Shown here: one piece after another, positions 1-64,000 of the stretch | How positions within the stretch are numbered: the first letter of the stretch is position 1 | Layout of the letters: each line of letters starts with the position of its first letter | Source: Candidatus Nitrososphaera evergladensis SR1 | GTDB taxonomy: Archaea > Thermoproteota > Nitrososphaeria > Nitrososphaerales > Nitrososphaeraceae | Reading direction: 5' to 3' | Length of the DNA stretch: 64,000 bases | Assembly (NCBI RefSeq): GCF_000730285.1 | Contig: NZ_CP007174.1 | Coordinates: 1,984,001-2,048,000, forward strand | Notes under the pieces: generated by a model | What the model saw: only the letters and a program-made list of their open reading frames with translations | Databases searched by the model: none | What the model was told of the DNA's origin: nothing | Program-made: the position numbers and the translations under genes

Positions 1-126
1 GCCAAAATGACACACTTTTTCTAAAAAGGTACAGGCCAAAAACCCTGTGTATGAGTAATTATATGCAAAAATCATGTTTATTTTGAACATAAATATGTTA
101 TATCTATTTTCTATCTAGCAATCTAT

Positions 127-200
127 CAGACATGAACTCAAACGTGTCTGAGCAAGTATAGCTAGACCGCCTCTACTCAAGCTAAATGCAGAGTAGAGGC
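127..200 (+). ncRNA. Candidate structured RNA, copy 1 of a two-hairpin element
   Basis: Two hairpins lie in tandem. The first has stem CAGACA (127-132) and TGTCTG (145-150) around a 12-nt loop, followed by AGCAAGTA (151-158). The second is a perfect 10-bp stem, 169-178 with 191-200, around a 12-nt loop. A related element occurs at 19330-19426 with the same loop length, the same AGCAAGTA and a compensatory base-pair change in stem 1, which argues for an RNA structure. The strand is inferred from the conserved orientation of both copies relative to the following + strand gene. Family and function are not recognised. Confidence 0.45.
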
Positions 201-340
201 ATACACACATGTTTTTACCACAAACCTATAACATGACAGAACGTGTGCCAGCTTGCATGCTGTCCTGCAAAAATAACTCGATTGTATGAACAAAACCAGT
301 TAGAAAGCTATCATAGCTAAATTGTTCTATAACATTCTGT

Positions 341-376
341 CAGGTGCGCATACACACGTGTGCTCTAACGCACCTG
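341..376. repeat. Perfect 8-bp inverted repeat upstream of FMN-binding gene
   Basis: CAGGTGCG at 341-348 pairs with CGCACCTG at 369-376 around a 20-nt loop that is itself partly palindromic (CACACGTGTG). It lies about 105 bp upstream of the first gene. It could be a regulator site, a leader hairpin, or the end of the upstream structured element. The rest of 201-481 shows no open frame that I would call a gene. Confidence 0.4.
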
Positions 377-481
377 AACGTCAAATGTCCCCTGTTGGCG
401 CCCTCGCTGCTTGTTATCATCCTGCGGCGGGGGCATCTTGTTATCAGTACGCATAACTTTTAACAGCGCCTGCGTCATAGC

Positions 482-1138
482 ATGTGTACAGCAGAAGCAT
501 ATATGCAGCTGGTCAAAAAGTTCGAGATAAAGTCAAGGGACAAGATTATCGATTTCCTAAACAGCCAGCCGGTGGGAAGGGTGGCTTCCATAGACAAGAA
601 CGGCTACCCGCAGGTGATCCCGATGAACTTTGTGTGGTCGGAAGGCGCGGTGTACATGCACTCGCACCCGATGGGCGAAAAGCTGGAGAACATGCTGCGC
701 GACCCCAAGGTCGGCTTTGAGGTAGACCAGCACGTGTGCTTTTTGCCGTCATACTACTTCCACCCGACTGACGCGTCGCAGGCTGACACGCTCTACATTT
801 CAGTGGTGATAAAGGGCAGGGCGGTGCTTGTCAGCGACGGCAACGAAAAAGCAAGGGCGCTCAACGCACTGATGGAAAAATACCAGAAGGAAGGCAGGTA
901 CGAGCCTCTCGCCGCAGAGATGCCCGTCGTGCACGAGGTTGCCATAATCAAGATAATCCCCGACGAGATGCGCGGCAAGTACAAGATAGGACAGCACTGG
1001 TCCCGGCCCTACCGGCTAAAGATGGCGCAGAACATAATCGAGCGCGAAGGGCTCGAGAACGCAAAACCCATACTGGCGATAATGGGCATCGAGACTAAGA
1101 ACGGCGCGCCAGAGGCAGCAAGCGAGCTGGAGATGTAG
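482..1138 (+). CDS. Pyridoxamine 5'-phosphate oxidase-like FMN-binding protein
   Basis: A 218-residue protein with the split-barrel flavin fold of the PNPOx-like family. The N-terminal segment IIDFLNSQPVGRVASIDKNG followed by PQVIPMNFVW is the typical opening of the barrel, and HSHPMGEKLENMLRDPKV is the usual second strand and helix. Family members are flavin- or F420-dependent reductases or cofactor-binding proteins, so the exact substrate cannot be read. The ATG at 503 (residue 8) is an alternative start because the alignable domain begins after it. It probably forms an operon with the small gene that begins 4 bp downstream. Confidence 0.75.
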   Translation: MCTAEAYMQLVKKFEIKSRDKIIDFLNSQPVGRVASIDKNGYPQVIPMNFVWSEGAVYMHSHPMGEKLENMLRDPKVGFEVDQHVCFLPSYYFHPTDASQADTLYISVVIKGRAVLVSDGNEKARALNALMEKYQKEGRYEPLAAEMPVVHEVAIIKIIPDEMRGKYKIGQHWSRPYRLKMAQNIIEREGLENAKPILAIMGIETKNGAPEAASELEM

Positions 1139-1142
1139 GTCC

Positions 1143-1433
1143 ATGCCCCGCTGCAGCGTGCACACTGACTTTTTTGACGACTCGTGCGAAGCTTGCAGGC
1201 AAGAGTACCTGGAAATGAAGGGCGTAGGCAAAGAAGAGCACATTATCGAAGAAGGAGGAGAAGGAAAAAAATACAAGGAATTCACGGAGGAGCGCGCAAA
1301 GAAATTGTTTGAGGAGGTTATGCTGCAGTACCTAAAGTCAGGGTCAACAGACCTTGAGGCGGTGGAAAAAGCCAAGGCCGTCGTGCGCAAGCAGTGCGCC
1401 ATCCGAGGGATGCCGTACTGGCCGTGGCTCTAG
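1143..1433 (+). CDS. Small hypothetical protein with N-terminal CxxH-CxxC motif
   Basis: A 96-residue, very charged protein. Its first 18 residues contain C4-x2-H7 and C15-x2-C18, a possible zinc knuckle, followed by an acidic/lysine-rich linker and a helical C-terminal half. I do not recognise the family. It starts 4 bp after the FMN-binding gene and is probably co-transcribed. Its stop codon overlaps the stop of the convergent wHTH gene within a single CTAG (1430-1433). Confidence 0.6.
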   Translation: MPRCSVHTDFFDDSCEACRQEYLEMKGVGKEEHIIEEGGEGKKYKEFTEERAKKLFEEVMLQYLKSGSTDLEAVEKAKAVVRKQCAIRGMPYWPWL

Positions 1434-1717
1434 GCGGGGATCTTTTTCTTCCTGGCGCCGGGAAATATCATCTGCCCGACGTCTTTGTACATCTTTAGAA
1501 ACTGTCTGCCCTTTTCCGTTGTGTAGTACTCTTTTTCCTCGGCCACATAGTCAAGCAGCCCACCGTCCTGCAAAAGCTCAAGATACTCCTTCAGCTGCGG
1601 GAACGACAGGAAGGCCTTGTACATTATCCTGGTCTTTATTGCGCCGCCCTGTGCTATTTCCAGTATTGCGGCAGCTATGTCCATCCTGCTACGATACTTC
1701 ACGCCAGTTTTTTGCAA
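1430..1717 (-). CDS. Winged-helix transcriptional regulator, ArnR1-like type
   Basis: A 95-residue single-domain winged helix. The helices are RMDIAAAILEIAQGGAIKTR, MYKAFLSFPQLKEYLELLQ and a wing ending in YYTTEKGRQFLKMYKD. This architecture is very common in Nitrososphaera-type genomes as a stand-alone DNA-binding protein. Targets are unknown. It is convergent with the preceding small gene and shares a CTAG with its stop codon. Confidence 0.7.
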   Translation of the reverse strand: MQKTGVKYRSRMDIAAAILEIAQGGAIKTRIMYKAFLSFPQLKEYLELLQDGGLLDYVAEEKEYYTTEKGRQFLKMYKDVGQMIFPGARKKKIPA

Positions 1718-1769
1718 TCATCAGTTAAATGTTTGCTCTAGTCGAACCCTAGAAAATAGTCCTGTATTG

Positions 1770-2285
1770 CTATTCCACATCTATCTTTTGTACGCGGTCG
1801 GAGCTGCGCGATTCATGTTTGTCAAGCTTTTCCAGCTCTGAAAGCAGGAACTGGCGGTATTTGGTGCGCTCCTCCTTTGAAAGGGTGTCTGCGTGCGAGC
1901 CTATCGCGCTGCCTATCGTGATGACGCGGTCCACAAGGTCGGTTGCGACTGCCGCGCCTATGGTCCCTACGCGGAGCATTGCATCCAGCTGCTTGTGCAC
2001 AATGCCGTTTAGCGTTTCAAGGTCGTTGATGATGGCAAGGCCTTTTGTCGTTATCGAATACCTGCCACCTTCGTTTTCAGATACCAGCCCGTCATCAAGG
2101 AGCCTTCCAAGCAGCGGGTAGATGAGGCCGGGCGACGGCTTCCAGCGCCCTTCTGTCTGCGCTATTGCCTTGTCGATTATCTCCTTTCCAGTCATCGGTT
2201 TTTCTTTCAAAAGGGTCAAGATGTAGTGGCGGGAAAATCCCCTAGGTATAGAGCTTCCAACACGTGCGAGCCATTCGCTTATCAT
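1770..2285 (-). CDS. PadR-family transcriptional regulator
   Basis: A 171-residue protein. Residues about 17-85 form the PadR winged helix: HYILTLLKEKPMTGKEIIDK, then WKPSPGLIYPLLGRLLDDGL, then a wing RYSITTKGLAIINDLE. A C-terminal helical region should give dimerisation. PadR proteins usually repress and often regulate themselves. A cluster of near-identical inverted repeats lies immediately upstream (2295-2342), which fits autoregulation. The effector is unknown. Confidence 0.85.
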   Translation of the reverse strand: MISEWLARVGSSIPRGFSRHYILTLLKEKPMTGKEIIDKAIAQTEGRWKPSPGLIYPLLGRLLDDGLVSENEGGRYSITTKGLAIINDLETLNGIVHKQLDAMLRVGTIGAAVATDLVDRVITIGSAIGSHADTLSKEERTKYRQFLLSELEKLDKHESRSSDRVQKIDVE

Positions 2286-2294
2286 ATCTTCTCT

Positions 2295-2342
2295 ATATCA
2301 CTAGTAATATCGCCAGTGATATATCAAGATATCGCTAGTGAT
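2295..2342. promoter_or_regulatory. Probable PadR operator: three related ATATCNCTAGTGAT-like sites
   Basis: Three sites lie in tandem within 10-57 bp of the PadR start codon: ATATCACTAGTAAT (2295-2308), ATCGCCAGTGATAT (2309-2322) and ATATCGCTAGTGATT (2328-2342). They are variants of one inverted repeat around a central CTAG or CCAG. Position directly upstream of the regulator gene suggests that it binds here; binding itself is inference. Confidence 0.6.
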
Positions 2343-2458
2343 TACACTGTTGAATATGCGGGTGATTTCCCTCCCGCGTTGAATTGGGGTCATGGACTGT
2401 TGAATTAGGGAGATGACGCATTTTGGATTCTCACACGTAGGCTAATGATAGAATGACT

Positions 2459-2637
2459 GAGAGGGGAGATATAGCCCGACTGGCCTTCCAGCCGTTTACG
2501 GGGTTGCTGCATCATATACGGCGATGATGCAAGAACCGACTCTTGCTCCATGCGTCATTATGACGCTTGGCTTGGACATTCTCACGCCTGATGTTATTAG
2601 CATACAAGCGCGGGCCTCTAGAAAGCCCTACCCTCTC
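2459..2637 (+). ncRNA. Candidate structured RNA, multi-stem, unassigned family
   Basis: No credible gene is present between 2286 and 2940. The sequence folds strongly: GAGAGGG (2459-2465) pairs with CCCTCTC (2631-2637) and GCCCG (2474-2478) with CGGGC (2611-2615). These enclose a CTGG/CCAG hairpin near 2481-2490, a long hairpin with arms GGTT plus TGCATCAT (2502-2515) and ATGATGCA plus AACC (2524-2537), and a GCGTCA/TGACGC hairpin near 2555-2570. I checked for RNase P, SRP and 5S signature sequences and did not see them. The strand is set by the T-run downstream at 2806 and is uncertain. Confidence 0.35.
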
Positions 2638-2667
2638 GACCACCTAATGTAAAAAGCAGTAAATTAA

Positions 2668-2811
2668 CTTGGCGCTCAAACCGATAGCCGACAACGTTTC
2701 ATGGCAGTTCCACCCTGCCATTTAGCCAGAACGTCGGCCAAGCGTCACCGCAAAGCCCATCTCCTTACGTAAATAGCTCCCTGAACGGCAGGGCGCGGAG
2801 ATGCGTTTTTT
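2668..2811 (+). other. Nested hairpin followed by terminator-like stem and T6 run
   Basis: CTTGG (2668-2672) and GCCGAC (2687-2692) pair with GTCGGC (2733-2738) and the overlapping CCAAG (2738-2742), enclosing ATGGCAG/CTGCCAT (2701-2707 with 2715-2721). A second stem, CATCTCC (2758-2764) with GGAGATG (2797-2803), is followed at once by TTTTTT (2806-2811), which would be a terminator on the + strand. It may be the 3' part of the same RNA as 2459-2637. TTCATGGCA occurs three times at 2698, 2815 and 2873. Nothing else is seen up to 2942. Confidence 0.35.
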
Positions 2812-2942
2812 ACATTCATGGCACGCCCAAGGCTTCTGCTCACGCAGCTTCCTTTTCCCCGCTTACGCAGGGTTCATGGCAAGACTAGCCAATCCCCGTT
2901 GTTCCATCGGCTATCAAATAGAATAAAGTAACAAGATTGCTA

Positions 2943-3263
2943 TTAACTTTGTATCATCTTTATCCAGCAGCTATCCTTTCCACTCGATAGCCATGCAAAT
3001 CCGTTGATTCTAAGGATGTCATTTATCTCTCTCCACTCTGGCTTTTCGATCCACATCTTTTGCTTGAACTTGATGCAGTCTTTCTCGCTGATAATTGATA
3101 GTTTTTCAAACCTCTTGCCTAGTTGGTTGATTACAAAGCCCTCGAAGTTTCTCTCTTTTTCACCATTGATTGCCGACTTTACTATCAGGTCTTTGATGCG
3201 GTTCTGCTCGTTTAGGTTCAGGCCAATGTTCGCAGCCTCGGCAGGTGTTTGGCCGCCTATGAC
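2943..3263 (-). pseudogene. Transposase/integrase C-terminal remnant
   Basis: On the minus strand about 107 codons are open, from just inside a stop at 3264-3266 to a TAA at 2943-2945, but with no start codon at the upstream end. The translated N-terminal part reads IGGQTPAEAANIGLNL followed by IKDLIVKSAI. This resembles the C-terminal end of archaeal DDE transposases of the kind that close with a TPAEAAGI motif. About 65 charged and aromatic residues follow (for example MWIEKPEWREINDILRINGF). It is best read as a decayed mobile-element gene; the assignment is by motif memory only. Confidence 0.45.
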
Positions 3264-3428
3264 CTAGATGAAAACTACATTCATTCATTCTTCAGTACAA
3301 GCTTTAGGTCGAATAACAAAGACTTTTGGAAGGTTTACTGGCAAAAAAAATAATTCCAGAATCCATAGCCAATGAATGCAGAACATAAAAAGACATCTAA
3401 AATCTTATAAAAATGATACATTTGTCTA

Positions 3429-4445
3429 TTGATCGCCAACATGAGAAATTATCCTATCACTGTTTCACCAAAGTCAAAGCCAATCCAGAGCATCAAAAAA
3501 ATTGTCGCCGAACACTTGGACGCAGAAAACGCGCGGCTAAGGTTCAACCAGGTTAATCACTTTATAGATAATGTTGTTGGTTTTGACACTTCTTTTTCGT
3601 GCAGGCACATCTTGCTTGTGTATGAAGAGATAGAGTCGGCCAGACAAATCGAGATGCGATACCTAAAAAGCCGATTGCAGAAAGGGGAAACTTGCATGTG
3701 TCTGGCACACGGCGACAACAGTACGGAAGAAGGTCATGATTCCGAAAGTAACATGATGCGGGCCGAAATGACAGACAGCGGAATTGATATTGACAGGCTG
3801 GAAAAGACAGGCCAACTTGCAATAATGACAATTCCAGATTCAGGATCTCTCAAAACGCAGGATTGCAATCATCCTAAATCTGTTAATGCGACGTACCTTG
3901 AACTGGTAGGAAAAATGTTTGGAGGCAAAAAGCCTCCTTTTGGAGGCTTTGGGATTGCCGCCTCAGAACGAGACTTGAGAAAACCGGAAGGTTTAGCCTT
4001 GCAACTCCAATTAGAGCGACTAGGCAAGAAGGGCTTTGAGAATTTTGTTGGAACTTGGATATGCCCGTATGCTGTTGACGACTTGATCGAAAGTCTAGAT
4101 AAGGAATGGATGCGGGAGCTGCTCCTTTGTCATGACGCGGTCATCTGCGTGAGAAGAGACTTTAGCGCCATTGCCTTGAATCTGGTGCACTCTAATTCCA
4201 TCTCTTTTTCAAGCAGGACTGTACGCGCCGCGCTATTCAAGCTTGAACCATCTCTGGGCAGAGCTGCAATTGAGACGATACTGCAAGACATGGAGATTTA
4301 TGGGATGCCGCTTGATGACGACCATGCAACACACACGATTGCAGACATTGAGCTTGCGATGAGAAGAATATTTGGAGGAGAGGGCGGCGCATTGATAATG
4401 GAGCGACTCAGGAGGATTTTAATTCCAAGTCCTGTCGATAAATGA
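3429..4445 (+). CDS. MEDS-domain (DcmR-like) sensory protein
   Basis: A 338-residue soluble protein. Residues about 50-100 and 125-200 carry the features of the MEDS domain found in DcmR-type methylotroph/methanogen sensors: HILLVYEEIESARQIEMRYL, then LQKGETCMCLAHG. The C-terminal third is helical and unassigned. A hairpin with GGAGGC/GCCTCC arms lies inside the coding region near 3921-3955. The TTG at 3429 and the ATG at 3441 are both possible starts; an AT-rich TATA-like element near 3400-3408 suits either. The ligand is unknown. Confidence 0.6.
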   Translation: MIANMRNYPITVSPKSKPIQSIKKIVAEHLDAENARLRFNQVNHFIDNVVGFDTSFSCRHILLVYEEIESARQIEMRYLKSRLQKGETCMCLAHGDNSTEEGHDSESNMMRAEMTDSGIDIDRLEKTGQLAIMTIPDSGSLKTQDCNHPKSVNATYLELVGKMFGGKKPPFGGFGIAASERDLRKPEGLALQLQLERLGKKGFENFVGTWICPYAVDDLIESLDKEWMRELLLCHDAVICVRRDFSAIALNLVHSNSISFSSRTVRAALFKLEPSLGRAAIETILQDMEIYGMPLDDDHATHTIADIELAMRRIFGGEGGALIMERLRRILIPSPVDK

Positions 4446-4522
4446 GTGATGTCACTCTGGACTCTTTACACGTGCGTCAAGATCCAAGTAGTCTGTTCGT
4501 GCCTCTTTGAAACGAATCGCCT

Positions 4523-5281
4523 TTATCTTTTGTTTCTTCTCAAGACGTTTGCTACCGGCCGCATTGCGACTTCTATTCTTCCGGCTATGCCTACAAAGAT
4601 AAAGGCGACTCCGACTCCTAGGAGGATCCCGCCAAGCACGTCCAGAGGATAGTGCCCGCCGACGTACACCCTAGACAAGCACACAAGGGCCGCCTCTGCC
4701 GCCAATCCTAGTGACACTAGCATTTTCCTGCCAGAACCCCTATAGAGTACCAGCACAGTAGCGGCACCTGCCGATACTATCAACGCATGGCCCGACGGGA
4801 ACGAGAAATCAGGATCTGCCGCAAGGAGAAAGTCCGATTGCGGAACTATGGGCCTTGGCCTCGCGACAATTTCCTTGGCTATCGTACCAATCGGGATAAG
4901 AACCAGCAATGCCATGGTCATCACGACGGCAGTTTTTCTGCCAGCCCGCCCTCCAAAGAAAAAGATCAGGGCGCCTGCAACGATCCATACTGCCTCCCTC
5001 CCGTACTCTGTCAGGAGAATCATGAACTGGTCAAAAGGAGTGGAAAAGTGAGAGTCGTTGACCGCAAGAAATGCATCCGCATCGTCCTTGGCTATTCCGG
5101 AATTGCTGCTGTCAGGATTTACCCTCGGCGAAACCAGAGCTGCCAAGACTAGGAATGACGCGATTAGCATCATGGAAACTGCAAGGTATTTTTTGTCGTT
5201 GTTGTTCAAGAAGATGTGTATGTTTGATAAAGATCGAGTTGGGTTATAACAGTTAGCTCCATTGCCGTACCTCGGCAGCAT
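4523..5281 (-). CDS. PAP2-superfamily membrane phosphatase
   Basis: A 252-residue integral membrane protein with the three phosphatase motifs in order: KEIVARPRP (K-x6-RP), SFPSGH, and SRVYVGGHYPLDVLGG (SR-x5-H-x3-D). Five or six hydrophobic segments surround them. Family members dephosphorylate lipid phosphates such as phosphatidate or polyprenyl pyrophosphate at the outer membrane face. The first about 35 residues are polar and poorly family-like, so the true start may be the Met near residue 37 (MMLIASF). It is divergent from the DUF4396 gene at 5365. Confidence 0.85.
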   Translation of the reverse strand: MLPRYGNGANCYNPTRSLSNIHIFLNNNDKKYLAVSMMLIASFLVLAALVSPRVNPDSSNSGIAKDDADAFLAVNDSHFSTPFDQFMILLTEYGREAVWIVAGALIFFFGGRAGRKTAVVMTMALLVLIPIGTIAKEIVARPRPIVPQSDFLLAADPDFSFPSGHALIVSAGAATVLVLYRGSGRKMLVSLGLAAEAALVCLSRVYVGGHYPLDVLGGILLGVGVAFIFVGIAGRIEVAMRPVANVLRRNKR

Positions 5282-5333
5282 TTTTGTTCAGGGTTCGCAC
5301 TTTCCGGCGATTTTACAATTGTAAACTGCCGTT

Positions 5334-5341
5334 GCTATATA
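5334..5341 (+). promoter_or_regulatory. TATA box of the DUF4396 gene
   Basis: CTATATAC ends 24 bp before the ATG at 5365, the spacing expected for a leaderless archaeal transcript. It supports the internal ATG at 5365 rather than the upstream in-frame codon at 5284. Confidence 0.5.
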
Positions 5342-5364
5342 CTCATAATTCGCTATTAGCCTCG

Positions 5365-5850
5365 ATGCAAGAACACAACGACAAAGATGCGCACCCTCAT
5401 CATGGCGGCGGCAGCCTGAGATGGGCAACTGCCAAGCACGCGCTCAGGTGCCTGATAGGATGCAACATAGGCGAAGGCATTGGAGCTGCAGTAGGCTTTG
5501 CGCTTGGCTGGGACGTGACTTCCACGCTTGTCTTGGCTGTCGCCCTTGCGTTTGCAGTCGGGTACGCGTTTACCATGATACCCATGCTCAGGACGATGCC
5601 GTGGAGGCAGGCTGCAAAAGTCACGGTCATTGGCGACACTGCAAGCATTTCGGCGATGGAATTAACAGAGAACCTGCTTGCTTTTGCAATACCGGGCTTT
5701 ATGATGGCCTCACTTGCCGATGCCATGTTCTGGATTGGAATGGGGATAATACTGCCAGCAGGATTTGCAGTGTCCTACCCTGCCATGTACTGGGCCATGA
5801 AGCGCGAACAAAAAGAAGGTGGATCGATGATGCAAGCGCATCATCACTGA
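5365..5850 (+). CDS. DUF4396 family membrane protein
   Basis: A 161-residue protein from the ATG at 5365, with a His-rich N-terminus (DAHPHHGGG) and a His-tailed C-terminus (MMQAHHH), which may bind metal. Between them lie about four membrane segments, beginning with the family-typical ALRCLIGCNIGEGIGAAVGF. DUF4396 members are found with copper and other metal genes in many prokaryotes, but no function is established. The start is chosen from the TATA box at 5334-5341. Confidence 0.7.
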   Translation: MQEHNDKDAHPHHGGGSLRWATAKHALRCLIGCNIGEGIGAAVGFALGWDVTSTLVLAVALAFAVGYAFTMIPMLRTMPWRQAAKVTVIGDTASISAMELTENLLAFAIPGFMMASLADAMFWIGMGIILPAGFAVSYPAMYWAMKREQKEGGSMMQAHHH

Positions 5851-5862
5851 CTTTTTTCTTGT

Positions 5863-6432
5863 TTACCACAAAATCGGAACCGTTTCTTTGTCCTGCGTTA
5901 TCAGGTTGTAATGGAGGTTTATCTGCCTGTTCAGCCCTACAAGCAGGCCAGCGCCAAGTACCAGCAGAAATTCAGAAACTATCAGGGCAAGGCCGACTGC
6001 TGCCGGATTGACGTCATGCAGGACTGTGTTGGGACTGTAAACGAATAGTGCAGTCAAAGATCCGACGAAGAACAGCGATATGACTATTCGCGCGCCGGTC
6101 GCAGCTACGTATACTAGGTATATTGCAAGCCCGCCCTTTGCGTAAACAGCCCCGTTGGCAGTCTTCCAGAACGACAGGGTCTTGCCAGAGTACCGGTTTG
6201 AGAGGTATTCCGCGCCTACAAAAACAAGGACATAAGGCACGATGTAAACTAGCGGGATGCCAAAAGCAAACGAATTGAATGTCAGGTAGGAAGCAAACAC
6301 CACGTAAAAGATAGAGAGCCCGTACAGCCTGGCCTTGTGCACCTTTGACCCACGTACAGCCGCCGTGATGCGGGTATAGCCGAGGAAACCCATCATCACT
6401 GCTGCAAATATGATTGAATAGGCCGGGGGCAC
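5863..6432 (-). CDS. Hypothetical multi-pass membrane protein
   Basis: A 189-residue protein with about five hydrophobic segments and short basic loops (RGSKVHKARLYG, NRYSGKTLSFWK). No catalytic motif is visible and I do not recognise the family. It converges on the DUF4396 gene with a 12-bp gap. The upstream interval 6433-6643 has no further gene on either strand. Confidence 0.6.
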   Translation of the reverse strand: MPPAYSIIFAAVMMGFLGYTRITAAVRGSKVHKARLYGLSIFYVVFASYLTFNSFAFGIPLVYIVPYVLVFVGAEYLSNRYSGKTLSFWKTANGAVYAKGGLAIYLVYVAATGARIVISLFFVGSLTALFVYSPNTVLHDVNPAAVGLALIVSEFLLVLGAGLLVGLNRQINLHYNLITQDKETVPILW

Positions 6433-6643
6433 GCACAGGGTAACGGTCGATCACTTTTACGCCTTCAGCAAGACTTTCATAGAAAAAAATTGCATTTTAT
6501 TAATCATAAGCGCTTGTTACAAGGCAGACGCAGGCATGATTTTTTGCAAGCGTTGCAGTCAATTTCAGGTACAAGTTAACGCATCCAAACACGGTTTGAG
6601 CATTGTTTATGGTAACTGTACACGATAGCAGTATTGTCAAGAC

Positions 6644-6766
6644 ATGTTTGAACAAATACTCTGGGTGGTGTTGGGATTCGCGCCGACACTGGCCGCTTTG
6701 CAAGCGGCAGACAAGATGATAGCGAATAGCAAGAACAGCAGCAAGCCGTTAGAGGTGGAAGCGTAG
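6644..6766 (+). CDS. 40-residue small membrane protein
   Basis: The ATG at 6644 opens a 40-codon frame ending TAG at 6766. A single hydrophobic helix (ILWVVLGFAPTLAALQAA) is followed by a polar, lysine-rich tail. The frame ends 4 bp before the ATG of the next gene, so the two are probably co-transcribed. Its coding status rests on this spacing and on its membrane-helix composition. Function unknown. Confidence 0.5.
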   Translation: MFEQILWVVLGFAPTLAALQAADKMIANSKNSSKPLEVEA

Positions 6767-6770
6767 AAAA

Positions 6771-7310
6771 ATGTCGTCGGGCAGGTACTTTAACAAAGGC
6801 GTCAAGGCGCTCGACTTGCCGCACGTAGGCCACGTGGTTCGAGAGTCAGAAAACGCAATAGTCGTTTTCGGCGAAGGCGGCGACAGGTACGACATTCCCA
6901 AGCAGGCGATCAGGTTTGCGGCAGCCAACGTGCTTGTCGACCTGCCCTTTTCAGAGATAGTGAAAAGGTACAAGGTCAGCAGGGACGCTCCACTGCCTTC
7001 AGGCATGAAGGTCCACGAAGAGGCTCCCGGCGATGTCGACCTTGCGACGTACGAGAAAAAGTATCCCAAGCCGCTCTTTAACAAGGGAGTGAGGTCGCAG
7101 GACGAAGAGCACGTCGGCCACGTCATGAAAGAAACAGACGAAATGATAATAGTCTGGGGCCACCGCGACTGGCGCTTTGACATACCCAAGTCCAAGATAA
7201 TCGCGACAGGAAGGAACGTCATCGTCGGCCTTGACTACAAAGACGTCTTTCAATACAGGGTTGACAGGGACGCTCCGATCCCGTCGGAGGAAGCAACGGC
7301 AGAAGATTAG
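6771..7310 (+). CDS. Two-repeat PRC-barrel/DUF2171-like protein
   Basis: A 179-residue soluble protein made of two copies of one about 75-residue domain. Repeat 1 starts YFNKGVKALDLPHVGHVVRE and ends VSRDAPLP; repeat 2 starts LFNKGVRSQDEEHVGHVMKE and ends VDRDAPIP. Each has a beta-barrel pattern (IVVFGEGGDRYDIPK and IIVWGHRDWRFDIPK). PRC-barrel-like domains mediate RNA or protein contacts, but the assignment is by fold pattern only. It follows the 40-residue membrane protein, which could anchor a partner. Confidence 0.6.
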   Translation: MSSGRYFNKGVKALDLPHVGHVVRESENAIVVFGEGGDRYDIPKQAIRFAAANVLVDLPFSEIVKRYKVSRDAPLPSGMKVHEEAPGDVDLATYEKKYPKPLFNKGVRSQDEEHVGHVMKETDEMIIVWGHRDWRFDIPKSKIIATGRNVIVGLDYKDVFQYRVDRDAPIPSEEATAED

Positions 7311-7322
7311 ATTTTTTTTCTT

Positions 7323-8561
7323 CTACTCCTCTGTTTTTTGCTGCTCCGGCGCTGCAGGTTCTGGCGGATCCTTGCGGTACGCCGACTTTAGCCATATCGG
7401 CGTGATTATCGTAGTTGCGGCGACCATTATGATTATGGCGGTGTAAATATTGCCGGTGAGTGCGCCAGAAGACACGCCGACTCCAGCCACGATGAGCCCG
7501 ACTTCGCCCCGGGATATCATGCCTATTCCCACCTTCATCGACTTGTTGCGGTCCTTAAGAAACAGCAGGGCAGGCAGGCCGCATCCGACCATCTTTGACC
7601 CTATCGCCACGGCTATCAGGGCGCCTGCAATAAGCAGCACGTCTGCGTTGACGCCCCTGAGATCAACCTGCGCGCCGATTATTGCAAAAAAGAGCGGCGC
7701 AAATATGATCTGCAGCTTGTCGACATACTCTTCAATCCTGTGGATTACTCGCGTGCTTGCTATCGCCATCCCCACTGCAAAGGCTCCCACAATTGGCGAC
7801 AGGCCAACGAACGCGGCGATGCCGGCGGCCGCAAAGAACGCGGCAGTGGCGATTCCCTCGATGCTCCCCCTGGACTTCCACAGTCTTTCGACGTGCAAAA
7901 GCCGCGGTATCAGGAAAATCGCGCCCACCAGCAGCGCGGCAAATATGCCGAGGATCTTTAGTATCAGAAACACGATGTCGGTTATCGCAGGCGTGACGTT
8001 GCCGGTCTGCACCATCGTAGTCACCACTGAAAGCACGGCTATTGCAAGTATGTCGTCGACTATGGCCGCGCCGATTATCAGCCTGGCCTCCTTTGCCCGG
8101 ATCCGGCCAAGCTCCGTCAGCACCTGAACAGAGATTGCAATGCTGGTAGCAGTAAGTGCGGTGGCAATGAGCATCGACTCTAGCGCGGCAAGGCCAAACT
8201 GCAGAAACACGAAATACCCAAGGAAAAAGGGCACTGCGACGCCGATTGCGCCCACGGTAAAAGCAGACGCGCCTCCCCTCAAAAATTCCCTGGGCGTTAT
8301 CTCCAGACCTGCGATAAACAGTATAACGACTGCAGACATTTCGCCGATTGTCCTGACAGTCTCGTCAAGATTTACAATCGGCTTGTCCTGGAACATGACA
8401 AGCCCGCCAAGCGCAAACGGCCCGACGATGATGCCGGCGACCAGCTCGCCAAGCACCACCGGCAACTTGATTCGTGCAAACAGCTCGGCAAATATCTTGG
8501 CCGCAAAGAGCAGTATGCCAAGCGAGATCATGACGTGCAAAAATGCTGCTTCGACTGCCAA
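7323..8561 (-). CDS. CPA2-family Na+(K+)/H+ antiporter
   Basis: A 412-residue membrane protein with about 12 helices, the usual length for the transport domain without a C-terminal TrkA domain. The ion-binding helix reads LIIGAAIVDDILAIAVLSVV; the Asp-Asp pair is the mark of electrogenic CPA2/NapA/Kef-type exchangers. The opening LGILLFAAKIFAELFARIKLP and GELVAGIIVGPF are typical of the family. It exchanges a monovalent cation for protons at the cytoplasmic membrane. The C-terminus ends in a short Pro/Glu-rich cytoplasmic tail. Confidence 0.9.
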   Translation of the reverse strand: MAVEAAFLHVMISLGILLFAAKIFAELFARIKLPVVLGELVAGIIVGPFALGGLVMFQDKPIVNLDETVRTIGEMSAVVILFIAGLEITPREFLRGGASAFTVGAIGVAVPFFLGYFVFLQFGLAALESMLIATALTATSIAISVQVLTELGRIRAKEARLIIGAAIVDDILAIAVLSVVTTMVQTGNVTPAITDIVFLILKILGIFAALLVGAIFLIPRLLHVERLWKSRGSIEGIATAAFFAAAGIAAFVGLSPIVGAFAVGMAIASTRVIHRIEEYVDKLQIIFAPLFFAIIGAQVDLRGVNADVLLIAGALIAVAIGSKMVGCGLPALLFLKDRNKSMKVGIGMISRGEVGLIVAGVGVSSGALTGNIYTAIIIMVAATTIITPIWLKSAYRKDPPEPAAPEQQKTEE

Positions 8562-8611
8562 GCGAGATAATAACCGCGCGTTAAAATAACGAGCGGGCCA
8601 TAAAAGACTAA

Positions 8612-8998
8612 CTAGGTTCTTTTGCCCTGCGCCGACTTTAGCGTCTCGGTCAGCTGGAAAAAGATCGGGTTTGCGCTTACGTCTACGAGGTTGAGCGTGC
8701 CGTTTTCCTTCACTATCTGCCGCTCAAACTTGTCCTTCTTTGCAAGCACGACAGACGAATAGTGGATTGTCCCCTTTAGTTTTTCTTGGACCACGCTTTC
8801 AGTATCGGGAAACACCGCGTGCTGGAACACGAGGCCGTTGCACCAGTTCATCGACGCGATCCCGCCGCCTGCAGCGCGCGACTGCGACAGCACGATGCGC
8901 ACAAGGTCCTCAAAGCCGTACTCTATCACCTCGTGCACCACCAGCTTTTTCCAAGGCTCGATAGAGATTTCCAAGCTGCATTCGATCAGCGTGTGCAT
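8612..8998 (-). CDS. Hypothetical soluble protein
   Basis: A 128-residue mixed alpha/beta protein with no signal or membrane segment. It lies between the antiporter and the TSUP pseudogene, all on the minus strand. No motif that I recognise; the length and codon use are like neighbouring real genes. Confidence 0.55.
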   Translation of the reverse strand: MHTLIECSLEISIEPWKKLVVHEVIEYGFEDLVRIVLSQSRAAGGGIASMNWCNGLVFQHAVFPDTESVVQEKLKGTIHYSSVVLAKKDKFERQIVKENGTLNLVDVSANPIFFQLTETLKSAQGKRT

Positions 8999-9011
8999 GT
9001 ATATAATAACC

Positions 9012-9769
9012 CTAGCTGTACAGGGCGCGCCAGAACATCACCGCGGCAACTGCAACCAAGATGAGCCCTATCAAAAGCTTGAGCGTCCGCTCGTCAAACC
9101 TGCCGGTGTATTTTGCGCCGACAAAGGCGCCCGCCATGGCAGTCGCGCCCATGACAGCAAGCACTTCATAGTCTACCTCACCATTTATGGCGTGTCCAAT
9201 AAGGCCTGCCGCTCCCATTGCGGAAGACGCGGCGAGGTTTGTGCCAACTGCAACCCGCGGTTCCATCTTTAGCACATTAATCACTGCAGGAAGCCTGATG
9301 CTTCCAAGCACAAGGCCCACAAGCCCTCCAAGAAAGCCCACGCCAAGGCCTATTGCGGACTCGGGTGCAAGGTTTGGGCGCAGATTTTCCGCGCCCTTGT
9401 GCCGCAGGCTCTTGATGAGCGAAAACGCCTCGTATGACACTATTGCACCGACAAGCAACAATAGCCCTTGTGCCGGCACAATGCGCGTAAAGAGCGATCC
9501 GGCAAATGCGCCTGCCGCTCCCGTCACCGCCATCACGGCAAACACGCGCCGATGCAGGTTGTTCTGCCTCATGTGCCGGATCGCAGCCGCAAGGGCGCCA
9601 AGCGTGCTTATCCCGTATTGGTTCCGGCGGCCACGCTTGCAAAAGCCTCCGCTCCAAAGATGAGCGGAAAGCGCACAACGCCCAGTACGAGCCCTACAAG
9701 CCCGCCTACAAACCCTATGGCAAGCCCAAGGGCTGCAAGGGCGGCAAGCGTAAGGGGGTCAGCAGCCAC
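9012..9769 (-). pseudogene. TSUP (TauE/SafE) family anion exporter, frameshifted
   Basis: The C-terminal 186 residues are an intact frame (9012-9572), but the family N-terminal half lies in another frame just upstream, from a GTG at 9769: it reads LAIGFVGGLVGLVLGVVRFP and ends at a stop just after AAGTNTG. Restoring one G in the run near 9611-9615 joins TNTG to ISTLGALAAAIRHM and gives one about 252-residue protein, the normal TSUP length, with the usual two internally repeated GxxGGxxGLVLG halves. It is either a single-base deletion or a sequencing error in a homopolymer. TSUP proteins export sulfite or organosulfonates, but the substrate here is unknown. Confidence 0.75.
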
Positions 9770-9896
9770 GCGACCACAGACGCGCTGCTTGGCTGATTAA
9801 TGTTTGCAACAGAGATCGTTTAGGCTTGCAGAGATTCTCGCAGGATATTTTCCGTACAGTTAGCTTTATTTCCAGCATCTATCTTTCTATGCCTTC

Positions 9897-9966
9897 AGGC
9901 TATGGCATTAGCCTTGGCGCAGCAGGCCTAAACCGCCCTTTTCCAGAGGTGCTGATAATGCCTACC
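9897..9966 (+). promoter_or_regulatory. Fluoride riboswitch (crcB motif)
   Basis: Upstream of fluC the + strand matches the crcB/fluoride aptamer. P1 is GGCATT (9904-9909) with AATGCC (9957-9962); an overlapping arm pairs AGGC (9897-9900) with GCCT (9911-9914). The conserved core AAACCGCC follows, P3 pairs CGCC with GGTG, and GCTGAT precedes the P1 3' strand, closing with CTACC. The positions of the invariant segments agree with known aptamers such as that of Thermotoga petrophila. The archaeal expression platform is unclear; the start codon is 51 bp downstream. Confidence 0.8.
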
Positions 9967-10017
9967 AGAAAATACAGCAGAAAAAATGGTGGGCAAAAGG
10001 AGACAGAGAGAAAGAAA

Positions 10018-10395
10018 ATGAAAGGAATAGAGTTTGTGCTGCTTGCTGCAGGCGCGGTCGCCGGCGCGTTTCTACGCTACAGGATGGCCGAGTCGCCGGT
10101 TATGCTCGACGCGCTCCCGGTAAACGTGCTAGTGATCAACATCACAGGCAGTTTCATTCTGGGCGTCTTTTCGATACTTGCAGCTGCATGGAATCTTGAT
10201 TCTCGCTACTCGCTTTTGGTGGCAATTGGTTTTTGTGGCTCCCTTACCACGATGTCGTCGTTTGCGCTAGAGACAAACAACCTGCTTGAAAACAGGCAGC
10301 TTGGCCTGGTCGCCCTCAACATAGCTGCCAACGTCGGACTGTCCATAGGCGCGATAATCGGTGGCAGGTCCATTGCAAGCGTACTCTTTAGGTGA
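10018..10395 (+). CDS. crcB: Fluoride channel FluC/CrcB
   Basis: A 126-residue protein of four membrane helices, the normal FluC length. Family motifs are GAVAGAFLRYRM near the N-terminus, VLVINITGSFILGVF (the N-x-x-G-S/F region) and GFCGSLTTMSSFALE, which holds the phenylalanine and TM3 break of the fluoride pore. FluC dimers export F- passively. The ATG at 10018 is chosen over the longer frame because that would run through the riboswitch. DUF190 follows 28 bp later, a known partnership. Confidence 0.9.
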   Translation: MKGIEFVLLAAGAVAGAFLRYRMAESPVMLDALPVNVLVINITGSFILGVFSILAAAWNLDSRYSLLVAIGFCGSLTTMSSFALETNNLLENRQLGLVALNIAANVGLSIGAIIGGRSIASVLFR

Positions 10396-10423
10396 GGCTT
10401 TGGAGGGAAAAATAACACACACA

Positions 10424-10738
10424 ATGGTTGCAAGAAAAATGGTTGCGCTTGCGATAAGGATAAAGAAGAACGACGAATTTGAGGGCAAGCGGCTGGAAAG
10501 GGTCCTTTTGGACTTTTTCGTAGAGTCTGGAATTTCCGGCTCCACGGTCTGGGCTGGCGTCGACGGATTTGGCAAGCGGGGCAGGTCAAAGGTGCAGATA
10601 GAAGGTATCACGGTCAACATGCCCCTCCTCATTGAAGTCGTGGACGAAAGGCAAAGGATAGAACCACTGCTTGCAGAGATAAAGAGGATGGTAGGCGACA
10701 ACGGACTTGTCACCCTTCACGATGTCGACGTGTTATGA
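10424..10738 (+). CDS. DUF190 family protein
   Basis: About 104 residues from the ATG at 10424. The small alpha/beta fold reads VALAIRIKKNDEFEGKRLER, then FFVESGISGSTVWAGVDGFG, then IEGITVNMPLLIEVVDE and a C-terminal MVGDNGLVTLHDVDVL. DUF190 proteins resemble PII-type regulators and commonly neighbour or fuse with fluoride channel genes, so it is probably part of the fluoride stress operon. An upstream in-frame ATG at 10361 overlaps fluC and is less likely. Confidence 0.85.
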   Translation: MVARKMVALAIRIKKNDEFEGKRLERVLLDFFVESGISGSTVWAGVDGFGKRGRSKVQIEGITVNMPLLIEVVDERQRIEPLLAEIKRMVGDNGLVTLHDVDVL

Positions 10739-10793
10739 CCCGCACGCACGCTAAGTATAATAGGCTACTTTAGGCATTAACGACAACCACTTT

Positions 10794-11657
10794 TTGGACA
10801 AGTCTGCAGTTTTCGACGAGGCAAGAAAGGCCGCATGGGTTTCCATATGGACGCTGATAGCAATAGGCGTCGCCGAGGTCCTGCTCTCCTTCTTCACCAA
10901 CAGCCTCACGCTCTTTGCAGACGGCCTTGACTCCCTTGCAGACGCGCTCGTCTCCTTTGTAGTGTGGTTTGGCATAAGGATGATCCACAGGCCAAAGAGC
11001 AGGCTCTTTCCCTTTGGCTACACCAAGATAGAGAGTTTTGCCGCGTTCGTTGCCGCAGTCATCATCCTGTTCCTTGGCGGTTCTATAGTATACAACGCCT
11101 ACCAGCATTTTCTCCACCCCGAGCCGGTCGGCAACTACCCCGTCACGATGGCCGCCCTTGCAGGCGCCGGCGCGGTGTCGCTTCATAGGGCGTTCAAGGT
11201 GAGAAGCGTCGCCAAAAAGTACGACCTCATATCGCTCAACCTCGACGCCAAGAACTCGATAAAGGACGGCACCGCCTCGTTCGTGGGTCTTGCAAGCGTC
11301 ATTGCGGCATTTTTTGGCATCCCCTACATGGACGCAATAGGCAGCATCATGATTGCAGGGTACATCTTTTACATGGCGTTTACCGCGCTAAAAGAGTCGG
11401 CGCTGGTGCTTGTCGACGCTGTCAAGAACCCCGAGATGCAGGCCGAGATGATAGCCCATATCGAAAAAAAGTTCAGCGTAAGGGTGGAAAAGATACTGCT
11501 CCGGCCGGCGGGGCAGGAGTTCTATGCGCAGGTGCACGTAGAGCTTGACAAAAACATGAGCCTGGACAAGGCAAACGAGTTGATGTCCAAGATACGTGCG
11601 TCTGTAATGTCAGAGTTTGAGACAGAAGACACGGTGGTAATTCCAAAGCCGGTCTAG
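10794..11657 (+). CDS. Cation diffusion facilitator (CDF) transporter
   Basis: A 287-residue protein with six membrane helices and a C-terminal cytoplasmic ferredoxin-like domain (about 205-287), the standard CDF layout. The TM2 metal site is ADGLDSLADA (DxxxD). The TM5 site reads KNSIKDG, with Asn in place of the usual His of zinc transporters, so the metal may be Mn, Fe or Co rather than Zn (inference). It starts with TTG. A TATA-like AAGTATAATA lies near 10752-10761. It exports divalent cations using the proton gradient. Confidence 0.9.
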   Translation: MDKSAVFDEARKAAWVSIWTLIAIGVAEVLLSFFTNSLTLFADGLDSLADALVSFVVWFGIRMIHRPKSRLFPFGYTKIESFAAFVAAVIILFLGGSIVYNAYQHFLHPEPVGNYPVTMAALAGAGAVSLHRAFKVRSVAKKYDLISLNLDAKNSIKDGTASFVGLASVIAAFFGIPYMDAIGSIMIAGYIFYMAFTALKESALVLVDAVKNPEMQAEMIAHIEKKFSVRVEKILLRPAGQEFYAQVHVELDKNMSLDKANELMSKIRASVMSEFETEDTVVIPKPV

Positions 11658-11795
11658 GACATAGACCAACATTTTCTAGAAATTATATTAAGCTATTCTC
11701 TATTTTAAACATAAAGCCGTATCGTTTAAAAATAATATAATTATTATAATGAACTTTGAGAAAAAGCAGAAATATTAAAGTCACGTATATAGGGC

Positions 11796-12386
11796 ATGTT
11801 GCCACAGTCATCGTCCGCAAAAGGGGCAATGGAAAATGGGGCAAAGTACGGCGCCATTGCAGGGTTGATAGCAACGTGGTCCATCTCGACTGCGATAGCT
11901 GCATCGGAACTTGAACTAGGCCTCCCAATAGGCACATTTTATGCGGTGATGGGTACAAGCCTTGGCGCAGGCGGTTTTGGCCCTGCCGCGTACCTGGGCT
12001 TTGGCCTGCACCTGCTGACAGGAGCGCTGCTTGGCGCAGTCATAGGACTTCTCATGTGCCGGTTTTTCATGATTAAGTTCCTGAACCCGTACCGGGCAGT
12101 TGCTGCTGGGATAGGTGCAGGAGTCGGTGTGTGGCTTGTGCTGTTCCTTCCAGTGACTGCGCTTTTGGTCCAGCCCTCGATTGCCAGGATAAGCTTTTTG
12201 CTTGCAGAGAGCATGCCGCTGCAGAGCGCGGTGCTTGGCAATGCTAGCCAGTTTGTGTGGGGCATTGCGCTCAGCGCAATTGCGTTCCACCTCGTATGGG
12301 GCGCAATATTTGGCTATACGGCAAGTGCGTTTTTGCGCATCAGGGCATTTCGCATGACGCATCCAGAGAAGGGGATGATGCAGTAG
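11796..12386 (+). CDS. Membrane protein, first of two tandem paralogues
   Basis: A 196-residue protein with about five membrane helices. Motifs GLPIGTFYAVMGTSLG, GLHLLTGALLGAVIGLLM and GVWLVLFLPVTALLVQPS recur in the next gene in the same order, so the two arose by duplication. AATATTAAAG near 11770-11780 could be its TATA box. The function is not recognised. The intergenic stretch 11658-11795 is AT-rich without another gene. Confidence 0.65.
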   Translation: MLPQSSSAKGAMENGAKYGAIAGLIATWSISTAIAASELELGLPIGTFYAVMGTSLGAGGFGPAAYLGFGLHLLTGALLGAVIGLLMCRFFMIKFLNPYRAVAAGIGAGVGVWLVLFLPVTALLVQPSIARISFLLAESMPLQSAVLGNASQFVWGIALSAIAFHLVWGAIFGYTASAFLRIRAFRMTHPEKGMMQ

Positions 12387-12388
12387 CA

Positions 12389-12988
12389 ATGGTGGCTGCT
12401 CAGGACAAGAATACAGTTGTCTCGCTGCAGAAAAACCGCGGCCTTGCGGTGGCCGGCGCGGGAGCCGCATCTGGCCTCATAGGCTCGCTTGCAATCTCGG
12501 CACTCATACTGCTTGCAGAAAGAGTTGCAGGACTGCCGGTAGGCACTTTTTACCTAATGCTTGTTTCTGCAATGTCGCAGGCGCAGGACTATAATACACT
12601 TGCAATAGTGCAGGGCCTGCTTTTGCACATGCTTGCCGGCACGGCATTAGGTCTTGTAATCTCGGCGCCGTTTGCAGTTTCAAAAAAAGCGTACATATCG
12701 CTTGGCAGGTTTGCGCCAGCGTACGGCCTTGCGGCAGGCGTGCTGGTCTGGGCCGCGCTGTTTCTTCCGGTCACGTACGGGACCATGATGCCGCTTTTGC
12801 AGTCGCTTGACGGCCAGTCAGTCATCAGCCAGCGCGTGCCCATCGGAACCCTGTTTAGCATTGCAGTGTCAGACATGCTTGCAATGATGGACAGGATCAT
12901 CTACACCGCGCTTGCGTTTAACATGCTCTTTGGGCTTGTCACGCTGATGCTCACGAGGGCTTTTGCAGAGGCGATAATCGGCAGGTAG
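12389..12988 (+). CDS. Membrane protein, second tandem paralogue
   Basis: About 199 residues from the ATG at 12389. It repeats the layout of its neighbour: GLPVGTFYLMLVSAMSQ, LLLHMLAGTALGLVISAPF and VLVWAALFLPVTYGTMMP. The gene starts 2 bp after the stop of the first copy, so they are co-transcribed and may form a heteromer. An upstream in-frame ATG at 12257 would overlap the first gene by 130 bp and is unlikely. Confidence 0.65.
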   Translation: MVAAQDKNTVVSLQKNRGLAVAGAGAASGLIGSLAISALILLAERVAGLPVGTFYLMLVSAMSQAQDYNTLAIVQGLLLHMLAGTALGLVISAPFAVSKKAYISLGRFAPAYGLAAGVLVWAALFLPVTYGTMMPLLQSLDGQSVISQRVPIGTLFSIAVSDMLAMMDRIIYTALAFNMLFGLVTLMLTRAFAEAIIGR

Positions 12989-13020
12989 TTTTATAAAGCC
13001 AACCAAGTCTTTCTCCGCAC

Positions 13021-13188
13021 ATGGTCCAGAGGCGCATCCTAAAGAACCAGAGAAGGGTGGGCGAAGCAGTCATGATTGTATCTGGGATCGGAGTTGGCAT
13101 CCTGGGCCTTGCTCTTAGCATCCCGCAGATCTCGTTTGGCGGCCTCTGCATAATCGGTCTTGGGATATTCTCGATATTCTGGAGATGA
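13021..13188 (+). CDS. 55-residue small membrane protein
   Basis: The ATG at 13021 begins a 55-codon frame. An N-terminal basic stretch (MVQRRILKNQRRVGEA) is followed by two hydrophobic stretches that could form one or two helices, ending FSIFWR. A TATA box TTTATAAA at 12990-12997 is 24 bp upstream, ideal for a leaderless transcript, which supports it as a real gene. The DsbA-like gene starts 11 bp downstream of its stop. Confidence 0.6.
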   Translation: MVQRRILKNQRRVGEAVMIVSGIGVGILGLALSIPQISFGGLCIIGLGIFSIFWR

Positions 13189-13199
13189 TATAACCGCAC

Positions 13200-13910
13200 A
13201 TGGGCAAAAAGAGTAACAAGAACATCCTCATTGCAGTCATTGCTGCAGGCATCATAGTTGCAGCCGGCGCCGGCGTGGCCTTTTCAAACACTTTTGCGCA
13301 AAAGCCACAGCAGCAGACCGATGAGGAATTTGCCAGGATGGTGTTTCAGAAAATGCAGTCGCCTACAATCGCGGCCGCTCCCGTGCTTGGGAACGCAAGC
13401 GCGCCAGTGACGGTGGTAGAGTTTGGCGATTATCTGTGCACGTTCTGCCACAGGTTCCACGAGGACACCAAGGACAAGCTCATGGCCGACTATGTGGAAA
13501 CCGGCAAGGCAAGGTTCGTGTTCAAGGACTTTCCGATAAACGACCACCTCGGAGGCGGCTCGTCCCTCGGCGCGCAGGCGTCGTACTGCGCAGCTGACCA
13601 GGGCAAGTTCTGGGAGTTCCACGATTTCATGTACAACAACTGGGGAGGCGAAAGGGCAGGATGGATAACCAAGGAGAACATGGCCGACTTTGCCCAGAAG
13701 GTAGGCGTTTCCAATGTTGACCAGTTCAAGTCGTGCCTTGACTCTGGCAAGTACGCAAGCGCAGTCAAGGACAACTACAACATGGCCAAGAGCGTCGGAC
13801 TGGGCGCCACTCCAAGCTTTGTAATAATTCCGGCGGCCGGCGAGCCCAAACTGGTGGTGGGCGCGCAGCCCTACCAAGTGTTCCAGCAGGTTATCGACGA
13901 GTCATCTTAA
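13200..13910 (+). CDS. Membrane-anchored DsbA/thioredoxin-like oxidoreductase
   Basis: A 236-residue protein: a basic N-terminus, one hydrophobic anchor (about 8-30) and an extracytoplasmic DsbA-type thioredoxin domain. The active site is EFGDYLCTFCHRFHED (CTFC); the cis-proline loop reads GLGATPSFVIIP. A further Cys pair (SYCAADQ and KSCLDSG) may be structural. Such proteins make or reshuffle disulfides in secreted proteins, which are common in this lineage. Its TAA shares TTAA with the convergent coiled-coil gene. Confidence 0.85.
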   Translation: MGKKSNKNILIAVIAAGIIVAAGAGVAFSNTFAQKPQQQTDEEFARMVFQKMQSPTIAAAPVLGNASAPVTVVEFGDYLCTFCHRFHEDTKDKLMADYVETGKARFVFKDFPINDHLGGGSSLGAQASYCAADQGKFWEFHDFMYNNWGGERAGWITKENMADFAQKVGVSNVDQFKSCLDSGKYASAVKDNYNMAKSVGLGATPSFVIIPAAGEPKLVVGAQPYQVFQQVIDESS

Positions 13911-15220
13911 CCCTGCTGGCGGCTGACCACATATCTTTTGCCTGTGAGCGAGAACAGGGTTTCAGAGACTTCCTTCAAGAGCGCGTCAACCCCGGCGTTC
14001 GTTTCTGCCGCCTGCTTCCTCAGCTGGTCAAGGCGCTGCCGCTCCCGTATGAGCCCGTCCTCGTGCTCTGCCATCATGGCCTCGACTCTTCTTCCATGCA
14101 AGACTACCCCGTGAATTCTCTCCTGATGCAGTGCCGCAATCTCGGCAGAGATAGAGGCCGACTCCTTTTGCAGCTGCGGAAGCGACGATTGAATGGACGC
14201 CAGGTACTGGAGCGCCTTGTCAGAGTCTTTTAGCTGCATCTGGCCGGAAGCAACTGACTTGTAGACCTCTGCAAGCAGCGCTGAATACGATGACGTGTCG
14301 CCCTGCTGTTGCTCGCCTCCAAGTGCCGTCCACGGCTCTTCAGACAGCACCCGCAGGCGCCTCTCCGTCTCCTTTGAGACGCCGTACGAGTATTTTGACA
14401 GTGCCTTTGAAACGTGTGAGAACATCTCTGCGACCTGCGCGTTGAACTGCTCCTGCCTTTTCTCTGCCTGCGCGAGTTTTTCCGCGGTGGCTTTGGCCTG
14501 TGCAAACTCGGCCGAGCCTTCAAGCGTCGCAAGCTCTTCCTTTAGTTTTGCAAGGTCAGATTCAAGCGCGGAGATGCGCTCCTGCGTGGCCTGCGCAGCC
14601 TGCTCCTCCGCCCTTGCTGACGAGGTCTTTTGCAGGATGGTGTTGAGCATGTTTGAGCACCTTGTAACCGGCGCGCGCTCTTGCTCAAACGCGGATATGG
14701 CCGCCTTGACATCCTTTAGCAGGTCTTCCAGGTCTCCAAGCTCGCCCTTCATACCAGAAGCGTGTTTTTTGAGAAAGTAGTTGAGCATCTTGCTGTGCGA
14801 GCCTGTGACTTCGCCAAAGCGGTGTATCATCGATTCCATTCTTTCCTTGAACTTTTTTGCGTCTCCAAGGGTCTGCACCTGCGGCAGTTCCGAAGATGCC
14901 TCGCGTCTTAGCGCGGACACCACCATCTTTTTGGTGTTTTCTATGTTGGAGCCAAACCTCTTTTCAAGCTCCTCAAGTTTCAGCTTTTCTTTTTCCATCC
15001 CATCGGCTATGGATGCAAGCGACGCAAGTGAGCGCATGGCAGATTCCCTTGCAGGCGCAAGCCGGGCAGAAAGCGACTGCACGCGGGCAGACTCGATGCT
15101 GTCAAGTAGCGACTGCACGTCCTGTATCGAGAGCATAGTGCCTGCCTGCGGCGTGTCCGGCGCAATCTGGGCCGGCTCGCTTTTTTCAGCCTCCTTCTTT
15201 TTGAATAATCCAAAAGGCAC
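13907..15220 (-). CDS. Long coiled-coil protein
   Basis: From a GTG at 15220 the protein is about 437 residues, almost all alpha-helical with heptad character, for example QERISALESDLAKLKEELAT and MEKEKLKLEELEKRFGSNIE. It has no membrane segment and no Walker motif, so it is not a complete SMC or Rad50. The N-terminus is LFKKKEAEKSEP. The GTG start is chosen because it leaves an 81-bp divergent promoter region to the gene at 15302; the frame is open up to 15370. A cytoskeletal or chromosome-associated role is possible but not shown. Confidence 0.65.
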   Translation of the reverse strand: MPFGLFKKKEAEKSEPAQIAPDTPQAGTMLSIQDVQSLLDSIESARVQSLSARLAPARESAMRSLASLASIADGMEKEKLKLEELEKRFGSNIENTKKMVVSALRREASSELPQVQTLGDAKKFKERMESMIHRFGEVTGSHSKMLNYFLKKHASGMKGELGDLEDLLKDVKAAISAFEQERAPVTRCSNMLNTILQKTSSARAEEQAAQATQERISALESDLAKLKEELATLEGSAEFAQAKATAEKLAQAEKRQEQFNAQVAEMFSHVSKALSKYSYGVSKETERRLRVLSEEPWTALGGEQQQGDTSSYSALLAEVYKSVASGQMQLKDSDKALQYLASIQSSLPQLQKESASISAEIAALHQERIHGVVLHGRRVEAMMAEHEDGLIRERQRLDQLRKQAAETNAGVDALLKEVSETLFSLTGKRYVVSRQQG

Positions 15221-15301
15221 AAGAATCTTTGGCGCACAATGAGCAAAAAACTGTTGCGGATCCGGGGAAAGGCTTAATGCGCAGTTGAAGGTAACTTTCT
15301 C

Positions 15302-16075
15302 ATGGCCGAGGGGCATGCCGCTCCAAAGCATTCTGTACTTGCTGGCGCCAAGACATGGTTTGCGCGCCATGAGCAGACTCTTTTAATAGTAAACTGCGTC
15401 AGCATTGCGCTTCTGTTTCTGCTTCACATATTTGGCTCGACAGTCCCGGTGTTTGCGCCGGCGCTTGGAAGCCTTGTCAACGTCTTTGCAATAGTGCTCG
15501 TGTCGTTCATCTTTGCAAGCGTGGTGTGGAAGGGCGTGGTGCCGGCAGTGATATGTATGCTTGGAGTCGTGCTCATGCACAACGCTATCATACTGCCGTA
15601 CTATCCGCCGGCAGACCCGACGTTTCCAGACTTTATGGTCAGGAGCCAGGACTTTTCAAGGAGCTCTGCGCAGGTGTCTGCGCAGGTTGCCTCGACCATG
15701 CACTTTATCCTCGGCCTTGGCATGGTGGCCCTTGCCATCACGCTTGCGTACAGGCCCGGCTTTTTGTTCACGAGAAACCGCCCGCGGCAGGAAGAAGGCG
15801 ACGATGATGACATTTGGTCAAAATACCCCATATGGTACGACAACATCAAGCTGGTAGGCGACCACAAGGAGCCGATGGCGCAGGCAAAGAGCCTGATGGA
15901 GGACAGGGACCGCTACCTGATATGGCGCTACGAATACGTGCTTGCCTACATTTACGGCACTGCCCACCTTGTCAGGCCGGACGGGCTCGTGCCCAAAAAG
16001 AACACGACGTTTGTGAGAGACGAGAAAAGCGGACTTTTGGTGGGCAAGGCCCGCCACACCGGCTACTTTTTCTAA
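15302..16075 (+). CDS. Hypothetical membrane protein with cytoplasmic C-terminal domain
   Basis: A 257-residue protein with four membrane helices (about 25-165), a loop rich in Pro and aromatic residues (PYYPPADPTFPDFM), and a soluble C-terminal half beginning with an acidic patch (EEGDDDDIW). The C-terminal half contains YLIWRYEYVLAYIYGTAHLV. I do not recognise the family. It is divergent from the coiled-coil gene. Confidence 0.6.
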   Translation: MAEGHAAPKHSVLAGAKTWFARHEQTLLIVNCVSIALLFLLHIFGSTVPVFAPALGSLVNVFAIVLVSFIFASVVWKGVVPAVICMLGVVLMHNAIILPYYPPADPTFPDFMVRSQDFSRSSAQVSAQVASTMHFILGLGMVALAITLAYRPGFLFTRNRPRQEEGDDDDIWSKYPIWYDNIKLVGDHKEPMAQAKSLMEDRDRYLIWRYEYVLAYIYGTAHLVRPDGLVPKKNTTFVRDEKSGLLVGKARHTGYFF

Positions 16076-16126
16076 AAGACAAAGATGCAAAATTTTTAAA
16101 GGGTCACGCACCACCCCATCCCAAGA

Positions 16127-16321
16127 ATGATTTCCAGCATCGTCATATTCGTGCTGGCCTTTGCGGCTCTTGGCCTCCTGCTTGGCTATGCGTCCGTATT
16201 TGACGTCCAGCCGCAGCAGCACGAGCGCGCAGTCAGGGCAGACATAGGCTCAAACAATAACAACGGCACGTCAATCACGCTTGGAGAACAGGTAAACGTG
16301 CAAGTGCAGTCAGCAGGCTAG
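16127..16321 (+). CDS. 64-residue single-pass membrane protein
   Basis: One N-terminal hydrophobic helix (IVIFVLAFAALGLLLGYA) is followed by a polar extracytoplasmic tail with an Asn-rich stretch (SNNNNGTS). A TATA element TTTTTAAAG near 16092-16100 lies at leaderless spacing to the ATG. Proteins like this are frequent in Nitrososphaera-type archaea; the role is unknown. Confidence 0.55.
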   Translation: MISSIVIFVLAFAALGLLLGYASVFDVQPQQHERAVRADIGSNNNNGTSITLGEQVNVQVQSAG

Positions 16322-16380
16322 TACACGTACGTTGAGATTCGGCGCCAATGTTTTAACTGGCGGGCGCCAACCTTCTGGCA

Positions 16381-16923
16381 TTGGATCCAAAAAGCCAGAG
16401 TGCGGCAGAGCAGTTGATATCGCAGGAAGTTGACGCCGTGGGCGCCAGTCCCGCAAGGGTAAAGGGCAACGGCTGCGCCGCGTGCCACGTCCTTTTCACG
16501 CTTGTAGACAAGATGGGCCTGAGCGAAACCGATGCGGCAGATCTTTTGTCGCAGGTCCTGACTGACAGGCCGGCGTTAAACGACCGGTTTATCGAAATGG
16601 TGGAGAACATACACATGAAGCAGAGGATGGCAGGAGTTGCGTTTGCGATAAAGACAAGGGAGGCAAAGGACCGCTACATAGACTCGCAGTTTAAGAACTC
16701 GCTGGACGAGCTTTTGGGCGATGCTGCAAATTTCGGCGCAGAACTGGCCATGCGCAAGCTGGTCATGACCCATATCTCACTCCAGATCGCCCAGAACCTC
16801 GGAATAGACTACCACGCCGCGACAGAAGAACTGTACTACTATATGCGAAAGCGCGACGAAGAAACGCATAGTCAATTGATGCAGCTTGTCAGGTCCATGA
16901 TAGAAAGGGGCGCAAGGAAATGA
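16381..16923 (+). CDS. Helical protein with a CAACH motif
   Basis: A 180-residue protein beginning at a TTG. Near residue 32 it holds GNGCAACHVLFTLVDKMGL, a CxxCH sequence formally like a haem c site, but there is no signal peptide, so haem attachment is unlikely and metal or redox use is more plausible. The remainder is helical and ends in a charged tail. It overlaps the cupin gene by 4 bp (ATGA), so the two are translationally coupled. Family unknown. Confidence 0.6.
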   Translation: MDPKSQSAAEQLISQEVDAVGASPARVKGNGCAACHVLFTLVDKMGLSETDAADLLSQVLTDRPALNDRFIEMVENIHMKQRMAGVAFAIKTREAKDRYIDSQFKNSLDELLGDAANFGAELAMRKLVMTHISLQIAQNLGIDYHAATEELYYYMRKRDEETHSQLMQLVRSMIERGARK

Positions 16924-17237
16924 AGGAAAAGGGGCAGGCATTTGATCTTGACGACCTCTTGACAAAAATAGACAAGGACAGCTACTGGGTTGATTTCATA
17001 AAAATAAGGCACCTTGAGGCAGGCGTGCTCCGGCTGTACCCTAACGAGGAAGACACCCAGACTCCTCACGACGCGGACGAATTGTATTTCGTAGTTGAGG
17101 GAAGCGGGTTTATCAGCATGGGCAAGGAGAGCAAGGCGGTGAAAAAAGGCTCGGTGCTGTTCGTGCCGGCAGGCATGCCGCACCACTTTTACGGCAACAG
17201 GAACACGCTAGTGGTGCTGTACATGTTTGCAGAATAA
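16920..17237 (+). CDS. Small cupin-domain protein
   Basis: A 105-residue single cupin. Motif 1 reads TPHDADELYFVVEGSGFI and motif 2 reads GSVLFVPAGMPHHFYGNR, giving His/Asp/Glu/His residues for a metal site. It overlaps the preceding CAACH-motif gene by 4 bp. Cupins of this size may be dioxygenases, isomerases or sensors; nothing here specifies the substrate. Confidence 0.8.
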   Translation: MKEKGQAFDLDDLLTKIDKDSYWVDFIKIRHLEAGVLRLYPNEEDTQTPHDADELYFVVEGSGFISMGKESKAVKKGSVLFVPAGMPHHFYGNRNTLVVLYMFAE

Positions 17238-17325
17238 TAACAGCAAAAGACTCTATTCGGCGTGTGCGCGCATACGTTTTCAGTGGTTCAGAAAAAAACG
17301 ACAGGAATGAAACTGCGCATATATA

Positions 17326-18759
17326 TCAAGAGGCAACTTTGCCCTTGGCAAGAAATATTTCATGGTTTCCTACCGTCAGGTCTTCCCACACTACAAAGAC
17401 ATCATTTCCAGATATTGATATTGAGGGACATTCTGAAATCCCAGAGTTTTTGCTCAGATTGAAAGGTTGTTGTTGCGCAGATGTGCGATTCCCGCCAAGA
17501 TTTGAAACAAACATGATCTCTTCGTTGTCAGGCGACAGCGGGACTTGGGCAGCCACATGCAGAGAATAAGCCGCGGTCTCGCTTGTGCCGTTGCCAGTGT
17601 TGTTATCATTATCGCCTGATCCTAGCCTCCCATTCATTACCGCAAGCTCGACATTGGAAGGGCTCTTCAGAGACTTGACGCTTGAAGGGCCGGCAAAGGT
17701 GCCTCCACCGTCGCTGCTTTGGACGTAAAAGAGGTTCTTTGCAGCCATGGCATCGAGACCTCCCCATATTATGTAGACATCATTATCTCCGTACGCCGCG
17801 ATCTGGGCTTCGCCCACTACCTCATTCCCACTGCTCAACTTGGCAGCTGAAGAAAAGGCACTCCCGCTGTCTGCGCTCCTTGCAAAGTAGAGTCCTCGTC
17901 GCGGATTGTTCTCGCTTTCCATAGCGCTCCACGCAACATACACGTTATCTCCGTACGCCGCGACCTTTGGAAATGCTCTTGAATCGATGCCGCTACTATT
18001 GCTGCTGTCCCGTGCAACGGTGACAGGGTCTGCAAACGTGTTTCCATTGTCGCTGCTTGCTCTGAATATTATGACGTTGCCGCCATCATCAGGAGCCTGC
18101 TCTTGCCATACTAGGTAGACATTGCTGCCAAAGACTGCCATTTCCTGATTATAGGATGAAACATTTCCAGAGTTGCTTAACACCCGGGGTTCGTCAAAAG
18201 TTTTTCCGGCATCACTGCTTTTTGCAAAGAATACTTGTTTTTTCCCAAAGGTATTATCGGTCCAAACGGCAAATACGTTGCTGCCAGACGCGGCAAGCTG
18301 AGGATGTTCTGAAAATCCTGCGTTTCTGCTCAGGTTTAATGTCTTGTTGTTAAAAGTCTCCCCGTTGTCTTGGCTTGACTTGAAAAATACATCATAGTTG
18401 CTGCCGGCGGCAAGATCCTGGATCGATTCTTGCCATACTACATAGACGCTGTCATTGACGGATGCTACTTGACCATAAACCGAATCGTTGGGATTGTTGG
18501 TAAGGTTGATTGCGTCCCTAAATTTCACGCTACTTGTGTTGTTGCTTGTAACAACAGCCGGCTGCCGATTGTTATTACTACCGCCGTGGTCACTACTACC
18601 AGTCTGTGGCTCGCTGCCATCATAAGATAATGATGGCAGATTGGCATTTTTGTTCGATAAAGCAAAGGAACCAGAAGAAAAGACGAGCGTTAGGCCCGCA
18701 GCGGCAACTATTGCTGCTGCTACTATTATTGTCGTCGCTAGCAATGCAGCACGTCTCAT
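17326..18759 (-). CDS. Anchored extracellular beta-propeller (sialidase/Asp-box type) protein
   Basis: A 477-residue protein. Residues about 8-35 are a signal anchor, followed by a Ser/Asn/Gly-rich linker and five or six beta-propeller blades. Each blade has a VYVVWQ-type strand and an Asp-box (SQDNGETF, SSDAGKTF, SSDNGNTF, SADSGSAF, SSDGGGTF). Many N-x-S/T sequons suggest heavy glycosylation. The fold is shared with sialidases but no catalytic Arg triad is evident, so a surface binding role is more likely. It is monocistronic. Confidence 0.75.
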   Translation of the reverse strand: MRRAALLATTIIVAAAIVAAAGLTLVFSSGSFALSNKNANLPSLSYDGSEPQTGSSDHGGSNNNRQPAVVTSNNTSSVKFRDAINLTNNPNDSVYGQVASVNDSVYVVWQESIQDLAAGSNYDVFFKSSQDNGETFNNKTLNLSRNAGFSEHPQLAASGSNVFAVWTDNTFGKKQVFFAKSSDAGKTFDEPRVLSNSGNVSSYNQEMAVFGSNVYLVWQEQAPDDGGNVIIFRASSDNGNTFADPVTVARDSSNSSGIDSRAFPKVAAYGDNVYVAWSAMESENNPRRGLYFARSADSGSAFSSAAKLSSGNEVVGEAQIAAYGDNDVYIIWGGLDAMAAKNLFYVQSSDGGGTFAGPSSVKSLKSPSNVELAVMNGRLGSGDNDNNTGNGTSETAAYSLHVAAQVPLSPDNEEIMFVSNLGGNRTSAQQQPFNLSKNSGISECPSISISGNDVFVVWEDLTVGNHEIFLAKGKVAS

Positions 18760-18851
18760 ATGGCTTGAATAGCATTTTCTAATATATTATGATGGAGTTG
18801 ATAGCAGGCGCAAAGAAGCCGGGTAAACCAGAGCCAAAGCAGGACCCGGAA

Positions 18852-18862
18852 TAGGTATAAAT
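18852..18862 (+). promoter_or_regulatory. TATA box of L40e
   Basis: AGGTATAAATC lies about 35-44 bp before the ATG at 18896. A purine-rich stretch (AAGGAG near 18880) sits between them and could serve as the ribosome-binding site, so this transcript may have a short leader. Confidence 0.45.
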
Positions 18863-18895
18863 CAGCCCTTCTCCGAATGAAAGGAGAACAAGAAC

Positions 18896-19063
18896 ATGCC
18901 GATTGCCGACGCTACAAAGAAACAGATTGCTCAGCAGCGCAGGCTATACTTCAAGATATGCTTCCACTGCGGTGGCAAAAACCCGATATCTGCGACAAGG
19001 TGCAGAAAGTGCCACAACGACCAGATGCGCCTGAAGAACAGGACGCTGGGTGCCAAGAAGTAA
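18896..19063 (+). CDS. rpl40e: Large-subunit ribosomal protein eL40 (L40e)
   Basis: A 55-residue basic protein with a C4 zinc ribbon: KICFHCGGKNP and TRCRKCHNDQM give C22-x2-C25 and C36-x2-C39. The C-terminus is LKNRTLGAKK. Length and motif spacing match archaeal L40e. It is a component of the 50S subunit near the factor-binding site and is one of the core genes that mark the host as archaeal. Confidence 0.9.
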   Translation: MPIADATKKQIAQQRRLYFKICFHCGGKNPISATRCRKCHNDQMRLKNRTLGAKK

Positions 19064-19329
19064 AAAGGGCACAAACAGAATACCTCCCCCTCTTTTCACA
19101 TTTACGTTTTGAGGACTTGCAGACACCATACTGAAAAATCACGAGAAAAGAATTGATGTGCTGTTTCTAGCCGCATACGTATGCGTGCAGAATGCACAGG
19201 CATGTCAAAATAATCTCCCCTCTCTGCAAATTTGCTCAGTCGAGAACAACGCAGTTGGCGGTAATTTGCATGTGAGTCTCTGGTTATGGCCACAAAGTCA
19301 TTATTATCGCCTCATTGCGTATCTACCAT

Positions 19330-19426
19330 CAGGCATGGCCTCAATCGTGCCTGAGCAAGTAGTCAACAACATGTACCCCACTCCCCGCCCGGTGGCATAT
19401 TATGGCTGTGTCATGCATGGGCGGGG
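19330..19426 (+). ncRNA. Candidate structured RNA, copy 2 of the two-hairpin element
   Basis: Stem 1 is CAGGCA (19330-19335) with TGCCTG (19348-19353) around a 12-nt loop, followed by AGCAAGTA (19354-19361). A second stem pairs CCCCGCCC (19383-19390) with GGGCGGGG (19419-19426). Compared with copy 1 at 127-200, the fourth pair of stem 1 is G-C instead of A-T, a compensatory change, and the flanking ATCTA is shared. The surrounding 19064-19536 has no other gene that I would call. Confidence 0.45.
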
Positions 19427-19536
19427 CAGTTTAACAATAAAGACCGCGACTCTTGATTATTAGTATGACTCTAATAGAAATGTATGATTGCTCTTTTGTT
19501 AGGGGCTTTTTATACAAAAGAGAGGTATATACTCCA

Positions 19537-19854
19537 TTGAAGCGCTCCGCTAACCGAAGCCGAGTCGAAATTGCTTACGACATTCTAAAGTTGTGCCTCA
19601 CACCGCAGAAAAAGACGCAGATAATGTACCGGGCAAACCTAAGTTACGAACAGGCCAACTACTACCTGGCTGTTTTTGTTACTAAAGGGCTGCTAGAACA
19701 AAACATGCGCCAAGGTGTTAATGATCAAGGGTACAGACAATATTTGATTACAACGCAGAAGGGACGCGATGTGCTGCAGGGTTTGGCCAATGCAATCGAA
19801 CTTTTAGATTCAATCTTTGCAACTACTACTACCAAGATCCAAGCAAGCGCCTAG
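19537..19854 (+). CDS. Winged-helix regulator, ArnR1-like type
   Basis: About 105 residues from a TTG at 19537. The winged helix begins SRVEIAYDILKLCLTPQKKT, then QIMYRANLSYEQANYYLAVF and YLITTQKGRDVLQGLANAIE. A TATA box (TTTTTATAC near 19507-19515) lies at leaderless distance from this TTG, which argues against the longer frame from 19453. It has the same type of domain as the regulator at 1430-1717. Targets are unknown. Confidence 0.65.
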   Translation: MKRSANRSRVEIAYDILKLCLTPQKKTQIMYRANLSYEQANYYLAVFVTKGLLEQNMRQGVNDQGYRQYLITTQKGRDVLQGLANAIELLDSIFATTTTKIQASA

Positions 19855-20055
19855 TAATCAATCTCTAGAAAACCTTGCTGTTCACTTGTTCATTTTTATG
19901 ATAATATAGCAGACGCCTTTTGGCAAGTTGAGCATATTTTTCCAAACGTGTTTTGCGTACTGGTGTCAGAGCTTGAAGTGTAACTGTTTGCCGCTCAAAG
20001 ATTTATTTTGCATCATTGACAAAACTTGAATACGTCGTTTGCCTAACTACTGAAT

Positions 20056-20486
20056 ATGGTTAGTACTACAGCCGCAATCGTGGCAGGCCTCGTAGCTGGC
20101 GTTGCATTAATTGTCGCATTTTCTGTTCTTGATGCTAACCCCTCTTTTCAAAACAAATACGCCAAAAACAACAAGACTGTCGAAGTAACAATACCGGAGG
20201 CTCGTCAGACCAACGCGCAGAGCACAATAATTTTGAACCATCGTTAATTACGGTTGTAATCGGCGACAATAACACGGTGCGGTGGGTCAACAAAGACACC
20301 GCGGCAGTCGCAATAAGGTCAAACGATGTACTAGACTCTAGCTTTTACAACGTAACGCATGGCAAGAATTTCTTGATGCCAAATGGGACCCTTACGTTTA
20401 CCTTTAGCACGCCGGGCAAATTTGATTATCATGCAGAGCCCAGACCTTGGTTCCACGGTACAATAATGGTCTTGCCCCAACGCTGA
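20056..20486 (+). pseudogene. Degenerate plastocyanin-like cupredoxin with frameshift
   Basis: The frame from ATG 20056 (signal anchor, about 55 codons) ends at TAA 20247. The cupredoxin domain continues in another frame from about 20223: NNFEPSLITVVIGDNNTVRW through KFDYHAEPRPWFHGTIMVLP. In family members the copper ligands are in PHTV, YHC, xHP and PWM motifs; here they read AVAI, YHA, PRP and PWF, so all four ligands are lost. The single-base frameshift and loss of the copper site together make this a dead blue-copper gene. Confidence 0.75.
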
Positions 20487-20584
20487 CTGGCGTTTGGCGG
20501 CCAACTAACCCCTCCTCAATTCTTTGAAAATATTGTCAACTAGCAAATTTCCCTGTTGGACTTTGAACGGGATAGAGCAAACCT

Positions 20585-20908
20585 ATGAAAAACGCATACG
20601 AAAAGCATAAGAATTCAGAATCTGTGAAATATTTGCGCAAGCACTTGAGCAGGGTCAAGGTTTTATCACAGCCCGTTCGCGGCGACGTTCTTAGAAAAGC
20701 TCTTGACGACCTTGATCTATGGGGCGAACAATTCGGCATAATAATTACCAAGTTGCTTCAAGCAAACGGCCTGGTCTTTGATGCCCACCACTACTATTCG
20801 CTTCACGATATCGAAAAACAATTGCGACGGTTCTTGGGCAAAGAAAACTCGCGCCAAATTAGCGCAGTAATCAAGATTGGCATACAAGTGCAATATTTTT
20901 CATATTAA
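20585..20908 (+). CDS. Hypothetical small helical protein
   Basis: A 107-residue basic protein with several helices, including KALDDLDLWGEQFGIIITKL and YYSLHDIEKQLRRFLGKE. It contains no known motif. It resembles in composition small conserved hypotheticals of thaumarchaea, but this is not a firm assignment. It lies between the cupredoxin relic and an insertion sequence. Confidence 0.45.
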   Translation: MKNAYEKHKNSESVKYLRKHLSRVKVLSQPVRGDVLRKALDDLDLWGEQFGIIITKLLQANGLVFDAHHYYSLHDIEKQLRRFLGKENSRQISAVIKIGIQVQYFSY

Positions 20909-21297
20909 AAGCACTTGTAATACCGTATAGGTTGATTGACAAAGTTACAGAATCAAAATTTAGCCCGCCGGCGCTACGCGGTCGGCCGTATCGAAACCGA
21001 GCAAGGTCGTATGCAAATCAGAGAAAAACCGTATACAGAAAATTATGCGCCATTTTCTCGGCGGTCTTTTGGCGCATAAGCGAAATCAAGTGGATGGTTA
21101 TAGTTTACCACTCTACTTCACACTCAGAAAGCAGGATCCTATTATTAAAAATTCGTATGTGTTTACGTCCAAATTGAAAAATACAGGATTTTTGAAAATC
21201 TAATTGAGATTTATAAATATCTTGACGTTAGAACGTGGATTATTTGTGGTAATTGGAATATGGAAGGGAGGACCTAAACACACATAAAAATTCTATC
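20909..21297. other. AT-rich intergenic stretch before an IS element
   Basis: No supported gene in 389 bp. An 82-codon open frame at 20932-21177 has no family-like pattern and is in AT-rich sequence, so I do not call it. No clear hairpin, terminator or tRNA is visible. The left end of the IS481-like element begins around 21298. Confidence 0.5.
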
Positions 21298-22337
21298 TTT
21301 TCCAGAAATTATTTCACCCTCTAGTCAAGAGAGCACTAGCAGGCTACTATTGGATCAGGTCGGGCACGACATTCCCATTGTCAAGCTATAGACAGCGAAA
21401 GGATAGCTTGGATAGTGAAGATGAAAGAACAGGGAGCAAAGAATGCGGAAATTGCGTCGGTACAGAAGGTGTCTGTCAGGCGTGTGCAGCAGCTCTACTC
21501 CAGGTACAGGAAGAATGGCGAGTTACCCGTACTTGGTAGAGCCGGAAGGCCCACAAAACCCATAACAGAAGACGAGGTACGCCTTGTAAGAGAGGCATAC
21601 TCGCAGTACAGGGCCAACGCATGGTACCTTTCAAAATACATCTACAAAACCTATAACGTCAGGATAAACCATAACCGTATCCACAGGATAATGGTCAGCG
21701 AGGGCATGTCTTCTGAAGAGGCCAGAAAGAAGCAGAGGAGGAAGTGGATAAGGTACGAGCGGGAACACTCCAACTCCTTGTGGCACACAGACTGGCATGA
21801 GATCAAGGACCCGAGGTGGAAGGGAAAGCAGCTTATCGTCTATGAAGACGACGCGTCGCGGTTTGTTACAGGGTACGGCGTGTTTGACAACGTGTCTTCA
21901 CAGCATTCTGTAGACGTGCTTGATGCTGCCATCAAAAAGTACGGCAGGCCGGCTTCCGTAATATCTGACAACGGCTCTCCTTTTACAACAAACGTCGAAC
22001 CACTTGACAGCGACAAACCGGCGTCCTTTGAGCACTACCTGATGAAGAACAACAAGATAAGACACATACGGGCCAGGGTCCGGCACCCGCAGTCAAACGG
22101 CAAGCTGGAAAAGTTCTTTGACATATTCGAGAGGAAGCTGAAGTTCTTCAACTCCATAGAGGAATTCATGGAATGGTACAACAACGTCAGGCCGCATGGC
22201 GCACTGAACCTCGATGAGATGGAGACACCGCTAAAGGCATATTATGCGAGGATGGCTCCAAGGGACGTGTTGGTAGACCCAGAGCTGCTGTGGAGGGACG
22301 GACCGTGGTAGAGGGGCGAAATCATTTCTGAAAAAAA
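21298..22337 (+). mobile_element. IS481-like insertion sequence
   Basis: About 1.04 kb, one transposase gene, bounded by imperfect inverted repeats of about 27 bp. The left copy spans 21298-21323 and the right copy 22309-22335. Read outward, both begin TAGAGGG and continue with GAAAT, a variable base, ATTTCTG and an A-run. The right repeat begins inside the stop codon of the transposase. I could not identify a clear target-site duplication, so exact ends are approximate. Confidence 0.6.
21415..22311 (+). CDS. IS481-type DDE transposase
   Basis: A 298-residue protein with an N-terminal helix-turn-helix (NAEIASVQKVSVRRVQQLYS), a linker with RAGRPTKPI, and an rve-type integrase core. The catalytic acids are likely D in WHTDWHEIKD, D in SVISDNGSPF and E in NGKLEKFF; the WYNNVRPHGALN motif near the C-terminus is typical. 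The frame continues upstream of the GTG at 21415 without a stop, so the true start may be earlier. No internal damage is seen. Confidence 0.8.
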   Translation: MKMKEQGAKNAEIASVQKVSVRRVQQLYSRYRKNGELPVLGRAGRPTKPITEDEVRLVREAYSQYRANAWYLSKYIYKTYNVRINHNRIHRIMVSEGMSSEEARKKQRRKWIRYEREHSNSLWHTDWHEIKDPRWKGKQLIVYEDDASRFVTGYGVFDNVSSQHSVDVLDAAIKKYGRPASVISDNGSPFTTNVEPLDSDKPASFEHYLMKNNKIRHIRARVRHPQSNGKLEKFFDIFERKLKFFNSIEEFMEWYNNVRPHGALNLDEMETPLKAYYARMAPRDVLVDPELLWRDGPW

Positions 22338-22910
22338 CAAAATATTTCTAGGAGTTACGCAGTTAAATAAAACTGGTCACCGAGCCTTTACTTGTCTGCC
22401 CAGATTCTTTGACAACCTTGCTCATGTCGTGTTGATGGGATAAAGGACAACCGACGTGGTGTTGTGAATGCCCTGAAATACCAAGGCTACACACCACGTC
22501 CCCGTGACTTCAGGCTCCGAGCATACAGGATTCGTCTGTTGAATGTTGGTAGCGTAAGCTGTGTACGAAATACATTGCAAGTGCGTAACTCCTATTATAG
22601 TGATCCGCGTTCAACAAATACTGTCATGGCAATACTGAATACCAGAGATGCCCTATTGCTAACCCCTATTAAACCGCTGCGAGCTTCAGTAAAACTTTGT
22701 ATATTGTGGACGGGGTAGGTATTTTCTGTTCTCAGTAATTCTCAGAAATTAAGTAAAATGAAACCATATACTTAAAGGATAAACCAACCACAGTTTTCCA
22801 ATGCAGTGTTATGCCAAATGTTACTATGATTGGCGAAGTGACGATGCATATCTGACAGACACATTTGTAATGAGAAACTTCTATGTACCAACTAGTCAGG
22901 CGATATAGTT
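22338..22910. other. Gene-poor interval between the two insertion sequences
   Basis: About 570 bp without a supported gene. The only notable structure is a perfect 10-bp inverted repeat, GACGTGGTGT (22453-22462) with ACACCACGTC (22491-22500), which would form a 28-nt-loop hairpin. An 84-codon frame at 22464-22718 shows no protein-like pattern. The region may be remnant mobile-element DNA. Confidence 0.45.
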
Positions 22911-23054
22911 TTGAAAATATCAAATTTACCTAAATTCGAGAGGGATAAAGATGGATTCTTCACGTGTCCCAATTGCAGCGCGCCGTCTCTAAATCTGAGG
23001 GATGCAGCGGCACATTTCATTGTGATGCATAATCGCGAGCAGCCTAAACGCTAG
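22911..23054 (+). CDS. 47-residue single C2H2 zinc-finger protein
   Basis: A frame from TTG 22911 to TAG 23054. It contains FTCPNCSAPSLNLRDAAAHF followed by IVMHNREQ, which fits the classic C-x2-C-x12-H-x4-H spacing exactly. A short basic N-terminus and QPKR tail flank the finger. The TTG start is not certain, since no ATG is available. The gene ends exactly at the target-site duplication of the downstream insertion sequence, so the IS sits directly behind it. A second protein of this type lies at 26008. Confidence 0.5.
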   Translation: MKISNLPKFERDKDGFFTCPNCSAPSLNLRDAAAHFIVMHNREQPKR

Positions 23055-23063
23055 CTAAACTAC

Positions 23064-24164
23064 GGGGTTGTTGCCTAATTCGATATCGCATACTGTCCCA
23101 CCTTGATTCCAAGCTTGTTTGCACATTGCATCCGGTTTAGCACTTCCATGTTCCACCCGATGGCCTTGATTATCCCGAACCTCTTCTGGTTGTTCTTTAA
23201 CCGGAACCTGCAATAAAGCTGATGATGCTCGGTTTCTTCGGCGCCGAATATTCCCTCTATCAACCCCCTGTAGTGGTACACTGACACATTGAACAACTTG
23301 GAAGCCTTTCTCCGGTACTTCATGCGTTCCCCTTTGTTTCTGGCGTTTATCTTCTGCTTGATGTTTGGAAGCATGTCCATGCCAAACACAGATTTGCAGT
23401 TATCCTCCGCGTCATAGCCTCTGTCAGCGTTGAATATCGAGCCTGCAAGGTCTACTCCGTACTTTTTCAGCTTGTTCAGCATCGTCCGAAGTACCGGTGA
23501 ATCATGCGTCTTCTTGCTGGTTGTCCTTACAGTCAGTATTACCAGGTGGTCAAGTACGGCTGTTACGTGCCACTTCAGGTACCGCTTTACCCTCACCACC
23601 TCAAACTTCCTCTTTTTCCTGACAGGCCGGACCTCTTTCTCGTACCTGTCTGTCTCCACGCCGGTACTGTCTGAGCCCAGAATCCCTTTCTTCCAGCCGG
23701 ATTCTTTCAGACACAGGTAAGCAGACCTTACCAGAATATCGTCAAGATACTTGATGGGTATCTTTTTGAATGTACGGGCTATCCATGTATGGTCAGGGTA
23801 GGGCTCATTATTCTTCCAGGGCAGGTTGAGCGATGGTACCATGTTCTGCATGTCCCGGTACGTCGAACCGAATACGACCATCAGGATGCAAATGCAGACG
23901 AGCTTCTCCCAAGAATGTACAGGCTTTTTGCCCTTCCCGCTCTTTTTCTTCTCTGGACGGAGAGGAGGATTTTCCATTACCAGAGAGGCTATATTCTTGA
24001 CAAGCATATCGCGTTCCAAGGTATGCGCCAGATGGTAGTACTGCCAGTACCCGTCCTTCCTCTTGTGCTTGCACGCCATGAGGGGTGCATACCCCTCCAA
24101 AGCTAAAGCTGGTCCAGTGAAAAGCCGTTTACTGGCTGTTAAAATGAATTAGGCAACAACCCCC
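23064..24164 (-). mobile_element. Complete IS5/IS903-like insertion sequence
   Basis: A 1101-bp element with perfect 18-bp terminal inverted repeats: GGGGTTGTTGCCTAATTC at 23064-23081 and its complement at 24147-24164. It is flanked by a perfect 9-bp target duplication CTAAACTAC at 23055-23063 and 24165-24173. The 18-bp repeat beginning GG and containing TTGTTG, and the 9-bp duplication, are as in the IS903 group of the IS5 family. Perfect ends and an intact transposase indicate a recent insertion. Confidence 0.9.
23075..24100 (-). CDS. IS5-family DDE transposase
   Basis: A 341-residue transposase, apparently intact. The catalytic acids lie in GILGSDSTGVETD, AGSIFNADRGYDAEDN and the Y-R-E signature YHYRGLIEGIFGAEE. 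The N-terminal part includes a Cys/His-rich MACKHKRKDGYWQYYHLAH. It fills nearly the whole IS, ending 11 bp inside the left repeat. Confidence 0.9.
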   Translation of the reverse strand: MEGYAPLMACKHKRKDGYWQYYHLAHTLERDMLVKNIASLVMENPPLRPEKKKSGKGKKPVHSWEKLVCICILMVVFGSTYRDMQNMVPSLNLPWKNNEPYPDHTWIARTFKKIPIKYLDDILVRSAYLCLKESGWKKGILGSDSTGVETDRYEKEVRPVRKKRKFEVVRVKRYLKWHVTAVLDHLVILTVRTTSKKTHDSPVLRTMLNKLKKYGVDLAGSIFNADRGYDAEDNCKSVFGMDMLPNIKQKINARNKGERMKYRRKASKLFNVSVYHYRGLIEGIFGAEETEHHQLYCRFRLKNNQKRFGIIKAIGWNMEVLNRMQCANKLGIKVGQYAISN

Positions 24165-24179
24165 TAAACTACCAAAAAC

Positions 24180-25028
24180 TCATACCGAGTCCACGCGGAA
24201 GCTACTACCAGTAAGAAGCTCCTTGTGGAATTCAAAATCGTTATCTTGTAGTCTGCGAAGAAATCGAGACAAATGATTATATTCGATAAGGTATTGGCAA
24301 TCTAGTTTTGGACTTTTCTTGCTAGATGAAACTCCAATTGAAATGTCTGCCTTTCTAAAAGCAGGATTGTCATTCTCAGAATCACCAAGATACAATATAG
24401 GCCCTTTACTATAATCATCCATCTCAGCTATTATCCGATCAAATCCAAATCCCTTGTCGCATTGTGCAGCGTGAACGTCAAGGAAAGGATAAGAATCATA
24501 CGTTTGCAAGAACGGGCTGGATGAACAATCTCTGGGCATAGTCGATACTTTCTCCTTTACATATTGCGTGATTATCCAATAATTCCTCCTGTATTCCTTG
24601 TGATTCCTCCAATCAAAAGTTATGCTGGCTAACAGCCCATCATATGTAAATCGTCGAACGGTCTCGATGCCGGGAAATTTTATTCCTACATCACGTGCTA
24701 GCTGGTTCAACGCATAGCCACGTCTATGCAAGATATCTCTTTCGAGTAGCAAGTGACGCGTCTTGACTTTGCATCCTTTTTTGGTCTTTGTTCTATCAAA
24801 GACAATCGTTTCGATTCCTAGAATGCATGAAACTATATTAGCAAATGGCACTCTGCCACCAAGAGACTCATAGTCGTTTCTTGACAGGATACAAACGGGA
24901 ATATGATCGGCTATTTCTGACAGGATAATCTCTAGTTCTTTTGGTATTGCATCCTTACTTTTAGAGTTGCTGGCTGGATACAATGTACCATTATAATCAG
25001 AGATTATCGCACAGACTCGTTTAGTCAT
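24180..25028 (-). CDS. HAD-superfamily phosphatase-like protein with altered motif I
   Basis: A 282-residue Cof/trehalose-phosphatase-like HAD protein. Motif I reads AIISDYNGTLYP, so the second Asp of DxDGT, the general acid/base, is Asn. Motif II is VCILSRND and motif IV is ILYLGDSENDNPAF. The substrate is not defined; sugar-phosphates are usual for this subtype. The Asn change may slow or remove hydrolysis. Its stop lies 6 bp beyond the target duplication of the IS, so the insertion just missed the gene. Confidence 0.7.
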   Translation of the reverse strand: MTKRVCAIISDYNGTLYPASNSKSKDAIPKELEIILSEIADHIPVCILSRNDYESLGGRVPFANIVSCILGIETIVFDRTKTKKGCKVKTRHLLLERDILHRRGYALNQLARDVGIKFPGIETVRRFTYDGLLASITFDWRNHKEYRRNYWIITQYVKEKVSTMPRDCSSSPFLQTYDSYPFLDVHAAQCDKGFGFDRIIAEMDDYSKGPILYLGDSENDNPAFRKADISIGVSSSKKSPKLDCQYLIEYNHLSRFLRRLQDNDFEFHKELLTGSSFRVDSV

Positions 25029-25068
25029 ATTGTTTCAGCTCCTTTGCCAATTAGACTAGATGCTACGA

Positions 25069-25971
25069 TCAAATTTCAGCAACTCTGACACCTCTGAGCC
25101 TCAAATAATTGAGGTTGTTTCGGATAGTTACCTCTGTTACTCCTGCCACTTCTGCAATACTTTTCAGGGTCGCACCTTCTTTGTTTCTTAGGCAACACAT
25201 GTAAAGAACTGTTGCTGCAATCCCCGTAGGATTCTTTCCTGCCGATGCCCCTTTTTCGACAACAGAGTCCATAGTGGTCAACGCCATTCGTTTGGTTTTC
25301 TCGCTGACTCTTGCTTTATTTGCAATCGTTCCAATCCACCTCTTCGGATCGGCCAGAGGTACTTTGATGTCAAGCTCGCGGACAAGTGCCCTATAACTTC
25401 TCGAAATCTCTTTCCTCTTGACGTAGGTGATTTCGGATATGTCTTTGAGAGTTCTTGAAACTCCCGCTTCTCTGCATGCAATGTACGCAGCCGCAACTAG
25501 GACAGAAGATGTCGATCTCCCCTTCATCAGTTGCTTTTCTAGAGCTTTTCTGTAGATATATGCTGTCTTTTCAACAATTGAATCTGATAGACCAAGTTTG
25601 GCCTTTAATCCGCTAAGCCCGTCAAAAGCCATAACACGGCTCGGGTTAGTTTTTGTTCTAAAATCCCACCTTCTAAGCCTCTGCATTGTTGCATGCGTGG
25701 ATGCATCCAACCTGCGTCCGCTAGAATCCCTGTTGGCCCTGCTTATCATTGTGGCCAGTCCCATATCGTGTTGGGTAAGAGATATTGGAGATCCTGTTCC
25801 CGCACCGTTATTCTTTTCAGCATCAAAAGAGTACCATTTTGGACGGCTGTCCAGTGTCTTATCGGATAATACGCGTCCACAGCTACTGCACACTACCTCC
25901 CCCAATTCAGGGTCAGTAACAGGAACACCGTTGTTGCACACCGAACACAGCATTGACACTCGCATTACCAT
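25069..25971 (-). CDS. tfb: Transcription initiation factor IIB (TFB)
   Basis: A 300-residue TFB. The N-terminal zinc ribbon uses C9-x2-C12 and C28-x2-C31 (MLCSVCNNG and VVCSSCGRVL). The B-finger region is RPKWYSFDAEKNN, followed by two cyclin repeats (about 110-195 and 205-298); the second ends with a helix-turn-helix IAEVAGVTEVTIRNNLNYL. TFB recruits RNA polymerase to TATA-bound TBP. Thaumarchaea carry many TFB paralogues; this one, in an accessory region, is likely one of the specialised copies. Confidence 0.9.
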   Translation of the reverse strand: MVMRVSMLCSVCNNGVPVTDPELGEVVCSSCGRVLSDKTLDSRPKWYSFDAEKNNGAGTGSPISLTQHDMGLATMISRANRDSSGRRLDASTHATMQRLRRWDFRTKTNPSRVMAFDGLSGLKAKLGLSDSIVEKTAYIYRKALEKQLMKGRSTSSVLVAAAYIACREAGVSRTLKDISEITYVKRKEISRSYRALVRELDIKVPLADPKRWIGTIANKARVSEKTKRMALTTMDSVVEKGASAGKNPTGIAATVLYMCCLRNKEGATLKSIAEVAGVTEVTIRNNLNYLRLRGVRVAEI

Positions 25972-26007
25972 GAACCAGTCACCTTTTGAGGATTAATCGA
26001 AAAATCT

Positions 26008-26223
26008 CTAGAATGATCCACCCTTGTTCCCTCTGTTGATTGATGAAACGTATCTCATAGTTCTTTCTAACATTTCGAGTCGCTGGTCAAGAGACTGTCT
26101 TAGAACAATTACTTCATGAGTAAGCTCATGTATTTCCGCGGCTACCTCCTCGTTGAATGAAGCATTACACCTGCTGCATCGAGTAGTCTTTGAATCATCA
26201 CTTCGTAAAAGTACCATCTTCAA
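26008..26223 (-). CDS. 71-residue C2H2 zinc-finger/coiled-coil protein
   Basis: The N-terminal part holds TTRCSRCNASFNEEVAAEIH followed by ELTHE, a C-x2-C-x12-H-x3-H finger. A coiled-coil helix (VIVLRQSLDQRLEMLERTMR) follows, probably for dimerisation, and a glycine-rich tail GNKGGSF. It lies 36 bp upstream of the TFB gene on the same strand, so it may be co-transcribed with it. It is probably a small DNA- or protein-binding factor. Confidence 0.65.
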   Translation of the reverse strand: MKMVLLRSDDSKTTRCSRCNASFNEEVAAEIHELTHEVIVLRQSLDQRLEMLERTMRYVSSINRGNKGGSF

Positions 26224-26644
26224 TTAGGATTTTCAGGCTGAACAATAAAAGCTTGTTATGTAGATTCCAGAAATTTCGATAATTAGTAATTTGAGCAAAG
26301 GCAGGCACATGAAGCTCTTTTATGTAATTCTAACAACTCTGAGAATTTAGAATTTTCCTAACCGTACGTTTAACTAGCCAAGGGTCAATTGCAAGCTGCC
26401 AACTCGGCAAGGTGAAAATGAGTGTCAAGTCAGGATTCCTCGCAAACCACGGTCACGCCACCCCAGAATACGACATCCAGTCCAGCTCCCGCAAAGGCAA
26501 AGAAGAGAAAGACTGGATCTCCTGCTGCCAGCCAATCGCAACCGGCTCCGAATTAGGGAGCCCTTCTCTTTTTATGGTGCACGCCAAGCCGTATGATTGT
26601 GGCCTACATAATCCTGCTATGTGTTTGGAGAGGTATAATACGTG
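26224..26644. other. Intergenic region upstream of the C2H2 gene and behind pckA
   Basis: 421 bp without a supported gene. The frame at 26412-26780 runs into the end of pckA on the other strand and lacks a recognisable domain. AT-rich motifs resembling GAATTTAGAATT occur near 26340-26355, and similar ones stand upstream of pckA (28308-28335). These could be shared regulator sites, but this is weak. Confidence 0.4.
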
Positions 26645-28246
26645 CTATCTGATCTGTGGTCCCGCCACTGAGAGTCTCTTCGCAACATCTCCGAACTTTT
26701 CAAAGTTCTTTATGAACATAGACGCGAGTTTCTTAGCCTGCTTTTCATATTCAAGCTTTTCTTTCCACATCCTTTTCTGATCCAGAACTTCTGGAGGTAC
26801 ACCGGGGCACGACAACGGTACATCAAGATTGAAAATCTCATCTTTCTGCCCTTGAATACTATCAAGCGTTCCATCTAGGGCCGCTGTCACCATCGCCCTA
26901 GTGTATTTCAATTCTATTCTCTTGCCTATCCCGTACGGGCCACCGATCCATCCAGTATTAACCAAGTAAACTCGGGACCCGTGCTTCTTGATTTTCTCAC
27001 CAAGAAGACGTGCGTACACTAGTGGATGACGGGGCATAAAAGGCGCGCCAAAGCATTCCGAAAATGTCTCCTTTGGCTCCGTTATTCCTCTCTCTGTTCC
27101 GGCCAGTTTGCTTGTATATCCTGACAAAAAGTGGTACATGGCACCTTCTATCGAGAGTTTGGATATAGGCGGCATTACTCCAAAAGCATCTGCGGTGAGA
27201 AATATGATAACGTCTGGATGACCGCCTATGCTCGGTTTTACGGAGCCGGGTATATGATCGAGCGGATAGGCTACCCGTGTATTTTCAGTGAGCCTTGCAT
27301 CGGAGTAATCCGGCTCGCGGGTGTCATCTTTTATGACAACGTTCTCCATGATCGAGCCAAACTTGATCGCATTCCATATCTGGGGTTCGTTTTCTTCTTT
27401 GAGGTTGATGCACTTCGCATAACACCCTCCTTCAAAATTGAATACGCCTGTTTCGGACCAGCCATGCTCGTCATCGCCTATTAGACTCCTCCCTGGATCC
27501 GCAGAAAGTGTGGTCTTGCCAGTACCTGATAGCCCGAAGAAAAGTGCTACTTGGCCGGAATTATCGACATTGGCCGCACAATGCATCGGGAGAACGCCTT
27601 CTTCGGGCAGAAAATAGTTCATAGCGGAGAACATGGCTTTTTTTATTTCTCCAGCGTATGAAGTGGATCCAATTAACACTATGTGTCTGCTTAAATTCAA
27701 GACAATAAAAGTCTCGGATCTCGTGCCATCCACAAGAGGCATCGCCTTAAAATCGTTCATCGACAATAGGAGAAAATCTGGCTTGAAGGATTCCAATTCC
27801 TCTTTTGAGGGTTTGATAAAAAGCTGACTTGCGAAGAGGCACTGCCAAGCCCGGTCTGTTATGACGCGTACACCAAGCCTCCCGTTTTCGGGGTTGGCCC
27901 CAACAAACCCATCGAATACAAAGAGATCCTTATGCGACATGTAGGATCCCATCCCAAAGAATATTTGTTCGAATTTGTCTGGCGAGATGGGGCGATTAAT
28001 ATGGTTCCAGTTTACAGTATCACGCGTGACGTCATCAAGAACTATGTATCTGTCTTCAGGCGATCGCCCTGTGAATCTTCCCGTTTCGACGCAGAAGGCG
28101 CCATTGGAAGCAAACCTCCCCTCTTTCAGGCGCAGCGCATGCTCAAGAAGACACGGTACTGAAAGGTTCATGTAAGTGCGGTCAGTTGAGGGAATTCGAA
28201 AATCAGATTCTGGTGCATTGACATCCTGCTGATCCCTATTCGGCAC
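26645..28246 (-). CDS. pckA: Phosphoenolpyruvate carboxykinase (ATP)
   Basis: A 533-residue enzyme of normal ATP-PEPCK length. Signatures are GRFTGRSPEDRYIV (substrate site), the P-loop FFGLSGTGKTTLSADP, the metal/kinase motif LIGDDEHGW, and the adenine-binding LVNTGWIGGPYGIGKRI. It interconverts oxaloacetate and PEP with ATP, linking the dicarboxylates made by carbon fixation to gluconeogenesis. A minus-strand TATA-like ATTAAATATA lies near 28267-28276. It is transcribed alone. Confidence 0.95.
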   Translation of the reverse strand: MPNRDQQDVNAPESDFRIPSTDRTYMNLSVPCLLEHALRLKEGRFASNGAFCVETGRFTGRSPEDRYIVLDDVTRDTVNWNHINRPISPDKFEQIFFGMGSYMSHKDLFVFDGFVGANPENGRLGVRVITDRAWQCLFASQLFIKPSKEELESFKPDFLLLSMNDFKAMPLVDGTRSETFIVLNLSRHIVLIGSTSYAGEIKKAMFSAMNYFLPEEGVLPMHCAANVDNSGQVALFFGLSGTGKTTLSADPGRSLIGDDEHGWSETGVFNFEGGCYAKCINLKEENEPQIWNAIKFGSIMENVVIKDDTREPDYSDARLTENTRVAYPLDHIPGSVKPSIGGHPDVIIFLTADAFGVMPPISKLSIEGAMYHFLSGYTSKLAGTERGITEPKETFSECFGAPFMPRHPLVYARLLGEKIKKHGSRVYLVNTGWIGGPYGIGKRIELKYTRAMVTAALDGTLDSIQGQKDEIFNLDVPLSCPGVPPEVLDQKRMWKEKLEYEKQAKKLASMFIKNFEKFGDVAKRLSVAGPQIR

Positions 28247-28442
28247 ATAGAACGCGAATCGCCGACTATATTTAATCGTCCCCCGAGCTATTCTACATAA
28301 TTGTAAAATTCCAAGAATTATTAGAAATTCACACCTTCCGTCGCAAAGGGTAGGTTAAGTGCATCAAGCAGCCTCTGGGCGCCGTCCTACGCGTATTTTC
28401 AACCGCTACAAAGATGGTGCAGGAAGTGCCTATTCAGGAACG

Positions 28443-29447
28443 TTAGTGCGGAGATATGATTTCAATCCCGGAAAGGCTCTTGGAATTTTCTAACGCCTTG
28501 ACATACTCGCCCTCGGTAAACACGCCTTGCTGCAGATATAGACTTTTGAATTTCCTCCCGTCATCTGCAAATATGCCTACCAGAACCCCCTTTTCCAACC
28601 TTTCAGCTACCTTGATCATCGACGACATGACGGAGCCTGATGAAGGGCCTACCAAGAGTTTTTCTTTTCTCGAAAGCATTTCCACTGTATCAAAAGATTC
28701 CTTGTTGGTGGCGGTAATCCATTCGTCAACAACTCCAACGCGGCGCTTGAAAAGATCTGGCATTGCCGACTCTTCAAAATTCCTAAGACCCTGTAGCAGA
28801 TGATTCTTCTGTGCCTGCACGGCGATTATTTTGACATCCTTATTTTGCTCTTTTAGATAGGTCGCAGTTCCAGTAATCGTTCCGCCAGTACCGCATCCCG
28901 CGATGAAGTGGGTGACTTTGCCGCGAGTCTGATTCCATATCTCCGGACCAGTACTTTCATAATGAGCAAGAAAGTTGGCTTCGTTCTCGTATTGATTTGG
29001 CATGTAGTAAATATCTGGCCGGGGTTTTGCAATCGCTTTTGCAAGGGCAATGCTTTGATCGGTACCTGCTCCAACACGCGGACAAAGGTCATCCGATGTC
29101 TCGTGTAACGTGGCCCCAAGTTTTCGAAGTATCGCTTTTGTTTCCTCGCTTGCCTTCTCGGGCACGACCAGCTCGACTTTATATCCAAGTACGCGGGCTA
29201 TTCCTGCCAAGGCGATACCTGTATTTCCGGAAGTGGGTTCAATAATTGCGCTTTTGGCTTTCTTCAGGATACCTCTTTTCTCAGCATCTTTTATCATCCA
29301 GTACGCTGCCCTGTCTTTGACCGAACCGAACGGATTGCAAAATTCTAATTTTGCATAGAATTTGATACTATTGGTGGAAAAAGAAGACAATTCTGCCAGG
29401 GGCGTGTTACCAATTTTATGGTCTATGTTGGAATCTGTGGTTGTCAT
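28443..29447 (-). CDS. cysM: Cysteine synthase family PLP enzyme
   Basis: A 334-residue fold-type II PLP enzyme. The Schiff-base lysine lies in NPFGSVKDRAAYWM; the substrate loop is IEPTSGNTGIAL; the phosphate loop is AGCGTGGTITGTA; and GPSSGSVMSS is the C-terminal PLP motif. It makes cysteine from O-acetyl- or O-phosphoserine; which donor is not visible. The regulator gene upstream begins 17 bp after the enzyme's start on the same strand, suggesting one transcript. Confidence 0.9.
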   Translation of the reverse strand: MTTTDSNIDHKIGNTPLAELSSFSTNSIKFYAKLEFCNPFGSVKDRAAYWMIKDAEKRGILKKAKSAIIEPTSGNTGIALAGIARVLGYKVELVVPEKASEETKAILRKLGATLHETSDDLCPRVGAGTDQSIALAKAIAKPRPDIYYMPNQYENEANFLAHYESTGPEIWNQTRGKVTHFIAGCGTGGTITGTATYLKEQNKDVKIIAVQAQKNHLLQGLRNFEESAMPDLFKRRVGVVDEWITATNKESFDTVEMLSRKEKLLVGPSSGSVMSSMIKVAERLEKGVLVGIFADDGRKFKSLYLQQGVFTEGEYVKALENSKSLSGIEIISPH

Positions 29448-29463
29448 TCCCTATTGTTCCCAC

Positions 29464-30078
29464 CTATTGTTCGTCGCTTGCATATCCTTTATCAATCAGA
29501 AATTTCTTGAACTCATCAGATTCTGTTATCATGAGATCAACTGATCGAAGAAGCGTCGCATAAAAGAATTCCATAGCTTCATGGCTTCTCTGGCAGTTTG
29601 GGCAGATGTTGGTCTGTTTGGTTGGCAAGAATCGCTGGAGCTCTTTTTTTGTACTGAAATGGTCGTATGTCTCTCGGAGAGCCTTCATTACAGGCTGCCG
29701 AATTTCTTCTGTTATCCTTTCATGCAAGCCGCTGACCTTCAGAGCCGCATCAAACTCTTCATCAATTCCATACTTGCCCCACGTACTTCTTTCGCATACA
29801 AAGCGTTTCCTTCTCTCCCCCTTGCCTTTCTTTTCCCTTGGATATAGGAAGATGAACTGCAATCGGTAAAGCTCTTTGAGTGTAGAATATACCACACTAG
29901 CAGGGATCTTTTCCTTTTGTGTGATCTCTTCTGCAGTGATGCCCTTGGCCCCTGCTTGTCTAATGTAGTTCATAATGCGCCAAGTAGTTTCCTTTGAGAG
30001 GATGTCTGCTTCAAGGTACGATGTGACTGGAAAATGTGTAAGGTAAGTCTTAATATTCTTCATCTTTGCAGTTTGCAA
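29464..30078 (-). CDS. Winged-helix regulator with C-terminal CxxC-H segment
   Basis: A 204-residue protein. Residues about 20-95 form a MarR/ArsR-like winged helix (IRQAGAKGITAEEITQKEKI, PASVVYSTLKELYRLQFIFL). The C-terminal half holds NICPNCQRSHEAMEFF, a possible metal or redox site. It probably controls the cysteine synthase gene that follows it. The start is a TTG at 30078, about 30 bp from a TATA-like element near 30103-30113; the ATG at 30063 is an alternative. Confidence 0.7.
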   Translation of the reverse strand: MQTAKMKNIKTYLTHFPVTSYLEADILSKETTWRIMNYIRQAGAKGITAEEITQKEKIPASVVYSTLKELYRLQFIFLYPREKKGKGERRKRFVCERSTWGKYGIDEEFDAALKVSGLHERITEEIRQPVMKALRETYDHFSTKKELQRFLPTKQTNICPNCQRSHEAMEFFYATLLRSVDLMITESDEFKKFLIDKGYASDEQ

Positions 30079-30148
30079 TGAGATTCGTTGCTATTTACGT
30101 AGTTTTAAGTTTTACGAAAATCCGCAAACACGGCAATTCCATATTCCA

Positions 30149-30169
30149 GCATAATTTGTCCAATTATGC
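30149..30169. promoter_or_regulatory. 8-bp inverted repeat in the divergent promoter region
   Basis: GCATAATT (30149-30156) and AATTATGC (30162-30169) form a perfect inverted repeat with a 5-bp spacer, typical for a dimeric HTH protein. It lies between the regulator at 29464-30078 and the operon starting at 30410, and so could control either. AT-rich elements near 30255-30275 are candidates for the operon's TATA box. No gene lies in 30079-30409. Confidence 0.45.
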
Positions 30170-30409
30170 TTAAAAGCCGATCATACAGAAGTCGCTGCTG
30201 CGATTCGGGAGCGCCGACATCTATATTGTTTCGACGCCTTTAGTAGTATTTGCGTGATGCAATTTACAAATATTAAAAATTTGAAATTCCTAATTTACGA
30301 GAGTCACATAACACTTAAATTAGTACTTCCACCGCCCCGAATCATCAGAGCCATCTTATGACAGGGCAACGGCCGTTGATGGTCTAAGAGGATAGGAACG
30401 ACAAGAAAA

Positions 30410-32500
30410 GTGTCAGAAACAGCATTAATCATTGATGGAGGCTACTTGATTCTCTTTCAAGCGGCCGCTCTCTCGTTTGTTTTAGGCGCGCTCTTGCCGC
30501 TTGCCTTTAGGAAAGACAAGAATGCCAGCGTCGCTTCGTTTGCGCCTGCTGCTCTGGGCTCGGTCCTGACGATTGCACTTGCAGCGTCGCTTGCAATATC
30601 GGGTGCAACACTTGAAGTGCCCCTGCCCTTTGCCGCTGCTGCGCCTGAGATAGAATTCCAGTTTTACATCGACGGCATGTCCGCGTTTTTCATGCTGATA
30701 ATAGGTCTTGTGACACTTGCAGTGTCGATATACTCGATAGGCTACAGCAGCGAGTACTATGGAAAGCGCAGCATAAAGGCTCTTGGGCTTCTCTTCAACC
30801 TCTTCGTGCTTTCCATGATACTTGTCACGGCATCAGACAACGTGTTCTCATTCTTGGTTTTCTGGGAGGCCATGTCGCTTGCCTCGTTCTTTCTGGTTAT
30901 CTACGAGCACGAAAACGAGAGCAACATCAAGTCGGGCATGACATATATTGTGATGACTTATCTGGGTACGGCGTTTATTCTAGGGGCGTTTCTTGCGCTG
31001 TACTTCCAGACGGGGAGCCTGTCCTTCGACTCGTTCCGGAGCTCCGAGCCGCCCATGCCCGCGTACATCAGGGACATCGTCTTTGTCCTTGCGCTTGTCG
31101 GGTTTGGCACAAAGGCAGGTCTCGTGCCTTTGCATCTCTGGCTCCCGCAGGCGCACCCTTCAGCCCCAAGCAACGTGTCTGCGCTCATGTCAGCCGTCAT
31201 GATAAAGATGGCAATCTATGGCCTTGTGCGAGTCACGCTGGATTTCACGTCGCCAAGCTCGCCCGACTCTGCATGGTGGGGCATGCTCATGGTGGTCGCC
31301 GGTTCCGCGTCAGCGCTCATCGGCGTTTTATATGCCGCGATTGAAAAGGACATCAAACGCGCGCTCGCGTTTAGCAGCATAGAGAACATAGGCATAGTCA
31401 TCCTCGGCCTAGGCCTCTCTGTCATTTTCCTTTCTTTCGACCTGAAGGCGCTAGCAGCGGTCGCGCTTCTTGCAAGCACGTACCATTCGCTCAACCACGC
31501 CGCCTTCAAGAGCCTGCTTTTCATGGGCGCCGGCTCTGTTCTCTTTGGCACTCACACGAAAAACATGGAAAAGCTGGGCGGGCTTGCAAAAAAGATGCCG
31601 TGGACTGCATTTTTCTTCCTCATAGGCGCCATTTCAATCTCTGCCCTGCCGCCGCTCAACGGATTTGTGAGCGAGTGGCTTACGATGCAGGCGCTGCTCT
31701 CCTCCTACCAGGTGCCAAACGTCATACTACAGATATCCATCAGCTTTGCTAGCATCGCGTTTGCGCTCACGGCGGGGATAGCGCTTGCAACATTTGTCAA
31801 GATGTTTGGCATCTCTTTTCTCTCAAGGCCCCGCTCGGAGGCAGCCGTGCATGCAAAGGAGGTCCCGAAGACCATGATTGCAGGGATGGGCGTGGCCGCG
31901 GCCATGTGCATCGCCTTTGGCATCATGCCATTCCTGGCCGCGGGCATGATTGCTTCGTCGTTTGGGTTGGATCCGCAATTTAGCGATGCCATGTCGCCCT
32001 TCAGCTCGCTATCGGTGCTTTACAGTGCCGGCGGCATAGAATCCATAAGCAGCATGTCGATGCCTGCAGTGGCAATTATGATGGGCTCAGTTGCTGCAGC
32101 AGTCGTGGGCTTTGCAGTAGTTGCAGGTTCGAGAAAGACTGCGAGGAGAATTTACAGCACGTGGGACTGCGGATTTGGCGAGCTTAATGAGCGGATGGAA
32201 TACACCGCGGCTTCGCTCTCACAGCCTATCCGCACCGTGTTCCGTATCCTCTACAAACCGCGCATGGCAGTAACCAAGGAAAATTACTCTGACTCTAACC
32301 CGTACATCAAAAAATCCATGCGCGTCGAGTCTGAAACCAAGGACGTATTCGAGGACCGGCTTTATTCGCCCGTGGTCGGCGCGACTATAGCTTTTTTTGA
32401 CAAGATACGTATGATACAGACGGGCAAGGTCAACGCGTACCTTCTTTACGTCATGGTAACGCTTGCACTGTTGCTGCTTCTGGCGAGGTTGATATCCTGA
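30410..32500 (+). CDS. hyfB: HyfB/NuoL-like antiporter subunit of an Ehr-type complex
   Basis: A 696-residue membrane protein with about 16 helices. It carries the proton-antiporter core seen in HyfB, MbhH and NuoL: LALVGFGTKAGLVPLHLWLP, then AHPSAPSNVSALMSAVMIKM, plus broken-helix and lysine residues in the later YHSLNHAAFKSLLFMGAG. In complexes of this type it moves protons or sodium as electrons pass through the peripheral subunits. It starts at GTG and overlaps the next gene by one base. It is the first gene of a six-gene operon. Confidence 0.9.
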   Translation: MSETALIIDGGYLILFQAAALSFVLGALLPLAFRKDKNASVASFAPAALGSVLTIALAASLAISGATLEVPLPFAAAAPEIEFQFYIDGMSAFFMLIIGLVTLAVSIYSIGYSSEYYGKRSIKALGLLFNLFVLSMILVTASDNVFSFLVFWEAMSLASFFLVIYEHENESNIKSGMTYIVMTYLGTAFILGAFLALYFQTGSLSFDSFRSSEPPMPAYIRDIVFVLALVGFGTKAGLVPLHLWLPQAHPSAPSNVSALMSAVMIKMAIYGLVRVTLDFTSPSSPDSAWWGMLMVVAGSASALIGVLYAAIEKDIKRALAFSSIENIGIVILGLGLSVIFLSFDLKALAAVALLASTYHSLNHAAFKSLLFMGAGSVLFGTHTKNMEKLGGLAKKMPWTAFFFLIGAISISALPPLNGFVSEWLTMQALLSSYQVPNVILQISISFASIAFALTAGIALATFVKMFGISFLSRPRSEAAVHAKEVPKTMIAGMGVAAAMCIAFGIMPFLAAGMIASSFGLDPQFSDAMSPFSSLSVLYSAGGIESISSMSMPAVAIMMGSVAAAVVGFAVVAGSRKTARRIYSTWDCGFGELNERMEYTAASLSQPIRTVFRILYKPRMAVTKENYSDSNPYIKKSMRVESETKDVFEDRLYSPVVGATIAFFDKIRMIQTGKVNAYLLYVMVTLALLLLLARLIS

Positions 32501-33447
32501 TGGCTGAGGCCCTGACGATAGCAGTAGGAATAGCACAGACAAGTGCAATAGTTGCCCTTGCCCCGCTCCTGACAGGCGTCATGAGAAAGGTAAAGGCAAG
32601 GACGCAAAAGAGGGTGGGGGCAAGCGTCCTCCAGCCGTACTACGACCTTGCAAAGCTGATGAAAAAGGACGAAGTCGTCTCGGACCAGAGCTCCTGGGTA
32701 TTCCGCTCTGCTCCGTGGGTCGTGATGGTAGCAATGATTACGGCCGCGCTATTCGTGCCTGCATTCTTGCCGTTCAGCCCATTTGGCACTGTCGGAGACA
32801 TACTGGTGGTGTTGGGGCTGTTCGGCCTCGCGCGCTTTTTCACGATGCTTGTAGGACTTGACGTCGCAAGCACGTTCGGCGGCCTCGGAGCAAGCAGAGA
32901 GATGATGATATCTTCACTGACCGAGCCAGCGCTATTTCTGACGATATTTGTCGTGTCGCTCTCGCTCGGCGGGACGAACCTCTCAAGCCTGGTTGGGGCA
33001 GCGGCGCAATACGCCGGCTTTGCAGAAGCCCCGAGCATGCTATTTGCCCTGATAGCCTTTTTCATTGTTCTGCTGGCCGAGACGGGAAGGCTGCCGTTCG
33101 ACAACCCTGCGACGCACCTTGAGCTCACGATGGTTCATGAGGCTATGGTGCTAGAATACTCGGGAAAGAGCCTTGCGATGGTCCAGTGGTCGCAGTCGAT
33201 AAAGCAACTGCTCCTATTTGCCCTTCTGGTAAACCTGTTTATTCCCGCCGGCATCCCTGCGAGCCTGGACTCGGGCTGGTCGGTCGCCGCGGGCGCCGCC
33301 GGATTTGTGGCAAAGGTTGTGCTCCTTGCAATGCTCGTGGCATACGTGGAGACGCGAGCCGCCAAGTGGAGGCTCTTTCGGGTGCCGGACCTGCTCGCAA
33401 TGGCTATAGCAAGCTCGATGATAGGAGTGATCTTTTTCTATTTATGA
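32500..33447 (+). CDS. hyfC: HyfC/NuoH-like membrane anchor subunit
   Basis: A 315-residue protein with eight helices. Conserved NuoH-family features are KARTQKRVGASVLQPYYDLA, the quinone/partner loop AETGRLPFDNPATHLELTM (with the E/D pattern of the family) and a C-terminal RVPDLLAMAIASSMIGVIF. This subunit docks the peripheral arm and couples it to ion movement. Its ATG overlaps the stop of hyfB (TGATG). Confidence 0.92.
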   Translation: MAEALTIAVGIAQTSAIVALAPLLTGVMRKVKARTQKRVGASVLQPYYDLAKLMKKDEVVSDQSSWVFRSAPWVVMVAMITAALFVPAFLPFSPFGTVGDILVVLGLFGLARFFTMLVGLDVASTFGGLGASREMMISSLTEPALFLTIFVVSLSLGGTNLSSLVGAAAQYAGFAEAPSMLFALIAFFIVLLAETGRLPFDNPATHLELTMVHEAMVLEYSGKSLAMVQWSQSIKQLLLFALLVNLFIPAGIPASLDSGWSVAAGAAGFVAKVVLLAMLVAYVETRAAKWRLFRVPDLLAMAIASSMIGVIFFYL

Positions 33448-33456
33448 TAGGAGGGA

Positions 33457-34134
33457 GTGGTCGTGGAAATTCCACCGATTGACATATTGACAATTTCGTC
33501 AGCAGGACTCCTCATAGCGACGTTCGGGGTAGTCGTCAGAAGGGGCTTTGCGGATTGGCTCAGCGCCTACCGCTACCAGACGGTGGTCCTGGCCGCGGTG
33601 ACTGCGGTGATAGCGTACTTTACCGGCGTGTGGGAGATTTACGTGGCAGCCGCGCTGACGCTCGTAATAAAGGCGATAATAATCCCAAAGGTGCTCCTGC
33701 GAGTCACCAAGAAAATCAAAGACGAGTTCAAGATAGAGACAAACCCGTACGTGAGCCTCAGGCTGTCAGTCTTGATATCGGCTCTACTGGTCGCGCTCTC
33801 GTACGCGCTGACCCAGCAGATGTTCCCTGCGTCGAGCCTTGACAGGGTGACCATGATGTACCTGCCGGTGTCAATCTCCCTCTTTTTCATCGGCCTGTTC
33901 GTCATGGTGAGCAGGAGGATGGCGCTCAACCAGGTGGTCGGGCTTTTGATAATCGAAAACGGGCTTTTCCTGTTCACAACCGCATTAACACACGGAGTTT
34001 CGCTGATTATAGAGATAGGAATTTTCGTGGACATTCTGATAGGGATCATCATCTCTGCAATTCTCATCTTCCGGATTAGTCGGACGTTTGACACCTTGGA
34101 CATAGGCAGCCTCGAGAAGCTGAGGGATGACTGA
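33457..34134 (+). CDS. hyfE: HyfE/NuoK-like membrane subunit
   Basis: A 225-residue protein with about seven helices, the usual length of HyfE. The NuoK-like C-terminal core includes LNQVVGLLIIENGLFLFTTA, with the membrane-embedded Glu of IENG. It starts at GTG 33457, 9 bp after hyfC, and ends 2 bp before hyfF. Confidence 0.88.
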   Translation: MVVEIPPIDILTISSAGLLIATFGVVVRRGFADWLSAYRYQTVVLAAVTAVIAYFTGVWEIYVAAALTLVIKAIIIPKVLLRVTKKIKDEFKIETNPYVSLRLSVLISALLVALSYALTQQMFPASSLDRVTMMYLPVSISLFFIGLFVMVSRRMALNQVVGLLIIENGLFLFTTALTHGVSLIIEIGIFVDILIGIIISAILIFRISRTFDTLDIGSLEKLRDD

Positions 34135-34136
34135 AA

Positions 34137-35759
34137 ATGACTGAATGGGCCTTGTTGGTTGGTGCTACATCGGCGGCGTTTCCTACTGCGTCAAGCGTGT
34201 TGATATTTTCCCTGCTCCTAACGCCAGTGGCAGGAGCCCTCTTTGTTACGCTTTTCCGCAAAAAAAGGGCCGCGGAGCTGATAACGGTCGTTTCGGCGTC
34301 GTTAATACTGATACAGGCCCTAGGTCTTGTTGCAGATGTGATTGTTGAAAAAAAGATCTCTGCTTTTGGCGAGTTGTTCTTTTTCGATGCCTTTGGTGCA
34401 CTGATTATGCTCCCAATTGCAGGAGTCGGTTTCGTCTCCGCGCTATATTCGATCAACTACATGGGGAGGCAATACGAACATGGCTTGGTTGATGACAAGC
34501 ATATCATCAGATACTATCAGGGATTCAATGTCTTTCTGCTGACCATGTTGCTGGTGCCTGTATCTAACAACATGGGTGCAATGTGGGTAGCCATAGAGGC
34601 CACGACTCTGGTGTCTGTCTTGCTGATAATGCTCTACACAAAGGAAAGTGCCATAGAAGCGGCGTGGAAGTATCTGATAATCGCGACAGTTGGTCTGTCA
34701 TTTGCGCTGTTTGGGACAGTATTTTTCTACTACGCCAACGTCACCGCGATCTCGCCCTCTGCCGAAGCAGAACCTAGCTCCGCCATGAACTGGACAGACA
34801 TGGTTTCTCACTCCAAACTGCTTAATCCAGACATCGTCAAGATCGCCTTCATCTTTATCCTAGTCGGCTTTGGAACAAAAGCAGGTCTAGCTCCGATGCA
34901 TACATGGCTTCCAGATGCGCACAGCGAGGCCCCGACGCCGGTCAGCGCACTGCTCTCGGGAGTGCTGCTCAATTGCTCAATTTACAGCATCATAAGATAT
35001 CATATAATAACATCCGGAACGGTCGGGTCTGCGTTCTCAAACCAGTTGCTGATAATACTTGGGGTTGTATCTGTAGGTATTGCAGCGGCATCAATATACT
35101 TCCAGAAGGACATGAAACGCATGCTTGCCTATTCAAGCGTCGAACATATGGGAATAGTCTCCCTGGCTATGGGTTTTGGCGGATTTATAGGAATATACGG
35201 TGCACTACTTCACATCATAAACCATGCTATTGCCAAACCACTGATGTTCTTTGCGAGCGGAACAATAAGCCAAAAGTACGAGACAAAGACCATGTCGGGA
35301 ATCAGAGGCATTATCAAGATCATGCCAATCACAGGTGTGCTTTTTCTAATCGGAGGGCTCGCCATCGTAGGCATGCCCCCGTTCAACATCTTTGTGAGCG
35401 AGTTCATGATATTGAGCTCCGGATTCGGAAGCGGTCAGTTTGTCGCAAGTTCGCTTGTCATTACATTCCTAGTAATAATATTTGCAGCCTTCATGCGACA
35501 CCTCATAAAGATGGTCTTCGGCAGCCCCAAAGAATCTGGAAGAGGAATGTCTGAGGATTCGATCGCAAAGAAGGATGAAATGGGCAAGCTCGCAATAATA
35601 CCGATGATAATTCTGGCGATATTTGCAGTCATACTCGGTTTCTATATCCCGTCACCTATACAGACCTTGGCGAACGATGTCATGCAGATTTTTAACCAAG
35701 GGTCTATTGCTGCAGCGTTCCCCACATCAGATTTGGTTTCGGGAGTTGAGTCAGGATAA
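34137..35759 (+). CDS. hyfF: HyfF/NuoN-like antiporter subunit
   Basis: A 540-residue membrane protein with about 14 helices. The antiporter signature is LVGFGTKAGLAPMHTWLPDA, then HSEAPTPVSALLSGVLLNCS; VEHMGIVSLAMGFGG and IINHAIAKPLMFFASG carry the later conserved residues. With hyfB it gives the complex two antiporter-like subunits. Codon use from here to the large subunit is more AT-rich than in hyfB, hyfC and hyfE. A 107-bp gap follows before hyfG. Confidence 0.9.
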   Translation: MTEWALLVGATSAAFPTASSVLIFSLLLTPVAGALFVTLFRKKRAAELITVVSASLILIQALGLVADVIVEKKISAFGELFFFDAFGALIMLPIAGVGFVSALYSINYMGRQYEHGLVDDKHIIRYYQGFNVFLLTMLLVPVSNNMGAMWVAIEATTLVSVLLIMLYTKESAIEAAWKYLIIATVGLSFALFGTVFFYYANVTAISPSAEAEPSSAMNWTDMVSHSKLLNPDIVKIAFIFILVGFGTKAGLAPMHTWLPDAHSEAPTPVSALLSGVLLNCSIYSIIRYHIITSGTVGSAFSNQLLIILGVVSVGIAAASIYFQKDMKRMLAYSSVEHMGIVSLAMGFGGFIGIYGALLHIINHAIAKPLMFFASGTISQKYETKTMSGIRGIIKIMPITGVLFLIGGLAIVGMPPFNIFVSEFMILSSGFGSGQFVASSLVITFLVIIFAAFMRHLIKMVFGSPKESGRGMSEDSIAKKDEMGKLAIIPMIILAIFAVILGFYIPSPIQTLANDVMQIFNQGSIAAAFPTSDLVSGVESG

Positions 35760-35866
35760 ATGTTTGATTTTGTGATCGAAGTCTTCGTAATGGATCTTTT
35801 TATGAAGAACCCGGCTGCACCCCGAGTAAATGACAGGATACAAAGAATTACAGCAAGAGGTGGAAC

Positions 35867-37570
35867 ATGGATATGATGCTGGGAGGAGATGCAACTGACC
35901 ATTCCAACACAGCGAAGTACAAATCAGCGATACTCCAAAAACTAGGCAAGAAGGTAAGAGGAATTCATATTCTGAATGGCAATGAAATCCACGTCATATT
36001 ATCAACCAAGGAAGAAATCCCGGAATCATGCTATTATGTGCACAAGGATCTGAAGACAAAGCTTGCAACTGTAATCTGTAGCGACGAGCGTCTGGCAGGC
36101 CGCGGCTTTATGCTCAGATACGTTTTTGCAAAAGAAAACGGAGAGGACGTGTTCATCATTTTAACTGCGAGAATAAAGGAAAACGATGACTCTGCAGGCG
36201 GGCGACATTTAACTTTCCCAAGCATAGCCCTTCACATTCCCTCGGCCGCGCTTTATGAGAGAGAGATTAAGGACATGTTTGGCATCTGGCCTGACGGCAA
36301 CCCCGACACAAGACCTCTCGTGCTTCATGAACAGTGGCCGGAAGACGTCCATCCTCTAAGGAAGGATTTCGACATTAATTCAAAAATTCCTCGGATTTAC
36401 AACCGCGAGTATCCGTTTACAAAGGTGGAAGGCGAAGGCGTGTGTGAAATCCCCGTCGGACCTGTGCACGCGGGCATAATCGAACCAGGACACTTCAGAT
36501 TCAGCGTTCTGGGAGAGAACATCATCAACCTTGAAACACGCCTTTTCTATACACACAAGGGCACAGAAAAGCTGGCCGAAAGCATGAACCTTGACCAGGT
36601 CTTGTTGCTCAGCGAGCGAATATCCGGAGATGAAGCCGTGGCCAACTCGATGGCATACTGTCAGGCATTGGAAAGGATTGCAAGGGCAAATGTGCCAAAA
36701 AGAGCACTTCAGATAAGAACTATCTGCGCGGAGATGGAGAGGATATACAACCACCTTGGAACGCTTGCGGGCATGTCAACTGACGTGGGATTTGCCTATG
36801 GCGCGTCTAGGCTCAACATACTCAAGGAAAGGATGATGCAGCTCAACGAATACGTGTCAGGTAGTCGGCTTCTGTTTGGTGTTAACAGGATAGGTGGAGT
36901 GGGCATAGACCTGATGGACGATAAGCTGAAGCATGTCGTAAACACTACGAACCTTTTGTCGGAGGATTTTCAACGCGTGATATCGATGCTGAAGGACAAG
37001 TCGTCGGTAATGGACAGGATGCGAAACACAGGAATAATAACGAGGAGGGTGGCCGCTGATCTTGGGCTTGTGGGAGTAGCCGCAAGGTGCGCGGGCATAG
37101 ACGCAGATACAAGGCGAGACCATCCTTACGCCGAATACGATTCCCTTCGTCTTGATATGCGCCATGACACGCCCCAGCATCTGATGGAATACGAGATAGA
37201 GATGCAAAAAATGAAAGGAGATGCATTGTCGCGGTTCGAAGTTAGGGTAGAAGATGTTGTAAATTCGATCAGCATTGTGAACGAAGTGATAACTAATCTA
37301 CATAGTGACAATGTACTCGTTGTCGCTGATGTCGTGGACCGACTTGAACCTTACAGTCACGCGCTTGGCTATGCGGAATCACACAGAGGTCAGACAATAC
37401 ACTGGGTGATGATAGGGGAGGATTGCAATTCACTCTCTAGATACAAGATTAGAACAGCGTCATTTGTTAACTGGCCTGCGATAGAGCAGGCTGTGCTCAA
37501 CGACATAGTCCCCGACTTTCCACTTGTAAACAAAAGCTTGGACCTTTCGTATTCGGGGAATGACCTATGA
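35867..37570 (+). CDS. hyfG: HyfG-like large subunit lacking the NiFe cysteines
   Basis: A 567-residue fusion. Residues about 20-180 are the NuoC/30-kDa domain (YEREIKDMFGIWPD); the rest is the NuoD/hydrogenase large subunit fold (EIPVGPVHAGIIEPGHFRFS). In NiFe hydrogenases an ERxCGxC motif near this point and a C-terminal DPCxxC hold the metals. Here the first reads ERISGDEAVAN (residues 250-260) with Ser253 and Glu256, and the last reads DLSYSGND (559-566) with Ser561 and Gly564. All four cysteines are gone, so no NiFe centre can form. It overlaps hyfI by 4 bp. Confidence 0.9.
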   Translation: MDMMLGGDATDHSNTAKYKSAILQKLGKKVRGIHILNGNEIHVILSTKEEIPESCYYVHKDLKTKLATVICSDERLAGRGFMLRYVFAKENGEDVFIILTARIKENDDSAGGRHLTFPSIALHIPSAALYEREIKDMFGIWPDGNPDTRPLVLHEQWPEDVHPLRKDFDINSKIPRIYNREYPFTKVEGEGVCEIPVGPVHAGIIEPGHFRFSVLGENIINLETRLFYTHKGTEKLAESMNLDQVLLLSERISGDEAVANSMAYCQALERIARANVPKRALQIRTICAEMERIYNHLGTLAGMSTDVGFAYGASRLNILKERMMQLNEYVSGSRLLFGVNRIGGVGIDLMDDKLKHVVNTTNLLSEDFQRVISMLKDKSSVMDRMRNTGIITRRVAADLGLVGVAARCAGIDADTRRDHPYAEYDSLRLDMRHDTPQHLMEYEIEMQKMKGDALSRFEVRVEDVVNSISIVNEVITNLHSDNVLVVADVVDRLEPYSHALGYAESHRGQTIHWVMIGEDCNSLSRYKIRTASFVNWPAIEQAVLNDIVPDFPLVNKSLDLSYSGNDL

Positions 37571-38400
37571 TCGGAAAGATTGGCAAGCGCGCAAACAGCG
37601 GCTCTGCGGACATCGTGGGCAACAGCATCGAAACCGTTGGCGATCCGATAAAGGACATTCATGCTTTCCCGAATTACCGGGGCAGGGTTTCGCTTGCCGA
37701 AAAGGCCGGACTGCCACTTGAAAATTATGAAGCTGCAGAAGAGATCTGCGCGTCGGGGGCAATCAAGATACAGGCCTGTGGAGACAAAGAAAAGATAACT
37801 CTTGACATGGGCAAGTGCTTTTTGTGCGGAAGGTGTCAGGAAGTGGCGCCGGACCTGCTCAGGGTTGAAAGCGCGTTTGCCATCCCTGTAAGGAAAAGGG
37901 AAGAGCTGATAGAATCGCTTGACGGAATCGCGCCGGCAGAAGAATCCTTTGAAAAAATGGGCAAGGAGCTAAAGGAGAAGGTGGGCAAGATTCTTGGGAG
38001 ATCGCTTGCTGTGCGGGAGGTAGACGCCGGCTCGTGCAACGGCTGCGAAGTCGAGATAACCGCGCTCAACAACCCCGTCTACGACATAGAGAGGTTCGGC
38101 ATCCATTTCGTGGCGTCGCCGCGACATGCAGACGTGCTACTTGTCACCGGGCCGGCGTCAAGGAACATGGAAGTGGCGCTGAAAAGGACGTACGAGGCTA
38201 CGCCGGACCCAAAGATAGTAGTCGCTGTCGGCGCGTGCGGGTGCAGTGGGGGCATATTTGGCGACACCTACGCGACTACGGGCGGAATTGACAAGATGGT
38301 GCCTGTCGACGTGTACATACCCGGCTGCCCGCCAAGGCCGGAGGCTATACTGTACGGGCTCTTGCTGGCAGTCGATAGGATTCCGGAAAAACACGGCTAG
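37567..38400 (+). CDS. hyfI: HyfI/NuoB-like small subunit fused to a one-cluster ferredoxin domain
   Basis: A 277-residue protein. Residues about 55-105 are ferredoxin-like: C61 in EICASGAIKI plus C84, C87 and C90 in KCFLCGRCQEVAP, the four ligands of one 4Fe-4S cluster; the second cluster's ligands are missing. Residues about 145-277 are the small-subunit domain with the proximal cluster: C157 and C160 in GSCNGCEVEI, C224 in GACGCSGGIFG and C254 in PGCPPRPEA. It should relay electrons between an outside carrier and the large-subunit pocket. It closes the operon. Confidence 0.88.
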   Translation: MIGKIGKRANSGSADIVGNSIETVGDPIKDIHAFPNYRGRVSLAEKAGLPLENYEAAEEICASGAIKIQACGDKEKITLDMGKCFLCGRCQEVAPDLLRVESAFAIPVRKREELIESLDGIAPAEESFEKMGKELKEKVGKILGRSLAVREVDAGSCNGCEVEITALNNPVYDIERFGIHFVASPRHADVLLVTGPASRNMEVALKRTYEATPDPKIVVAVGACGCSGGIFGDTYATTGGIDKMVPVDVYIPGCPPRPEAILYGLLLAVDRIPEKHG

Positions 38401-39142
38401 GAAAAGTACGGGCTCAGAGGGACTACTTCAAGCTTCTGTTACACAAGCTCAAGACTGAAAGTATTCGACAAGGATGCTCCGCAAGAATGCTGTACGCAAT
38501 AGCAAAGCCTGCAGATTTGCCATTTCAAGTGGAATCCGCTTCTTGCCTGACATTGATTACTTGGATTACTATATTGGTGAAGAAGTTTATGCATTTTGTC
38601 GCATTGACATCGGATAAGGTGATCATGCGGCAGAAACCCTCTAGAGGACAATGACGCGGCTTCAGAAAATAGGTGATAGATTATCACTACAATTAAGATA
38701 GATGTCGTAAGGTAGGCTGAAATGGCGTGGGAGTAGCATCAGAGCGACAAGAATGAATAAAACGACGAATGACCGACGGCTAAATCTTATCATGCAACGA
38801 TGCGGAGCGGAAGAAAAATGTATGATAAGGTAAAAGAAAATTGAACATGAAAATGGATAATGCGGGGAGAATTTTTTGGCACCAGCAACAACCGACCTTC
38901 TGGCGTCAAAAGTCCATGTAACATCTTTGCCATTCTTCTGCATAACTCCTGCAAGCGCTGAAAGTGCAAAACCTGTGCTTTTTGGCAGCAATGTCCTTTT
39001 TGATTCAATTCAGCATCCATAACCAAGCTTTGACAGATGGGTCTTAAGGTCGTTGGATCAGTTCTACTTCTGGTCCTACGATCATTGACAGTTATGATTC
39101 CTATGCCTGATGCAACTTGCACCACTGACCCCTAGATATGCT
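38401..39142. other. Gene-poor interval with possible decayed minus-strand gene
   Basis: No intact gene. On the minus strand two overlapping frames could be pieces of one frameshifted gene: 39125 down to about 39000 (VQVASGIGIITVNDRRTRSR) and about 38995 down to 38850 (TGFALSALAGVMQKNGKDVT). The joint is near an A-run at 38996-39001. No family is recognised and both pieces may be chance. No terminator is seen directly after hyfI. Confidence 0.35.
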
Positions 39143-39374
39143 TGGTGCCACTTCTGGTGCCAAATAGCACATCAATTGTCCTGCAAGTTGGCACCAGTGG
39201 TGCCAGATCATACGTTTGAAGTGGTACCACTGGTACCAAAATCCCTCTTCTGGTGCCAAAAATGATACCACTGGTATCACGCAGACTGCACAAATGTGAC
39301 TGGAAATGAATCGATTTGTCTAAAGATGGGTTTGGTGCTACTGCACCCCGCCTGTTCTGGTACCGGTGGTACCA
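39143..39374. repeat. Array of 17-bp GGTACC/GGTGCC palindromes
   Basis: Four full 17-bp inverted repeats of the form TGGYACCASTGGTRCCA, or a close variant, occur: 39189-39205, 39222-39238, 39263-39279 and 39358-39374. TGGTGCCA half sites stand at 39143-39150, 39155-39162 and 39251-39258, and a degenerate copy near 39333-39348. Two of the gaps between starts are 33 and 41 bp. The density is far above chance. It may be a cluster of sites for a DNA-binding protein, such as a replication or partition iteron set. It stands upstream of the small gene at 39617. Confidence 0.65.
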
Positions 39375-39599
39375 ACGGAGGAAGCAGGCAATGCCTGCAA
39401 TCAGGTTTCGTTCGGTAGGTTTGTTGATTAATATTTTCAACATTACTAATAGCAATTAGAATTAATAAACATTCTTGTAAGTAAAAACACAAGATTCCTG
39501 CTAATAAGTAGCAAATTTCACACATGAATCATGCCAATAGGCAGCTCTAGAACAGTACGATAATTCACAAACCCGGCACAATTTTTCTGCCTTAAATTC

Positions 39600-39613
39600 C
39601 TACAGTGCTGTAG
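39600..39613. promoter_or_regulatory. Palindrome at the start of the small DNA-binding gene
   Basis: CTACAGTGCTGTAG is a 6+2+6 inverted repeat ending 3 bp before the TTG start at 39617. Its position suggests an operator that would block transcription or translation, possibly bound by the encoded protein itself. A TATA-like TTAAATTC lies near 39592-39599. Confidence 0.5.
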
Positions 39614-39616
39614 TAT

Positions 39617-39859
39617 TTGGAGGTGAATGATGCAACCACAGAGGAAACCGTAAACGATGTTCCTAGCAAGCAGACAAGAGTCAGAATCAACACAGAAATA
39701 GAAGGCGAGCCGGCAAAGATACTGCTTGAGCTGAAGCAGCGGGGTCTTGTTTCAGACAACACGGACGCTGTCAACCAAGGCCTGCTTGTGCTGTACGACA
39801 GGGTGCTCAAGCGCGATATGGCTAGACTTCAGCTGCAGCGGTTGAAAGAGGTCCAGTAG
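39617..39859 (+). CDS. Small probable ribbon-helix-helix-type protein
   Basis: An 80-residue protein starting at TTG 39617 or GTG 39623. After an acidic, disordered N-terminus it has a beta-strand/helix pattern TRVRINTEIEGEPAKILLEL, then KQRGLVSDNTDAVNQGLLVL, which resembles an RHH/CopG-type dimer, and a basic C-terminal helix. The call is by pattern only. Its 3' end overlaps the end of the convergent nuclease-like gene by 38 bp. Confidence 0.5.
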   Translation: MEVNDATTEETVNDVPSKQTRVRINTEIEGEPAKILLELKQRGLVSDNTDAVNQGLLVLYDRVLKRDMARLQLQRLKEVQ

Positions 39860-41573
39860 GAAGGGTCTCTCCTTTTTCTTTCCCCTTGCTTCCCTCGTTG
39901 TCGCCTGCTTCAAGTTCTTCTTCAAACTTGAACACGCTGCTATTGGTTTTGATTGCCCGGTCCAAGACATCTGTTGCATCTTCTGGTTTCTCCCATACCG
40001 CGTCAAGCATCCTTCTGACATCGCGCTCGTCCCTTGCCGCCTTGCATATCTTTTGTACCGTCGCATCTTTTGGCACTCCTTTATCGCGCAGTTTTTCATT
40101 GAAATTAGCTGCTCTCAGGAGCTGGACATTCAGCCTTTCGGCGTACTGGGCCAGTGTGATTGTACTGTCGCTGTTATCTTTGCTATTGACCGTTGACACC
40201 TTTACGTGGATGTCCTCAAACGCTCCGCCGGCAAACACTCCTACAACGCCGTTCTTTACCTGCCTTTCCTCCGGAGTGTCGACGCCAAAGTCGGTGCTCC
40301 ATTTCAGCACGTTGAAAAAGTCATCCAAGTCCTTTCTTCTCACTAGCCCCCACTTGCATTCCAAGACGTATGTGACAGGTCTGGCAAATACTGAGGGTGT
40401 CACGGTCCATACTCTATCTACTTCTGCGTTTTGCCTTCTGTCTCCCACACTTTTTATCAAATGAAGAGTAATACGCCTTGGGTCCATCCTGCCGGTGCCG
40501 TTGTTCCGGTGGTTCTGTGTCCGAAACTCAGCTCCTATAGTAAACTTGTCAATGAACCATTCAACGCAGGCTTCCCAGTTGTGGCCTATCCGGTTTGCTC
40601 TCCCCTTGCTTATCCTGATGTAGTTTTTCGCCATCTCCAAAGCTGCGTTTAGGACCTCTTCGTTCATGGATTCATGGTAAAAGTAGCGGTAAGCGTCAAA
40701 GAGCTTTACCTCTCTGATAGAGGGATACAGCTTCGTGGCTCTGGCAATGGCAGATTCAACTTCGTTGTCTGTTGCTCTGAGCGCATCTTTGATCTGATTT
40801 ATGCTTGCGATTCTCCCAAGCTCTGTTTCGCTTACCACCAGGTTCCTTATTGCCAGCACCCGTTGTACCAGAGGGTTTGTTGACGCCTTGCTCTTTAGCG
40901 CTTCGTTTGTGCGCATGACAGCTTGCTTTAATGCATCAAGGTCGTCGCCGCCATCCTGCTGCTCAATCCATGTAATCAAATAGCCTTCCTGAAATGGTGA
41001 CTGCGAGTCATGGGTCTGATATCCCCTCACATACAGCAGCCCTTTCCTTTCGTACCTTCTGGCAGTGGTCATGATGTCCGGCATTGTTACCCCTTTTTCT
41101 TTCAGTGCATTGAAAATCTCGGTTGAATAGAATGCCCTGTCTGAATTCTCCTTGAGGAAATTCAAGACGAGCTGAGCCTTGCTTTTGCTGCCCCTGTTGC
41201 CACGCTTGTCCGAGTATTCGGAGCTGAATTGAACAAATCTGTGGCCGTCTATGACGAAAGGCGTATCTTCTGTGCGTGCCCTTTCTCCTTCCACTTCCCC
41301 TTGCCCTCTTTGACCGTTGATAACATACAAGTGAAACATTCTCGTATTGCTCCTGAATCCAGCTCGACCTTTGAACTGCTTGTTGTATTCAAACAGTGGT
41401 TTGTCTGTCCTTAAAATGAGGCGCTTCCTCCACATGTTTGACAGCAGATGGAATGTTGTCTTTTCGTCAATGCCTGTAGTGGTAACGACGTCTCTGGCTG
41501 ATTTTGGCCTGCCGTCTGCCAAAGCTGTCAGTACGGCTTTTACACAATAGTCTTTGCCATGTACAGCCATCAC
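39822..41573 (-). CDS. Winged-helix and PD-(D/E)XK nuclease-like protein
   Basis: A 583-residue protein. Residues about 10-60 and 130-200 are two winged-helix-like domains (KSARDVVTTTGIDEKTTFHL; FYSTEIFNALKEKGVTMPD). Residues about 340-470 look like a restriction-endonuclease fold: WEACVEWFIDKF (conserved E), AEVDRVWTVTP (D) and TYVLECKWGLV (E-x-K), then KNGVVGVFAGG. The C-terminal about 100 residues are helical and acidic, and end TGPLSTAAAEV. No methylase or helicase partner is adjacent. It could act in defence or in a mobile element's life cycle. I know no named family for this architecture. Confidence 0.65.
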   Translation of the reverse strand: MMAVHGKDYCVKAVLTALADGRPKSARDVVTTTGIDEKTTFHLLSNMWRKRLILRTDKPLFEYNKQFKGRAGFRSNTRMFHLYVINGQRGQGEVEGERARTEDTPFVIDGHRFVQFSSEYSDKRGNRGSKSKAQLVLNFLKENSDRAFYSTEIFNALKEKGVTMPDIMTTARRYERKGLLYVRGYQTHDSQSPFQEGYLITWIEQQDGGDDLDALKQAVMRTNEALKSKASTNPLVQRVLAIRNLVVSETELGRIASINQIKDALRATDNEVESAIARATKLYPSIREVKLFDAYRYFYHESMNEEVLNAALEMAKNYIRISKGRANRIGHNWEACVEWFIDKFTIGAEFRTQNHRNNGTGRMDPRRITLHLIKSVGDRRQNAEVDRVWTVTPSVFARPVTYVLECKWGLVRRKDLDDFFNVLKWSTDFGVDTPEERQVKNGVVGVFAGGAFEDIHVKVSTVNSKDNSDSTITLAQYAERLNVQLLRAANFNEKLRDKGVPKDATVQKICKAARDERDVRRMLDAVWEKPEDATDVLDRAIKTNSSVFKFEEELEAGDNEGSKGKEKGETLPTGPLSTAAAEV

Positions 41574-41719
41574 ATACTACACTCTCCTGCACATTTAAGG
41601 CGAGAAATGGAGTTCGAACGTCTGCATGTATTGTACAGTGCCGCAAAAAACTGGTCTAGGTTATTCTTGCCTATTTGCCAAAACAGAGCAGGAATATTGC
41701 TCCTTTGGACAAAGTAAGA

Positions 41720-41797
41720 TGGTGGATGGGGAGAGATTCGAACTCTCGACCACCTGTGTGTGAGACAGGTATCCTAACCAGGCTAGACCACCCATCC
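41720..41797 (-). tRNA. tRNA-Val(CAC)
   Basis: On the minus strand the acceptor GGATGGG pairs with CCCATCC. The anticodon arm is CCTGT-CTCACAC-ACAGG, with anticodon CAC reading GUG. The T arm is GAGAG-TTCGAAT-CTCTC. A73 is followed by an encoded CCA (41720-41722). No intron. It stands alone between the nuclease-like gene and ahcY, a frequent type of boundary for integrated DNA, although no att duplication was seen. Confidence 0.9.
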
Positions 41798-41848
41798 ACC
41801 GTATGCGCGTGTGTTTTTGCTTTCGATTGACCGATAATATATGTCCAG

Positions 41849-43120
41849 CTACGTTCCTTCCGAAAACCCGTCGAGGTACACTTTCTGCTCTGGTGTGAGC
41901 GTGTCAATATCGACGCCCATCGACTGCAGTTTTGCAAGTGCGATTTCCTGGTCCTGCTGCTTGTCGATGTTGTAGACGATTGGCTTCATCGTCCCCTTTG
42001 ACTGCGCCAGCCTGAGCACCGACAGGAACTGGTTTGCAAAGCTCATGTCCATGACTTCGGACGGATGCCCTTCTGCCGCTGCCAGGTTGACGAGCCTGCC
42101 CTCGCCTATCAGATAGACGCGGCTTCCGTTCTTGAGGCTGTACTGCATAGTGTGCTGGTTGATCTCTTTTGTCCCTGTAGACTGTTTTTCAAGGTCTGGA
42201 ATAGAGATCTCGACGTTAAAGTGGCCGGCGTTGGCAAGTATCGCGCCATCTTTCATCTTGGAAATGTCGTCTGAAACAATGACGTCTTTGCAGCCCGTAG
42301 TCGTGATAAACACGTCGCCAACTTCGGCGGCCTTGTTCATCGGCGCCACTGAAAAGCCATCGAGTTTTGCCTTGAGCGCGGCAATCGGGTCGACCTCGGT
42401 CACGATCACGTTTGCTCCAAGGCCGGACGCCCGCTTTGCCACTCCCTTGCCCACATGGCCATACCCTGCAACGACTACGTTCTTGCCAGACAGGAGCACG
42501 TTTGTGGCTCTTATGATGCCGTCCAGCGCGGACTGCCCTGTGCCGTAGATGTTGTCAAAGTCGTGCTTGGTTTCAGCATCGTTTACCGCGATTACGGGAT
42601 ACAAGAGCCTGCCAGACTTTTGCAGGGCGCGCAGGCGCACCACTCCGGTCGTAGTTTCTTCGGTGCCGCCGTACAGCGGGCCGGCAAGACCGCCGTTTCT
42701 CCCTTGTTCAAGTGCCTTGTGCATTTCTACCGTCAGGTCCGCGCCGTCGTCGATTGTTATGTGCGGGTTTAGCCTCATCGAGGCGTGGATGTCGTCATAG
42801 TATTCCTTTGTGGAAACGCCCCTGCTTGCAAAAACGGAAACGCCGTCGTGCTTGACCAGAGATGCGGCGACATCATCCTGCGTCGAAAGCGGGTTGCACC
42901 CGCACCAGGATAGCTCTGCGCCGGCGGCTTTTAACGTCCTTACCAGCACGCCAGTCTCTTTTGTCACGTGGAGGCAGCCTGCCACCCTTATGCCCTTTAG
43001 CGGCTTGGTCTCGCTGTATTTCTTTCTTAGTGCAACAAGAACAGGCATGTGCGCCTCTGCCCAGTCGATGCGCCTCTTGCCTTCTTCGGCAAGCGCAAGG
43101 TCTTTAACGCGGTATTCCAT
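41849..43120 (-). CDS. ahcY: S-adenosylhomocysteine hydrolase (adenosylhomocysteinase)
   Basis: About 423 residues from the ATG at 43120. Features are the substrate residues in GCLHVTKETGVLVRTLKAAG, EETTTGVVRLRAL and VNDAETKHDFDNIYGTGQSA, the NAD-binding GYGHVGKGVAKRASGLGA and the C-terminal LDGFSEGT. It hydrolyses S-adenosylhomocysteine to adenosine and homocysteine, clearing the product of methyl transfer. The protein lacks the about 40-residue insert of many bacterial enzymes, as is usual in archaea. The upstream in-frame ATG at 43144 would add 8 residues. Confidence 0.95.
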   Translation of the reverse strand: MEYRVKDLALAEEGKRRIDWAEAHMPVLVALRKKYSETKPLKGIRVAGCLHVTKETGVLVRTLKAAGAELSWCGCNPLSTQDDVAASLVKHDGVSVFASRGVSTKEYYDDIHASMRLNPHITIDDGADLTVEMHKALEQGRNGGLAGPLYGGTEETTTGVVRLRALQKSGRLLYPVIAVNDAETKHDFDNIYGTGQSALDGIIRATNVLLSGKNVVVAGYGHVGKGVAKRASGLGANVIVTEVDPIAALKAKLDGFSVAPMNKAAEVGDVFITTTGCKDVIVSDDISKMKDGAILANAGHFNVEISIPDLEKQSTGTKEINQHTMQYSLKNGSRVYLIGEGRLVNLAAAEGHPSEVMDMSFANQFLSVLRLAQSKGTMKPIVYNIDKQQDQEIALAKLQSMGVDIDTLTPEQKVYLDGFSEGT

Positions 43121-43158
43121 GAAAACTGCAAAGGCCGGTGCCATATATTACGTGTTCG

Positions 43159-43836
43159 CTAAAGCAGCCCTCGCCGGAGCATTATTGCCATGACGTGCTC
43201 GTCCGTGACTGGCGCAAAGTCCTCGTAAAACTCGCCCACCGCACCAAAATCAGGAGGCGCGGCAAGCACAACCACCGAGTCTGCCTCGTGCCTTAGCGCC
43301 TCGACAGTCTGCGCCGGCGCCACCGGCGCGGCAATTGTAAGCGACGCAGGCTGCTGCTTTTTTATCCATCTTGCCGCGGCAATAGCGGTCGCGCCTGTGG
43401 CAACCCCGTCATCTACAAGGACGACTTTTCTTCCACGGATGTCGTAGGGAAGGCCGGCCTTGCGGTATTTGGACTGCCTTCGTTCTATCTCGGCCACCTG
43501 CTTTTCCTTTTCCCGCTCTATGTATTCCTGCTTGACTTTAAGCGCTATCACCACGTAACGGTTGATATAGTCAGTGCCGTCGGCCATGACTGCACCTATT
43601 GCAAGCTCCTCGTTTCCGGGTGCACCGAGCTTTCTTGGGATCACGATGTCAAAGCCTGCCCCCAGTTTGCCTGCGACAATGTCTGCAAGGACGACTCCAC
43701 CTCGCGGTATGCCAAGTACTAGTGCGCCTTTCTCCCTCACTGCAGGAGCAAGAATCTCTGCAAGCGCGTTCCCCGCGTCTGCCCGGTTTCGGAATCTCAC
43801 TGCACTATAGATTTTGCCGGCGCAGTTTTTAAGCAT
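43159..43836 (-). CDS. Phosphoribosyltransferase-domain protein
   Basis: A 225-residue type I PRTase. The PRPP motif is KVVLVDDGVATGATAIAAAR; the N-terminal hood region contains LVLGIPRGGVVLADIVAGKL and VIPRKLGAPGNEELAIGAV. This layout is that of predicted phosphoribosyltransferases often encoded next to dienelactone-hydrolase-like genes rather than of nucleotide-salvage enzymes, so the base acceptor is unknown. It is upstream of ahcY on the same strand with a 38-bp gap to the ahcY start. Confidence 0.85.
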   Translation of the reverse strand: MLKNCAGKIYSAVRFRNRADAGNALAEILAPAVREKGALVLGIPRGGVVLADIVAGKLGAGFDIVIPRKLGAPGNEELAIGAVMADGTDYINRYVVIALKVKQEYIEREKEKQVAEIERRQSKYRKAGLPYDIRGRKVVLVDDGVATGATAIAAARWIKKQQPASLTIAAPVAPAQTVEALRHEADSVVVLAAPPDFGAVGEFYEDFAPVTDEHVMAIMLRRGLL

Positions 43837-43900
43837 TGGCCAGTCCAGAAAAAAAATAAACTATAATTCTACCTGCCGCCGTCTTCTTTTTTGCACTTAC

Positions 43901-44449
43901 ATGCGCAGGGTACAGATAGCAGTCATCGGATATAACAAAGACAGCTGCACAGAAGCAGCAAGAAAGGCAGCATACAAGGTCGGAAGCGAGGTAGCAAAGG
44001 CAGGCGCAGTGCTGGTGTGCGGGGGCCTTGGCGGCGTCATGGAAGAGGCGTGCAGGGGCGCCAAGGACAACAGCGGCACGACAGTTGGGATCATACCAGA
44101 GAATGACGCTTCCTACGCAAACAAGTACTGTGACATTGTCGTGTGCTCAACTATTGGGTTTGCCCGCGACTTTATCGTGGCCGGGACGGCTGACGGCATC
44201 ATTGCAGTTGGCGGCGGAGTCGGCACGCGGATAGAGCTGTCGGCAGGATACATGCTGAAAAAGCCGATGGTGGCGATAAAGGGAAGCGGCGGAACGGCTG
44301 ATGAATATGGCGGAAAATACCTTGATGAGCGCAAGCGCGTAGAGATAATGATGGTGGCAAGCCCAAAAGAGGCGGTCAGAGTTCTACTAGAAAAGATTGG
44401 AAAGAACAATAATGCCGGGCTGGGGCACGACAATCCACCGCACACATAG
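43901..44449 (+). CDS. LOG/TIGR00725-family Rossmann protein
   Basis: A 182-residue protein from ATG 43901. It has IAVIGYNKDSCTEAARKAAY, the glycine-rich CGGLGGVMEEACRGAKD and GGGVGTRIELSAGYMLKKP, marks of the TIGR00725 branch of the LOG/lysine-decarboxylase-like superfamily. Related proteins cleave nucleotide monophosphates or bind nucleotides. A TATA-like element AAAATAAACTATAA precedes it near 43854-43866. A frame reaching back to 43814 would overlap the PRTase gene and is unlikely. Confidence 0.8.
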   Translation: MRRVQIAVIGYNKDSCTEAARKAAYKVGSEVAKAGAVLVCGGLGGVMEEACRGAKDNSGTTVGIIPENDASYANKYCDIVVCSTIGFARDFIVAGTADGIIAVGGGVGTRIELSAGYMLKKPMVAIKGSGGTADEYGGKYLDERKRVEIMMVASPKEAVRVLLEKIGKNNNAGLGHDNPPHT

Positions 44450-44473
44450 CGCGTGTGATATTGCACACACGCG
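44450..44473. repeat. GC-rich hairpin behind the LOG-family gene
   Basis: CGCGTGTG (44450-44457) pairs with CACACGCG (44466-44473) around an 8-nt loop, beginning at the end of the stop codon of the LOG-family gene. It has no T-run, so terminator status is not clear. The remaining intergenic sequence to 44672 shows no gene. Confidence 0.4.
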
Positions 44474-44672
44474 AGCGTTTCAGCGGTTTCCGCCGTTACT
44501 TGCATACACACTTGCCCAAAGGACAGGTGCGTGCGTTCGGGCAGCCACAGACACTTGCGCCAAGAGCCTATACCCTTTGCGTAGTTTTCTGACGGATCGT
44601 GCTTTTCCAGTTCGGCATAGTCTATACGCAGAAAAACGATTTAAGACTTTCTGTCACTTTGTGCAGCAAGAG

Positions 44673-45821
44673 CTAAGCCCGGTAGCTGACAAGATACGGG
44701 TCTGGCTGGTAGAACTGCCCGTATTTTGCCGCCAGCTCTTGCAGAGTCTTGACCACGTTTTGCGGGCCAAACTCTTGCATGGTTGCAAACAGCTCCTTCT
44801 TCAAGCCCATGCCGAGCTTTAGCGCCTTCTCAAGCTCCGCCCTGTCGCAGACGCCGTTTGTAATCAGCCACGCCGCGTTGTTTGCCGCCACTGCAAGCAG
44901 TTTTATCGGGTTGTAGGTTGCGGCCTCTTGCTCTGTCAGGTTGACGCGCTCGTACTTGTCGCCCTTGTACTCGTAAAAGCCCTTGCCGGTCTTTTGGCCG
45001 AGATTCTTTTCGTCAAACAGCTGTTTTATTTTTGGATGCGGAAATATCACCTTGGCGTCGCGCATGTGCATCTCGACAGTCGCCTTGTGTATCACGTCAA
45101 GGCCTGTGTAATCTGCTAGCTCAAATATGCCCATTGGAAAAGACATCCGAAACTTGACTGCCGAGTCTATCTGCGTCATTGAAGCGTTGTCGCGCTCCAT
45201 GCAGTACACCGCTTCGTGCACCAGCGGGATAAAGACCCGGTTTACGATAAAGCCGGGCACGTCCTTTTTGCACAGGACCGGCTGCTTGCCCACCTTTTTG
45301 CAATAGTCCATAGCCATGTCCACCATGCCGGCGTTGCTCTTGGCGCCCGGTATGACTTCGACCAGCGGCATCAGTTGCGGCGGGTTGAAAAAGTGCAGGC
45401 CGATAAAGCGCTCCGGCCTGCTTGTGAGTGCGGCCATGTCGGTTATTGGCAGGGTACTCGTGTTTGATGCGTAGAGCGTCTTGTCCTCTGCAAAGCTGTC
45501 CACCTCTGCGTACACTTTTTTCTTTAGGTTCATGTCCTCCGGCACCGCTTCGATGAGCAGGTCTGCGCCCTTGAGCGCTGTTTTCAGGTCGACGACAGGC
45601 GTGATCCGCGCAAATATCTTGTCTGCGTCCTGCTGCGACAGCTTTTGCTTTTCGACCAGCTTGTTGAGCGACCACCTTATCTTTTCCATCGCCTTGTCAA
45701 GGAACGACTGCTCGATGTCGCGAAGAGTGACATTGTAGCCGGCCATCGCGGAGACCTGCGCTATGCCGTGGCCCATCACGCCGGAGCCAAGGACGGTTAT
45801 CTTGTTTATTGAGACGGACAT
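44673..45821 (-). CDS. 3-hydroxyacyl-CoA (3-hydroxybutyryl-CoA) dehydrogenase
   Basis: A 382-residue NAD-dependent enzyme. The N-terminal Rossmann domain starts KITVLGSGVMGHGIAQVSAM; the catalytic His is in FIGLHFFNPPQLMPLVEVIP, and the C-terminal domain includes DVPGFIVNRVFIPLVHEAVY. Thaumarchaea use such a dehydrogenase in the 3-hydroxypropionate/4-hydroxybutyrate carbon cycle to oxidise 3-hydroxybutyryl-CoA; the assignment to that cycle is from lineage knowledge, not from the sequence. It has no crotonase domain fused to it. The promoter region is shared with the divergent L39e gene. Confidence 0.9.
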   Translation of the reverse strand: MSVSINKITVLGSGVMGHGIAQVSAMAGYNVTLRDIEQSFLDKAMEKIRWSLNKLVEKQKLSQQDADKIFARITPVVDLKTALKGADLLIEAVPEDMNLKKKVYAEVDSFAEDKTLYASNTSTLPITDMAALTSRPERFIGLHFFNPPQLMPLVEVIPGAKSNAGMVDMAMDYCKKVGKQPVLCKKDVPGFIVNRVFIPLVHEAVYCMERDNASMTQIDSAVKFRMSFPMGIFELADYTGLDVIHKATVEMHMRDAKVIFPHPKIKQLFDEKNLGQKTGKGFYEYKGDKYERVNLTEQEAATYNPIKLLAVAANNAAWLITNGVCDRAELEKALKLGMGLKKELFATMQEFGPQNVVKTLQELAAKYGQFYQPDPYLVSYRA

Positions 45822-45909
45822 GTACAGCTATGCACATACTACACGGTGATTTTTAATGTTGCTATCACGAACACTTAAAAGACGGAGAAAAAGAATCGAA
45901 CAGACGTAT

Positions 45910-46068
45910 ATGGCTGCGCGTAAGAACACGTCGCGCAAAAAGCGACTGATGAAAAAGACCAGGCAGAACCAGCCGGTTCCAGCATGGGTAATCATCAGGA
46001 CCAGCAGGAAGGTCAGGACCAACCCCAAGCGCAGGCTTTGGCGCAGGTCCGATGTCAGAGTTGGATAA
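45910..46068 (+). CDS. rpl39e: Large-subunit ribosomal protein eL39 (L39e)
   Basis: A 52-residue, highly basic protein with the family sequence [20 protein letters not shown] then [12 protein letters not shown], and [12 protein letters not shown] at the C-terminus. It lines the exit tunnel of the 50S subunit. A CTTAAAAG element about 30 bp upstream is a likely TATA box. L31e follows 14 bp later, the common archaeal order. Confidence 0.95.
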
Positions 46069-46082
46069 GAAGTGAAATAAAA

Positions 46083-46463
46083 ATGTCAGAAGAAAACGTT
46101 ACCCGCGTTTACACTATCAACCTTGGAAGGGCGTGGCTCACACCGGAGCACAAGAGGACCGACCGGGTTGTCAACATGATCAGGGAATTTGCAGAAAAGC
46201 ACATGAAGTCCGGCGATGTCAAGCTGGACCAGGACCTCAACAGGCAGATCTGGTCCCGCGGCAAGACCAACCCGCCAAGGAAGGTCAGGGTCAAGATGGT
46301 CAAGGACGAGGACGACGTCGTGACGGTTTCGCTGTACGAAGAGCCGACCGAGTCTGCGCCAACCCCGGCACCAGCGGCAACGGAAGCGCCGGCAGCTGCG
46401 ACAGCAGAAGCCAAGCCAGCGACAGAAGAGACGAAGGCAGAAGAACAACCAAAGACACAATAA
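46083..46463 (+). CDS. rpl31e: Large-subunit ribosomal protein eL31 (L31e) with acidic Ala/Pro tail
   Basis: Residues 1-85 of 126 are a normal L31e: VTRVYTINLGRAWLTPEHKR and QIWSRGKTNPPRKVRVKMVK. The last about 40 residues are a low-complexity Ala/Pro/Glu tail (TPAPAATEAPAAATAEA), which is longer than the usual archaeal protein and would extend from the ribosome surface near the tunnel exit. It is co-transcribed with L39e. Confidence 0.93.
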   Translation: MSEENVTRVYTINLGRAWLTPEHKRTDRVVNMIREFAEKHMKSGDVKLDQDLNRQIWSRGKTNPPRKVRVKMVKDEDDVVTVSLYEEPTESAPTPAPAATEAPAAATAEAKPATEETKAEEQPKTQ

Positions 46464-46468
46464 AGTAA

Positions 46469-46612
46469 ATGATAGACGTCTGCCCCGTCTGCTACAAATT
46501 TTTACAGACAATCTACGACAAGAAAAAGATGAAAGAAGTCAGGCTTGCGCCCGACAAGGAATGCAAGAGTATGTACCACAAGAAACTGACAGACTCGTTC
46601 AAGACTTTTTAG
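46469..46612 (+). CDS. 47-residue protein with a CPVC motif
   Basis: A frame from ATG 46469 ending at TAG 46612, five bp after the L31e stop. It has one CxxC (MIDVCPVCYKF) and a further Cys at position 34. The rest is rich in lysine. It likely belongs to the ribosomal transcript. Its 3' end overlaps the convergent zinc-ribbon gene by 14 bp. Function unknown. Confidence 0.5.
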   Translation: MIDVCPVCYKFLQTIYDKKKMKEVRLAPDKECKSMYHKKLTDSFKTF

Positions 46613-46790
46613 CGTAGCTACAGGTCTCGCACTTTTCAAATACTGTGCCGTCAAGGTGGTCAAAGTGGGCGCCGCAGTCCTTGCAGGTATGGTGGATGTC
46701 AAGGTATCCGTCAGTCGCAGTAAAGCTCCTGCCCTCAAGTTTCTGTCCTTTGCAGACTATACACCGGCAACCGCAGTGGATTGTTTCCAA
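46599..46790 (-). CDS. 63-residue cysteine-rich zinc-ribbon protein
   Basis: Nine cysteines in 63 residues: HCGCRCIVCKG, HTCKDCGAHFDH and EKCETCSYAKK. Spacing suggests two zinc sites. A GYLDIHHTCKDCG segment resembles general zinc-ribbon domains. No partner or function is evident. The gene to its left on the same strand is the FtsZ-like gene, which lies upstream of it. Confidence 0.6.
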   Translation of the reverse strand: METIHCGCRCIVCKGQKLEGRSFTATDGYLDIHHTCKDCGAHFDHLDGTVFEKCETCSYAKKS

Positions 46791-46822
46791 CGTCCACAGA
46801 AAGGGCGTTTTTCTATAATAAC

Positions 46823-47794
46823 CTATTCGAGGAGCGGGATTGCAAGTTCCAGGTCGGGTGCCGAGTCAGGCTCATCCCAGTCAAGGTGGCTGTCTGCAGA
46901 AAAGATCTCGCCCAGCGGATCGTATGCGTCAAAACGGGTTTTTTGCGGCGCCGAAGCTACGACATGCACGCGCACGCCGCCATCAGCAACAGCAAGCGAG
47001 GACATTGCAACCTCCGTCGCCCCTTCCTCCTTGAATATGCCCTGCGCGTAACCTATCAGCTGGTTCAATTGAGAGATCGGAAGCTTTTCACCCCCCATGA
47101 CGTACACAACGGTACGCCTGATGGCGTCGGCGTCAGTGATATCCTGGTACAGCATTGAGACAGAGTCGCGAAGGGACGCTTGCGAATCGGCTGATGCCTT
47201 ACTGGTAGACAGTATGTTCATGTCCGGCCTGACGCTCCGAGACGCGATGGACGACGCCACCTCAACGATGGCGCTGTTGGTGAGGGAATAGCACTCTTCC
47301 TTTGAGAGATCGGGATTGTTGTCGAGAAACGCGTCGTTGTCCATCACGACTGTCGAGTGTGATGCCTCTCGCATCCGCCTCAGAGAAACGCCAGCAGAAA
47401 ATACGCGGTCCTTCTCAAACCCAAAAGGCATTATGGCAAAAGAGATTACGGTGCTAGTCTTGCCAGCGATGCCGCAGACAAGTGGTGCCATCGCCGCTCC
47501 TGCTCTGCCTGCAAGGTTTGCGATTACTAGTACAGTGCCAAAGCCCTCAAGCTTGGCGCGGATCTGCTCTTGCTTTGCAGATGCAAAAGACCTCAACTTG
47601 TAGGCCGAAGGATTGACCCACTTGCCAGAATTAACGAGAATGGAATTGTTGCTGTCAGCAAGATCGCGCTTGTCATTGCTCATCAAGAGGCATTCGCAAT
47701 CAATTGCCTCGCTGACTTTTTTTGCGAGCCTGCTTCCGGCGCCGCCAATACCAACAACAAGTAACGGATTTTTGATCAAAATATCTTCGGACAC
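46823..47794 (-). CDS. Divergent FtsZ/tubulin-superfamily protein
   Basis: A 323-residue protein. The first loop is normal for the family (PLLVVGIGGAGSRLAKKV), but the GTP-binding signature that reads GGGTGTG in FtsZ is IANLAGRAGAAMAPL here. Later elements include FAIMPFGFEKDRVFSAGVSL and VMDNDAFLDNN. Thaumarchaea divide by the Cdv system and keep such a divergent FtsZ-like protein of unknown role. The altered loop makes GTP hydrolysis doubtful. Confidence 0.8.
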   Translation of the reverse strand: MSEDILIKNPLLVVGIGGAGSRLAKKVSEAIDCECLLMSNDKRDLADSNNSILVNSGKWVNPSAYKLRSFASAKQEQIRAKLEGFGTVLVIANLAGRAGAAMAPLVCGIAGKTSTVISFAIMPFGFEKDRVFSAGVSLRRMREASHSTVVMDNDAFLDNNPDLSKEECYSLTNSAIVEVASSIASRSVRPDMNILSTSKASADSQASLRDSVSMLYQDITDADAIRRTVVYVMGGEKLPISQLNQLIGYAQGIFKEEGATEVAMSSLAVADGGVRVHVVASAPQKTRFDAYDPLGEIFSADSHLDWDEPDSAPDLELAIPLLE

Positions 47795-47889
47795 GATCCC
47801 CCGCTCTCCCTCTGCAACAGTAGCTCGCGAAAGTTAAAAAGCTTTGGAGATTAACAGCCGGCCGCGCGTGGTGTAACAAGTTTGAGCTG

Positions 47890-49266
47890 TTACAGGATCG
47901 CGCGGGCTTTCAAAGAAAAGCTGGAAAAATCGTAAACCTCGACACGTATTTTTTCACCCAGCTTGAAATTGTCCGGCTTGTCGGCAAGCACTACGGATTT
48001 GTACGCATAGTTTCTGCCCTGAGCAACCTTGCCGAGCTCGTCAATGACGATTTCTCCCTGCCAGCCCTTCCATGAGGCGTTGCGCTTTTTTGCGATGTCG
48101 CGCACAAGTTTGGTAAGCCGCGCCGACCTTTCCTTTGCCACCTGCGAGCTCACCCTGTTCTTCATCCTGGCAGATTCCGTTCCCGGCCGCGCGCTGTACC
48201 GCGATATGTTGACAACGTCAGGCTGCGTTTCATTGAGGAGATCAAGCGTCCTTTGAAAGTCTTCCTCAGTCTCGTTAGGAAAGCCGACGATGATGTCAGT
48301 CGAGATCGTAAAGTCTGGCATTTTTGCCCTCAATGTTTTTACCGCTTCTGAAAACACCTGCGCGGTGTGGCCGCGCTTCATCTTTCTCAATATCCTTTCA
48401 CTGCCGCTCTGCACAGGCATGTGGATGAACCTGAACAACCTGTCGTTTCTGGCATAGACGTCTGCAATCTCGCCTATCATGTCGGGCATGTACTGCGGGT
48501 TCAACATTCCGACGCGGATCTTGAAATCGCCGTCAATCCCGGCGCAGGCCCTCAATAGCTCTGCCAGGTTTGTCCCCATGTCGCGGCCGTAGCAGCCGCT
48601 GTCCGTCGAGGTGAGCCACACCTCCTTGCATCCTGCACTGACATCGTCTCTTACCTGCCTCGCAATGTCGCCTATCCTGTAGCTGTAAAGCCACCCCTTG
48701 GCAAGCTTTGTCTGGCAGAATGTGCACTCGCTCATGCACCCGCTTGCAATCTCGACAATGCTCACAACAGGGTTTATCCTGACCCGCGGGATGTTGACCT
48801 TGGCGACCCTGGAATCCTCAAGTGCAAGCAGGCGGTTGCCGGAAAACGCAGAACCGACGACGTCGGCAGACCTGTCAATAGAGTGCGGCCCCATGAGGCT
48901 TGCCATCGGGCTGAGCGACTCTACCATCGCCCTGTCAGCCTTTGGGAGGCAGCCTGCAATGACGAGCGGCTTGCCGGTCTTGCTCAGCTGCTTTATGCGG
49001 TGGACCATCTTGTGCTCGGTCGTGTCTTTTACAGAGCACGTGACGATGAGGTTGAGCGACCCTTCCTTTCTGCTTGAAGCAATTTCGTAGCCAGCATTCT
49101 TTAAGAGCCCGGTTATCATCTCCGAGTCTGCCATGCTGGCAGAGCAGCCGTATGCCTCGATCCACACCTTCTCCTTGCCCTTTGCAGGCTCCTCCTCTTC
49201 TTTTTCTTGCCTCTTGATTAGGTGTATCGACTCTATGAGCTTGGGCTTGAGTGACCGGACGTACAT
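47890..49266 (-). CDS. tRNA t6A37 methylthiotransferase (e-MtaB/CDKAL1 type)
   Basis: About 458 residues from the ATG at 49266. The N-terminal UPF0004 domain has the cluster cysteines of EAYGCSASMADSEMI, LIVTCSVKDTTEHK and IAGCLPKAD; the radical-SAM motif is ASGCMSECTFCQTKLAKG (CxxxCxxC); a C-terminal TRAM domain follows. It turns t6A into ms2t6A next to the anticodon of ANN-decoding tRNAs. A TATA-like TTTTAAAC lies about 33 bp upstream of 49266, supporting that start over 49380. Confidence 0.9.
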   Translation of the reverse strand: MYVRSLKPKLIESIHLIKRQEKEEEEPAKGKEKVWIEAYGCSASMADSEMITGLLKNAGYEIASSRKEGSLNLIVTCSVKDTTEHKMVHRIKQLSKTGKPLVIAGCLPKADRAMVESLSPMASLMGPHSIDRSADVVGSAFSGNRLLALEDSRVAKVNIPRVRINPVVSIVEIASGCMSECTFCQTKLAKGWLYSYRIGDIARQVRDDVSAGCKEVWLTSTDSGCYGRDMGTNLAELLRACAGIDGDFKIRVGMLNPQYMPDMIGEIADVYARNDRLFRFIHMPVQSGSERILRKMKRGHTAQVFSEAVKTLRAKMPDFTISTDIIVGFPNETEEDFQRTLDLLNETQPDVVNISRYSARPGTESARMKNRVSSQVAKERSARLTKLVRDIAKKRNASWKGWQGEIVIDELGKVAQGRNYAYKSVVLADKPDNFKLGEKIRVEVYDFSSFSLKARAIL

Positions 49267-49449
49267 GTAATGTCTATCGGCATTTGGTAGCGCGCATTGG
49301 TTTAAAAATCCTGTCTTTTTGAGATAGCGAGTCTTTTGCCAGGACGGGATAGTTAGATTGATTCTGTTGCGGAATGCCATTACACAGTTCTGACCTGCCT
49401 GGCAAACGAGAGAGATCTCACTTTGCCAGCTTGAACAGAACCATTTCTC

Positions 49450-49812
49450 TCACGCTTGCTTGTTCTGCGACCAGATTTCTGACAGGATGGCAACGTAGGT
49501 TGTGACAAGCGCTCCGGACTCCGTCGCGTCGCGGTGGTTTTCCATGTCGTTTCCAAACGCCATGGTGAGTGCCTTTGGCATTTTCAGGTATTCATTCATG
49601 AATATCAAGAGCGAGTAGTACATCAGCTTCATCACTTCTTCAGGGCTGTCTGCCTTTACCTTCATGCTGTCAGTCACGTTGGAGGCTACAAGCGAGAACT
49701 GCGGCGACAAGAGCGCCCTGTCGCCGTCAAGCCTTATTGCGCCCATGTAGAGCAGGTCCTCGATTGCCGAGGCTGCCTCCTCAACGCGCTTGTCATCCTC
49801 TCCTCCGGACAA
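49450..49812 (-). CDS. Hypothetical helical protein
   Basis: A 120-residue acidic, alpha-helical protein (RVEEAASAIEDLLYMGAIRL, EEVMKLMYYSLLIFMNEYLK) with no signal or known motif. It is followed on the same strand by the methylthiotransferase and preceded by another hypothetical 31 bp away, so an operon is possible. Confidence 0.55.
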   Translation of the reverse strand: MSGGEDDKRVEEAASAIEDLLYMGAIRLDGDRALLSPQFSLVASNVTDSMKVKADSPEEVMKLMYYSLLIFMNEYLKMPKALTMAFGNDMENHRDATESGALVTTYVAILSEIWSQNKQA

Positions 49813-49843
49813 TGCGATCAGCTATTATATCCTCTTCTTCGCA

Positions 49844-50233
49844 TTATTTTAGATTACCCGCAATGCCCTTGTAGTTTGCAACAAACTCGGGGTCCACTAT
49901 TCCTTGCACGACGTACGGCTGTCCGGTAGAAAGCACGATGTCCATGGCTACTGCGCTGTACGGGATGTCAAACATCTCGACCTTGGCAGGGTCATCCACT
50001 TCATAGAGCTTGTCGCATTTGCCTCCCTCGCAAGCAAAGCCGTACACCTTGCCTATCTTTCGGTGACCCGAACCTGCCGCGCGGCCCCCTGCAGACCCGC
50101 GCGACTCTTCAATCATCAGGACAAAAATTTCATTTTTGGCAGGCTTGTTTAGGTGCACCTCACTCTGTGCCACTACAAGTTTTCGCTGGGGCAGCTGCAA
50201 GATCGCGTCCAGAGATTCAGAAGAAGCAGACAT
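49844..50233 (-). CDS. Hypothetical soluble protein
   Basis: A 129-residue protein with predominantly beta pattern (KLVVAQSEVHLNKPAKNEIF, IPYSAVAMDIVLSTGQPYVV) and a short CEGGKC pair in the middle. Family not recognised. It is the first gene of a possible minus-strand run to 47890. Confidence 0.5.
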   Translation of the reverse strand: MSASSESLDAILQLPQRKLVVAQSEVHLNKPAKNEIFVLMIEESRGSAGGRAAGSGHRKIGKVYGFACEGGKCDKLYEVDDPAKVEMFDIPYSAVAMDIVLSTGQPYVVQGIVDPEFVANYKGIAGNLK

Positions 50234-50328
50234 ACGCGCGATATTGCCAGGCTGCGCTATAATATTATACTAGCGTGCAGATTCACGACATTTTTCATTA
50301 CACGTGCAGCTGCGGTTTTGCGATCAGG

Positions 50329-50371
50329 TTATCATACTGTACGGCTTTTCTTGACACAGACAGTATGATAA
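50329..50371. promoter_or_regulatory. Perfect 12-bp inverted repeat in a divergent promoter region
   Basis: TTATCATACTGT (50329-50340) is mirrored exactly by ACAGTATGATAA (50360-50371), with a 19-bp spacer. It sits 96 bp upstream of the minus-strand gene ending at 50233 and 137 bp upstream of the ATG at 50508. The size and perfection suggest an operator pair or a leader hairpin. No gene lies in 50234-50507. Confidence 0.5.
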
Positions 50372-50507
50372 GTTTCACAAAAGGAAAAACTAATGTTATA
50401 AATTCCTATTGGTAAAGAAACTGATGTATATATTTAAAATAATATTCCAAACTAATGTAAATTTAATACTTAAATATGGCAAAGTGGACAGTGTACCAGG
50501 AGCAAAA

Positions 50508-50660
50508 ATGGCATTTGAGATACACGCTAGCTATCTGGCATTTGGCATAAGTCTGCCACTGGTAGTGTGGTTTGTCGCAACCCACAGAAAAGAACTTGCC
50601 GGCAAAGAGACAATAGTCACGCGCAGGCATTATACTGCCACAGATACTGCGGCGGCATAG
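50508..50660 (+). CDS. 50-residue small membrane protein
   Basis: From ATG 50508: one hydrophobic helix (YLAFGISLPLVVWFVATH) followed by a polar tail. ATTTAATACTTAAATATGG near 50460-50478 contains a good TATA box about 30 bp upstream, so the frame's earlier ATG codons are not needed. Function unknown. Confidence 0.55.
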   Translation: MAFEIHASYLAFGISLPLVVWFVATHRKELAGKETIVTRRHYTATDTAAA

Positions 50661-50723
50661 TGCAGGATTTTGCTCGCCGGGGCAATCACCTAGTTTGCGA
50701 TCTCTTTACTTTTATTAGACTTG

Positions 50724-51020
50724 TTATTGCTTTCCAATTGCCAAAGCGATCCCCTTTTTCAGGTCGTCAATAGTCATCGCAGGATGCAGTTCAACCTTGG
50801 CCCCGAGCATGAACAGGGGCTCCGCCACTGCGGGTATCATGTCGACGCTTGGCAGGTCAAGCACAAATACAGCAGTCCTGTCGCCATTTAGTTCAAGAAA
50901 GTACGCGGCCTCGGCCTTGTTGGCCTTGATGTAGTTTTCCATGTTGGAAATAAAGTTCGGGTCCTTGACCATCTTGTTGCCTGTCTCGGTAGGTATGATT
51001 GCTCTTATGACAAATCTCAT
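50724..51020 (-). CDS. Small alpha/beta hypothetical protein
   Basis: From ATG 51020, about 98 residues with a dimeric ferredoxin-like (DUF3303-type) pattern: RFVIRAIIPTETGNKMVKDP, AAYFLELNGDRTAVFVLDLP, then MLGAKVELHPAMTIDDLKKG. A TATA-like CTTAAATCA is placed 23-31 bp upstream of this ATG. The family link is tentative. Confidence 0.55.
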   Translation of the reverse strand: MRFVIRAIIPTETGNKMVKDPNFISNMENYIKANKAEAAYFLELNGDRTAVFVLDLPSVDMIPAVAEPLFMLGAKVELHPAMTIDDLKKGIALAIGKQ

Positions 51021-51103
51021 GCTTTGCAATGAGAACCGATTGATTTAAGCGTCGCGAGAGAATCATCGCAATAGATATAATATCTGAAACACGATCTTGA
51101 AGC

Positions 51104-51652
51104 ATGGCACGAACACTTTCATCCCCTCAGGTCCTAAAAACGGGCGCAAGCGCACCCAGTTTCCAGTTAAAGGGCGTTGACGGCAAGACACATTCGCTAT
51201 CAGAGTACAAGAGCAAGGCGACGCTCGTTGTTTTCATCTGCAACCACTGCCCCTTTGTCAAGGCAAGGATAGGCGACATTGTCGCGCTCCAGTCTAAATT
51301 CAAGCCTTCTGAACTGCAGGTCATCGGGATCAACAGCAACGACCCGAGCTACCAAGACGAGGGCTTTGACAACATGGTCAAGTTTTCCAAAGAATACGGA
51401 CTGAACTTCCCATACCTCATCGACGAGAGTCAGGATGTCGCACGGGCATATGGCGCGGTGTGCACGCCCGACCCGTTCCTCTTTGTCGATGGCAAGCTGG
51501 CATTTCACGGCAGGATAAACGACGCAATGGAGCCGGAGGCCAAGCCGACCGTGCCGGTGATGGAAAACAACATCCGCGCGCTCTTTACTGGCAAGAAGCT
51601 GGAAAAGGATTTCGATCCGTCTATCGGCTGCTCGATCAAGTGGAAAAATTAG
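51104..51652 (+). CDS. Thioredoxin-family redoxin (peroxiredoxin-like)
   Basis: A 182-residue AhpC/TSA-type redoxin. The active-site region reads VVFICNHCPFVKARIGDIVA (CNHC). GVDGKTHSLSEYKSKATLVV precedes it and the cis-Pro region is GAVCTPDPFLFVDGKLAFHG. Proteins with a CNHCPFV motif form a distinct branch of thiol-disulfide redoxins without proven substrate. Its TAG and the TAA of fixC/fixX share TTAG (51649-51652). Confidence 0.85.
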   Translation: MARTLSSPQVLKTGASAPSFQLKGVDGKTHSLSEYKSKATLVVFICNHCPFVKARIGDIVALQSKFKPSELQVIGINSNDPSYQDEGFDNMVKFSKEYGLNFPYLIDESQDVARAYGAVCTPDPFLFVDGKLAFHGRINDAMEPEAKPTVPVMENNIRALFTGKKLEKDFDPSIGCSIKWKN

Positions 51653-53520
51653 CCGTACTGGTAGACGATCCCTTTTTCCCCCCTTGGGTGGCGCCACTCA
51701 GTTTCTTTGGCGCATGTCCCGCACTCTATGCAGGCCTCATGTTGCAGTACAACCTTGCCGTCTTCAAGGCTGTAGCATTTCGTGGGGCAAAGCGTGACCA
51801 TTTTCTTCATAAACTCTGACTCGGGTTTTGTGACTTTGATGTGCGACTGCCTGTCGTCGTCGTACTTTAGGCTGGCGACCCGCTCTGCGACGCTTGGTAT
51901 TGTTGGCGTATAAGACGCAGTGACCTGCTTGCCTAACCTTTCTGCGATTTCTATTGGAACCTGCACGTACGTTTCTTCAGACTCGACCAATGGCAGTAGT
52001 TTGTCGTAGCCAAGCATGTTGGCAAGTCCCACTGCAAGGCCCCTGAACGCGCTTGAGGATATTAGCCGGAATATCATGCCGTAGCGCTGGCCGACGATGT
52101 CCTTTGGTACGTCTTTTGTCGCATCAAGGAATGTTTTCAGGTAATCCTTGTCGATTTCGCGCATGTCCCGCGTGTACGGGCTTGCCTCTACTTGCTGTGA
52201 ATAGTACTCGCCCATGTACTCGGGCGCAAAGTTGTTGCGGTCGATTGCACGCACTATGGATTCGGCTGCCCTTACCGCATCGTCGATCCCGACGTTGAGC
52301 CCTTCGATCCGAGGGCCAATGAACACGCCCCTTCCGGCGGCGTCTCCCACAAACAGGATGTTTTTGTGGTATGGCTTTTTCATCATGCATCGCTTGCCGT
52401 CCGGGACAAGCTTGGCTGAATATTCCAGCTCTACATAGTCGGTTTCAAATTTTGCCCCGTACTTGGACTGCAGGTCGTTCTTTATCGATTCAAGCCGCGA
52501 CCTTATCTCGTCGTCAGATTTGTACTTGCCCGATTCAACGAGTTTTTTGCGCGCAGAGGGCGAGTAATACGCGTCGCGCAGCTCGTTCCACGTCTTTACC
52601 AGCTTGCTGACTGCAAACCTCACGCGAAGCTGCTCTTCCTTTGGAAGGTTGCGGTCAATCTCTTGCTTGACTGCCACCTCGTCTCTGACAAACTCGGACA
52701 CCAGCGGGTTTCGCAGGAGGGCATCGACAAGCGCGCTAGGCTCTGCAGGCTTGTCCATCAGCGAGTCAAAATGGTATACGGCGCCGATTGATAGCGTGTC
52801 GCGGTTCGTATAGGCAAAGCCGCCTCCGATGTGCCCAAGCGTGACGTCTCCTGCAAAAAGGTGGGCGGCCCCTTCGTCAGGGCCCATGCCAAATCGCTCC
52901 TCCAATACCTGCTCTGGCAGTTTTGCAATCACCTTGACGCCCTGGTACAGCTGCGCCGGCGAAAACTTGGGCCTAGCTCCTGTCATCACGGCTATCTCCG
53001 AGTTGACGCCGTCTGCGGCAATTACCGCCTTTACCTCGAACGGTTCAAGCTCGTCCGTCTCTATTACTGCGCGGCCTTCATCGCCCCAGCCAATCGAACG
53101 GACGTGCACGCCAGACACTATTCCTCCGCCGGCTTTTTCGGCAGCCTCTGCGGCCTGCTTTGCAAACCAGGCGTTCAGCCTGCCAAGGAGCACCGAATAC
53201 CCGAAATTTGCCTGGTACTCGTGCGCGGCAGTCAGGTCGATTGCAAAGTCCTTGTCCTTTGATACAGCGTGCAGGATGTATTTCGTTATTTTGCGCTCTA
53301 CAGGTGCCTCTGAAAAGTTGCCATAGACGTCTTCAACGTTATGCACTTTGCCGTGCCTTGGCTTTTTTGAGTACAGGATGCCTCCAGAGACGTTCTTTGT
53401 TCCTACCTGCCTGCCGGCTTCAATTAGGACAGCCTGCCTGCCAAGGTCGGCCAGTTTTTTCAGTGCGGCAAGTCCTGCAGAGCCTCCGCCAATGACTGCA
53501 ACATCATAGCGCTCTGTCAT
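51649..53520 (-). CDS. fixC: FixC-FixX fusion: ETF-quinone oxidoreductase-like flavoprotein with ferredoxin
   Basis: A 623-residue protein. Residues 1-about 450 are FixC: the FAD-binding VAVIGGGSAGLAALKKLADL, then FVGDAAGRGVFIGPRIEGLN. Residues about 555-623 are the FixX ferredoxin: TLCPTKCYSLEDGKVVLQHE, then ACIECGTCAKET. In most genomes fixC and fixX are separate. The pair accepts electrons from FixAB and passes them to a quinone, or in bifurcating systems to a low-potential ferredoxin. fixB begins 4 bp upstream. Confidence 0.9.
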   Translation of the reverse strand: MTERYDVAVIGGGSAGLAALKKLADLGRQAVLIEAGRQVGTKNVSGGILYSKKPRHGKVHNVEDVYGNFSEAPVERKITKYILHAVSKDKDFAIDLTAAHEYQANFGYSVLLGRLNAWFAKQAAEAAEKAGGGIVSGVHVRSIGWGDEGRAVIETDELEPFEVKAVIAADGVNSEIAVMTGARPKFSPAQLYQGVKVIAKLPEQVLEERFGMGPDEGAAHLFAGDVTLGHIGGGFAYTNRDTLSIGAVYHFDSLMDKPAEPSALVDALLRNPLVSEFVRDEVAVKQEIDRNLPKEEQLRVRFAVSKLVKTWNELRDAYYSPSARKKLVESGKYKSDDEIRSRLESIKNDLQSKYGAKFETDYVELEYSAKLVPDGKRCMMKKPYHKNILFVGDAAGRGVFIGPRIEGLNVGIDDAVRAAESIVRAIDRNNFAPEYMGEYYSQQVEASPYTRDMREIDKDYLKTFLDATKDVPKDIVGQRYGMIFRLISSSAFRGLAVGLANMLGYDKLLPLVESEETYVQVPIEIAERLGKQVTASYTPTIPSVAERVASLKYDDDRQSHIKVTKPESEFMKKMVTLCPTKCYSLEDGKVVLQHEACIECGTCAKETEWRHPRGEKGIVYQYG

Positions 53521-53524
53521 TTTG

Positions 53525-54703
53525 TCATCTCCTTGCCTCCAGTGCGGGCCGGATGGCGCGCAGCTCTTCGATGAGCACAGGTATCACGTCTTCCATCCTG
53601 CCCTTGATGAACATATCGCACTCGTCCTTTATCGGCGACTCGACGTCAGGGTTTATTGCGATAACAAAGCCGGATTCTTTCATGCCGGCGATGTGCTGCA
53701 TGGCGCCGCTGATGCCGGCGGCAATGTAGAGAAGCGGCATTACCTTTCTGCCGCTCGTGCCTATCACCCTGTCAGGTATCATGTAGGACGAACTGATGCC
53801 CTCGCTTACAGGATACGGCTTTTTTGATATGGGAAGCGAGACTCCGACTTCGGCGTCAAGCTCTTTTGCAAGGTCTACCATTAGCTTGATGTTTTGCTCT
53901 GGCGCATCCTTTATTCCCCGGCCAAAGCTGACCACCGCCTTTTTGCTGTCATAGTCGACCGCGCTTTTGACAGGCGTTCTGCTAAGCACCTTCACCTTCA
54001 GGTCGTCTGGGTCAAACGTCGGCGAATAATCCACTATGACGCCTTTTCTTGAAGTGTCGCGCTCTATTGGCTCAAAGACTCCAGGGATTATGCTGCAGGC
54101 CTGCGGATGGTAGTCCCTTGCGATTGCAGGGTTGCGGTTGTCAAGGCACAGGATTGTTGTCCACAAAAAGCCGGAAAAGTCTGGTCTGTACATTTCAAGC
54201 GTCCTTTCGTAGACCATCTGCTGGCCCTTGGTCTTGTGCTCGTGCCTTATCTCAAGGTCGGCAATGACCAGCTTGTTAATGTCAGACGCAAGGCCAGAAT
54301 CAAGCTGCGCCATGACAGTCGAGGACAGCTGCCTGCCGATGCTGTCTGCGGCAAAGAACATGTAGCGTGGCCGGACAAAATCAGGCGATGAATCTGCAAA
54401 TTTTGCGACGAGGGACTTGTCAAGCGCTATCTGCGAGATGACCTTGGTGTCGACTAGGTTGCGCGAGTATTTCAGCTCCGGGCTATCGGCGTATATCACG
54501 GCGTCTGCGCCATATTGCACAAGCTCGTCACAGATTGCGCGCACGCCGCTTCCAAGGACTATTGCGACTACTTTTTCATTAGCAGAATATTTCTTGTTGT
54601 AGCCGTCCATCAGGCGCCTTGCCTCGCCGAGCATCTCGAGGCTGACGGGCACCGGCTCGCCCTCTTCGTGCTCTATTACCACGTACAGGTGCTCATACTT
54701 CAT
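53525..54703 (-). CDS. fixB: Electron-transfer flavoprotein alpha subunit (FixB)
   Basis: A 392-residue EtfA/FixB protein. The C-terminal FAD domain carries KKAVVSFGRGIKDAPEQNIK, ISKKPYPVSEGISSSYMIPD, RVIGTSGRKVMPLLYIAAGI and SGAMQHIAGMKESGFVIAIN. The N-terminal 180 residues are the alpha/beta domain. Length is larger than short EtfA proteins and closer to the Fix type. It overlaps fixA by 4 bp. Confidence 0.93.
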   Translation of the reverse strand: MKYEHLYVVIEHEEGEPVPVSLEMLGEARRLMDGYNKKYSANEKVVAIVLGSGVRAICDELVQYGADAVIYADSPELKYSRNLVDTKVISQIALDKSLVAKFADSSPDFVRPRYMFFAADSIGRQLSSTVMAQLDSGLASDINKLVIADLEIRHEHKTKGQQMVYERTLEMYRPDFSGFLWTTILCLDNRNPAIARDYHPQACSIIPGVFEPIERDTSRKGVIVDYSPTFDPDDLKVKVLSRTPVKSAVDYDSKKAVVSFGRGIKDAPEQNIKLMVDLAKELDAEVGVSLPISKKPYPVSEGISSSYMIPDRVIGTSGRKVMPLLYIAAGISGAMQHIAGMKESGFVIAINPDVESPIKDECDMFIKGRMEDVIPVLIEELRAIRPALEARR

Positions 54704-55578
54704 TTTATGACCATGCCTCCAAGCACTTCGTGGATCTTGGCCGCGACCCTGTGTAGTTGCTCGCGGTTTGTCCCGTCTATCACTTCGGCCTTTCTGCTTG
54801 CCTTGGCCTTTGGTATCTTTTCCACCTTGTACACAATTGTGGGCGAGCCGGGGAGGCCCACCATCTTGGGGTCGACTTGTAGCTGCTGCGCGTTGAACGT
54901 CTTTAGGTGGCGCTTGTAGTCGGCAGACCTTTCTTTTGCCTCTTTTTGGTATTTTTCAAGGGCAAGCCTCTGTGAGACGGTGTCAAACGACGGCTTGTAC
55001 GACGGGTCTATTGCGATAAACACTGGAAGCGGAGCCTCCACCTCCTCTATCACGTCGTAAACTCCCTGGAGCGATATCAGGCGCCTTGCCCTCACCACCC
55101 GCCTTTCAAGGTCAATGTCGTAACTTACGACATGCCCAAGGAATGTGAACCCAAGCTTCCAGGCAGTCTGAGGTCCGGTCTGGCCGGTCTCGCCGTCGGA
55201 CGCGCGGTGGCCGGAAAAGACAATGTCCATCTTGCCATCCATCTTGGCAATGCCGGCCCGCAGAGTCTCGGCGGTGGCAAGCGTGTCGGCGCCTGCAAAT
55301 GTCCTGTCGCTGTACAGGTGCAGCTCTTCTGCGTCGCATATGAGCTGCGCCTGCGCAAGGGCGGCGTCCGCGTTTGGCGGGCCCATCGTGCCCACCGACA
55401 CCTTGGCGCCAAACTTTACCCGGGCGTAAAACGCGGCCTGGCAGGCAATGGCGCTGTGAGGCCCAAGGATGCTCTTGGTCTCGGCCCTGTTGAGGGTGCC
55501 ATCGGCATTGTAACTCACGTTTCCTTCAGAAAAATCAGGCTCTAGTTTGATAATTACGGCAACGTTAAGGTTTGGCAT
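54700..55578 (-). CDS. fixA: Electron-transfer flavoprotein beta subunit (FixA)
   Basis: A 292-residue EtfB/FixA. Features are AVIIKLEPDF near the N-terminus, LGPHSAIACQAAFYARVKFG, the nucleotide motif LYSDRTFAGADTLATAETLR, then DIVFSGHRASDGETGQTGPQ. First gene of the fixA-fixB-fixC/X operon. In the bifurcating versions of this protein an extra flavin sits here; that cannot be decided by eye. Confidence 0.93.
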   Translation of the reverse strand: MPNLNVAVIIKLEPDFSEGNVSYNADGTLNRAETKSILGPHSAIACQAAFYARVKFGAKVSVGTMGPPNADAALAQAQLICDAEELHLYSDRTFAGADTLATAETLRAGIAKMDGKMDIVFSGHRASDGETGQTGPQTAWKLGFTFLGHVVSYDIDLERRVVRARRLISLQGVYDVIEEVEAPLPVFIAIDPSYKPSFDTVSQRLALEKYQKEAKERSADYKRHLKTFNAQQLQVDPKMVGLPGSPTIVYKVEKIPKAKASRKAEVIDGTNREQLHRVAAKIHEVLGGMVIK

Positions 55579-55640
55579 GCTGCTTTATGCTCCCTTTCCC
55601 TTTATTTCCATTGTTTTCCTTTAAATGGGTTTTCTATGTA

Positions 55641-56339
55641 TTATACGGTGGTGGCAGCCACTTGTTTCTGTGACGACCGCAGGGCCTCGTACATCTTGCG
55701 CAGCCTTGCATAAAACTGGGGCATGCTGGGCGCAATCATTGCATAAGCAAGGTAAAAGTCCTCCGCCTCGCGCATGTACCGTTTTTGTTTTTCGTGCCCC
55801 GGCAGGCTGTAATATACAAAAGCCATGTTGTTGAGCCGGTCTGCAAGTTTTATCACCTTGACGTCATAGTCTGCCTTTGCAAGGATGCCGCAGTAATCCC
55901 AAAAGCGCGCGGCCTTGCGCTCATCGTCTGTCTGTCCGGGAAACATTTCAATGGGCTTTATCTTCAGGTCGCTTGCTATTCTCTGCACCTTTGATCCAAA
56001 GCGGTAAGCAAGGTACGCTTCAAACCCGTACGACTTGGACTCGTACAGGTTGAGGATGCGCTCGTCGTCTTCCATCACGTCGTGCAGTATGGCAGACGCG
56101 ACTTCGACTCCGGTTATGTTTCTGTTGTTTGCTCGATAGTGTGCCACCACGTCCATTGCGACCGGCCACGTGTGGGTTTCAAGAAAGAGCGACTTGCCGT
56201 CCTCTCTGACAAGCCCGGCGTGCACCTCTTCGGCAACCTCTATTGCGCCTTCTATCAAGCTGTCGGGCCTGATCCGGCCCTCGTTTTCAAGGAACGATAG
56301 GAATTCGCTTTTGCTTGCCCTAGTGGTTGTCTGGGCCAT
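55641..56339 (-). CDS. Stand-alone SpoT/Mesh1-like HD hydrolase
   Basis: A 232-residue HD-domain protein. The metal/catalytic motifs match the (p)ppGpp hydrolase domain of SpoT: LETHTWPVAMDVVAHY, SAILHDVMEDDE (HD and ED) and VKVIKLADRLNNMAFV. There is no synthetase or TGS domain, so it resembles a small alarmone hydrolase. The HD domain is established for SpoT; activity on ppGpp in an archaeon is inference, and other nucleotides are possible. It lies 62 bp upstream of fixA on the same strand. Confidence 0.75.
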   Translation of the reverse strand: MAQTTTRASKSEFLSFLENEGRIRPDSLIEGAIEVAEEVHAGLVREDGKSLFLETHTWPVAMDVVAHYRANNRNITGVEVASAILHDVMEDDERILNLYESKSYGFEAYLAYRFGSKVQRIASDLKIKPIEMFPGQTDDERKAARFWDYCGILAKADYDVKVIKLADRLNNMAFVYYSLPGHEKQKRYMREAEDFYLAYAMIAPSMPQFYARLRKMYEALRSSQKQVAATTV

Positions 56340-56448
56340 TATGGCATAGTTTAACGCACAAGTATAAGAAAAGATTTGCTAAGGCCAGTACGCACATAGA
56401 TGATTCATTCATAACTCTTTAAAATCATTATTTTGTTCTGATAGTCCA

Positions 56449-56519
56449 GCGACCGGCGCTTGCCGCACCGTTGTTGAGGCTCGGGTGGTGGTGTCCTTGA
56501 CGCAGGCAAGCGTTGGCGC
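56449..56519 (+). ncRNA. Candidate small structured RNA or 5' leader
   Basis: Segment 56449-56464 pairs with 56505-56519 in a 15-bp helix with one bulged A at 56452 and two G-T pairs, around a 40-nt loop that can form an inner CACC/GGTG hairpin. A TATA-like element (CTTTAAAATC near 56417-56426) lies about 25-30 bp before the helix. A second one (CTTTAAAAAAAG near 56523-56534) just downstream fits the ATG at 56551, so the hairpin may be an RNA of its own. Not a tRNA or C/D-box RNA by inspection. Confidence 0.4.
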
Positions 56520-56550
56520 TCTACTTTAAAAAAAGTGAGGTAACAGCATC

Positions 56551-56913
56551 ATGATGAAGACAAACAAAGAGCAAAGACCGTGGGGATGGTTTGAGCAGTT
56601 TAACGAAAACGAGCCGTGCACGGTAAAACTCATCCATGTCAAGGCGGGAAGCAGGCTTTCTCTCCAGTACCACGAAAAGCGCCGGGAATTCTGGAAGGTA
56701 GTCAAGGGACCGGCAATAGTGCAGATAAACGGCAAGACGTTCACAGGCAAGACCGGCGACGAGTTTGAGATACCCACCCGCGCAAGGCACAGGCTTGCCG
56801 CAAAGAGCTCTGACGCTTTAATTCTAGAGATATCGTACGGTCATTTCGACGAGGGCGACATTGTCAGAATAGAGGACGACTTTGGGAGGACAAAAGATGT
56901 CCTCTACGCCTAG
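56551..56913 (+). CDS. Mannose-6-phosphate isomerase-type cupin protein
   Basis: A 120-residue cupin of the C-terminal M6P-isomerase type: MMKTNKEQRPWGWFEQFNEN opens with the PWG signature, followed by VKAGSRLSLQYHEKRREFWK (the H-x-K/R-E metal motif) and DEFEIPTRARHRLAAKSS. It may isomerise a sugar phosphate or bind one. ATG 56551 or 56554 are both possible. The upstream hairpin and TATA are described separately. Confidence 0.85.
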   Translation: MMKTNKEQRPWGWFEQFNENEPCTVKLIHVKAGSRLSLQYHEKRREFWKVVKGPAIVQINGKTFTGKTGDEFEIPTRARHRLAAKSSDALILEISYGHFDEGDIVRIEDDFGRTKDVLYA

Positions 56914-56940
56914 TCGCACAGATAGTTATACCTAGGTTAG

Positions 56941-57312
56941 TCAATCAGAGGAGTCTTTTCCAGTTATTGCGTTTGCCAGATGCTGGAAGAATATTGCCCT
57001 TCGAAGCTTGCCAAACTTGTTGCTTGTAGCATACAGCTTGACAGGAGTGTCACAGTGAGTGCACACCTTTTTCTTTTTAAGAATTACAAGGTCGGTCAGT
57101 GGATGCGTGCCCGAACAGGTTGAGCACCAGTAGTACATCAGACCCCGCGTTTGGTGCAGTGTGAGCGACTCAAAATCAAGGCCCTCTTTTGAGCATACCT
57201 CCCGCGCGATTTCTACCAGCGCAGGGTCGCAATTGCTTGGAATCTGTTGTGCCATGCTTATTAATAGGTCACAGCGGTTAGATAAGTCTAATGGTCGCAT
57301 GTTAGCTAACAT
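56941..57312 (-). CDS. Zinc-ribbon protein with RPP21-like layout
   Basis: A 123-residue protein: an N-terminal helical half (LISMAQQIPSNCDPALVEIA), a zinc ribbon YYWCSTCSGTHP with KKVCTHCDTPVKLYA (two CxxC), and a basic C-terminus (GKLRRAIFFQHLANAI). Helical-then-ribbon order is that of RNase P subunit p21, but the match is too weak for a firm name. The ATG at 57312 lies inside the palindrome 57299-57312; the ATG four codons later (57300) is an alternative. Confidence 0.6.
   Translation of the reverse strand: MLANMRPLDLSNRCDLLISMAQQIPSNCDPALVEIAREVCSKEGLDFESLTLHQTRGLMYYWCSTCSGTHPLTDLVILKKKKVCTHCDTPVKLYATSNKFGKLRRAIFFQHLANAITGKDSSD
57299..57312. promoter_or_regulatory. 14-bp palindrome covering the start codon of the zinc-ribbon gene
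   Basis: ATGTTAGCTAACAT is perfectly palindromic. Its last three bases are the minus-strand start codon of the gene at 56941-57312. It is 49 bp upstream of the ATG of the divergent ArsR-type regulator at 57362, which is the obvious candidate to bind it. Confidence 0.5.
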
Positions 57313-57361
57313 CGTTCAAGCATTAAGGTTATATCCTGAATAGAAATAACCCACGCGGTCC

Positions 57362-57919
57362 ATGAAAGCGGTATATGTGGTCAGAGATCCGGAAGTTGCA
57401 AGAGTCCTTGTAGATCCCATGCGCAGGGCAATACTGAGCTTTTTGCGCGAAAAGCCAATGACCCAGGCGCAACTCGCTGACGAGCTTGGACTTTCTGACG
57501 CGTCTCTCAATTACCACATGAAGATACTAAAAGAAAACGGCCTTGTCACGCTGACCAAAAAGGTTGCCGAGGAACACGGCATAATCCAAAAGTTCTTTTC
57601 GCCGGCGGCCTGCCTTTTCGTGTACGACATTGACGCGCTTCCAAAGGATATCGCGCGCTACTTTTACCCACAGAGCCTAGAGCGCGCAAGGTCTGTCATC
57701 TCCATGCACAACCTTGGCATAGAAGCCCACGATGCGCATTCCGTCAACGCAATCTCTGACAACCTGTCGCGCCTTTTGGTGAGCACCGCCAAGGCGTACG
57801 TGAAAAAGGAAGTCTCGTACGGAAACGACGAGCTCATCCACGAGATCTATGGTAAGGCCATATCCGCCTTGGGCAAGAGCACAACCAATAACAGCACGCC
57901 CCAAAGACGCAAGCAGTAG
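57362..57919 (+). CDS. ArsR-family-like winged-helix regulator
   Basis: A 185-residue protein. Residues about 10-80 are an ArsR-type winged helix: EVARVLVDPMRRAILSFLRE, MTQAQLADELGLSDASLNYH, then MKILKENGLVTLTKKVAEEH. The C-terminal 100 residues are a helical effector or dimerisation domain of unknown type. No metal-binding cysteines are visible. It is divergent from the zinc-ribbon gene, with the palindrome between them. Confidence 0.8.
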   Translation: MKAVYVVRDPEVARVLVDPMRRAILSFLREKPMTQAQLADELGLSDASLNYHMKILKENGLVTLTKKVAEEHGIIQKFFSPAACLFVYDIDALPKDIARYFYPQSLERARSVISMHNLGIEAHDAHSVNAISDNLSRLLVSTAKAYVKKEVSYGNDELIHEIYGKAISALGKSTTNNSTPQRRKQ

Positions 57920-58059
57920 CGATAGAGACTTTTTCTTTTACGCAAGCACCATAATGACGATTGACGAAGATACGAGCGCGCACGCGATTATGATTGCCAC
58001 GCGGAGTTTTTTATTAGACAGCACTAATCGTTTTGGAATAGCTGAGCATTAATTTTAGG

Positions 58060-59700
58060 CTATGCCTCCTTTTTGTGCACAATGCTGTCAAGGTACATCT
58101 GCACGTGCGGCTCTGCAACCCACATTTTGCTTTCTTTTTCAAACAGGTATCCGTACCTTTGCGAGCTTCCCATCTTTTCCTTCAGCTGCAGTTCACTAAG
58201 GTAGCGCGCCGTTATCGCCTCTTCGTCAAAGCCATTCTTCCTTGCCACGGCTTCAAGCATGTCGTGCATTCCAGAGCCGTGCTGGGCAGCCTCTTTGATC
58301 CTAAAGGCGACGTCGTGCGGTATGCCGAGCTTTTCTGCGAGCTTTCTGTGGATGCGCTTGCCAAACCTGTCGCCGGGCCTGACATTTAGGCGCAGGTCTA
58401 TTTCCATCGATGCCTTGATAACGTACAGGTCAAGATACGGCTCGCGCAGCTCTATGCTGTGCGCCATCGTTATCTTGTCCTCGCGCTCTAGCGTCTCTTT
58501 GTACAGGAGCGAGAGGTCTTGCGCCATGCGCTTGCGCAGCTTGCGGTAGCCTTCGCGCTCTGCCACGCACGAGTACCAGTTATAGCCGGCGAAAAGTTCG
58601 TCGGCGCCCTGCCCCGTCAGCATTATCCTTATCCCGTCCTGCTTGGCAAGCTCTACTGCTCCGTATACTGGCAGCGCTACTTCTATCTGGCCTGCGTTGC
58701 TTTCCTCAATGACTCGGATCAGCTCCGGCGCCAGTTGTTCCACCCTGTCCTGCGAAAGCTCGTTTACGCGGAGCTTTAGCCCAAGCGTGTCTGCAATCTG
58801 GCGGGCAAACTCTAGGTCGCTTGACCCTTCTACACCGCAGGTGTAGCAGATAACTTCAGGCACCATCTTGCTTGCAAGGTATGCCACGAGCACGCTGTCG
58901 ATGCCGCCGGAAAATATTATTCCTATGCGCTGTACGTCCTGCGTGCGCTTTTTCATTGCCGCGACAAGTGCATCTTCATACGCGGCCACCGCGGAGGCCA
59001 CTGTCCTGTGAAGGACCTTTGCCTTTAGCAGGCCCGCCACCTGTACCTGTGGCTTTGTACGGGCGTTTTCAATGACAAGCGCGTGGCCTGGAAGCACGCG
59101 CAGGGTCGGCTCCTTTAGGCCCACCGCCCACAGCGCCTTGCGCTCTGACGCAAATGCGACCATCCGCTCGTTCTCTGCATAATACATCGGCCTGACTCCA
59201 AGCCTATCCCTTGCAAGCACGGTAGTGTCCGTCGCTTCGTCCCGTATTGCAAGAGCATAGACGCCGTCAAGCTCTGCCACCGTCCTTCTGACTGCTCCAA
59301 GGAGATCGCGACACGAGTTGTAGTGCTCTTCAAGGAGGTGCACTATAACTTCGCTGTCGGTTTCTGTCGAGAAGGCATGACGCCCTTCAAGGCGCGCCCT
59401 CAGCTCCTTGTAGTTGTATATCTCTCCGTTGTGTTCCAGCGTAAGCCTGCCGTCGCAGCTTCTAAAGGGCTGGGTTCCGCATGTCCCGCCTACGATGGCA
59501 AGTCTTGAATGGCCGATCACGCTCTGCGCGCGCATCGCACCAAGGTCAAGATCTGCCACGGATTGTGAACGTATCACTTGGCCTTCAAAGGAGACGCCGG
59601 CACCGTCCGGCCCGCGGCTTGCCATGCTAAAAAGCATCGAGCCAACAAGCGGCGCCACGTTCTCTCCGCGTTTACTCAACACACCTGCAATTCCACACAT
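58060..59700 (-). CDS. asnB: Glutamine-hydrolysing asparagine synthetase
   Basis: A 546-residue AsnB. The N-terminal glutaminase uses Cys2 (MCGIAGVLSKRG) and includes GPDGAGVSF and HNGEIYNYKELR. The synthetase domain has the PP-loop GIIFSGGIDSVLVAYLASKM, then MLTGQGADELFAGYNWY. It makes asparagine from aspartate, ATP and glutamine. It is monocistronic with its own region upstream (59701-59817). Confidence 0.95.
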   Translation of the reverse strand: MCGIAGVLSKRGENVAPLVGSMLFSMASRGPDGAGVSFEGQVIRSQSVADLDLGAMRAQSVIGHSRLAIVGGTCGTQPFRSCDGRLTLEHNGEIYNYKELRARLEGRHAFSTETDSEVIVHLLEEHYNSCRDLLGAVRRTVAELDGVYALAIRDEATDTTVLARDRLGVRPMYYAENERMVAFASERKALWAVGLKEPTLRVLPGHALVIENARTKPQVQVAGLLKAKVLHRTVASAVAAYEDALVAAMKKRTQDVQRIGIIFSGGIDSVLVAYLASKMVPEVICYTCGVEGSSDLEFARQIADTLGLKLRVNELSQDRVEQLAPELIRVIEESNAGQIEVALPVYGAVELAKQDGIRIMLTGQGADELFAGYNWYSCVAEREGYRKLRKRMAQDLSLLYKETLEREDKITMAHSIELREPYLDLYVIKASMEIDLRLNVRPGDRFGKRIHRKLAEKLGIPHDVAFRIKEAAQHGSGMHDMLEAVARKNGFDEEAITARYLSELQLKEKMGSSQRYGYLFEKESKMWVAEPHVQMYLDSIVHKKEA

Positions 59701-59817
59701 TTTTCTTTAACCAAAACCCGACACGCAGTCAGGTATACAGCAAAAAATACCCGTACATGATTTAAAAGAGTTTGCAGGAAATGTTATGCAGGTTTTTTGT
59801 AGATGGAGGTCCTGTGA

Positions 59818-59946
59818 TCACGAGGAGTACTGATCTTCTCCGCCAAGCGATTCAAGGTATGCCGCGTGGCAGTCCTTGCACTGGTTTCCAACAAAATTGC
59901 TTTCCTCCACTTCTTGCTTGCAGCTGACGCATCTTTTGTTTGTCAT
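59818..59946 (-). CDS. 42-residue zinc-ribbon protein
   Basis: From ATG 59946: KRCVSCKQEVEESNF and GNQCKDCHAAYLESLG give two CxxC pairs and thus one zinc site. The frame extends to 60000, but that would overlap the start region of uvrB. Small proteins of this kind are frequent in thaumarchaea. It is divergent from uvrB, so the two share a promoter region. Confidence 0.55.
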   Translation of the reverse strand: MTNKRCVSCKQEVEESNFVGNQCKDCHAAYLESLGGEDQYSS

Positions 59947-60016
59947 AACGGCTGACAGGTGGAAATCTGCCGGCGGATAAGTGTTTGCGTGCATGTACAC
60001 GCATCACTACCCATAT

Positions 60017-62026
60017 ATGCGTGAATTGAAAATTTACTGCCCCTTGCTCTCAGCTACAGGAAAATTCCGCCTTGCAGACGTATTTGCCCCCAGCGGCGAC
60101 CAGCCGGAGGCCATTGAAAAGCTGGCGAAGAACGCGCAAAAGGGCGGAAGGCAGACGCTCCTTGGAGTGACGGGGAGCGGCAAGACGTTTACCATTGCAA
60201 ACGTCATCGCAAAAACAAACAAGAACACGCTTGTCATATCGCACAACAAGACTTTGGCGGCGCAGCTGTACGCCGAGTTCAAAGAGTTCTTTCCCGAAAA
60301 CAACGTCGGCTATTTTGTCAGTTTCTACGATTACTACCAGCCTGAAAGCTATATCCCGCAGACAGACACCTACATCGAAAAGGACACAGAGGTCAACGAA
60401 AAGATTGAAAAGATGCGCCTCGAGGCGACTGCGATGCTCATGTCCGGCGAGCCTACAATCATAGTCGCGACCGTTTCGTGCATATACTCGCTTGGCTCTC
60501 CAAAGGAATGGGAGAGCAGCTCTGTCGCCCTTGCCAGGGGGGACATCATTGACAGAAAGGCGATAATAAAGAGCCTTGTCGACGCGCGCTATGAGCGAAA
60601 CGACCTTGCACTCGTACCGGGAACGTTTCGCGCAAAGGGCGACACGATTGACATCATCCCGGGTTACTCTGACGACGTAATCAGGGTATCCATGTTTGGC
60701 GACGAGATAGAAAAGATAAGCATACACGACTATGTCAGCATGAAAAAGCTGCGCGACGCAGGCGCGGTGAGGATATTTCCAGCCAAGCACTACATCACTG
60801 CAGAGGACGCCCGCCAGCACGCAGTCAGGTCGATAAAGAGCGAACTGCAAGAGTGGCTGCCGCAGCTGCCTTCAGAACTGGAAAAGCAGCGCCTTGCCTC
60901 AAGGACGAAATACGACCTAGAGATGATAGAGGAGCTTGGCTACTGTTCAGGGATTGAAAATTATTCCCGCCACTTTGACGGAAGGAAGGCCGGCGAGCCG
61001 CCGTTCTGCCTCCTTGACTTTTTTGGAGACGACTTTCTTCTTGTTATAGACGAGTCGCACGTAACTCTTCCGCAGCTGCACGGGATGCACAACGGCGACC
61101 ACACGCGCAAAAAGTCGCTTGTGGACTTTGGATTCCGCCTGCCAAGCGCGTACGACAACCGCCCCCTGAAATTTGAAGAGTTTGAAAAATACCTGAGAAA
61201 CACGGTCTTTGTCTCTGCCACGCCGGGCCCGTACGAGCTAAAGACAAGCAGGCAGGTCGTTGAACAGTTAGTAAGGCCGACGGGACTTGTCGACCCCAAG
61301 GTCGAAGTCCGGCCGACAAAGAACCAGATGGAAGACCTTATCCGCGAAATAAAAGCCAGGGCAAAGCGCGACCAGCGCACGCTTGTTACAACCCTGACAA
61401 AGAGGATGGCTGAAGACCTTGCAGAATTTCTTGCCAAAAATGAAGTGCGCGTGCGCTACCTCCACTCCGAGATAGAGGGGCTGGAACGCACAGAATTGAT
61501 AAGGCAGTTGCGCCTTGGCGAGTTTGACGTCATCGTGGGCATCAACCTGTTAAGAGAAGGCCTCGACATTCCAGAGGTCTCGCTTGTGGCGATACTTGAC
61601 GCAGACAAGGAGGGCTTTTTGCGCAACACGACAAGTTTGATACAGACCTTTGGCAGGGCGGCCAGGAACCTTGACGGCAAGGTGATACTTTATTCTGACA
61701 GGATGACAGAATCAATGAAGGAGGCGATGGAAGAAACAGAGCGCAGGCGCAAGCGCCAGCTTGAATACAACAAGCGCCACAAGATAACGCCAAGGACAAT
61801 CGTCAAGCCGGTGCCTGAAAGCACTGCGCCCGGCGAAGTTGCCGAGGCGGCAGAGACAAAGTCCATGACGCGGCGCGACCTGCAAAAACTTGCGATAGAG
61901 ACAGAGGCGACGATGAAGAAATATGCAGAAGAGCTGGAATTTGAAAAAGCTATAATGTTCCGGGAAAAGCTGGCAAAGATAAAGAAGGCGCTTGGCGACG
62001 TAACGCCTGTCACGGAGGTGTCCTGA
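60017..62026 (+). CDS. uvrB: Excinuclease ABC subunit UvrB
   Basis: From ATG 60017 about 669 residues, the usual UvrB length. Walker A is LLGVTGSGKTFTIANVI; the damage-verifying beta-hairpin is FVSFYDYYQPESYIPQTDTY; helicase motif VI is QTFGRAARNLDGKVI; the C-terminal UVR domain (KYAEELEFEKAIMFREKLAK) binds UvrC. UvrB is loaded by UvrA at bulky DNA lesions. In-frame codons upstream (59981) would add 12 residues. uvrA follows after 8 bp. Confidence 0.95.
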   Translation: MRELKIYCPLLSATGKFRLADVFAPSGDQPEAIEKLAKNAQKGGRQTLLGVTGSGKTFTIANVIAKTNKNTLVISHNKTLAAQLYAEFKEFFPENNVGYFVSFYDYYQPESYIPQTDTYIEKDTEVNEKIEKMRLEATAMLMSGEPTIIVATVSCIYSLGSPKEWESSSVALARGDIIDRKAIIKSLVDARYERNDLALVPGTFRAKGDTIDIIPGYSDDVIRVSMFGDEIEKISIHDYVSMKKLRDAGAVRIFPAKHYITAEDARQHAVRSIKSELQEWLPQLPSELEKQRLASRTKYDLEMIEELGYCSGIENYSRHFDGRKAGEPPFCLLDFFGDDFLLVIDESHVTLPQLHGMHNGDHTRKKSLVDFGFRLPSAYDNRPLKFEEFEKYLRNTVFVSATPGPYELKTSRQVVEQLVRPTGLVDPKVEVRPTKNQMEDLIREIKARAKRDQRTLVTTLTKRMAEDLAEFLAKNEVRVRYLHSEIEGLERTELIRQLRLGEFDVIVGINLLREGLDIPEVSLVAILDADKEGFLRNTTSLIQTFGRAARNLDGKVILYSDRMTESMKEAMEETERRRKRQLEYNKRHKITPRTIVKPVPESTAPGEVAEAAETKSMTRRDLQKLAIETEATMKKYAEELEFEKAIMFREKLAKIKKALGDVTPVTEVS

Positions 62027-62034
62027 TAATAAAT

Positions 62035-64000
62035 ATGGCTCACGACAAGATAATCATCAAGGGCGCAAGGCAGCACAACCTGAAAAACATCAACGTCGAG
62101 ATCCCAAAGAACAAGCTCGTCGTAATTACAGGGCTGTCAGGTTCAGGCAAGTCGACGCTTGCATTTGACACGATATACGCCGAAGGCCAGCGCCGGTACG
62201 TCGAGTCGCTGTCGGCGTACGCAAGGCAGTTTCTGGAGCTCATGGACAAGCCCGACGTCGATTCTATAGACGGGCTTTCGCCGGCAATATCCATACAGCA
62301 AAAGACCACCAGCAAGAACCCGCGCTCTACCGTCGGCACCGTGACAGAGATCTATGACTATTTGCGCCTGCTTTTTGCAAGGATAGGAATCCCTCACTGC
62401 CCAAGGTGCGGCAGGCGCATCGCAAGCCAGTCCGTAGATTCCATAACAGAGTCGGTGCTCAAGACGGCAGAAGGCAAGAGCGTGATGGTTCTTGGGCCGG
62501 TGGTGCAGGCAAAAAAGGGCACGTACGAAAAGCTGTTTGACGAGCTAAAGCAGGAAGGCTACTCCAGAATAAGGCTTGACGGCGAGGTTACAAACCTGGA
62601 AGATGAAGAAGATGAAAAACCCAAGGTGCCGAGGCTTGACAAGCAGAAAAAGCACACAATAGAAGTCATCGTCGACAGGCTAAAGCCGTCGGCTGAGGAA
62701 AAGAGCAGGCTCTTTGAGTCCATCCAGTCTGCCCTAAAGGTGGGCGCCGGCACCGCCGTAGTGTCGGTGGACGGCAAGGACACTATGTACTCGCAGAAAA
62801 ACGCGTGCCCCCACTGCGAGATAAGCATAGGCGACATTGAGCCCCGCACGTTTTCGTTCAACTCGCCCTTTGGCGCCTGCCAGGGCTGCAATGGCCTTGG
62901 CATAAAAATCGAGTTTGACCCCGACCTGATAATACCGGACAAGCAAAAGAGCATCTTGGATGGCGCGATAAAGCCGTGGATGGGGCACTTTGCCACATTC
63001 CGTGCATCAATGCTAAAGGACGTGGGCAGAAAATACGGCTTTGACCTTGCCATGCCGGTTTCCAAGATGACGCAGAGGCAGCTCAACGTCATCCTGTACG
63101 GCACCGACGAGAACATCCACTTCAAGTACGAGTCAAAGTACTCCGACAGCCGGTGGGAATACAATGGTACTTTTGAAGGCGTGATTCCAAACCTGGAGCG
63201 CACGTACAGGCAGACCGAGTCGGAAAGCAAGCGCGAAGACCTCATGCAGTTTATGCGCGAGCGCCCCTGCGAGCGCTGCGGAGGCAGACGCCTGCGGGAA
63301 GAGGCGCTTGCAGTCAGGATAGGGGACAAGTCGATAATGCAGGTCTGCGACCTGTCGATTGACGCCTGCTACAACTTTTTCCAAGAGATAGAGCTGTCAG
63401 AGACAGAGCGCTACATCGCCCGGACGATACTAAAAGAGATAATGTCGAGGCTAGAGTTTTTGCGAAATGTCGGCCTCAACTACCTTACGCTCAATAGGAT
63501 GAGCGCGACACTTTCTGGAGGCGAGTCGCAGAGGATAAGGCTTGCGACGCAGATAGGCTCAAACCTCACCGGCGTCCTGTACGTCCTTGACGAGCCGACA
63601 ATCGGCCTGCACCAGCGCGACAACTCGCGCCTTATCGACACGCTAAAGAAACTCCGGGACCTCGACAACACGCTTGTAGTGGTCGAGCACGACGAGGAAG
63701 TGATACGCAGCTCTGACTGGATAATAGACATCGGCCCGGGAGCCGGAATTCACGGCGGCCAGATAGTCTCTTCAGGCACTCTTGAAGACATTATCGCCAG
63801 CGGCGATTCAATCACCGGCGCGTTCCTGCGTGGCGAGCAGACTGCGGCTCACATGCACGAGCGCAAAAAGCCAGGCAGGTGGATTGCCGTGCACGGCGCG
63901 CAGGAAAACAACCTGAAAAACATCGACGTCAGGTTCCCGCTTGGCTGCATGTCGGTAGTCACGGGCGTCTCGGGCTCTGGCAAGTCGACGCTTGTAAACG
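62035..64000 (+). CDS. uvrA: Excinuclease ABC subunit UvrA (5' part, cut by window end)
   Basis: ATG 62035 opens a frame that stays open to the window end, about 655 codons of an expected 940-950. Seen are the first Walker A ([20 protein letters not shown]), the first zinc module (HCPRCGRRI), the UvrB-contact region, CxxC clusters ([29 protein letters not shown]), the first signature [19 protein letters not shown] and the second Walker A ([15 protein letters not shown]). It recognises DNA damage with UvrB. It follows uvrB in the same operon. Confidence 0.95.

Follow-up and report, generated by a model that had tools for sequence, protein, structure and literature searches.

The window (64,000 nucleotides of the Candidatus Nitrososphaera evergladensis SR1 genome, labeled G000 in genome comparisons) carries an intact open reading frame at 39822-41573 on the minus strand. 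It encodes a protein of 583 aa, with a GTG start codon and an ATG one codon later, and is referred to below as the signature gene. From the tRNA side inward, the locus is organized as follows (strand in brackets where assigned):

41720-41797 (-): tRNA-Val(CAC), the target gene, restored by the element (ARAGORN)
41722-41729 (-): 8-bp core CCATCCAC, tRNA-side copy
21098-41721 (-): whole integrated element at the 3' end of tRNA-Val, 20,624 bp between two core copies
41590-41721 (-): left arm, conserved DNA of about 130 bp from the tRNA end to the gene
39822-41573 (-): signature gene, with three winged helices, a PD-(D/E)XK-like nuclease and a helical C terminus; candidate integrase
39617-39859 (+): convergent small gene with a stop that overlaps the signature gene; 80 aa, possible ribbon-helix-helix protein
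39139-39374: palindrome array, TGGTACCA-type, common to G011
38815-39012: non-coding, with about 80% identity to the element of G011
30410-38400 (+): Ehr / complex-I-like operon, apparent cargo (Pfam on three ORFs)
21415-30078: remaining content, also including a HAD hydrolase
29464-30078: regulator
28443-29447: PLP-dependent enzyme
26645-28246: PEPCK, ATP-type
25069-25971: TFB
23075-24100: DDE transposase
21415-22311: rve-type transposase
21098-21123 (-): right arm GTGTGAAGTAGAGTGGTAAACTATAA; the far core follows at once
21090-21097 (-): 8-bp core CCATCCAC, far-side copy; outward of it, the ancestral tRNA-Val flank TTGATTTC

Both neighbors to which the first-pass annotation had drawn attention, the palindromes and the small convergent gene, are real. 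That annotation took 39822-41573 itself as the feature and missed the tRNA and the conserved arm upstream of it; the gene is one component of a 20.6-kb element. The Ehr complex, previously treated as a finding of its own, is part of this element.

Domain architecture of the signature protein

The signature protein matched no Pfam, NCBIfam or PADLOC family at its cut-off, and a sequence search of the PDB gave no meaningful match. Among nine homologues, six were matched by the Pfam MarR_2 model (best E = 3.9e-6). An AlphaFold2 model of the whole protein, built from 6 sequences, contains three winged helices (about residues 6-85, 132-202, and 234-300), where two had been proposed; the nuclease region and a helical tail follow C-terminally. 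Since the nuclease part was not resolved in this model, a second one was built for the nuclease fragment only, using a homologue from a thermophile (pTM 0.69, part of the core at low confidence). The best PDB matches of the fragment were PD-(D/E)XK enzymes (MspJI, Card1, Cap4, NucC, and NucS/EndoMS), MspJI being the only match with E < 0.001 (E = 7.6e-4). In the alignment, the motifs GHNWEA..E, AEVDRVW, and YVLECKW are kept across the nine homologues, and the E334/E338-D386-E405-x-K407 pattern fits a PD-(D/E)XK site, with E405 replaced by S in one homologue. The E-D-ExK pattern first read from the letters is therefore upheld, as is the absence of a methylase, none being present among the ORFs at 36.5-45.5 kb of the window. 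The homologue with the E405 replacement (locus L052 of G654, 9656-11269) is intact and reads SCKW; it is either an active-site variant or an inactive copy.

For the winged-helix array, the top PDB match was the DNA-bound TFIIIC tauB module (E = 8e-6, with a TM-score of only 0.15), which could reflect tandem winged helices in general. The tauB module binds the B-box of tRNA genes, the gene sequence of the T-arm.

Linkage to tRNA genes

The tRNA-Val gene of the window ends 147 bp upstream of the signature start codon, on the same strand. Identification by ARAGORN and direct reading placed a tRNA directly upstream in all homologues with enough 5' flank (24/24), with about 130-200 bp from the tRNA 3' end to the gene start. 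This set spans Nitrososphaeraceae, Bathyarchaeia, and other Thermoproteota, and includes intron-containing tRNAs and one degenerate tRNA; the targets vary, comprising at least Val, Leu (several), Gln, Phe, and Ala. With approximately 45 tRNA genes in 3 Mb, such linkage would arise by chance for one gene with an estimated probability of <1%.

The DNA between tRNA and gene is conserved in a fixed register, almost gap-free, although the tRNAs differ. When 22 left arms were placed in ungapped register, the mean information was 0.52 bit per column, compared with at most 0.20 in 200 shuffles. The window arm contains a dyad near +21 to +45 and a T-arm-like sequence, CGTTCGAACT, at 41611-41620 (+103); T-arm-like GGTTYGAACC (at least 7 of 10 positions) recurs at +102/+103 in most of the 22 arms. 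Immediately downstream of the discriminator base, the arms start with CCA or CTA. In the window, the encoded CCA (41722-41720) comes from the element, and the tRNA-Val of the empty site in G015 is without CCA.

Ends of the element

Homology of relatives to the ahcY-tRNA-Val side of the window ends at 41722. Near the signature gene, exact att copies of at least 12 nt were absent, and an ungapped att scan over 6-56 kb gave nothing convincing; the true cores are 8 bp, and the first repeat, that of G011, came from empty-site comparison. In G011 (locus L021), the signature gene adjoins an intron-containing tRNA-Gln, and the same site is empty in relatives G003 and G001. Homology to these empty-site relatives jumps from 8555 to 14139 of L021, delimiting a 5.6-kb insert whose far end carries an imperfect copy of the tRNA end. 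In G020 (locus L012), the far copy TCCCGCAC at 14152 delimits a 4.4-kb insert in tRNA-Leu. The sequence GTGTGAACnAnAGTGnnnnnCTATA precedes the far core copies in both genomes.

The far-end motif derived from G011 and G020 has one match in the window, 17/18 at 21099-21123 (shuffles reach 13). This match directly precedes CCATCCAC TTGATTTC, i.e., the tRNA-Val end and flank of the empty G015 site; similar flanks are also found in G005 and G017. As the far-end motif, the core, and the empty-site flank occur together at the predicted place, we assign the window element to 21098-41721. Searching 61 genomes with the right-arm pattern (≤1 mismatch) gave three occurrences, only in the carriers G000, G011, and G020, each at an element end. 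Three elements are thus bounded by empty-site comparison (5.6, 4.4, and 20.6 kb), and an 8-bp copy of the tRNA 3' end, consisting of the last acceptor-stem bases, the discriminator base, and C74, flanks each. Insertion at a tRNA 3' end, a direct repeat, and an empty site, the marks of a site-specific element, were found for G011, L012, and the window.

Two other boundaries were considered and rejected. For G654, a far end at a candidate core 58.7 kb away was dismissed, since 8-mers arise by chance and housekeeping-like genes lie inside. A larger window element starting at 19445 was likewise rejected: the far end is at 21090, and 19445-21089 is separate, G000-specific DNA. This segment sits between the far end of the element on one side and, on the other, the ancestral flank that the window shares with G015; it holds a winged-helix gene (HTH_45, 19453-19854) and an unassigned 107-aa ORF; it represents either a second, separate insertion in G000 or a deletion in G015.

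Element contents

The signature gene, the small gene, the palindromes, and the 38815-39012 stretch occur together in G011 at 77-80% nucleotide identity, next to a different tRNA; the rest of the content varies between elements. Homologues of the small gene sit downstream of the signature gene in Nitrososphaeraceae and Bathyarchaeia, in two bathyarchaeial cases at 5-7 kb with other genes between. Neighborhood conservation, proposed as a check of the first-pass annotation, thus holds for the small gene, and for the palindrome array in one relative, G011. No Pfam match was obtained for eight members; the small protein, which has an RVRIN strand followed by two predicted helices (read by eye), is a possible ribbon-helix-helix protein. 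The palindromes are possible operator sites of this protein. In G603, the small gene adjoins a HerA-type ATPase gene. In the bathyarchaeial elements L051 (9191-18783) and L053 (1501-12000), which belong to the same family, the small gene is followed downstream by genes for a HerA-type ATPase (matched by Pfam in L051) and a Glu-rich protein and by DNA methyltransferase-like genes; these elements may be conjugative or viral.

The Ehr operon appears to be captured cargo of the window element. In G015 it lies elsewhere in the genome, at about 577 kb, and its regulator gene (the counterpart of window 29464-30078) accompanies it there. The TFB (TFIIB) paralogue is a possible element-specific transcription factor. 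Two IS-type transposases are present in the window element; the small elements are without them. A second PEPCK gene adjoins tRNA-Gln in G011 and in the window genome (region L134); with the PEPCK gene inside the element, the window genome therefore probably has two.

Distribution and search for a recombinase

Signature homologues are patchily distributed: 6-7 of about 400 Nitrososphaeria genomes carry one, as do 19 of 398 genomes of Thermoproteota. Many of the copies are broken or decayed. The window protein shares about 50% identity with the bathyarchaeial copies. Scans of IMG/VR with the protein and the alignment revealed no relative, and tblastn of plasmid and phage collections gave no match. 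In a phylogenetic tree, the window and G020 proteins, which come from different genera and different tRNAs, are sisters (99/98); the protein of G011, which belongs to the same genus as the window, falls outside this pair. The sister pairing across genera and tRNAs points to horizontal movement and retargeting.

A PF00589 search of nine carrier genomes found no tyrosine recombinase in the element stretches (window, G011, G654, G598, and G603); in G603, the sole nearby match lies beyond the tRNA. Tyrosine recombinases are found elsewhere in most carrier genomes, and carrier genome G502 (a 93% complete MAG) has no PF00589 match at all. In the two small elements (4.4 and 5.6 kb), the remaining main ORFs gave no recombinase in Pfam or PHROGs, and no Cas1-like ORF was found; BLAST of one element end against the other, in G011 and in L012, revealed no terminal inverted repeats. 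The one gene common to all elements is the signature gene, and it abuts the arm at the tRNA end, where integrase genes usually lie. The lack of a recombinase match, together with this position of the single common gene, suggests that its protein integrates the element. With no known DNA-inserting enzyme encoded in the two smallest elements that were mapped, the winged-helix nuclease is the best candidate for this role.

Discussion

Judged from sequence comparison, the signature gene marks a family of mobile elements that insert at tRNA 3' ends in soil and sediment archaea and had previously gone unnoticed. Comparison of genomes demonstrates the insertion, the two ends, the duplicated 8-bp core, both arms, and the movement between tRNAs and hosts. 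The first-pass annotation had suggested a defense or mobile-element module of undescribed type. The mobile-element half of this suggestion is supported, in a more specific form, by the tRNA linkage and the bounded ends; the defense half is not supported, PADLOC having given no match. In the literature searched, no earlier description of this tRNA-inserting family was found.

We consider it probable that the signature gene is the core mobility gene of site-specific integrative elements at tRNA 3' ends in Thermoproteota, and that its protein is their integrase. A narrower proposal, to which we give slightly less than even credence, is that of a single-protein integrase class, in which TFIIIC-like winged helices read the T-arm/B-box and the nuclease, of restriction-endonuclease fold, cleaves the acceptor end with an 8-bp stagger. 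The winged helices would bind the T-arm (GGTTCRAATCC) common to all tRNA genes and also the related motifs of the arms, GGTTYGAAC / GTGTGAAC; the PD-(D/E)XK domain would cut with an 8-bp stagger at the acceptor-end core of both the target and the circular element, and the cohesive ends would be rejoined by the protein itself or by the host. The small convergent protein would probably repress or regulate through the palindromes. With such reading and cutting by a single protein, one enzyme family could insert at almost any tRNA gene. Indeed, B-box reading by tauB and the related motif in both arms suggest how one family may use many tRNAs; the link between the TFIIIC-like array and the B-box is a lead, not proof. 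We infer the catalytic role of the nuclease in integration, and several points count against an integrase: rejoining of DNA is not something that known PD-(D/E)XK enzymes do unaided; one intact homologue has S in place of E405; the nuclease model is of moderate quality (pTM 0.69, core residues low); the TFIIIC match has a low TM-score; and many copies are decayed.

Integration could instead be performed in trans by a recombinase of the host (XerA-like) or of another element, leaving the nuclease an accessory role as directionality factor, arm regulator, or immunity nuclease. The 8-bp core and arm sites do resemble tyrosine-recombinase attachment sites, and most carrier genomes have tyrosine recombinases elsewhere; thaumarchaeal att sites are generally short (median 17 bp, down to 8 bp; PMC6563490). 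Nevertheless, we regard this alternative as unlikely: the signature gene is present in every element, the smallest included, and stands without exception next to the arm at the tRNA end, a position that elements commonly give to their own integrase gene; and carrier G502 is without a PF00589 match. Less probable still is a homing-type nuclease that cuts the empty tRNA end, so that host repair copies the element in, and that may also punish loss of the element. The occupied site would be protected, since the arm interrupts the recognition sequence, and the gene sits exactly at the interruption. PD-(D/E)XK homing endonucleases do exist; I-Ssp6803I, for example, is likewise encoded at an interrupted tRNA gene, but it is intron-borne and has one target, whereas the signature gene belongs to long elements at many tRNAs. 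Moreover, homing copies between alleles; the elements described here carry 4-20 kb and move from one tRNA to another, unrelated one, acquiring a different 8-bp core at every move.

That the nuclease is a mere passenger, a modification-dependent (MspJI / Type IV-like) restriction enzyme on an element whose mobility gene was lost, is very improbable. MspJI is its best fold match and no methylase lies nearby, yet a passenger would not be expected to show 24/24 tRNA linkage and a conserved arm while the other element genes vary. A defense system or restriction-modification relic was set aside, with no known defense family detected by PADLOC and no adjacent methylase.

The closest known systems share some features with this family and differ in others. 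As described in PMC8371274 and PMC6563490, tyrosine-recombinase elements of Thaumarchaeota (ICE and cryptic integrated elements) share the tRNA 3'-end insertion with a restored tRNA, the short direct repeats, and the mosaic cargo. Unlike them, the signature-gene elements are without an internal tyrosine recombinase, their signature gene is not split, and a single family of proteins, together with conserved arms, covers many tRNAs. Casposons, too, are found in archaea, duplicate a short target, and use an integrase derived from a nuclease (Cas1), but no Cas1 or PolB was found here, the ends are two different arms, and the tRNA 3' end is the universal target. TnsA of Tn7-type elements, like the signature protein, combines a PD-(D/E)XK nuclease with a winged-helix part in site-specific insertion; it differs in its domain order, which is reversed, in its TnsB/C/D partners, absent here, and in having no sequence match to the signature protein. 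Rpn elements differ from the signature-gene elements in site specificity. The Rpn / PDDEXK_2 "PD-(D/E)XK nuclease family transposase" (arCOG10868, PMC4158269) also links this nuclease fold to recombination; the signature protein has no Pfam match to PDDEXK_2 or related models.

Archaeal integrated elements have been found mainly via tyrosine recombinases and signature genes, and those lacking a recombinase are usually ascribed to integrase loss (PMC8371274); the earlier survey of thaumarchaeal elements (PMC6563490) detected them through gene-poor islands, signature genes, and tyrosine recombinases. The elements described here form a coherent family across Nitrososphaeraceae and Bathyarchaeia, one that would escape such searches, and the element in the window apparently brought a whole energy-metabolism operon (Ehr) into the genome of an ammonia oxidizer. 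If the nuclease is indeed the integrase, these elements would move by a new recombination chemistry that targets tRNAs in general and whose link to B-box recognition can be tested.

Follow-up and report, generated by a model that had tools for sequence, protein, structure and literature searches.

The window analysed here is a stretch of 64,000 nucleotides from Candidatus Nitrososphaera evergladensis SR1, the genome of which is one contig of 2,954,373 bases. On one strand it carries a gene for a small HD-type protein, called HDa below, together with the genes of a FixABCX-type complex and two promoter-like boxes (Table 1).

Table 1. Features of the HDa-fix locus, in positions of the window.
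Feature	Position	Strand	Basis or closest match
HDa, stand-alone HD_4 / SAH-type hydrolase, 232 aa	55641..56339	(-)	ATG start; ORF, Pfam, alignment, AF2 model
FixA (EtfB-type subunit)	54700..55578	(-)	best PDB match T. maritima EtfABCX 7koe_A
FixB (EtfA-type subunit)	53525..54703	(-)	best PDB match 7koe_B; RPDFSG at 173
FixC-FixX fusion, 623 aa, quinone oxidoreductase + C-terminal ferredoxin-like part	51649..53520	(-)	best PDB match 7koe_C
Promoter-like box AACCCATTTAAAGG in HDa-fixA gap	55618..55631	(-)	sequence pattern only
Promoter-like box AGCAAATCTTTTCTTATACTT upstream of HDa	56360..56380	(-)	sequence pattern only

HDa matches the Pfam family HD_4 (PF13328; RSH hydrolase superfamily) with 31.4 bits against a cut-off of 27.2 (E 1.9e-07). 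This is the sole domain found in the protein, with no SYNTH, TGS or ACT domain, which is the architecture of an SAH. The sole NCBIfam matches are RelA/SpoT models, at scores far under the cut-offs for the full-length proteins, and the best PDB sequence match is the hydrolase half of T. thermophilus Rel (E 1.5e-06); a profile of 30 orthologues searched against the PDB also matched SAH and Mesh1 chains, weakly. All 30 aligned orthologues match HD_4 at E<=0.1, and 13 of the HDa copies listed in the HD_4 search of the class genomes score below the Pfam cut-off. The alignment has 52 columns that are invariant across the 30 copies. The copy in the window has one extra residue (residues 175-177), soon after the NNM motif, when compared with the 29 others.

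A chance ORF or an artefact is ruled out by the intact orthologues, present at 48-100% identity in 34 of the 200 class genomes (35 copies, as one genome has two). A long RSH enzyme of the Rel/SpoT kind is also ruled out, there being no synthetase domain fused to HDa or elsewhere in the genome. The search of plasmids with HDa gave no match, and its three matches in unannotated phage contigs from the human gut are weak (30-34% identity) and too distant for orthologues; an origin as a mobile-element, phage or plasmid gene was rejected on these grounds. A plasmid search with SpoT, meant to supply references for the seven described SAH subgroups, yielded only loosely named HD proteins, which were set aside.

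Eight residues of the putative active site, R45, H56, H86-D87, E90-D91, D167 and N171, are invariant in all 35 copies. When aligned by way of E. coli SpoT (25% identity), H56, H86 and D167 fall on the RelSeq metal ligands H53, H77 and D144, and R45, D87 and N171 correspond to R44, D78 and N148. E90 and D91 are the counterparts of RelSeq E81 and D82, whose roles we take to be catalytic as well. The roles of the metal ligands and of most of the catalytic positions of RelSeq are given in PMC13299517. Such a complete set in every copy argues for HDa being a working catalyst. The parts of the site that contact the base in RelSeq are changed: E46-D47 stands in place of K45-S46 in a loop that is two residues longer, and F174 takes the position of T151. 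These replacements are invariant in HDa, and so is Y104-G105-F106-x-x-Y109, which lies within an insert and is not seen in SpoT or RelSeq. The substrate is not deducible from the changed residues, because RelSeq is reported to hold the guanine mostly via main-chain atoms (PMC13299517). An earlier reading of the DNA, made from its letters alone and referred to here as the sequence-only reading, had described a stand-alone hydrolase with HD motifs like those of SpoT and Mesh1. Both points are borne out by the domain content and the complete catalytic set, and the careful alignment which that reading proposed left none of the catalytic residues missing.

The AlphaFold2 model of HDa, built from 13 sequences, has a mean pLDDT of 84.5 and a pTM of 0.84, and its top Foldseek matches are structures of Rel, SAH, MESH1 and SpoT. 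VIA-align gave Z scores of 19.0 with the SAH RelH, 18.0 with SpoT, 17.2 with the Leptospira SAH, 16.7 with the P. aeruginosa SAH and 16.2 with human Mesh1 in complex with NADPH or PAPS (the PAPS complex is 9chy). Taken together, the model reaches Z 14-19 against SAH, SpoT, Mesh1 and most Rel structures and only about 9 against PDE structures, so HDa is predicted to have the fold of the hydrolase domain.

Several known proteins resemble HDa in one respect or another. The best structural match, RelH of Corynebacterium glutamicum (7qoc/7qod), is likewise a stand-alone HD protein and superposes over 183 residues with an rmsd of 2.8, although the identity is 19% and HDa adds an N-terminal stretch. 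Unlike RelH, HDa has family-specific invariants (the R-E-D loop and Y-G-F-x-x-Y), is archaeal, and is linked to fixABCX. Metazoan MESH1 (3nr1, 5vxa, 9chy) shares the HD-only fold with Z 16.2-16.3 and 17-19% identity. It also resembles HDa in being a hydrolase found where ppGpp is scarce or absent, and is described in the literature as an NADPH and CoA phosphatase. The hydrolase half of SpoT/Rel agrees with HDa in its metal ligands and in its catalytic residues, at 25% identity over the domain in the case of E. coli SpoT, but HDa is without the synthetase, TGS and ACT domains. Lastly, XccSAH of Xanthomonas, an orphan SAH of the Mesh1-L type and a model for dual alarmone/NADPH activity, is comparable to HDa by description rather than by alignment in that it is an orphan without a toxic synthetase (PMC9765508). 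Xanthomonas, however, can make (p)ppGpp with its long RSH enzymes, whereas the HDa genome is without a synthetase domain.

The T. maritima EtfABCX, to which all three fix products are best matched, is reported to be an NADH-oxidising bifurcating enzyme, in which the Arg of an RPXFGG motif is needed for bifurcation (PMC10734219). FixB of the window keeps this Arg, as RPDFSG. In FixA a regular expression for the GXXSPTXV pattern found no match; the PDB alignment has GLPGSPTIV opposite GFFGSPTRV, and we do not count the motif as printed as present. Because of the best matches to 7koe and the kept Arg, FixABCX here would fit an NADH-oxidising complex that reduces quinone and ferredoxin.

The association between HDa and fix extends well beyond the window. 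Within the same 200 class genomes, FixCX was found in 52, FixA in 52, and either of them in 53. FixA is present in all 34 genomes with HDa and FixCX in 33 of them; the co-occurrence of HDa with FixA has a hypergeometric probability of 4e-25, a figure that is uncorrected for the relatedness of the genomes. HDa adjoins fix in 31 of its 35 copies, and the closeness to fix described by the sequence-only reading has thus turned out to be far stronger than was claimed, by content as well as by position. There are two arrangements. In the family of the window HDa lies upstream of fixA on the same strand, and in a second family HDa and the FixCX end meet tail-to-tail. No fix gene is seen in the available flanks (0.3 kb to about 5 kb) of the remaining four copies, those of G115, G139 and G152 and one of the two copies of G183, all from one genus. 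A separate scan of contigs gave 15 HDa loci, with the link to fix seen in 13 and the other two contigs ending at or within HDa. By record title all 15 are from archaea of the HDa lineage, one being labelled "bacterium". Seven of 300 sampled phylum genomes gave a match to the HDa profile, four of them with HDa itself and three with weak matches to other HD_4 proteins, including one long Rel-like ORF. The latter is an open frame of 579 aa (L102, G363:C34) in a genome that is 74% complete, and may belong to a foreign contig. In the class genomes, the phylum sample and the contig scan alike, HDa orthologues were found only in the order and lineage of the window.

Since 19 of the 53 fix-bearing genomes are without HDa, fix must be able to work without it. 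In a tree of FixCX with 50 rows, the HDa label changes 5 times, as against 15 times with shuffled labels, and the second-family fix copies without HDa form one group (support 84/90), with the exception of G159. The HDa tree splits by family (94/85). The two trees suggest that HDa descended together with fix, with several losses on the way. Common descent accounts for part of the linkage, and the HDa-fix neighbourhood seems to have outlived at least one rearrangement. The odd copy of the HDa tree, on contig 34 of G183, stands beside the second family and is possibly due to gene transfer or to a contaminating contig. This copy (G183:C34:503-1165; L010, L082) has a fixA fragment on the same strand.

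It is worth asking whether the close linkage amounts to an operon. The sequence-only reading placed HDa immediately before the fix operon in the same orientation; the position stands, with a gap of 62 bp to fixA, but the gap also holds a conserved promoter-like box, so that co-transcription is at most possible. A box of the form CCATTTAA(A/G)G occurs there in 18 of the 22 loci with HDa upstream of fixA (counted by eye, some loci being from the same genome), roughly 25-47 bp ahead of fixA wherever the start of that gene can be set. Upstream of HDa itself, a CTTTT box is found at a similar place in all 14 window-family loci shown, and a GATCANNTTTTT box in 11 of the 13 second-family loci shown (L012-L030), both again counted by eye. 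In several of the second-family loci the GATCANNTTTTT box extends to an inverted repeat, GATCAT..ATGATC, which is a possible operator. As sequence patterns, the boxes would argue against one unit that has its only start at HDa, and a shared transcript may still be made. A simple HDa-fix operon is unsupported, because of the conserved boxes in the gap and the facing genes of the second family.

Whether there are alarmones for HDa to act on was approached through the synthetase domain. The search for RelA-type synthetases suggested by the sequence-only reading gave 0 matches to RelA_SpoT (PF04607) in the HDa genome, the same search being positive in 11 of 14 control genomes. A pairing of the toxSAS kind is likewise absent, with no toxic synthetase beside HDa or in its genome. 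Across the class, PF04607 is present in 7 of 200 genomes, and HD_4 matches in 91 (the HDa of G161 was missed by the HD_4 search), of which one also has PF04607. Six of the seven PF04607 genomes are thus without an HD_4 match; the chance of one or fewer of the seven having it is 0.09, which is a lack of association and not proof of avoidance. In these six, the PF04607 ORFs are open frames of 329-452 aa (L091, L092, L094-L097), and if they make alarmones there is no HD_4-family protein there to clear them. The seventh, G132, belongs to the same genus as the window, has an HDa 91% identical, and is the only one of the 34 HDa genomes with PF04607. Its synthetase-type ORF (L093:1291-1983 +; G132:C1:2246827) encodes 230 aa with 72.7 bits for PF04607, and lies more than 1 Mb from HDa by coordinates. 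Its overlap with the end of a Mu-portal-like gene suggests a provirus; the ORF is likely a viral alarmone-synthetase-like gene in an archaeal provirus.

We propose that HDa is an orphan SAH-type, metal-dependent 2'/3'-phosphohydrolase that would serve FixABCX-linked redox metabolism, with NADP(H) as its likeliest substrate, and give this reading a probability of roughly 0.45. Its parts are of different strength. A metal-dependent nucleotide phosphohydrolase is what HDa very probably is; a function tied to FixABCX has somewhat better than even odds; and NADP(H) as the main substrate is a tentative choice by analogy with XccSAH and MESH1. According to this proposal HDa would have become genetically tied to the FixABCX-type complex of ammonia-oxidising archaea. 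A metal, probably Mn2+, would be held by H56, H86 and D167, D87, E90, D91, R45 and N171 would position the substrate and the water, and a 2'- or 3'-phosphate, or a pyrophosphate, would be removed from a nucleotide. Mn2+-dependent attack on a 2'-/3'-phosphate or pyrophosphate is the chemistry common to this fold, the members of which differ in substrate. A cofactor with such a phosphate appears the likeliest substrate because the genome has no alarmone maker, and NADP(H) is put first because fix is in addition the constant companion of HDa; alarmones come second, and CoA or PAP third. By this route HDa might shift NADP(H) towards the NAD(H) used by FixABCX. XccSAH, also an orphan, is reported to hydrolyse both alarmones and NADPH, and its loss to lower cellular NADH about 10-fold (PMC9765508). 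For MESH1 both NADPH and CoA are reported as substrates, CoA losing its 3'-phosphate (PMC13221220). Two points count against NADP(H). An autotroph depends on NADPH to fix carbon, so that destroying it would seem expensive, and XccSAH acts far less well on NADPH than on alarmones. A bolder form of the proposal is doubtful: HDa would be a distinct archaeal SAH branch and a dedicated accessory of a bifurcating FixABCX, dephosphorylating NADP(H), or some related cofactor, and so adjusting how much NAD(H) is available for bifurcation, in a redox role independent of ppGpp.

The alarmone hydrolase of the sequence-only reading fares well as homology, since HDa is related to the hydrolase domain of SpoT and Mesh1, and less well as function, there being no source of (p)ppGpp here. 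In that role HDa would break down (p)ppGpp or (p)ppApp of outside origin, whether neighbours inject or release them or viral synthetases make them, and its place beside fix would have other reasons. We regard this as a lesser possibility, if a serious one: the solved folds closest to HDa are those of alarmone hydrolases, the catalytic set is complete, XccSAH is reported to be far better on alarmones in vitro than on NADPH (PMC9765508), and the ORF of G132 suggests that viruses of the genus may bring such enzymes. Against it are the synthetase-free genome, the rarity of PF04607 among both HDa and HD_4 genomes together with the six PF04607 genomes that have no HD_4 match, and the RelSeq base loop, which is not kept in HDa; the link to fix is left unexplained. 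A role as a 3'-phosphatase of CoA or PAPS/PAP, by which HDa would adjust the CoA supply to ETF-linked acyl-CoA chemistry, is rather unlikely. The reported CoA 3'-phosphatase activity of MESH1 (PMC13221220), the presence of the MESH1-PAPS complex among the structural matches and the nature of FixAB as ETF subunits would all suit such a role, but the linked complex, with its FixCX fusion, is of the quinone/ferredoxin type and not the acyl-CoA type of ETF. The idea that HDa chiefly binds a nucleotide and regulates FixABCX, with no catalysis of relevance, or that its closeness to fix is inherited gene order only, has some backing from linkage that follows descent inside each family and from the degenerate motifs of other HD_4 proteins of the lineage, but it is improbable given that every catalytic residue is kept in all copies, that the adjacency survives the change from same-strand to tail-to-tail order, and that HDa is never without fix in the 200-genome sample.

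SAHs in archaea are not new. They have been reported since 2011 from M. barkeri, M. burtonii, N. pharaonis and an uncultured methanogen, all of which lack a small synthetase, and the word Thaumarchaeota has 0 occurrences in the available text of that report (PMC3153485). What appears to be new here is the branch in ammonia-oxidising archaea, its invariants and its link to fix, none of which is described in the open-access literature searched. A "SpoT/RelA" of N. viennensis is given without a locus tag in the accessible part of PMC12542715, and may or may not be HDa. The retention of SpoT-like hydrolases by organisms that have no ppGpp is a puzzle already raised for MESH1 in animals; HDa adds a prokaryotic example whose genomic partner, FixABCX, points to a pathway. 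If HDa acts on NADP(H) or CoA, this would support cofactor control as an old function of the fold, and it bears on the physiology of ammonia-oxidising archaea.

HDa is not the only HD_4 protein of its genome. A second one, HDb (G000:C1:347424-347843; L031:1405-1998 +), has 197 aa and scores 63.9-64.2 bits, with a degenerate motif in which HDALEG replaces HD..ED and KLADRLDT is without the Asn; its relatives in other members of the family also have the ED motif altered. HDa was rejected as a recent duplicate of HDb, its identity to HDb (22%) being lower than that to E. coli SpoT. In the genus g15, six of the nine HDa genomes have another HD_4 gene about 9-13 kb from HDa on the same contig (G087:C30, G097:C46, G134:C222, G151:C20, G155:C8 and G156:C115).
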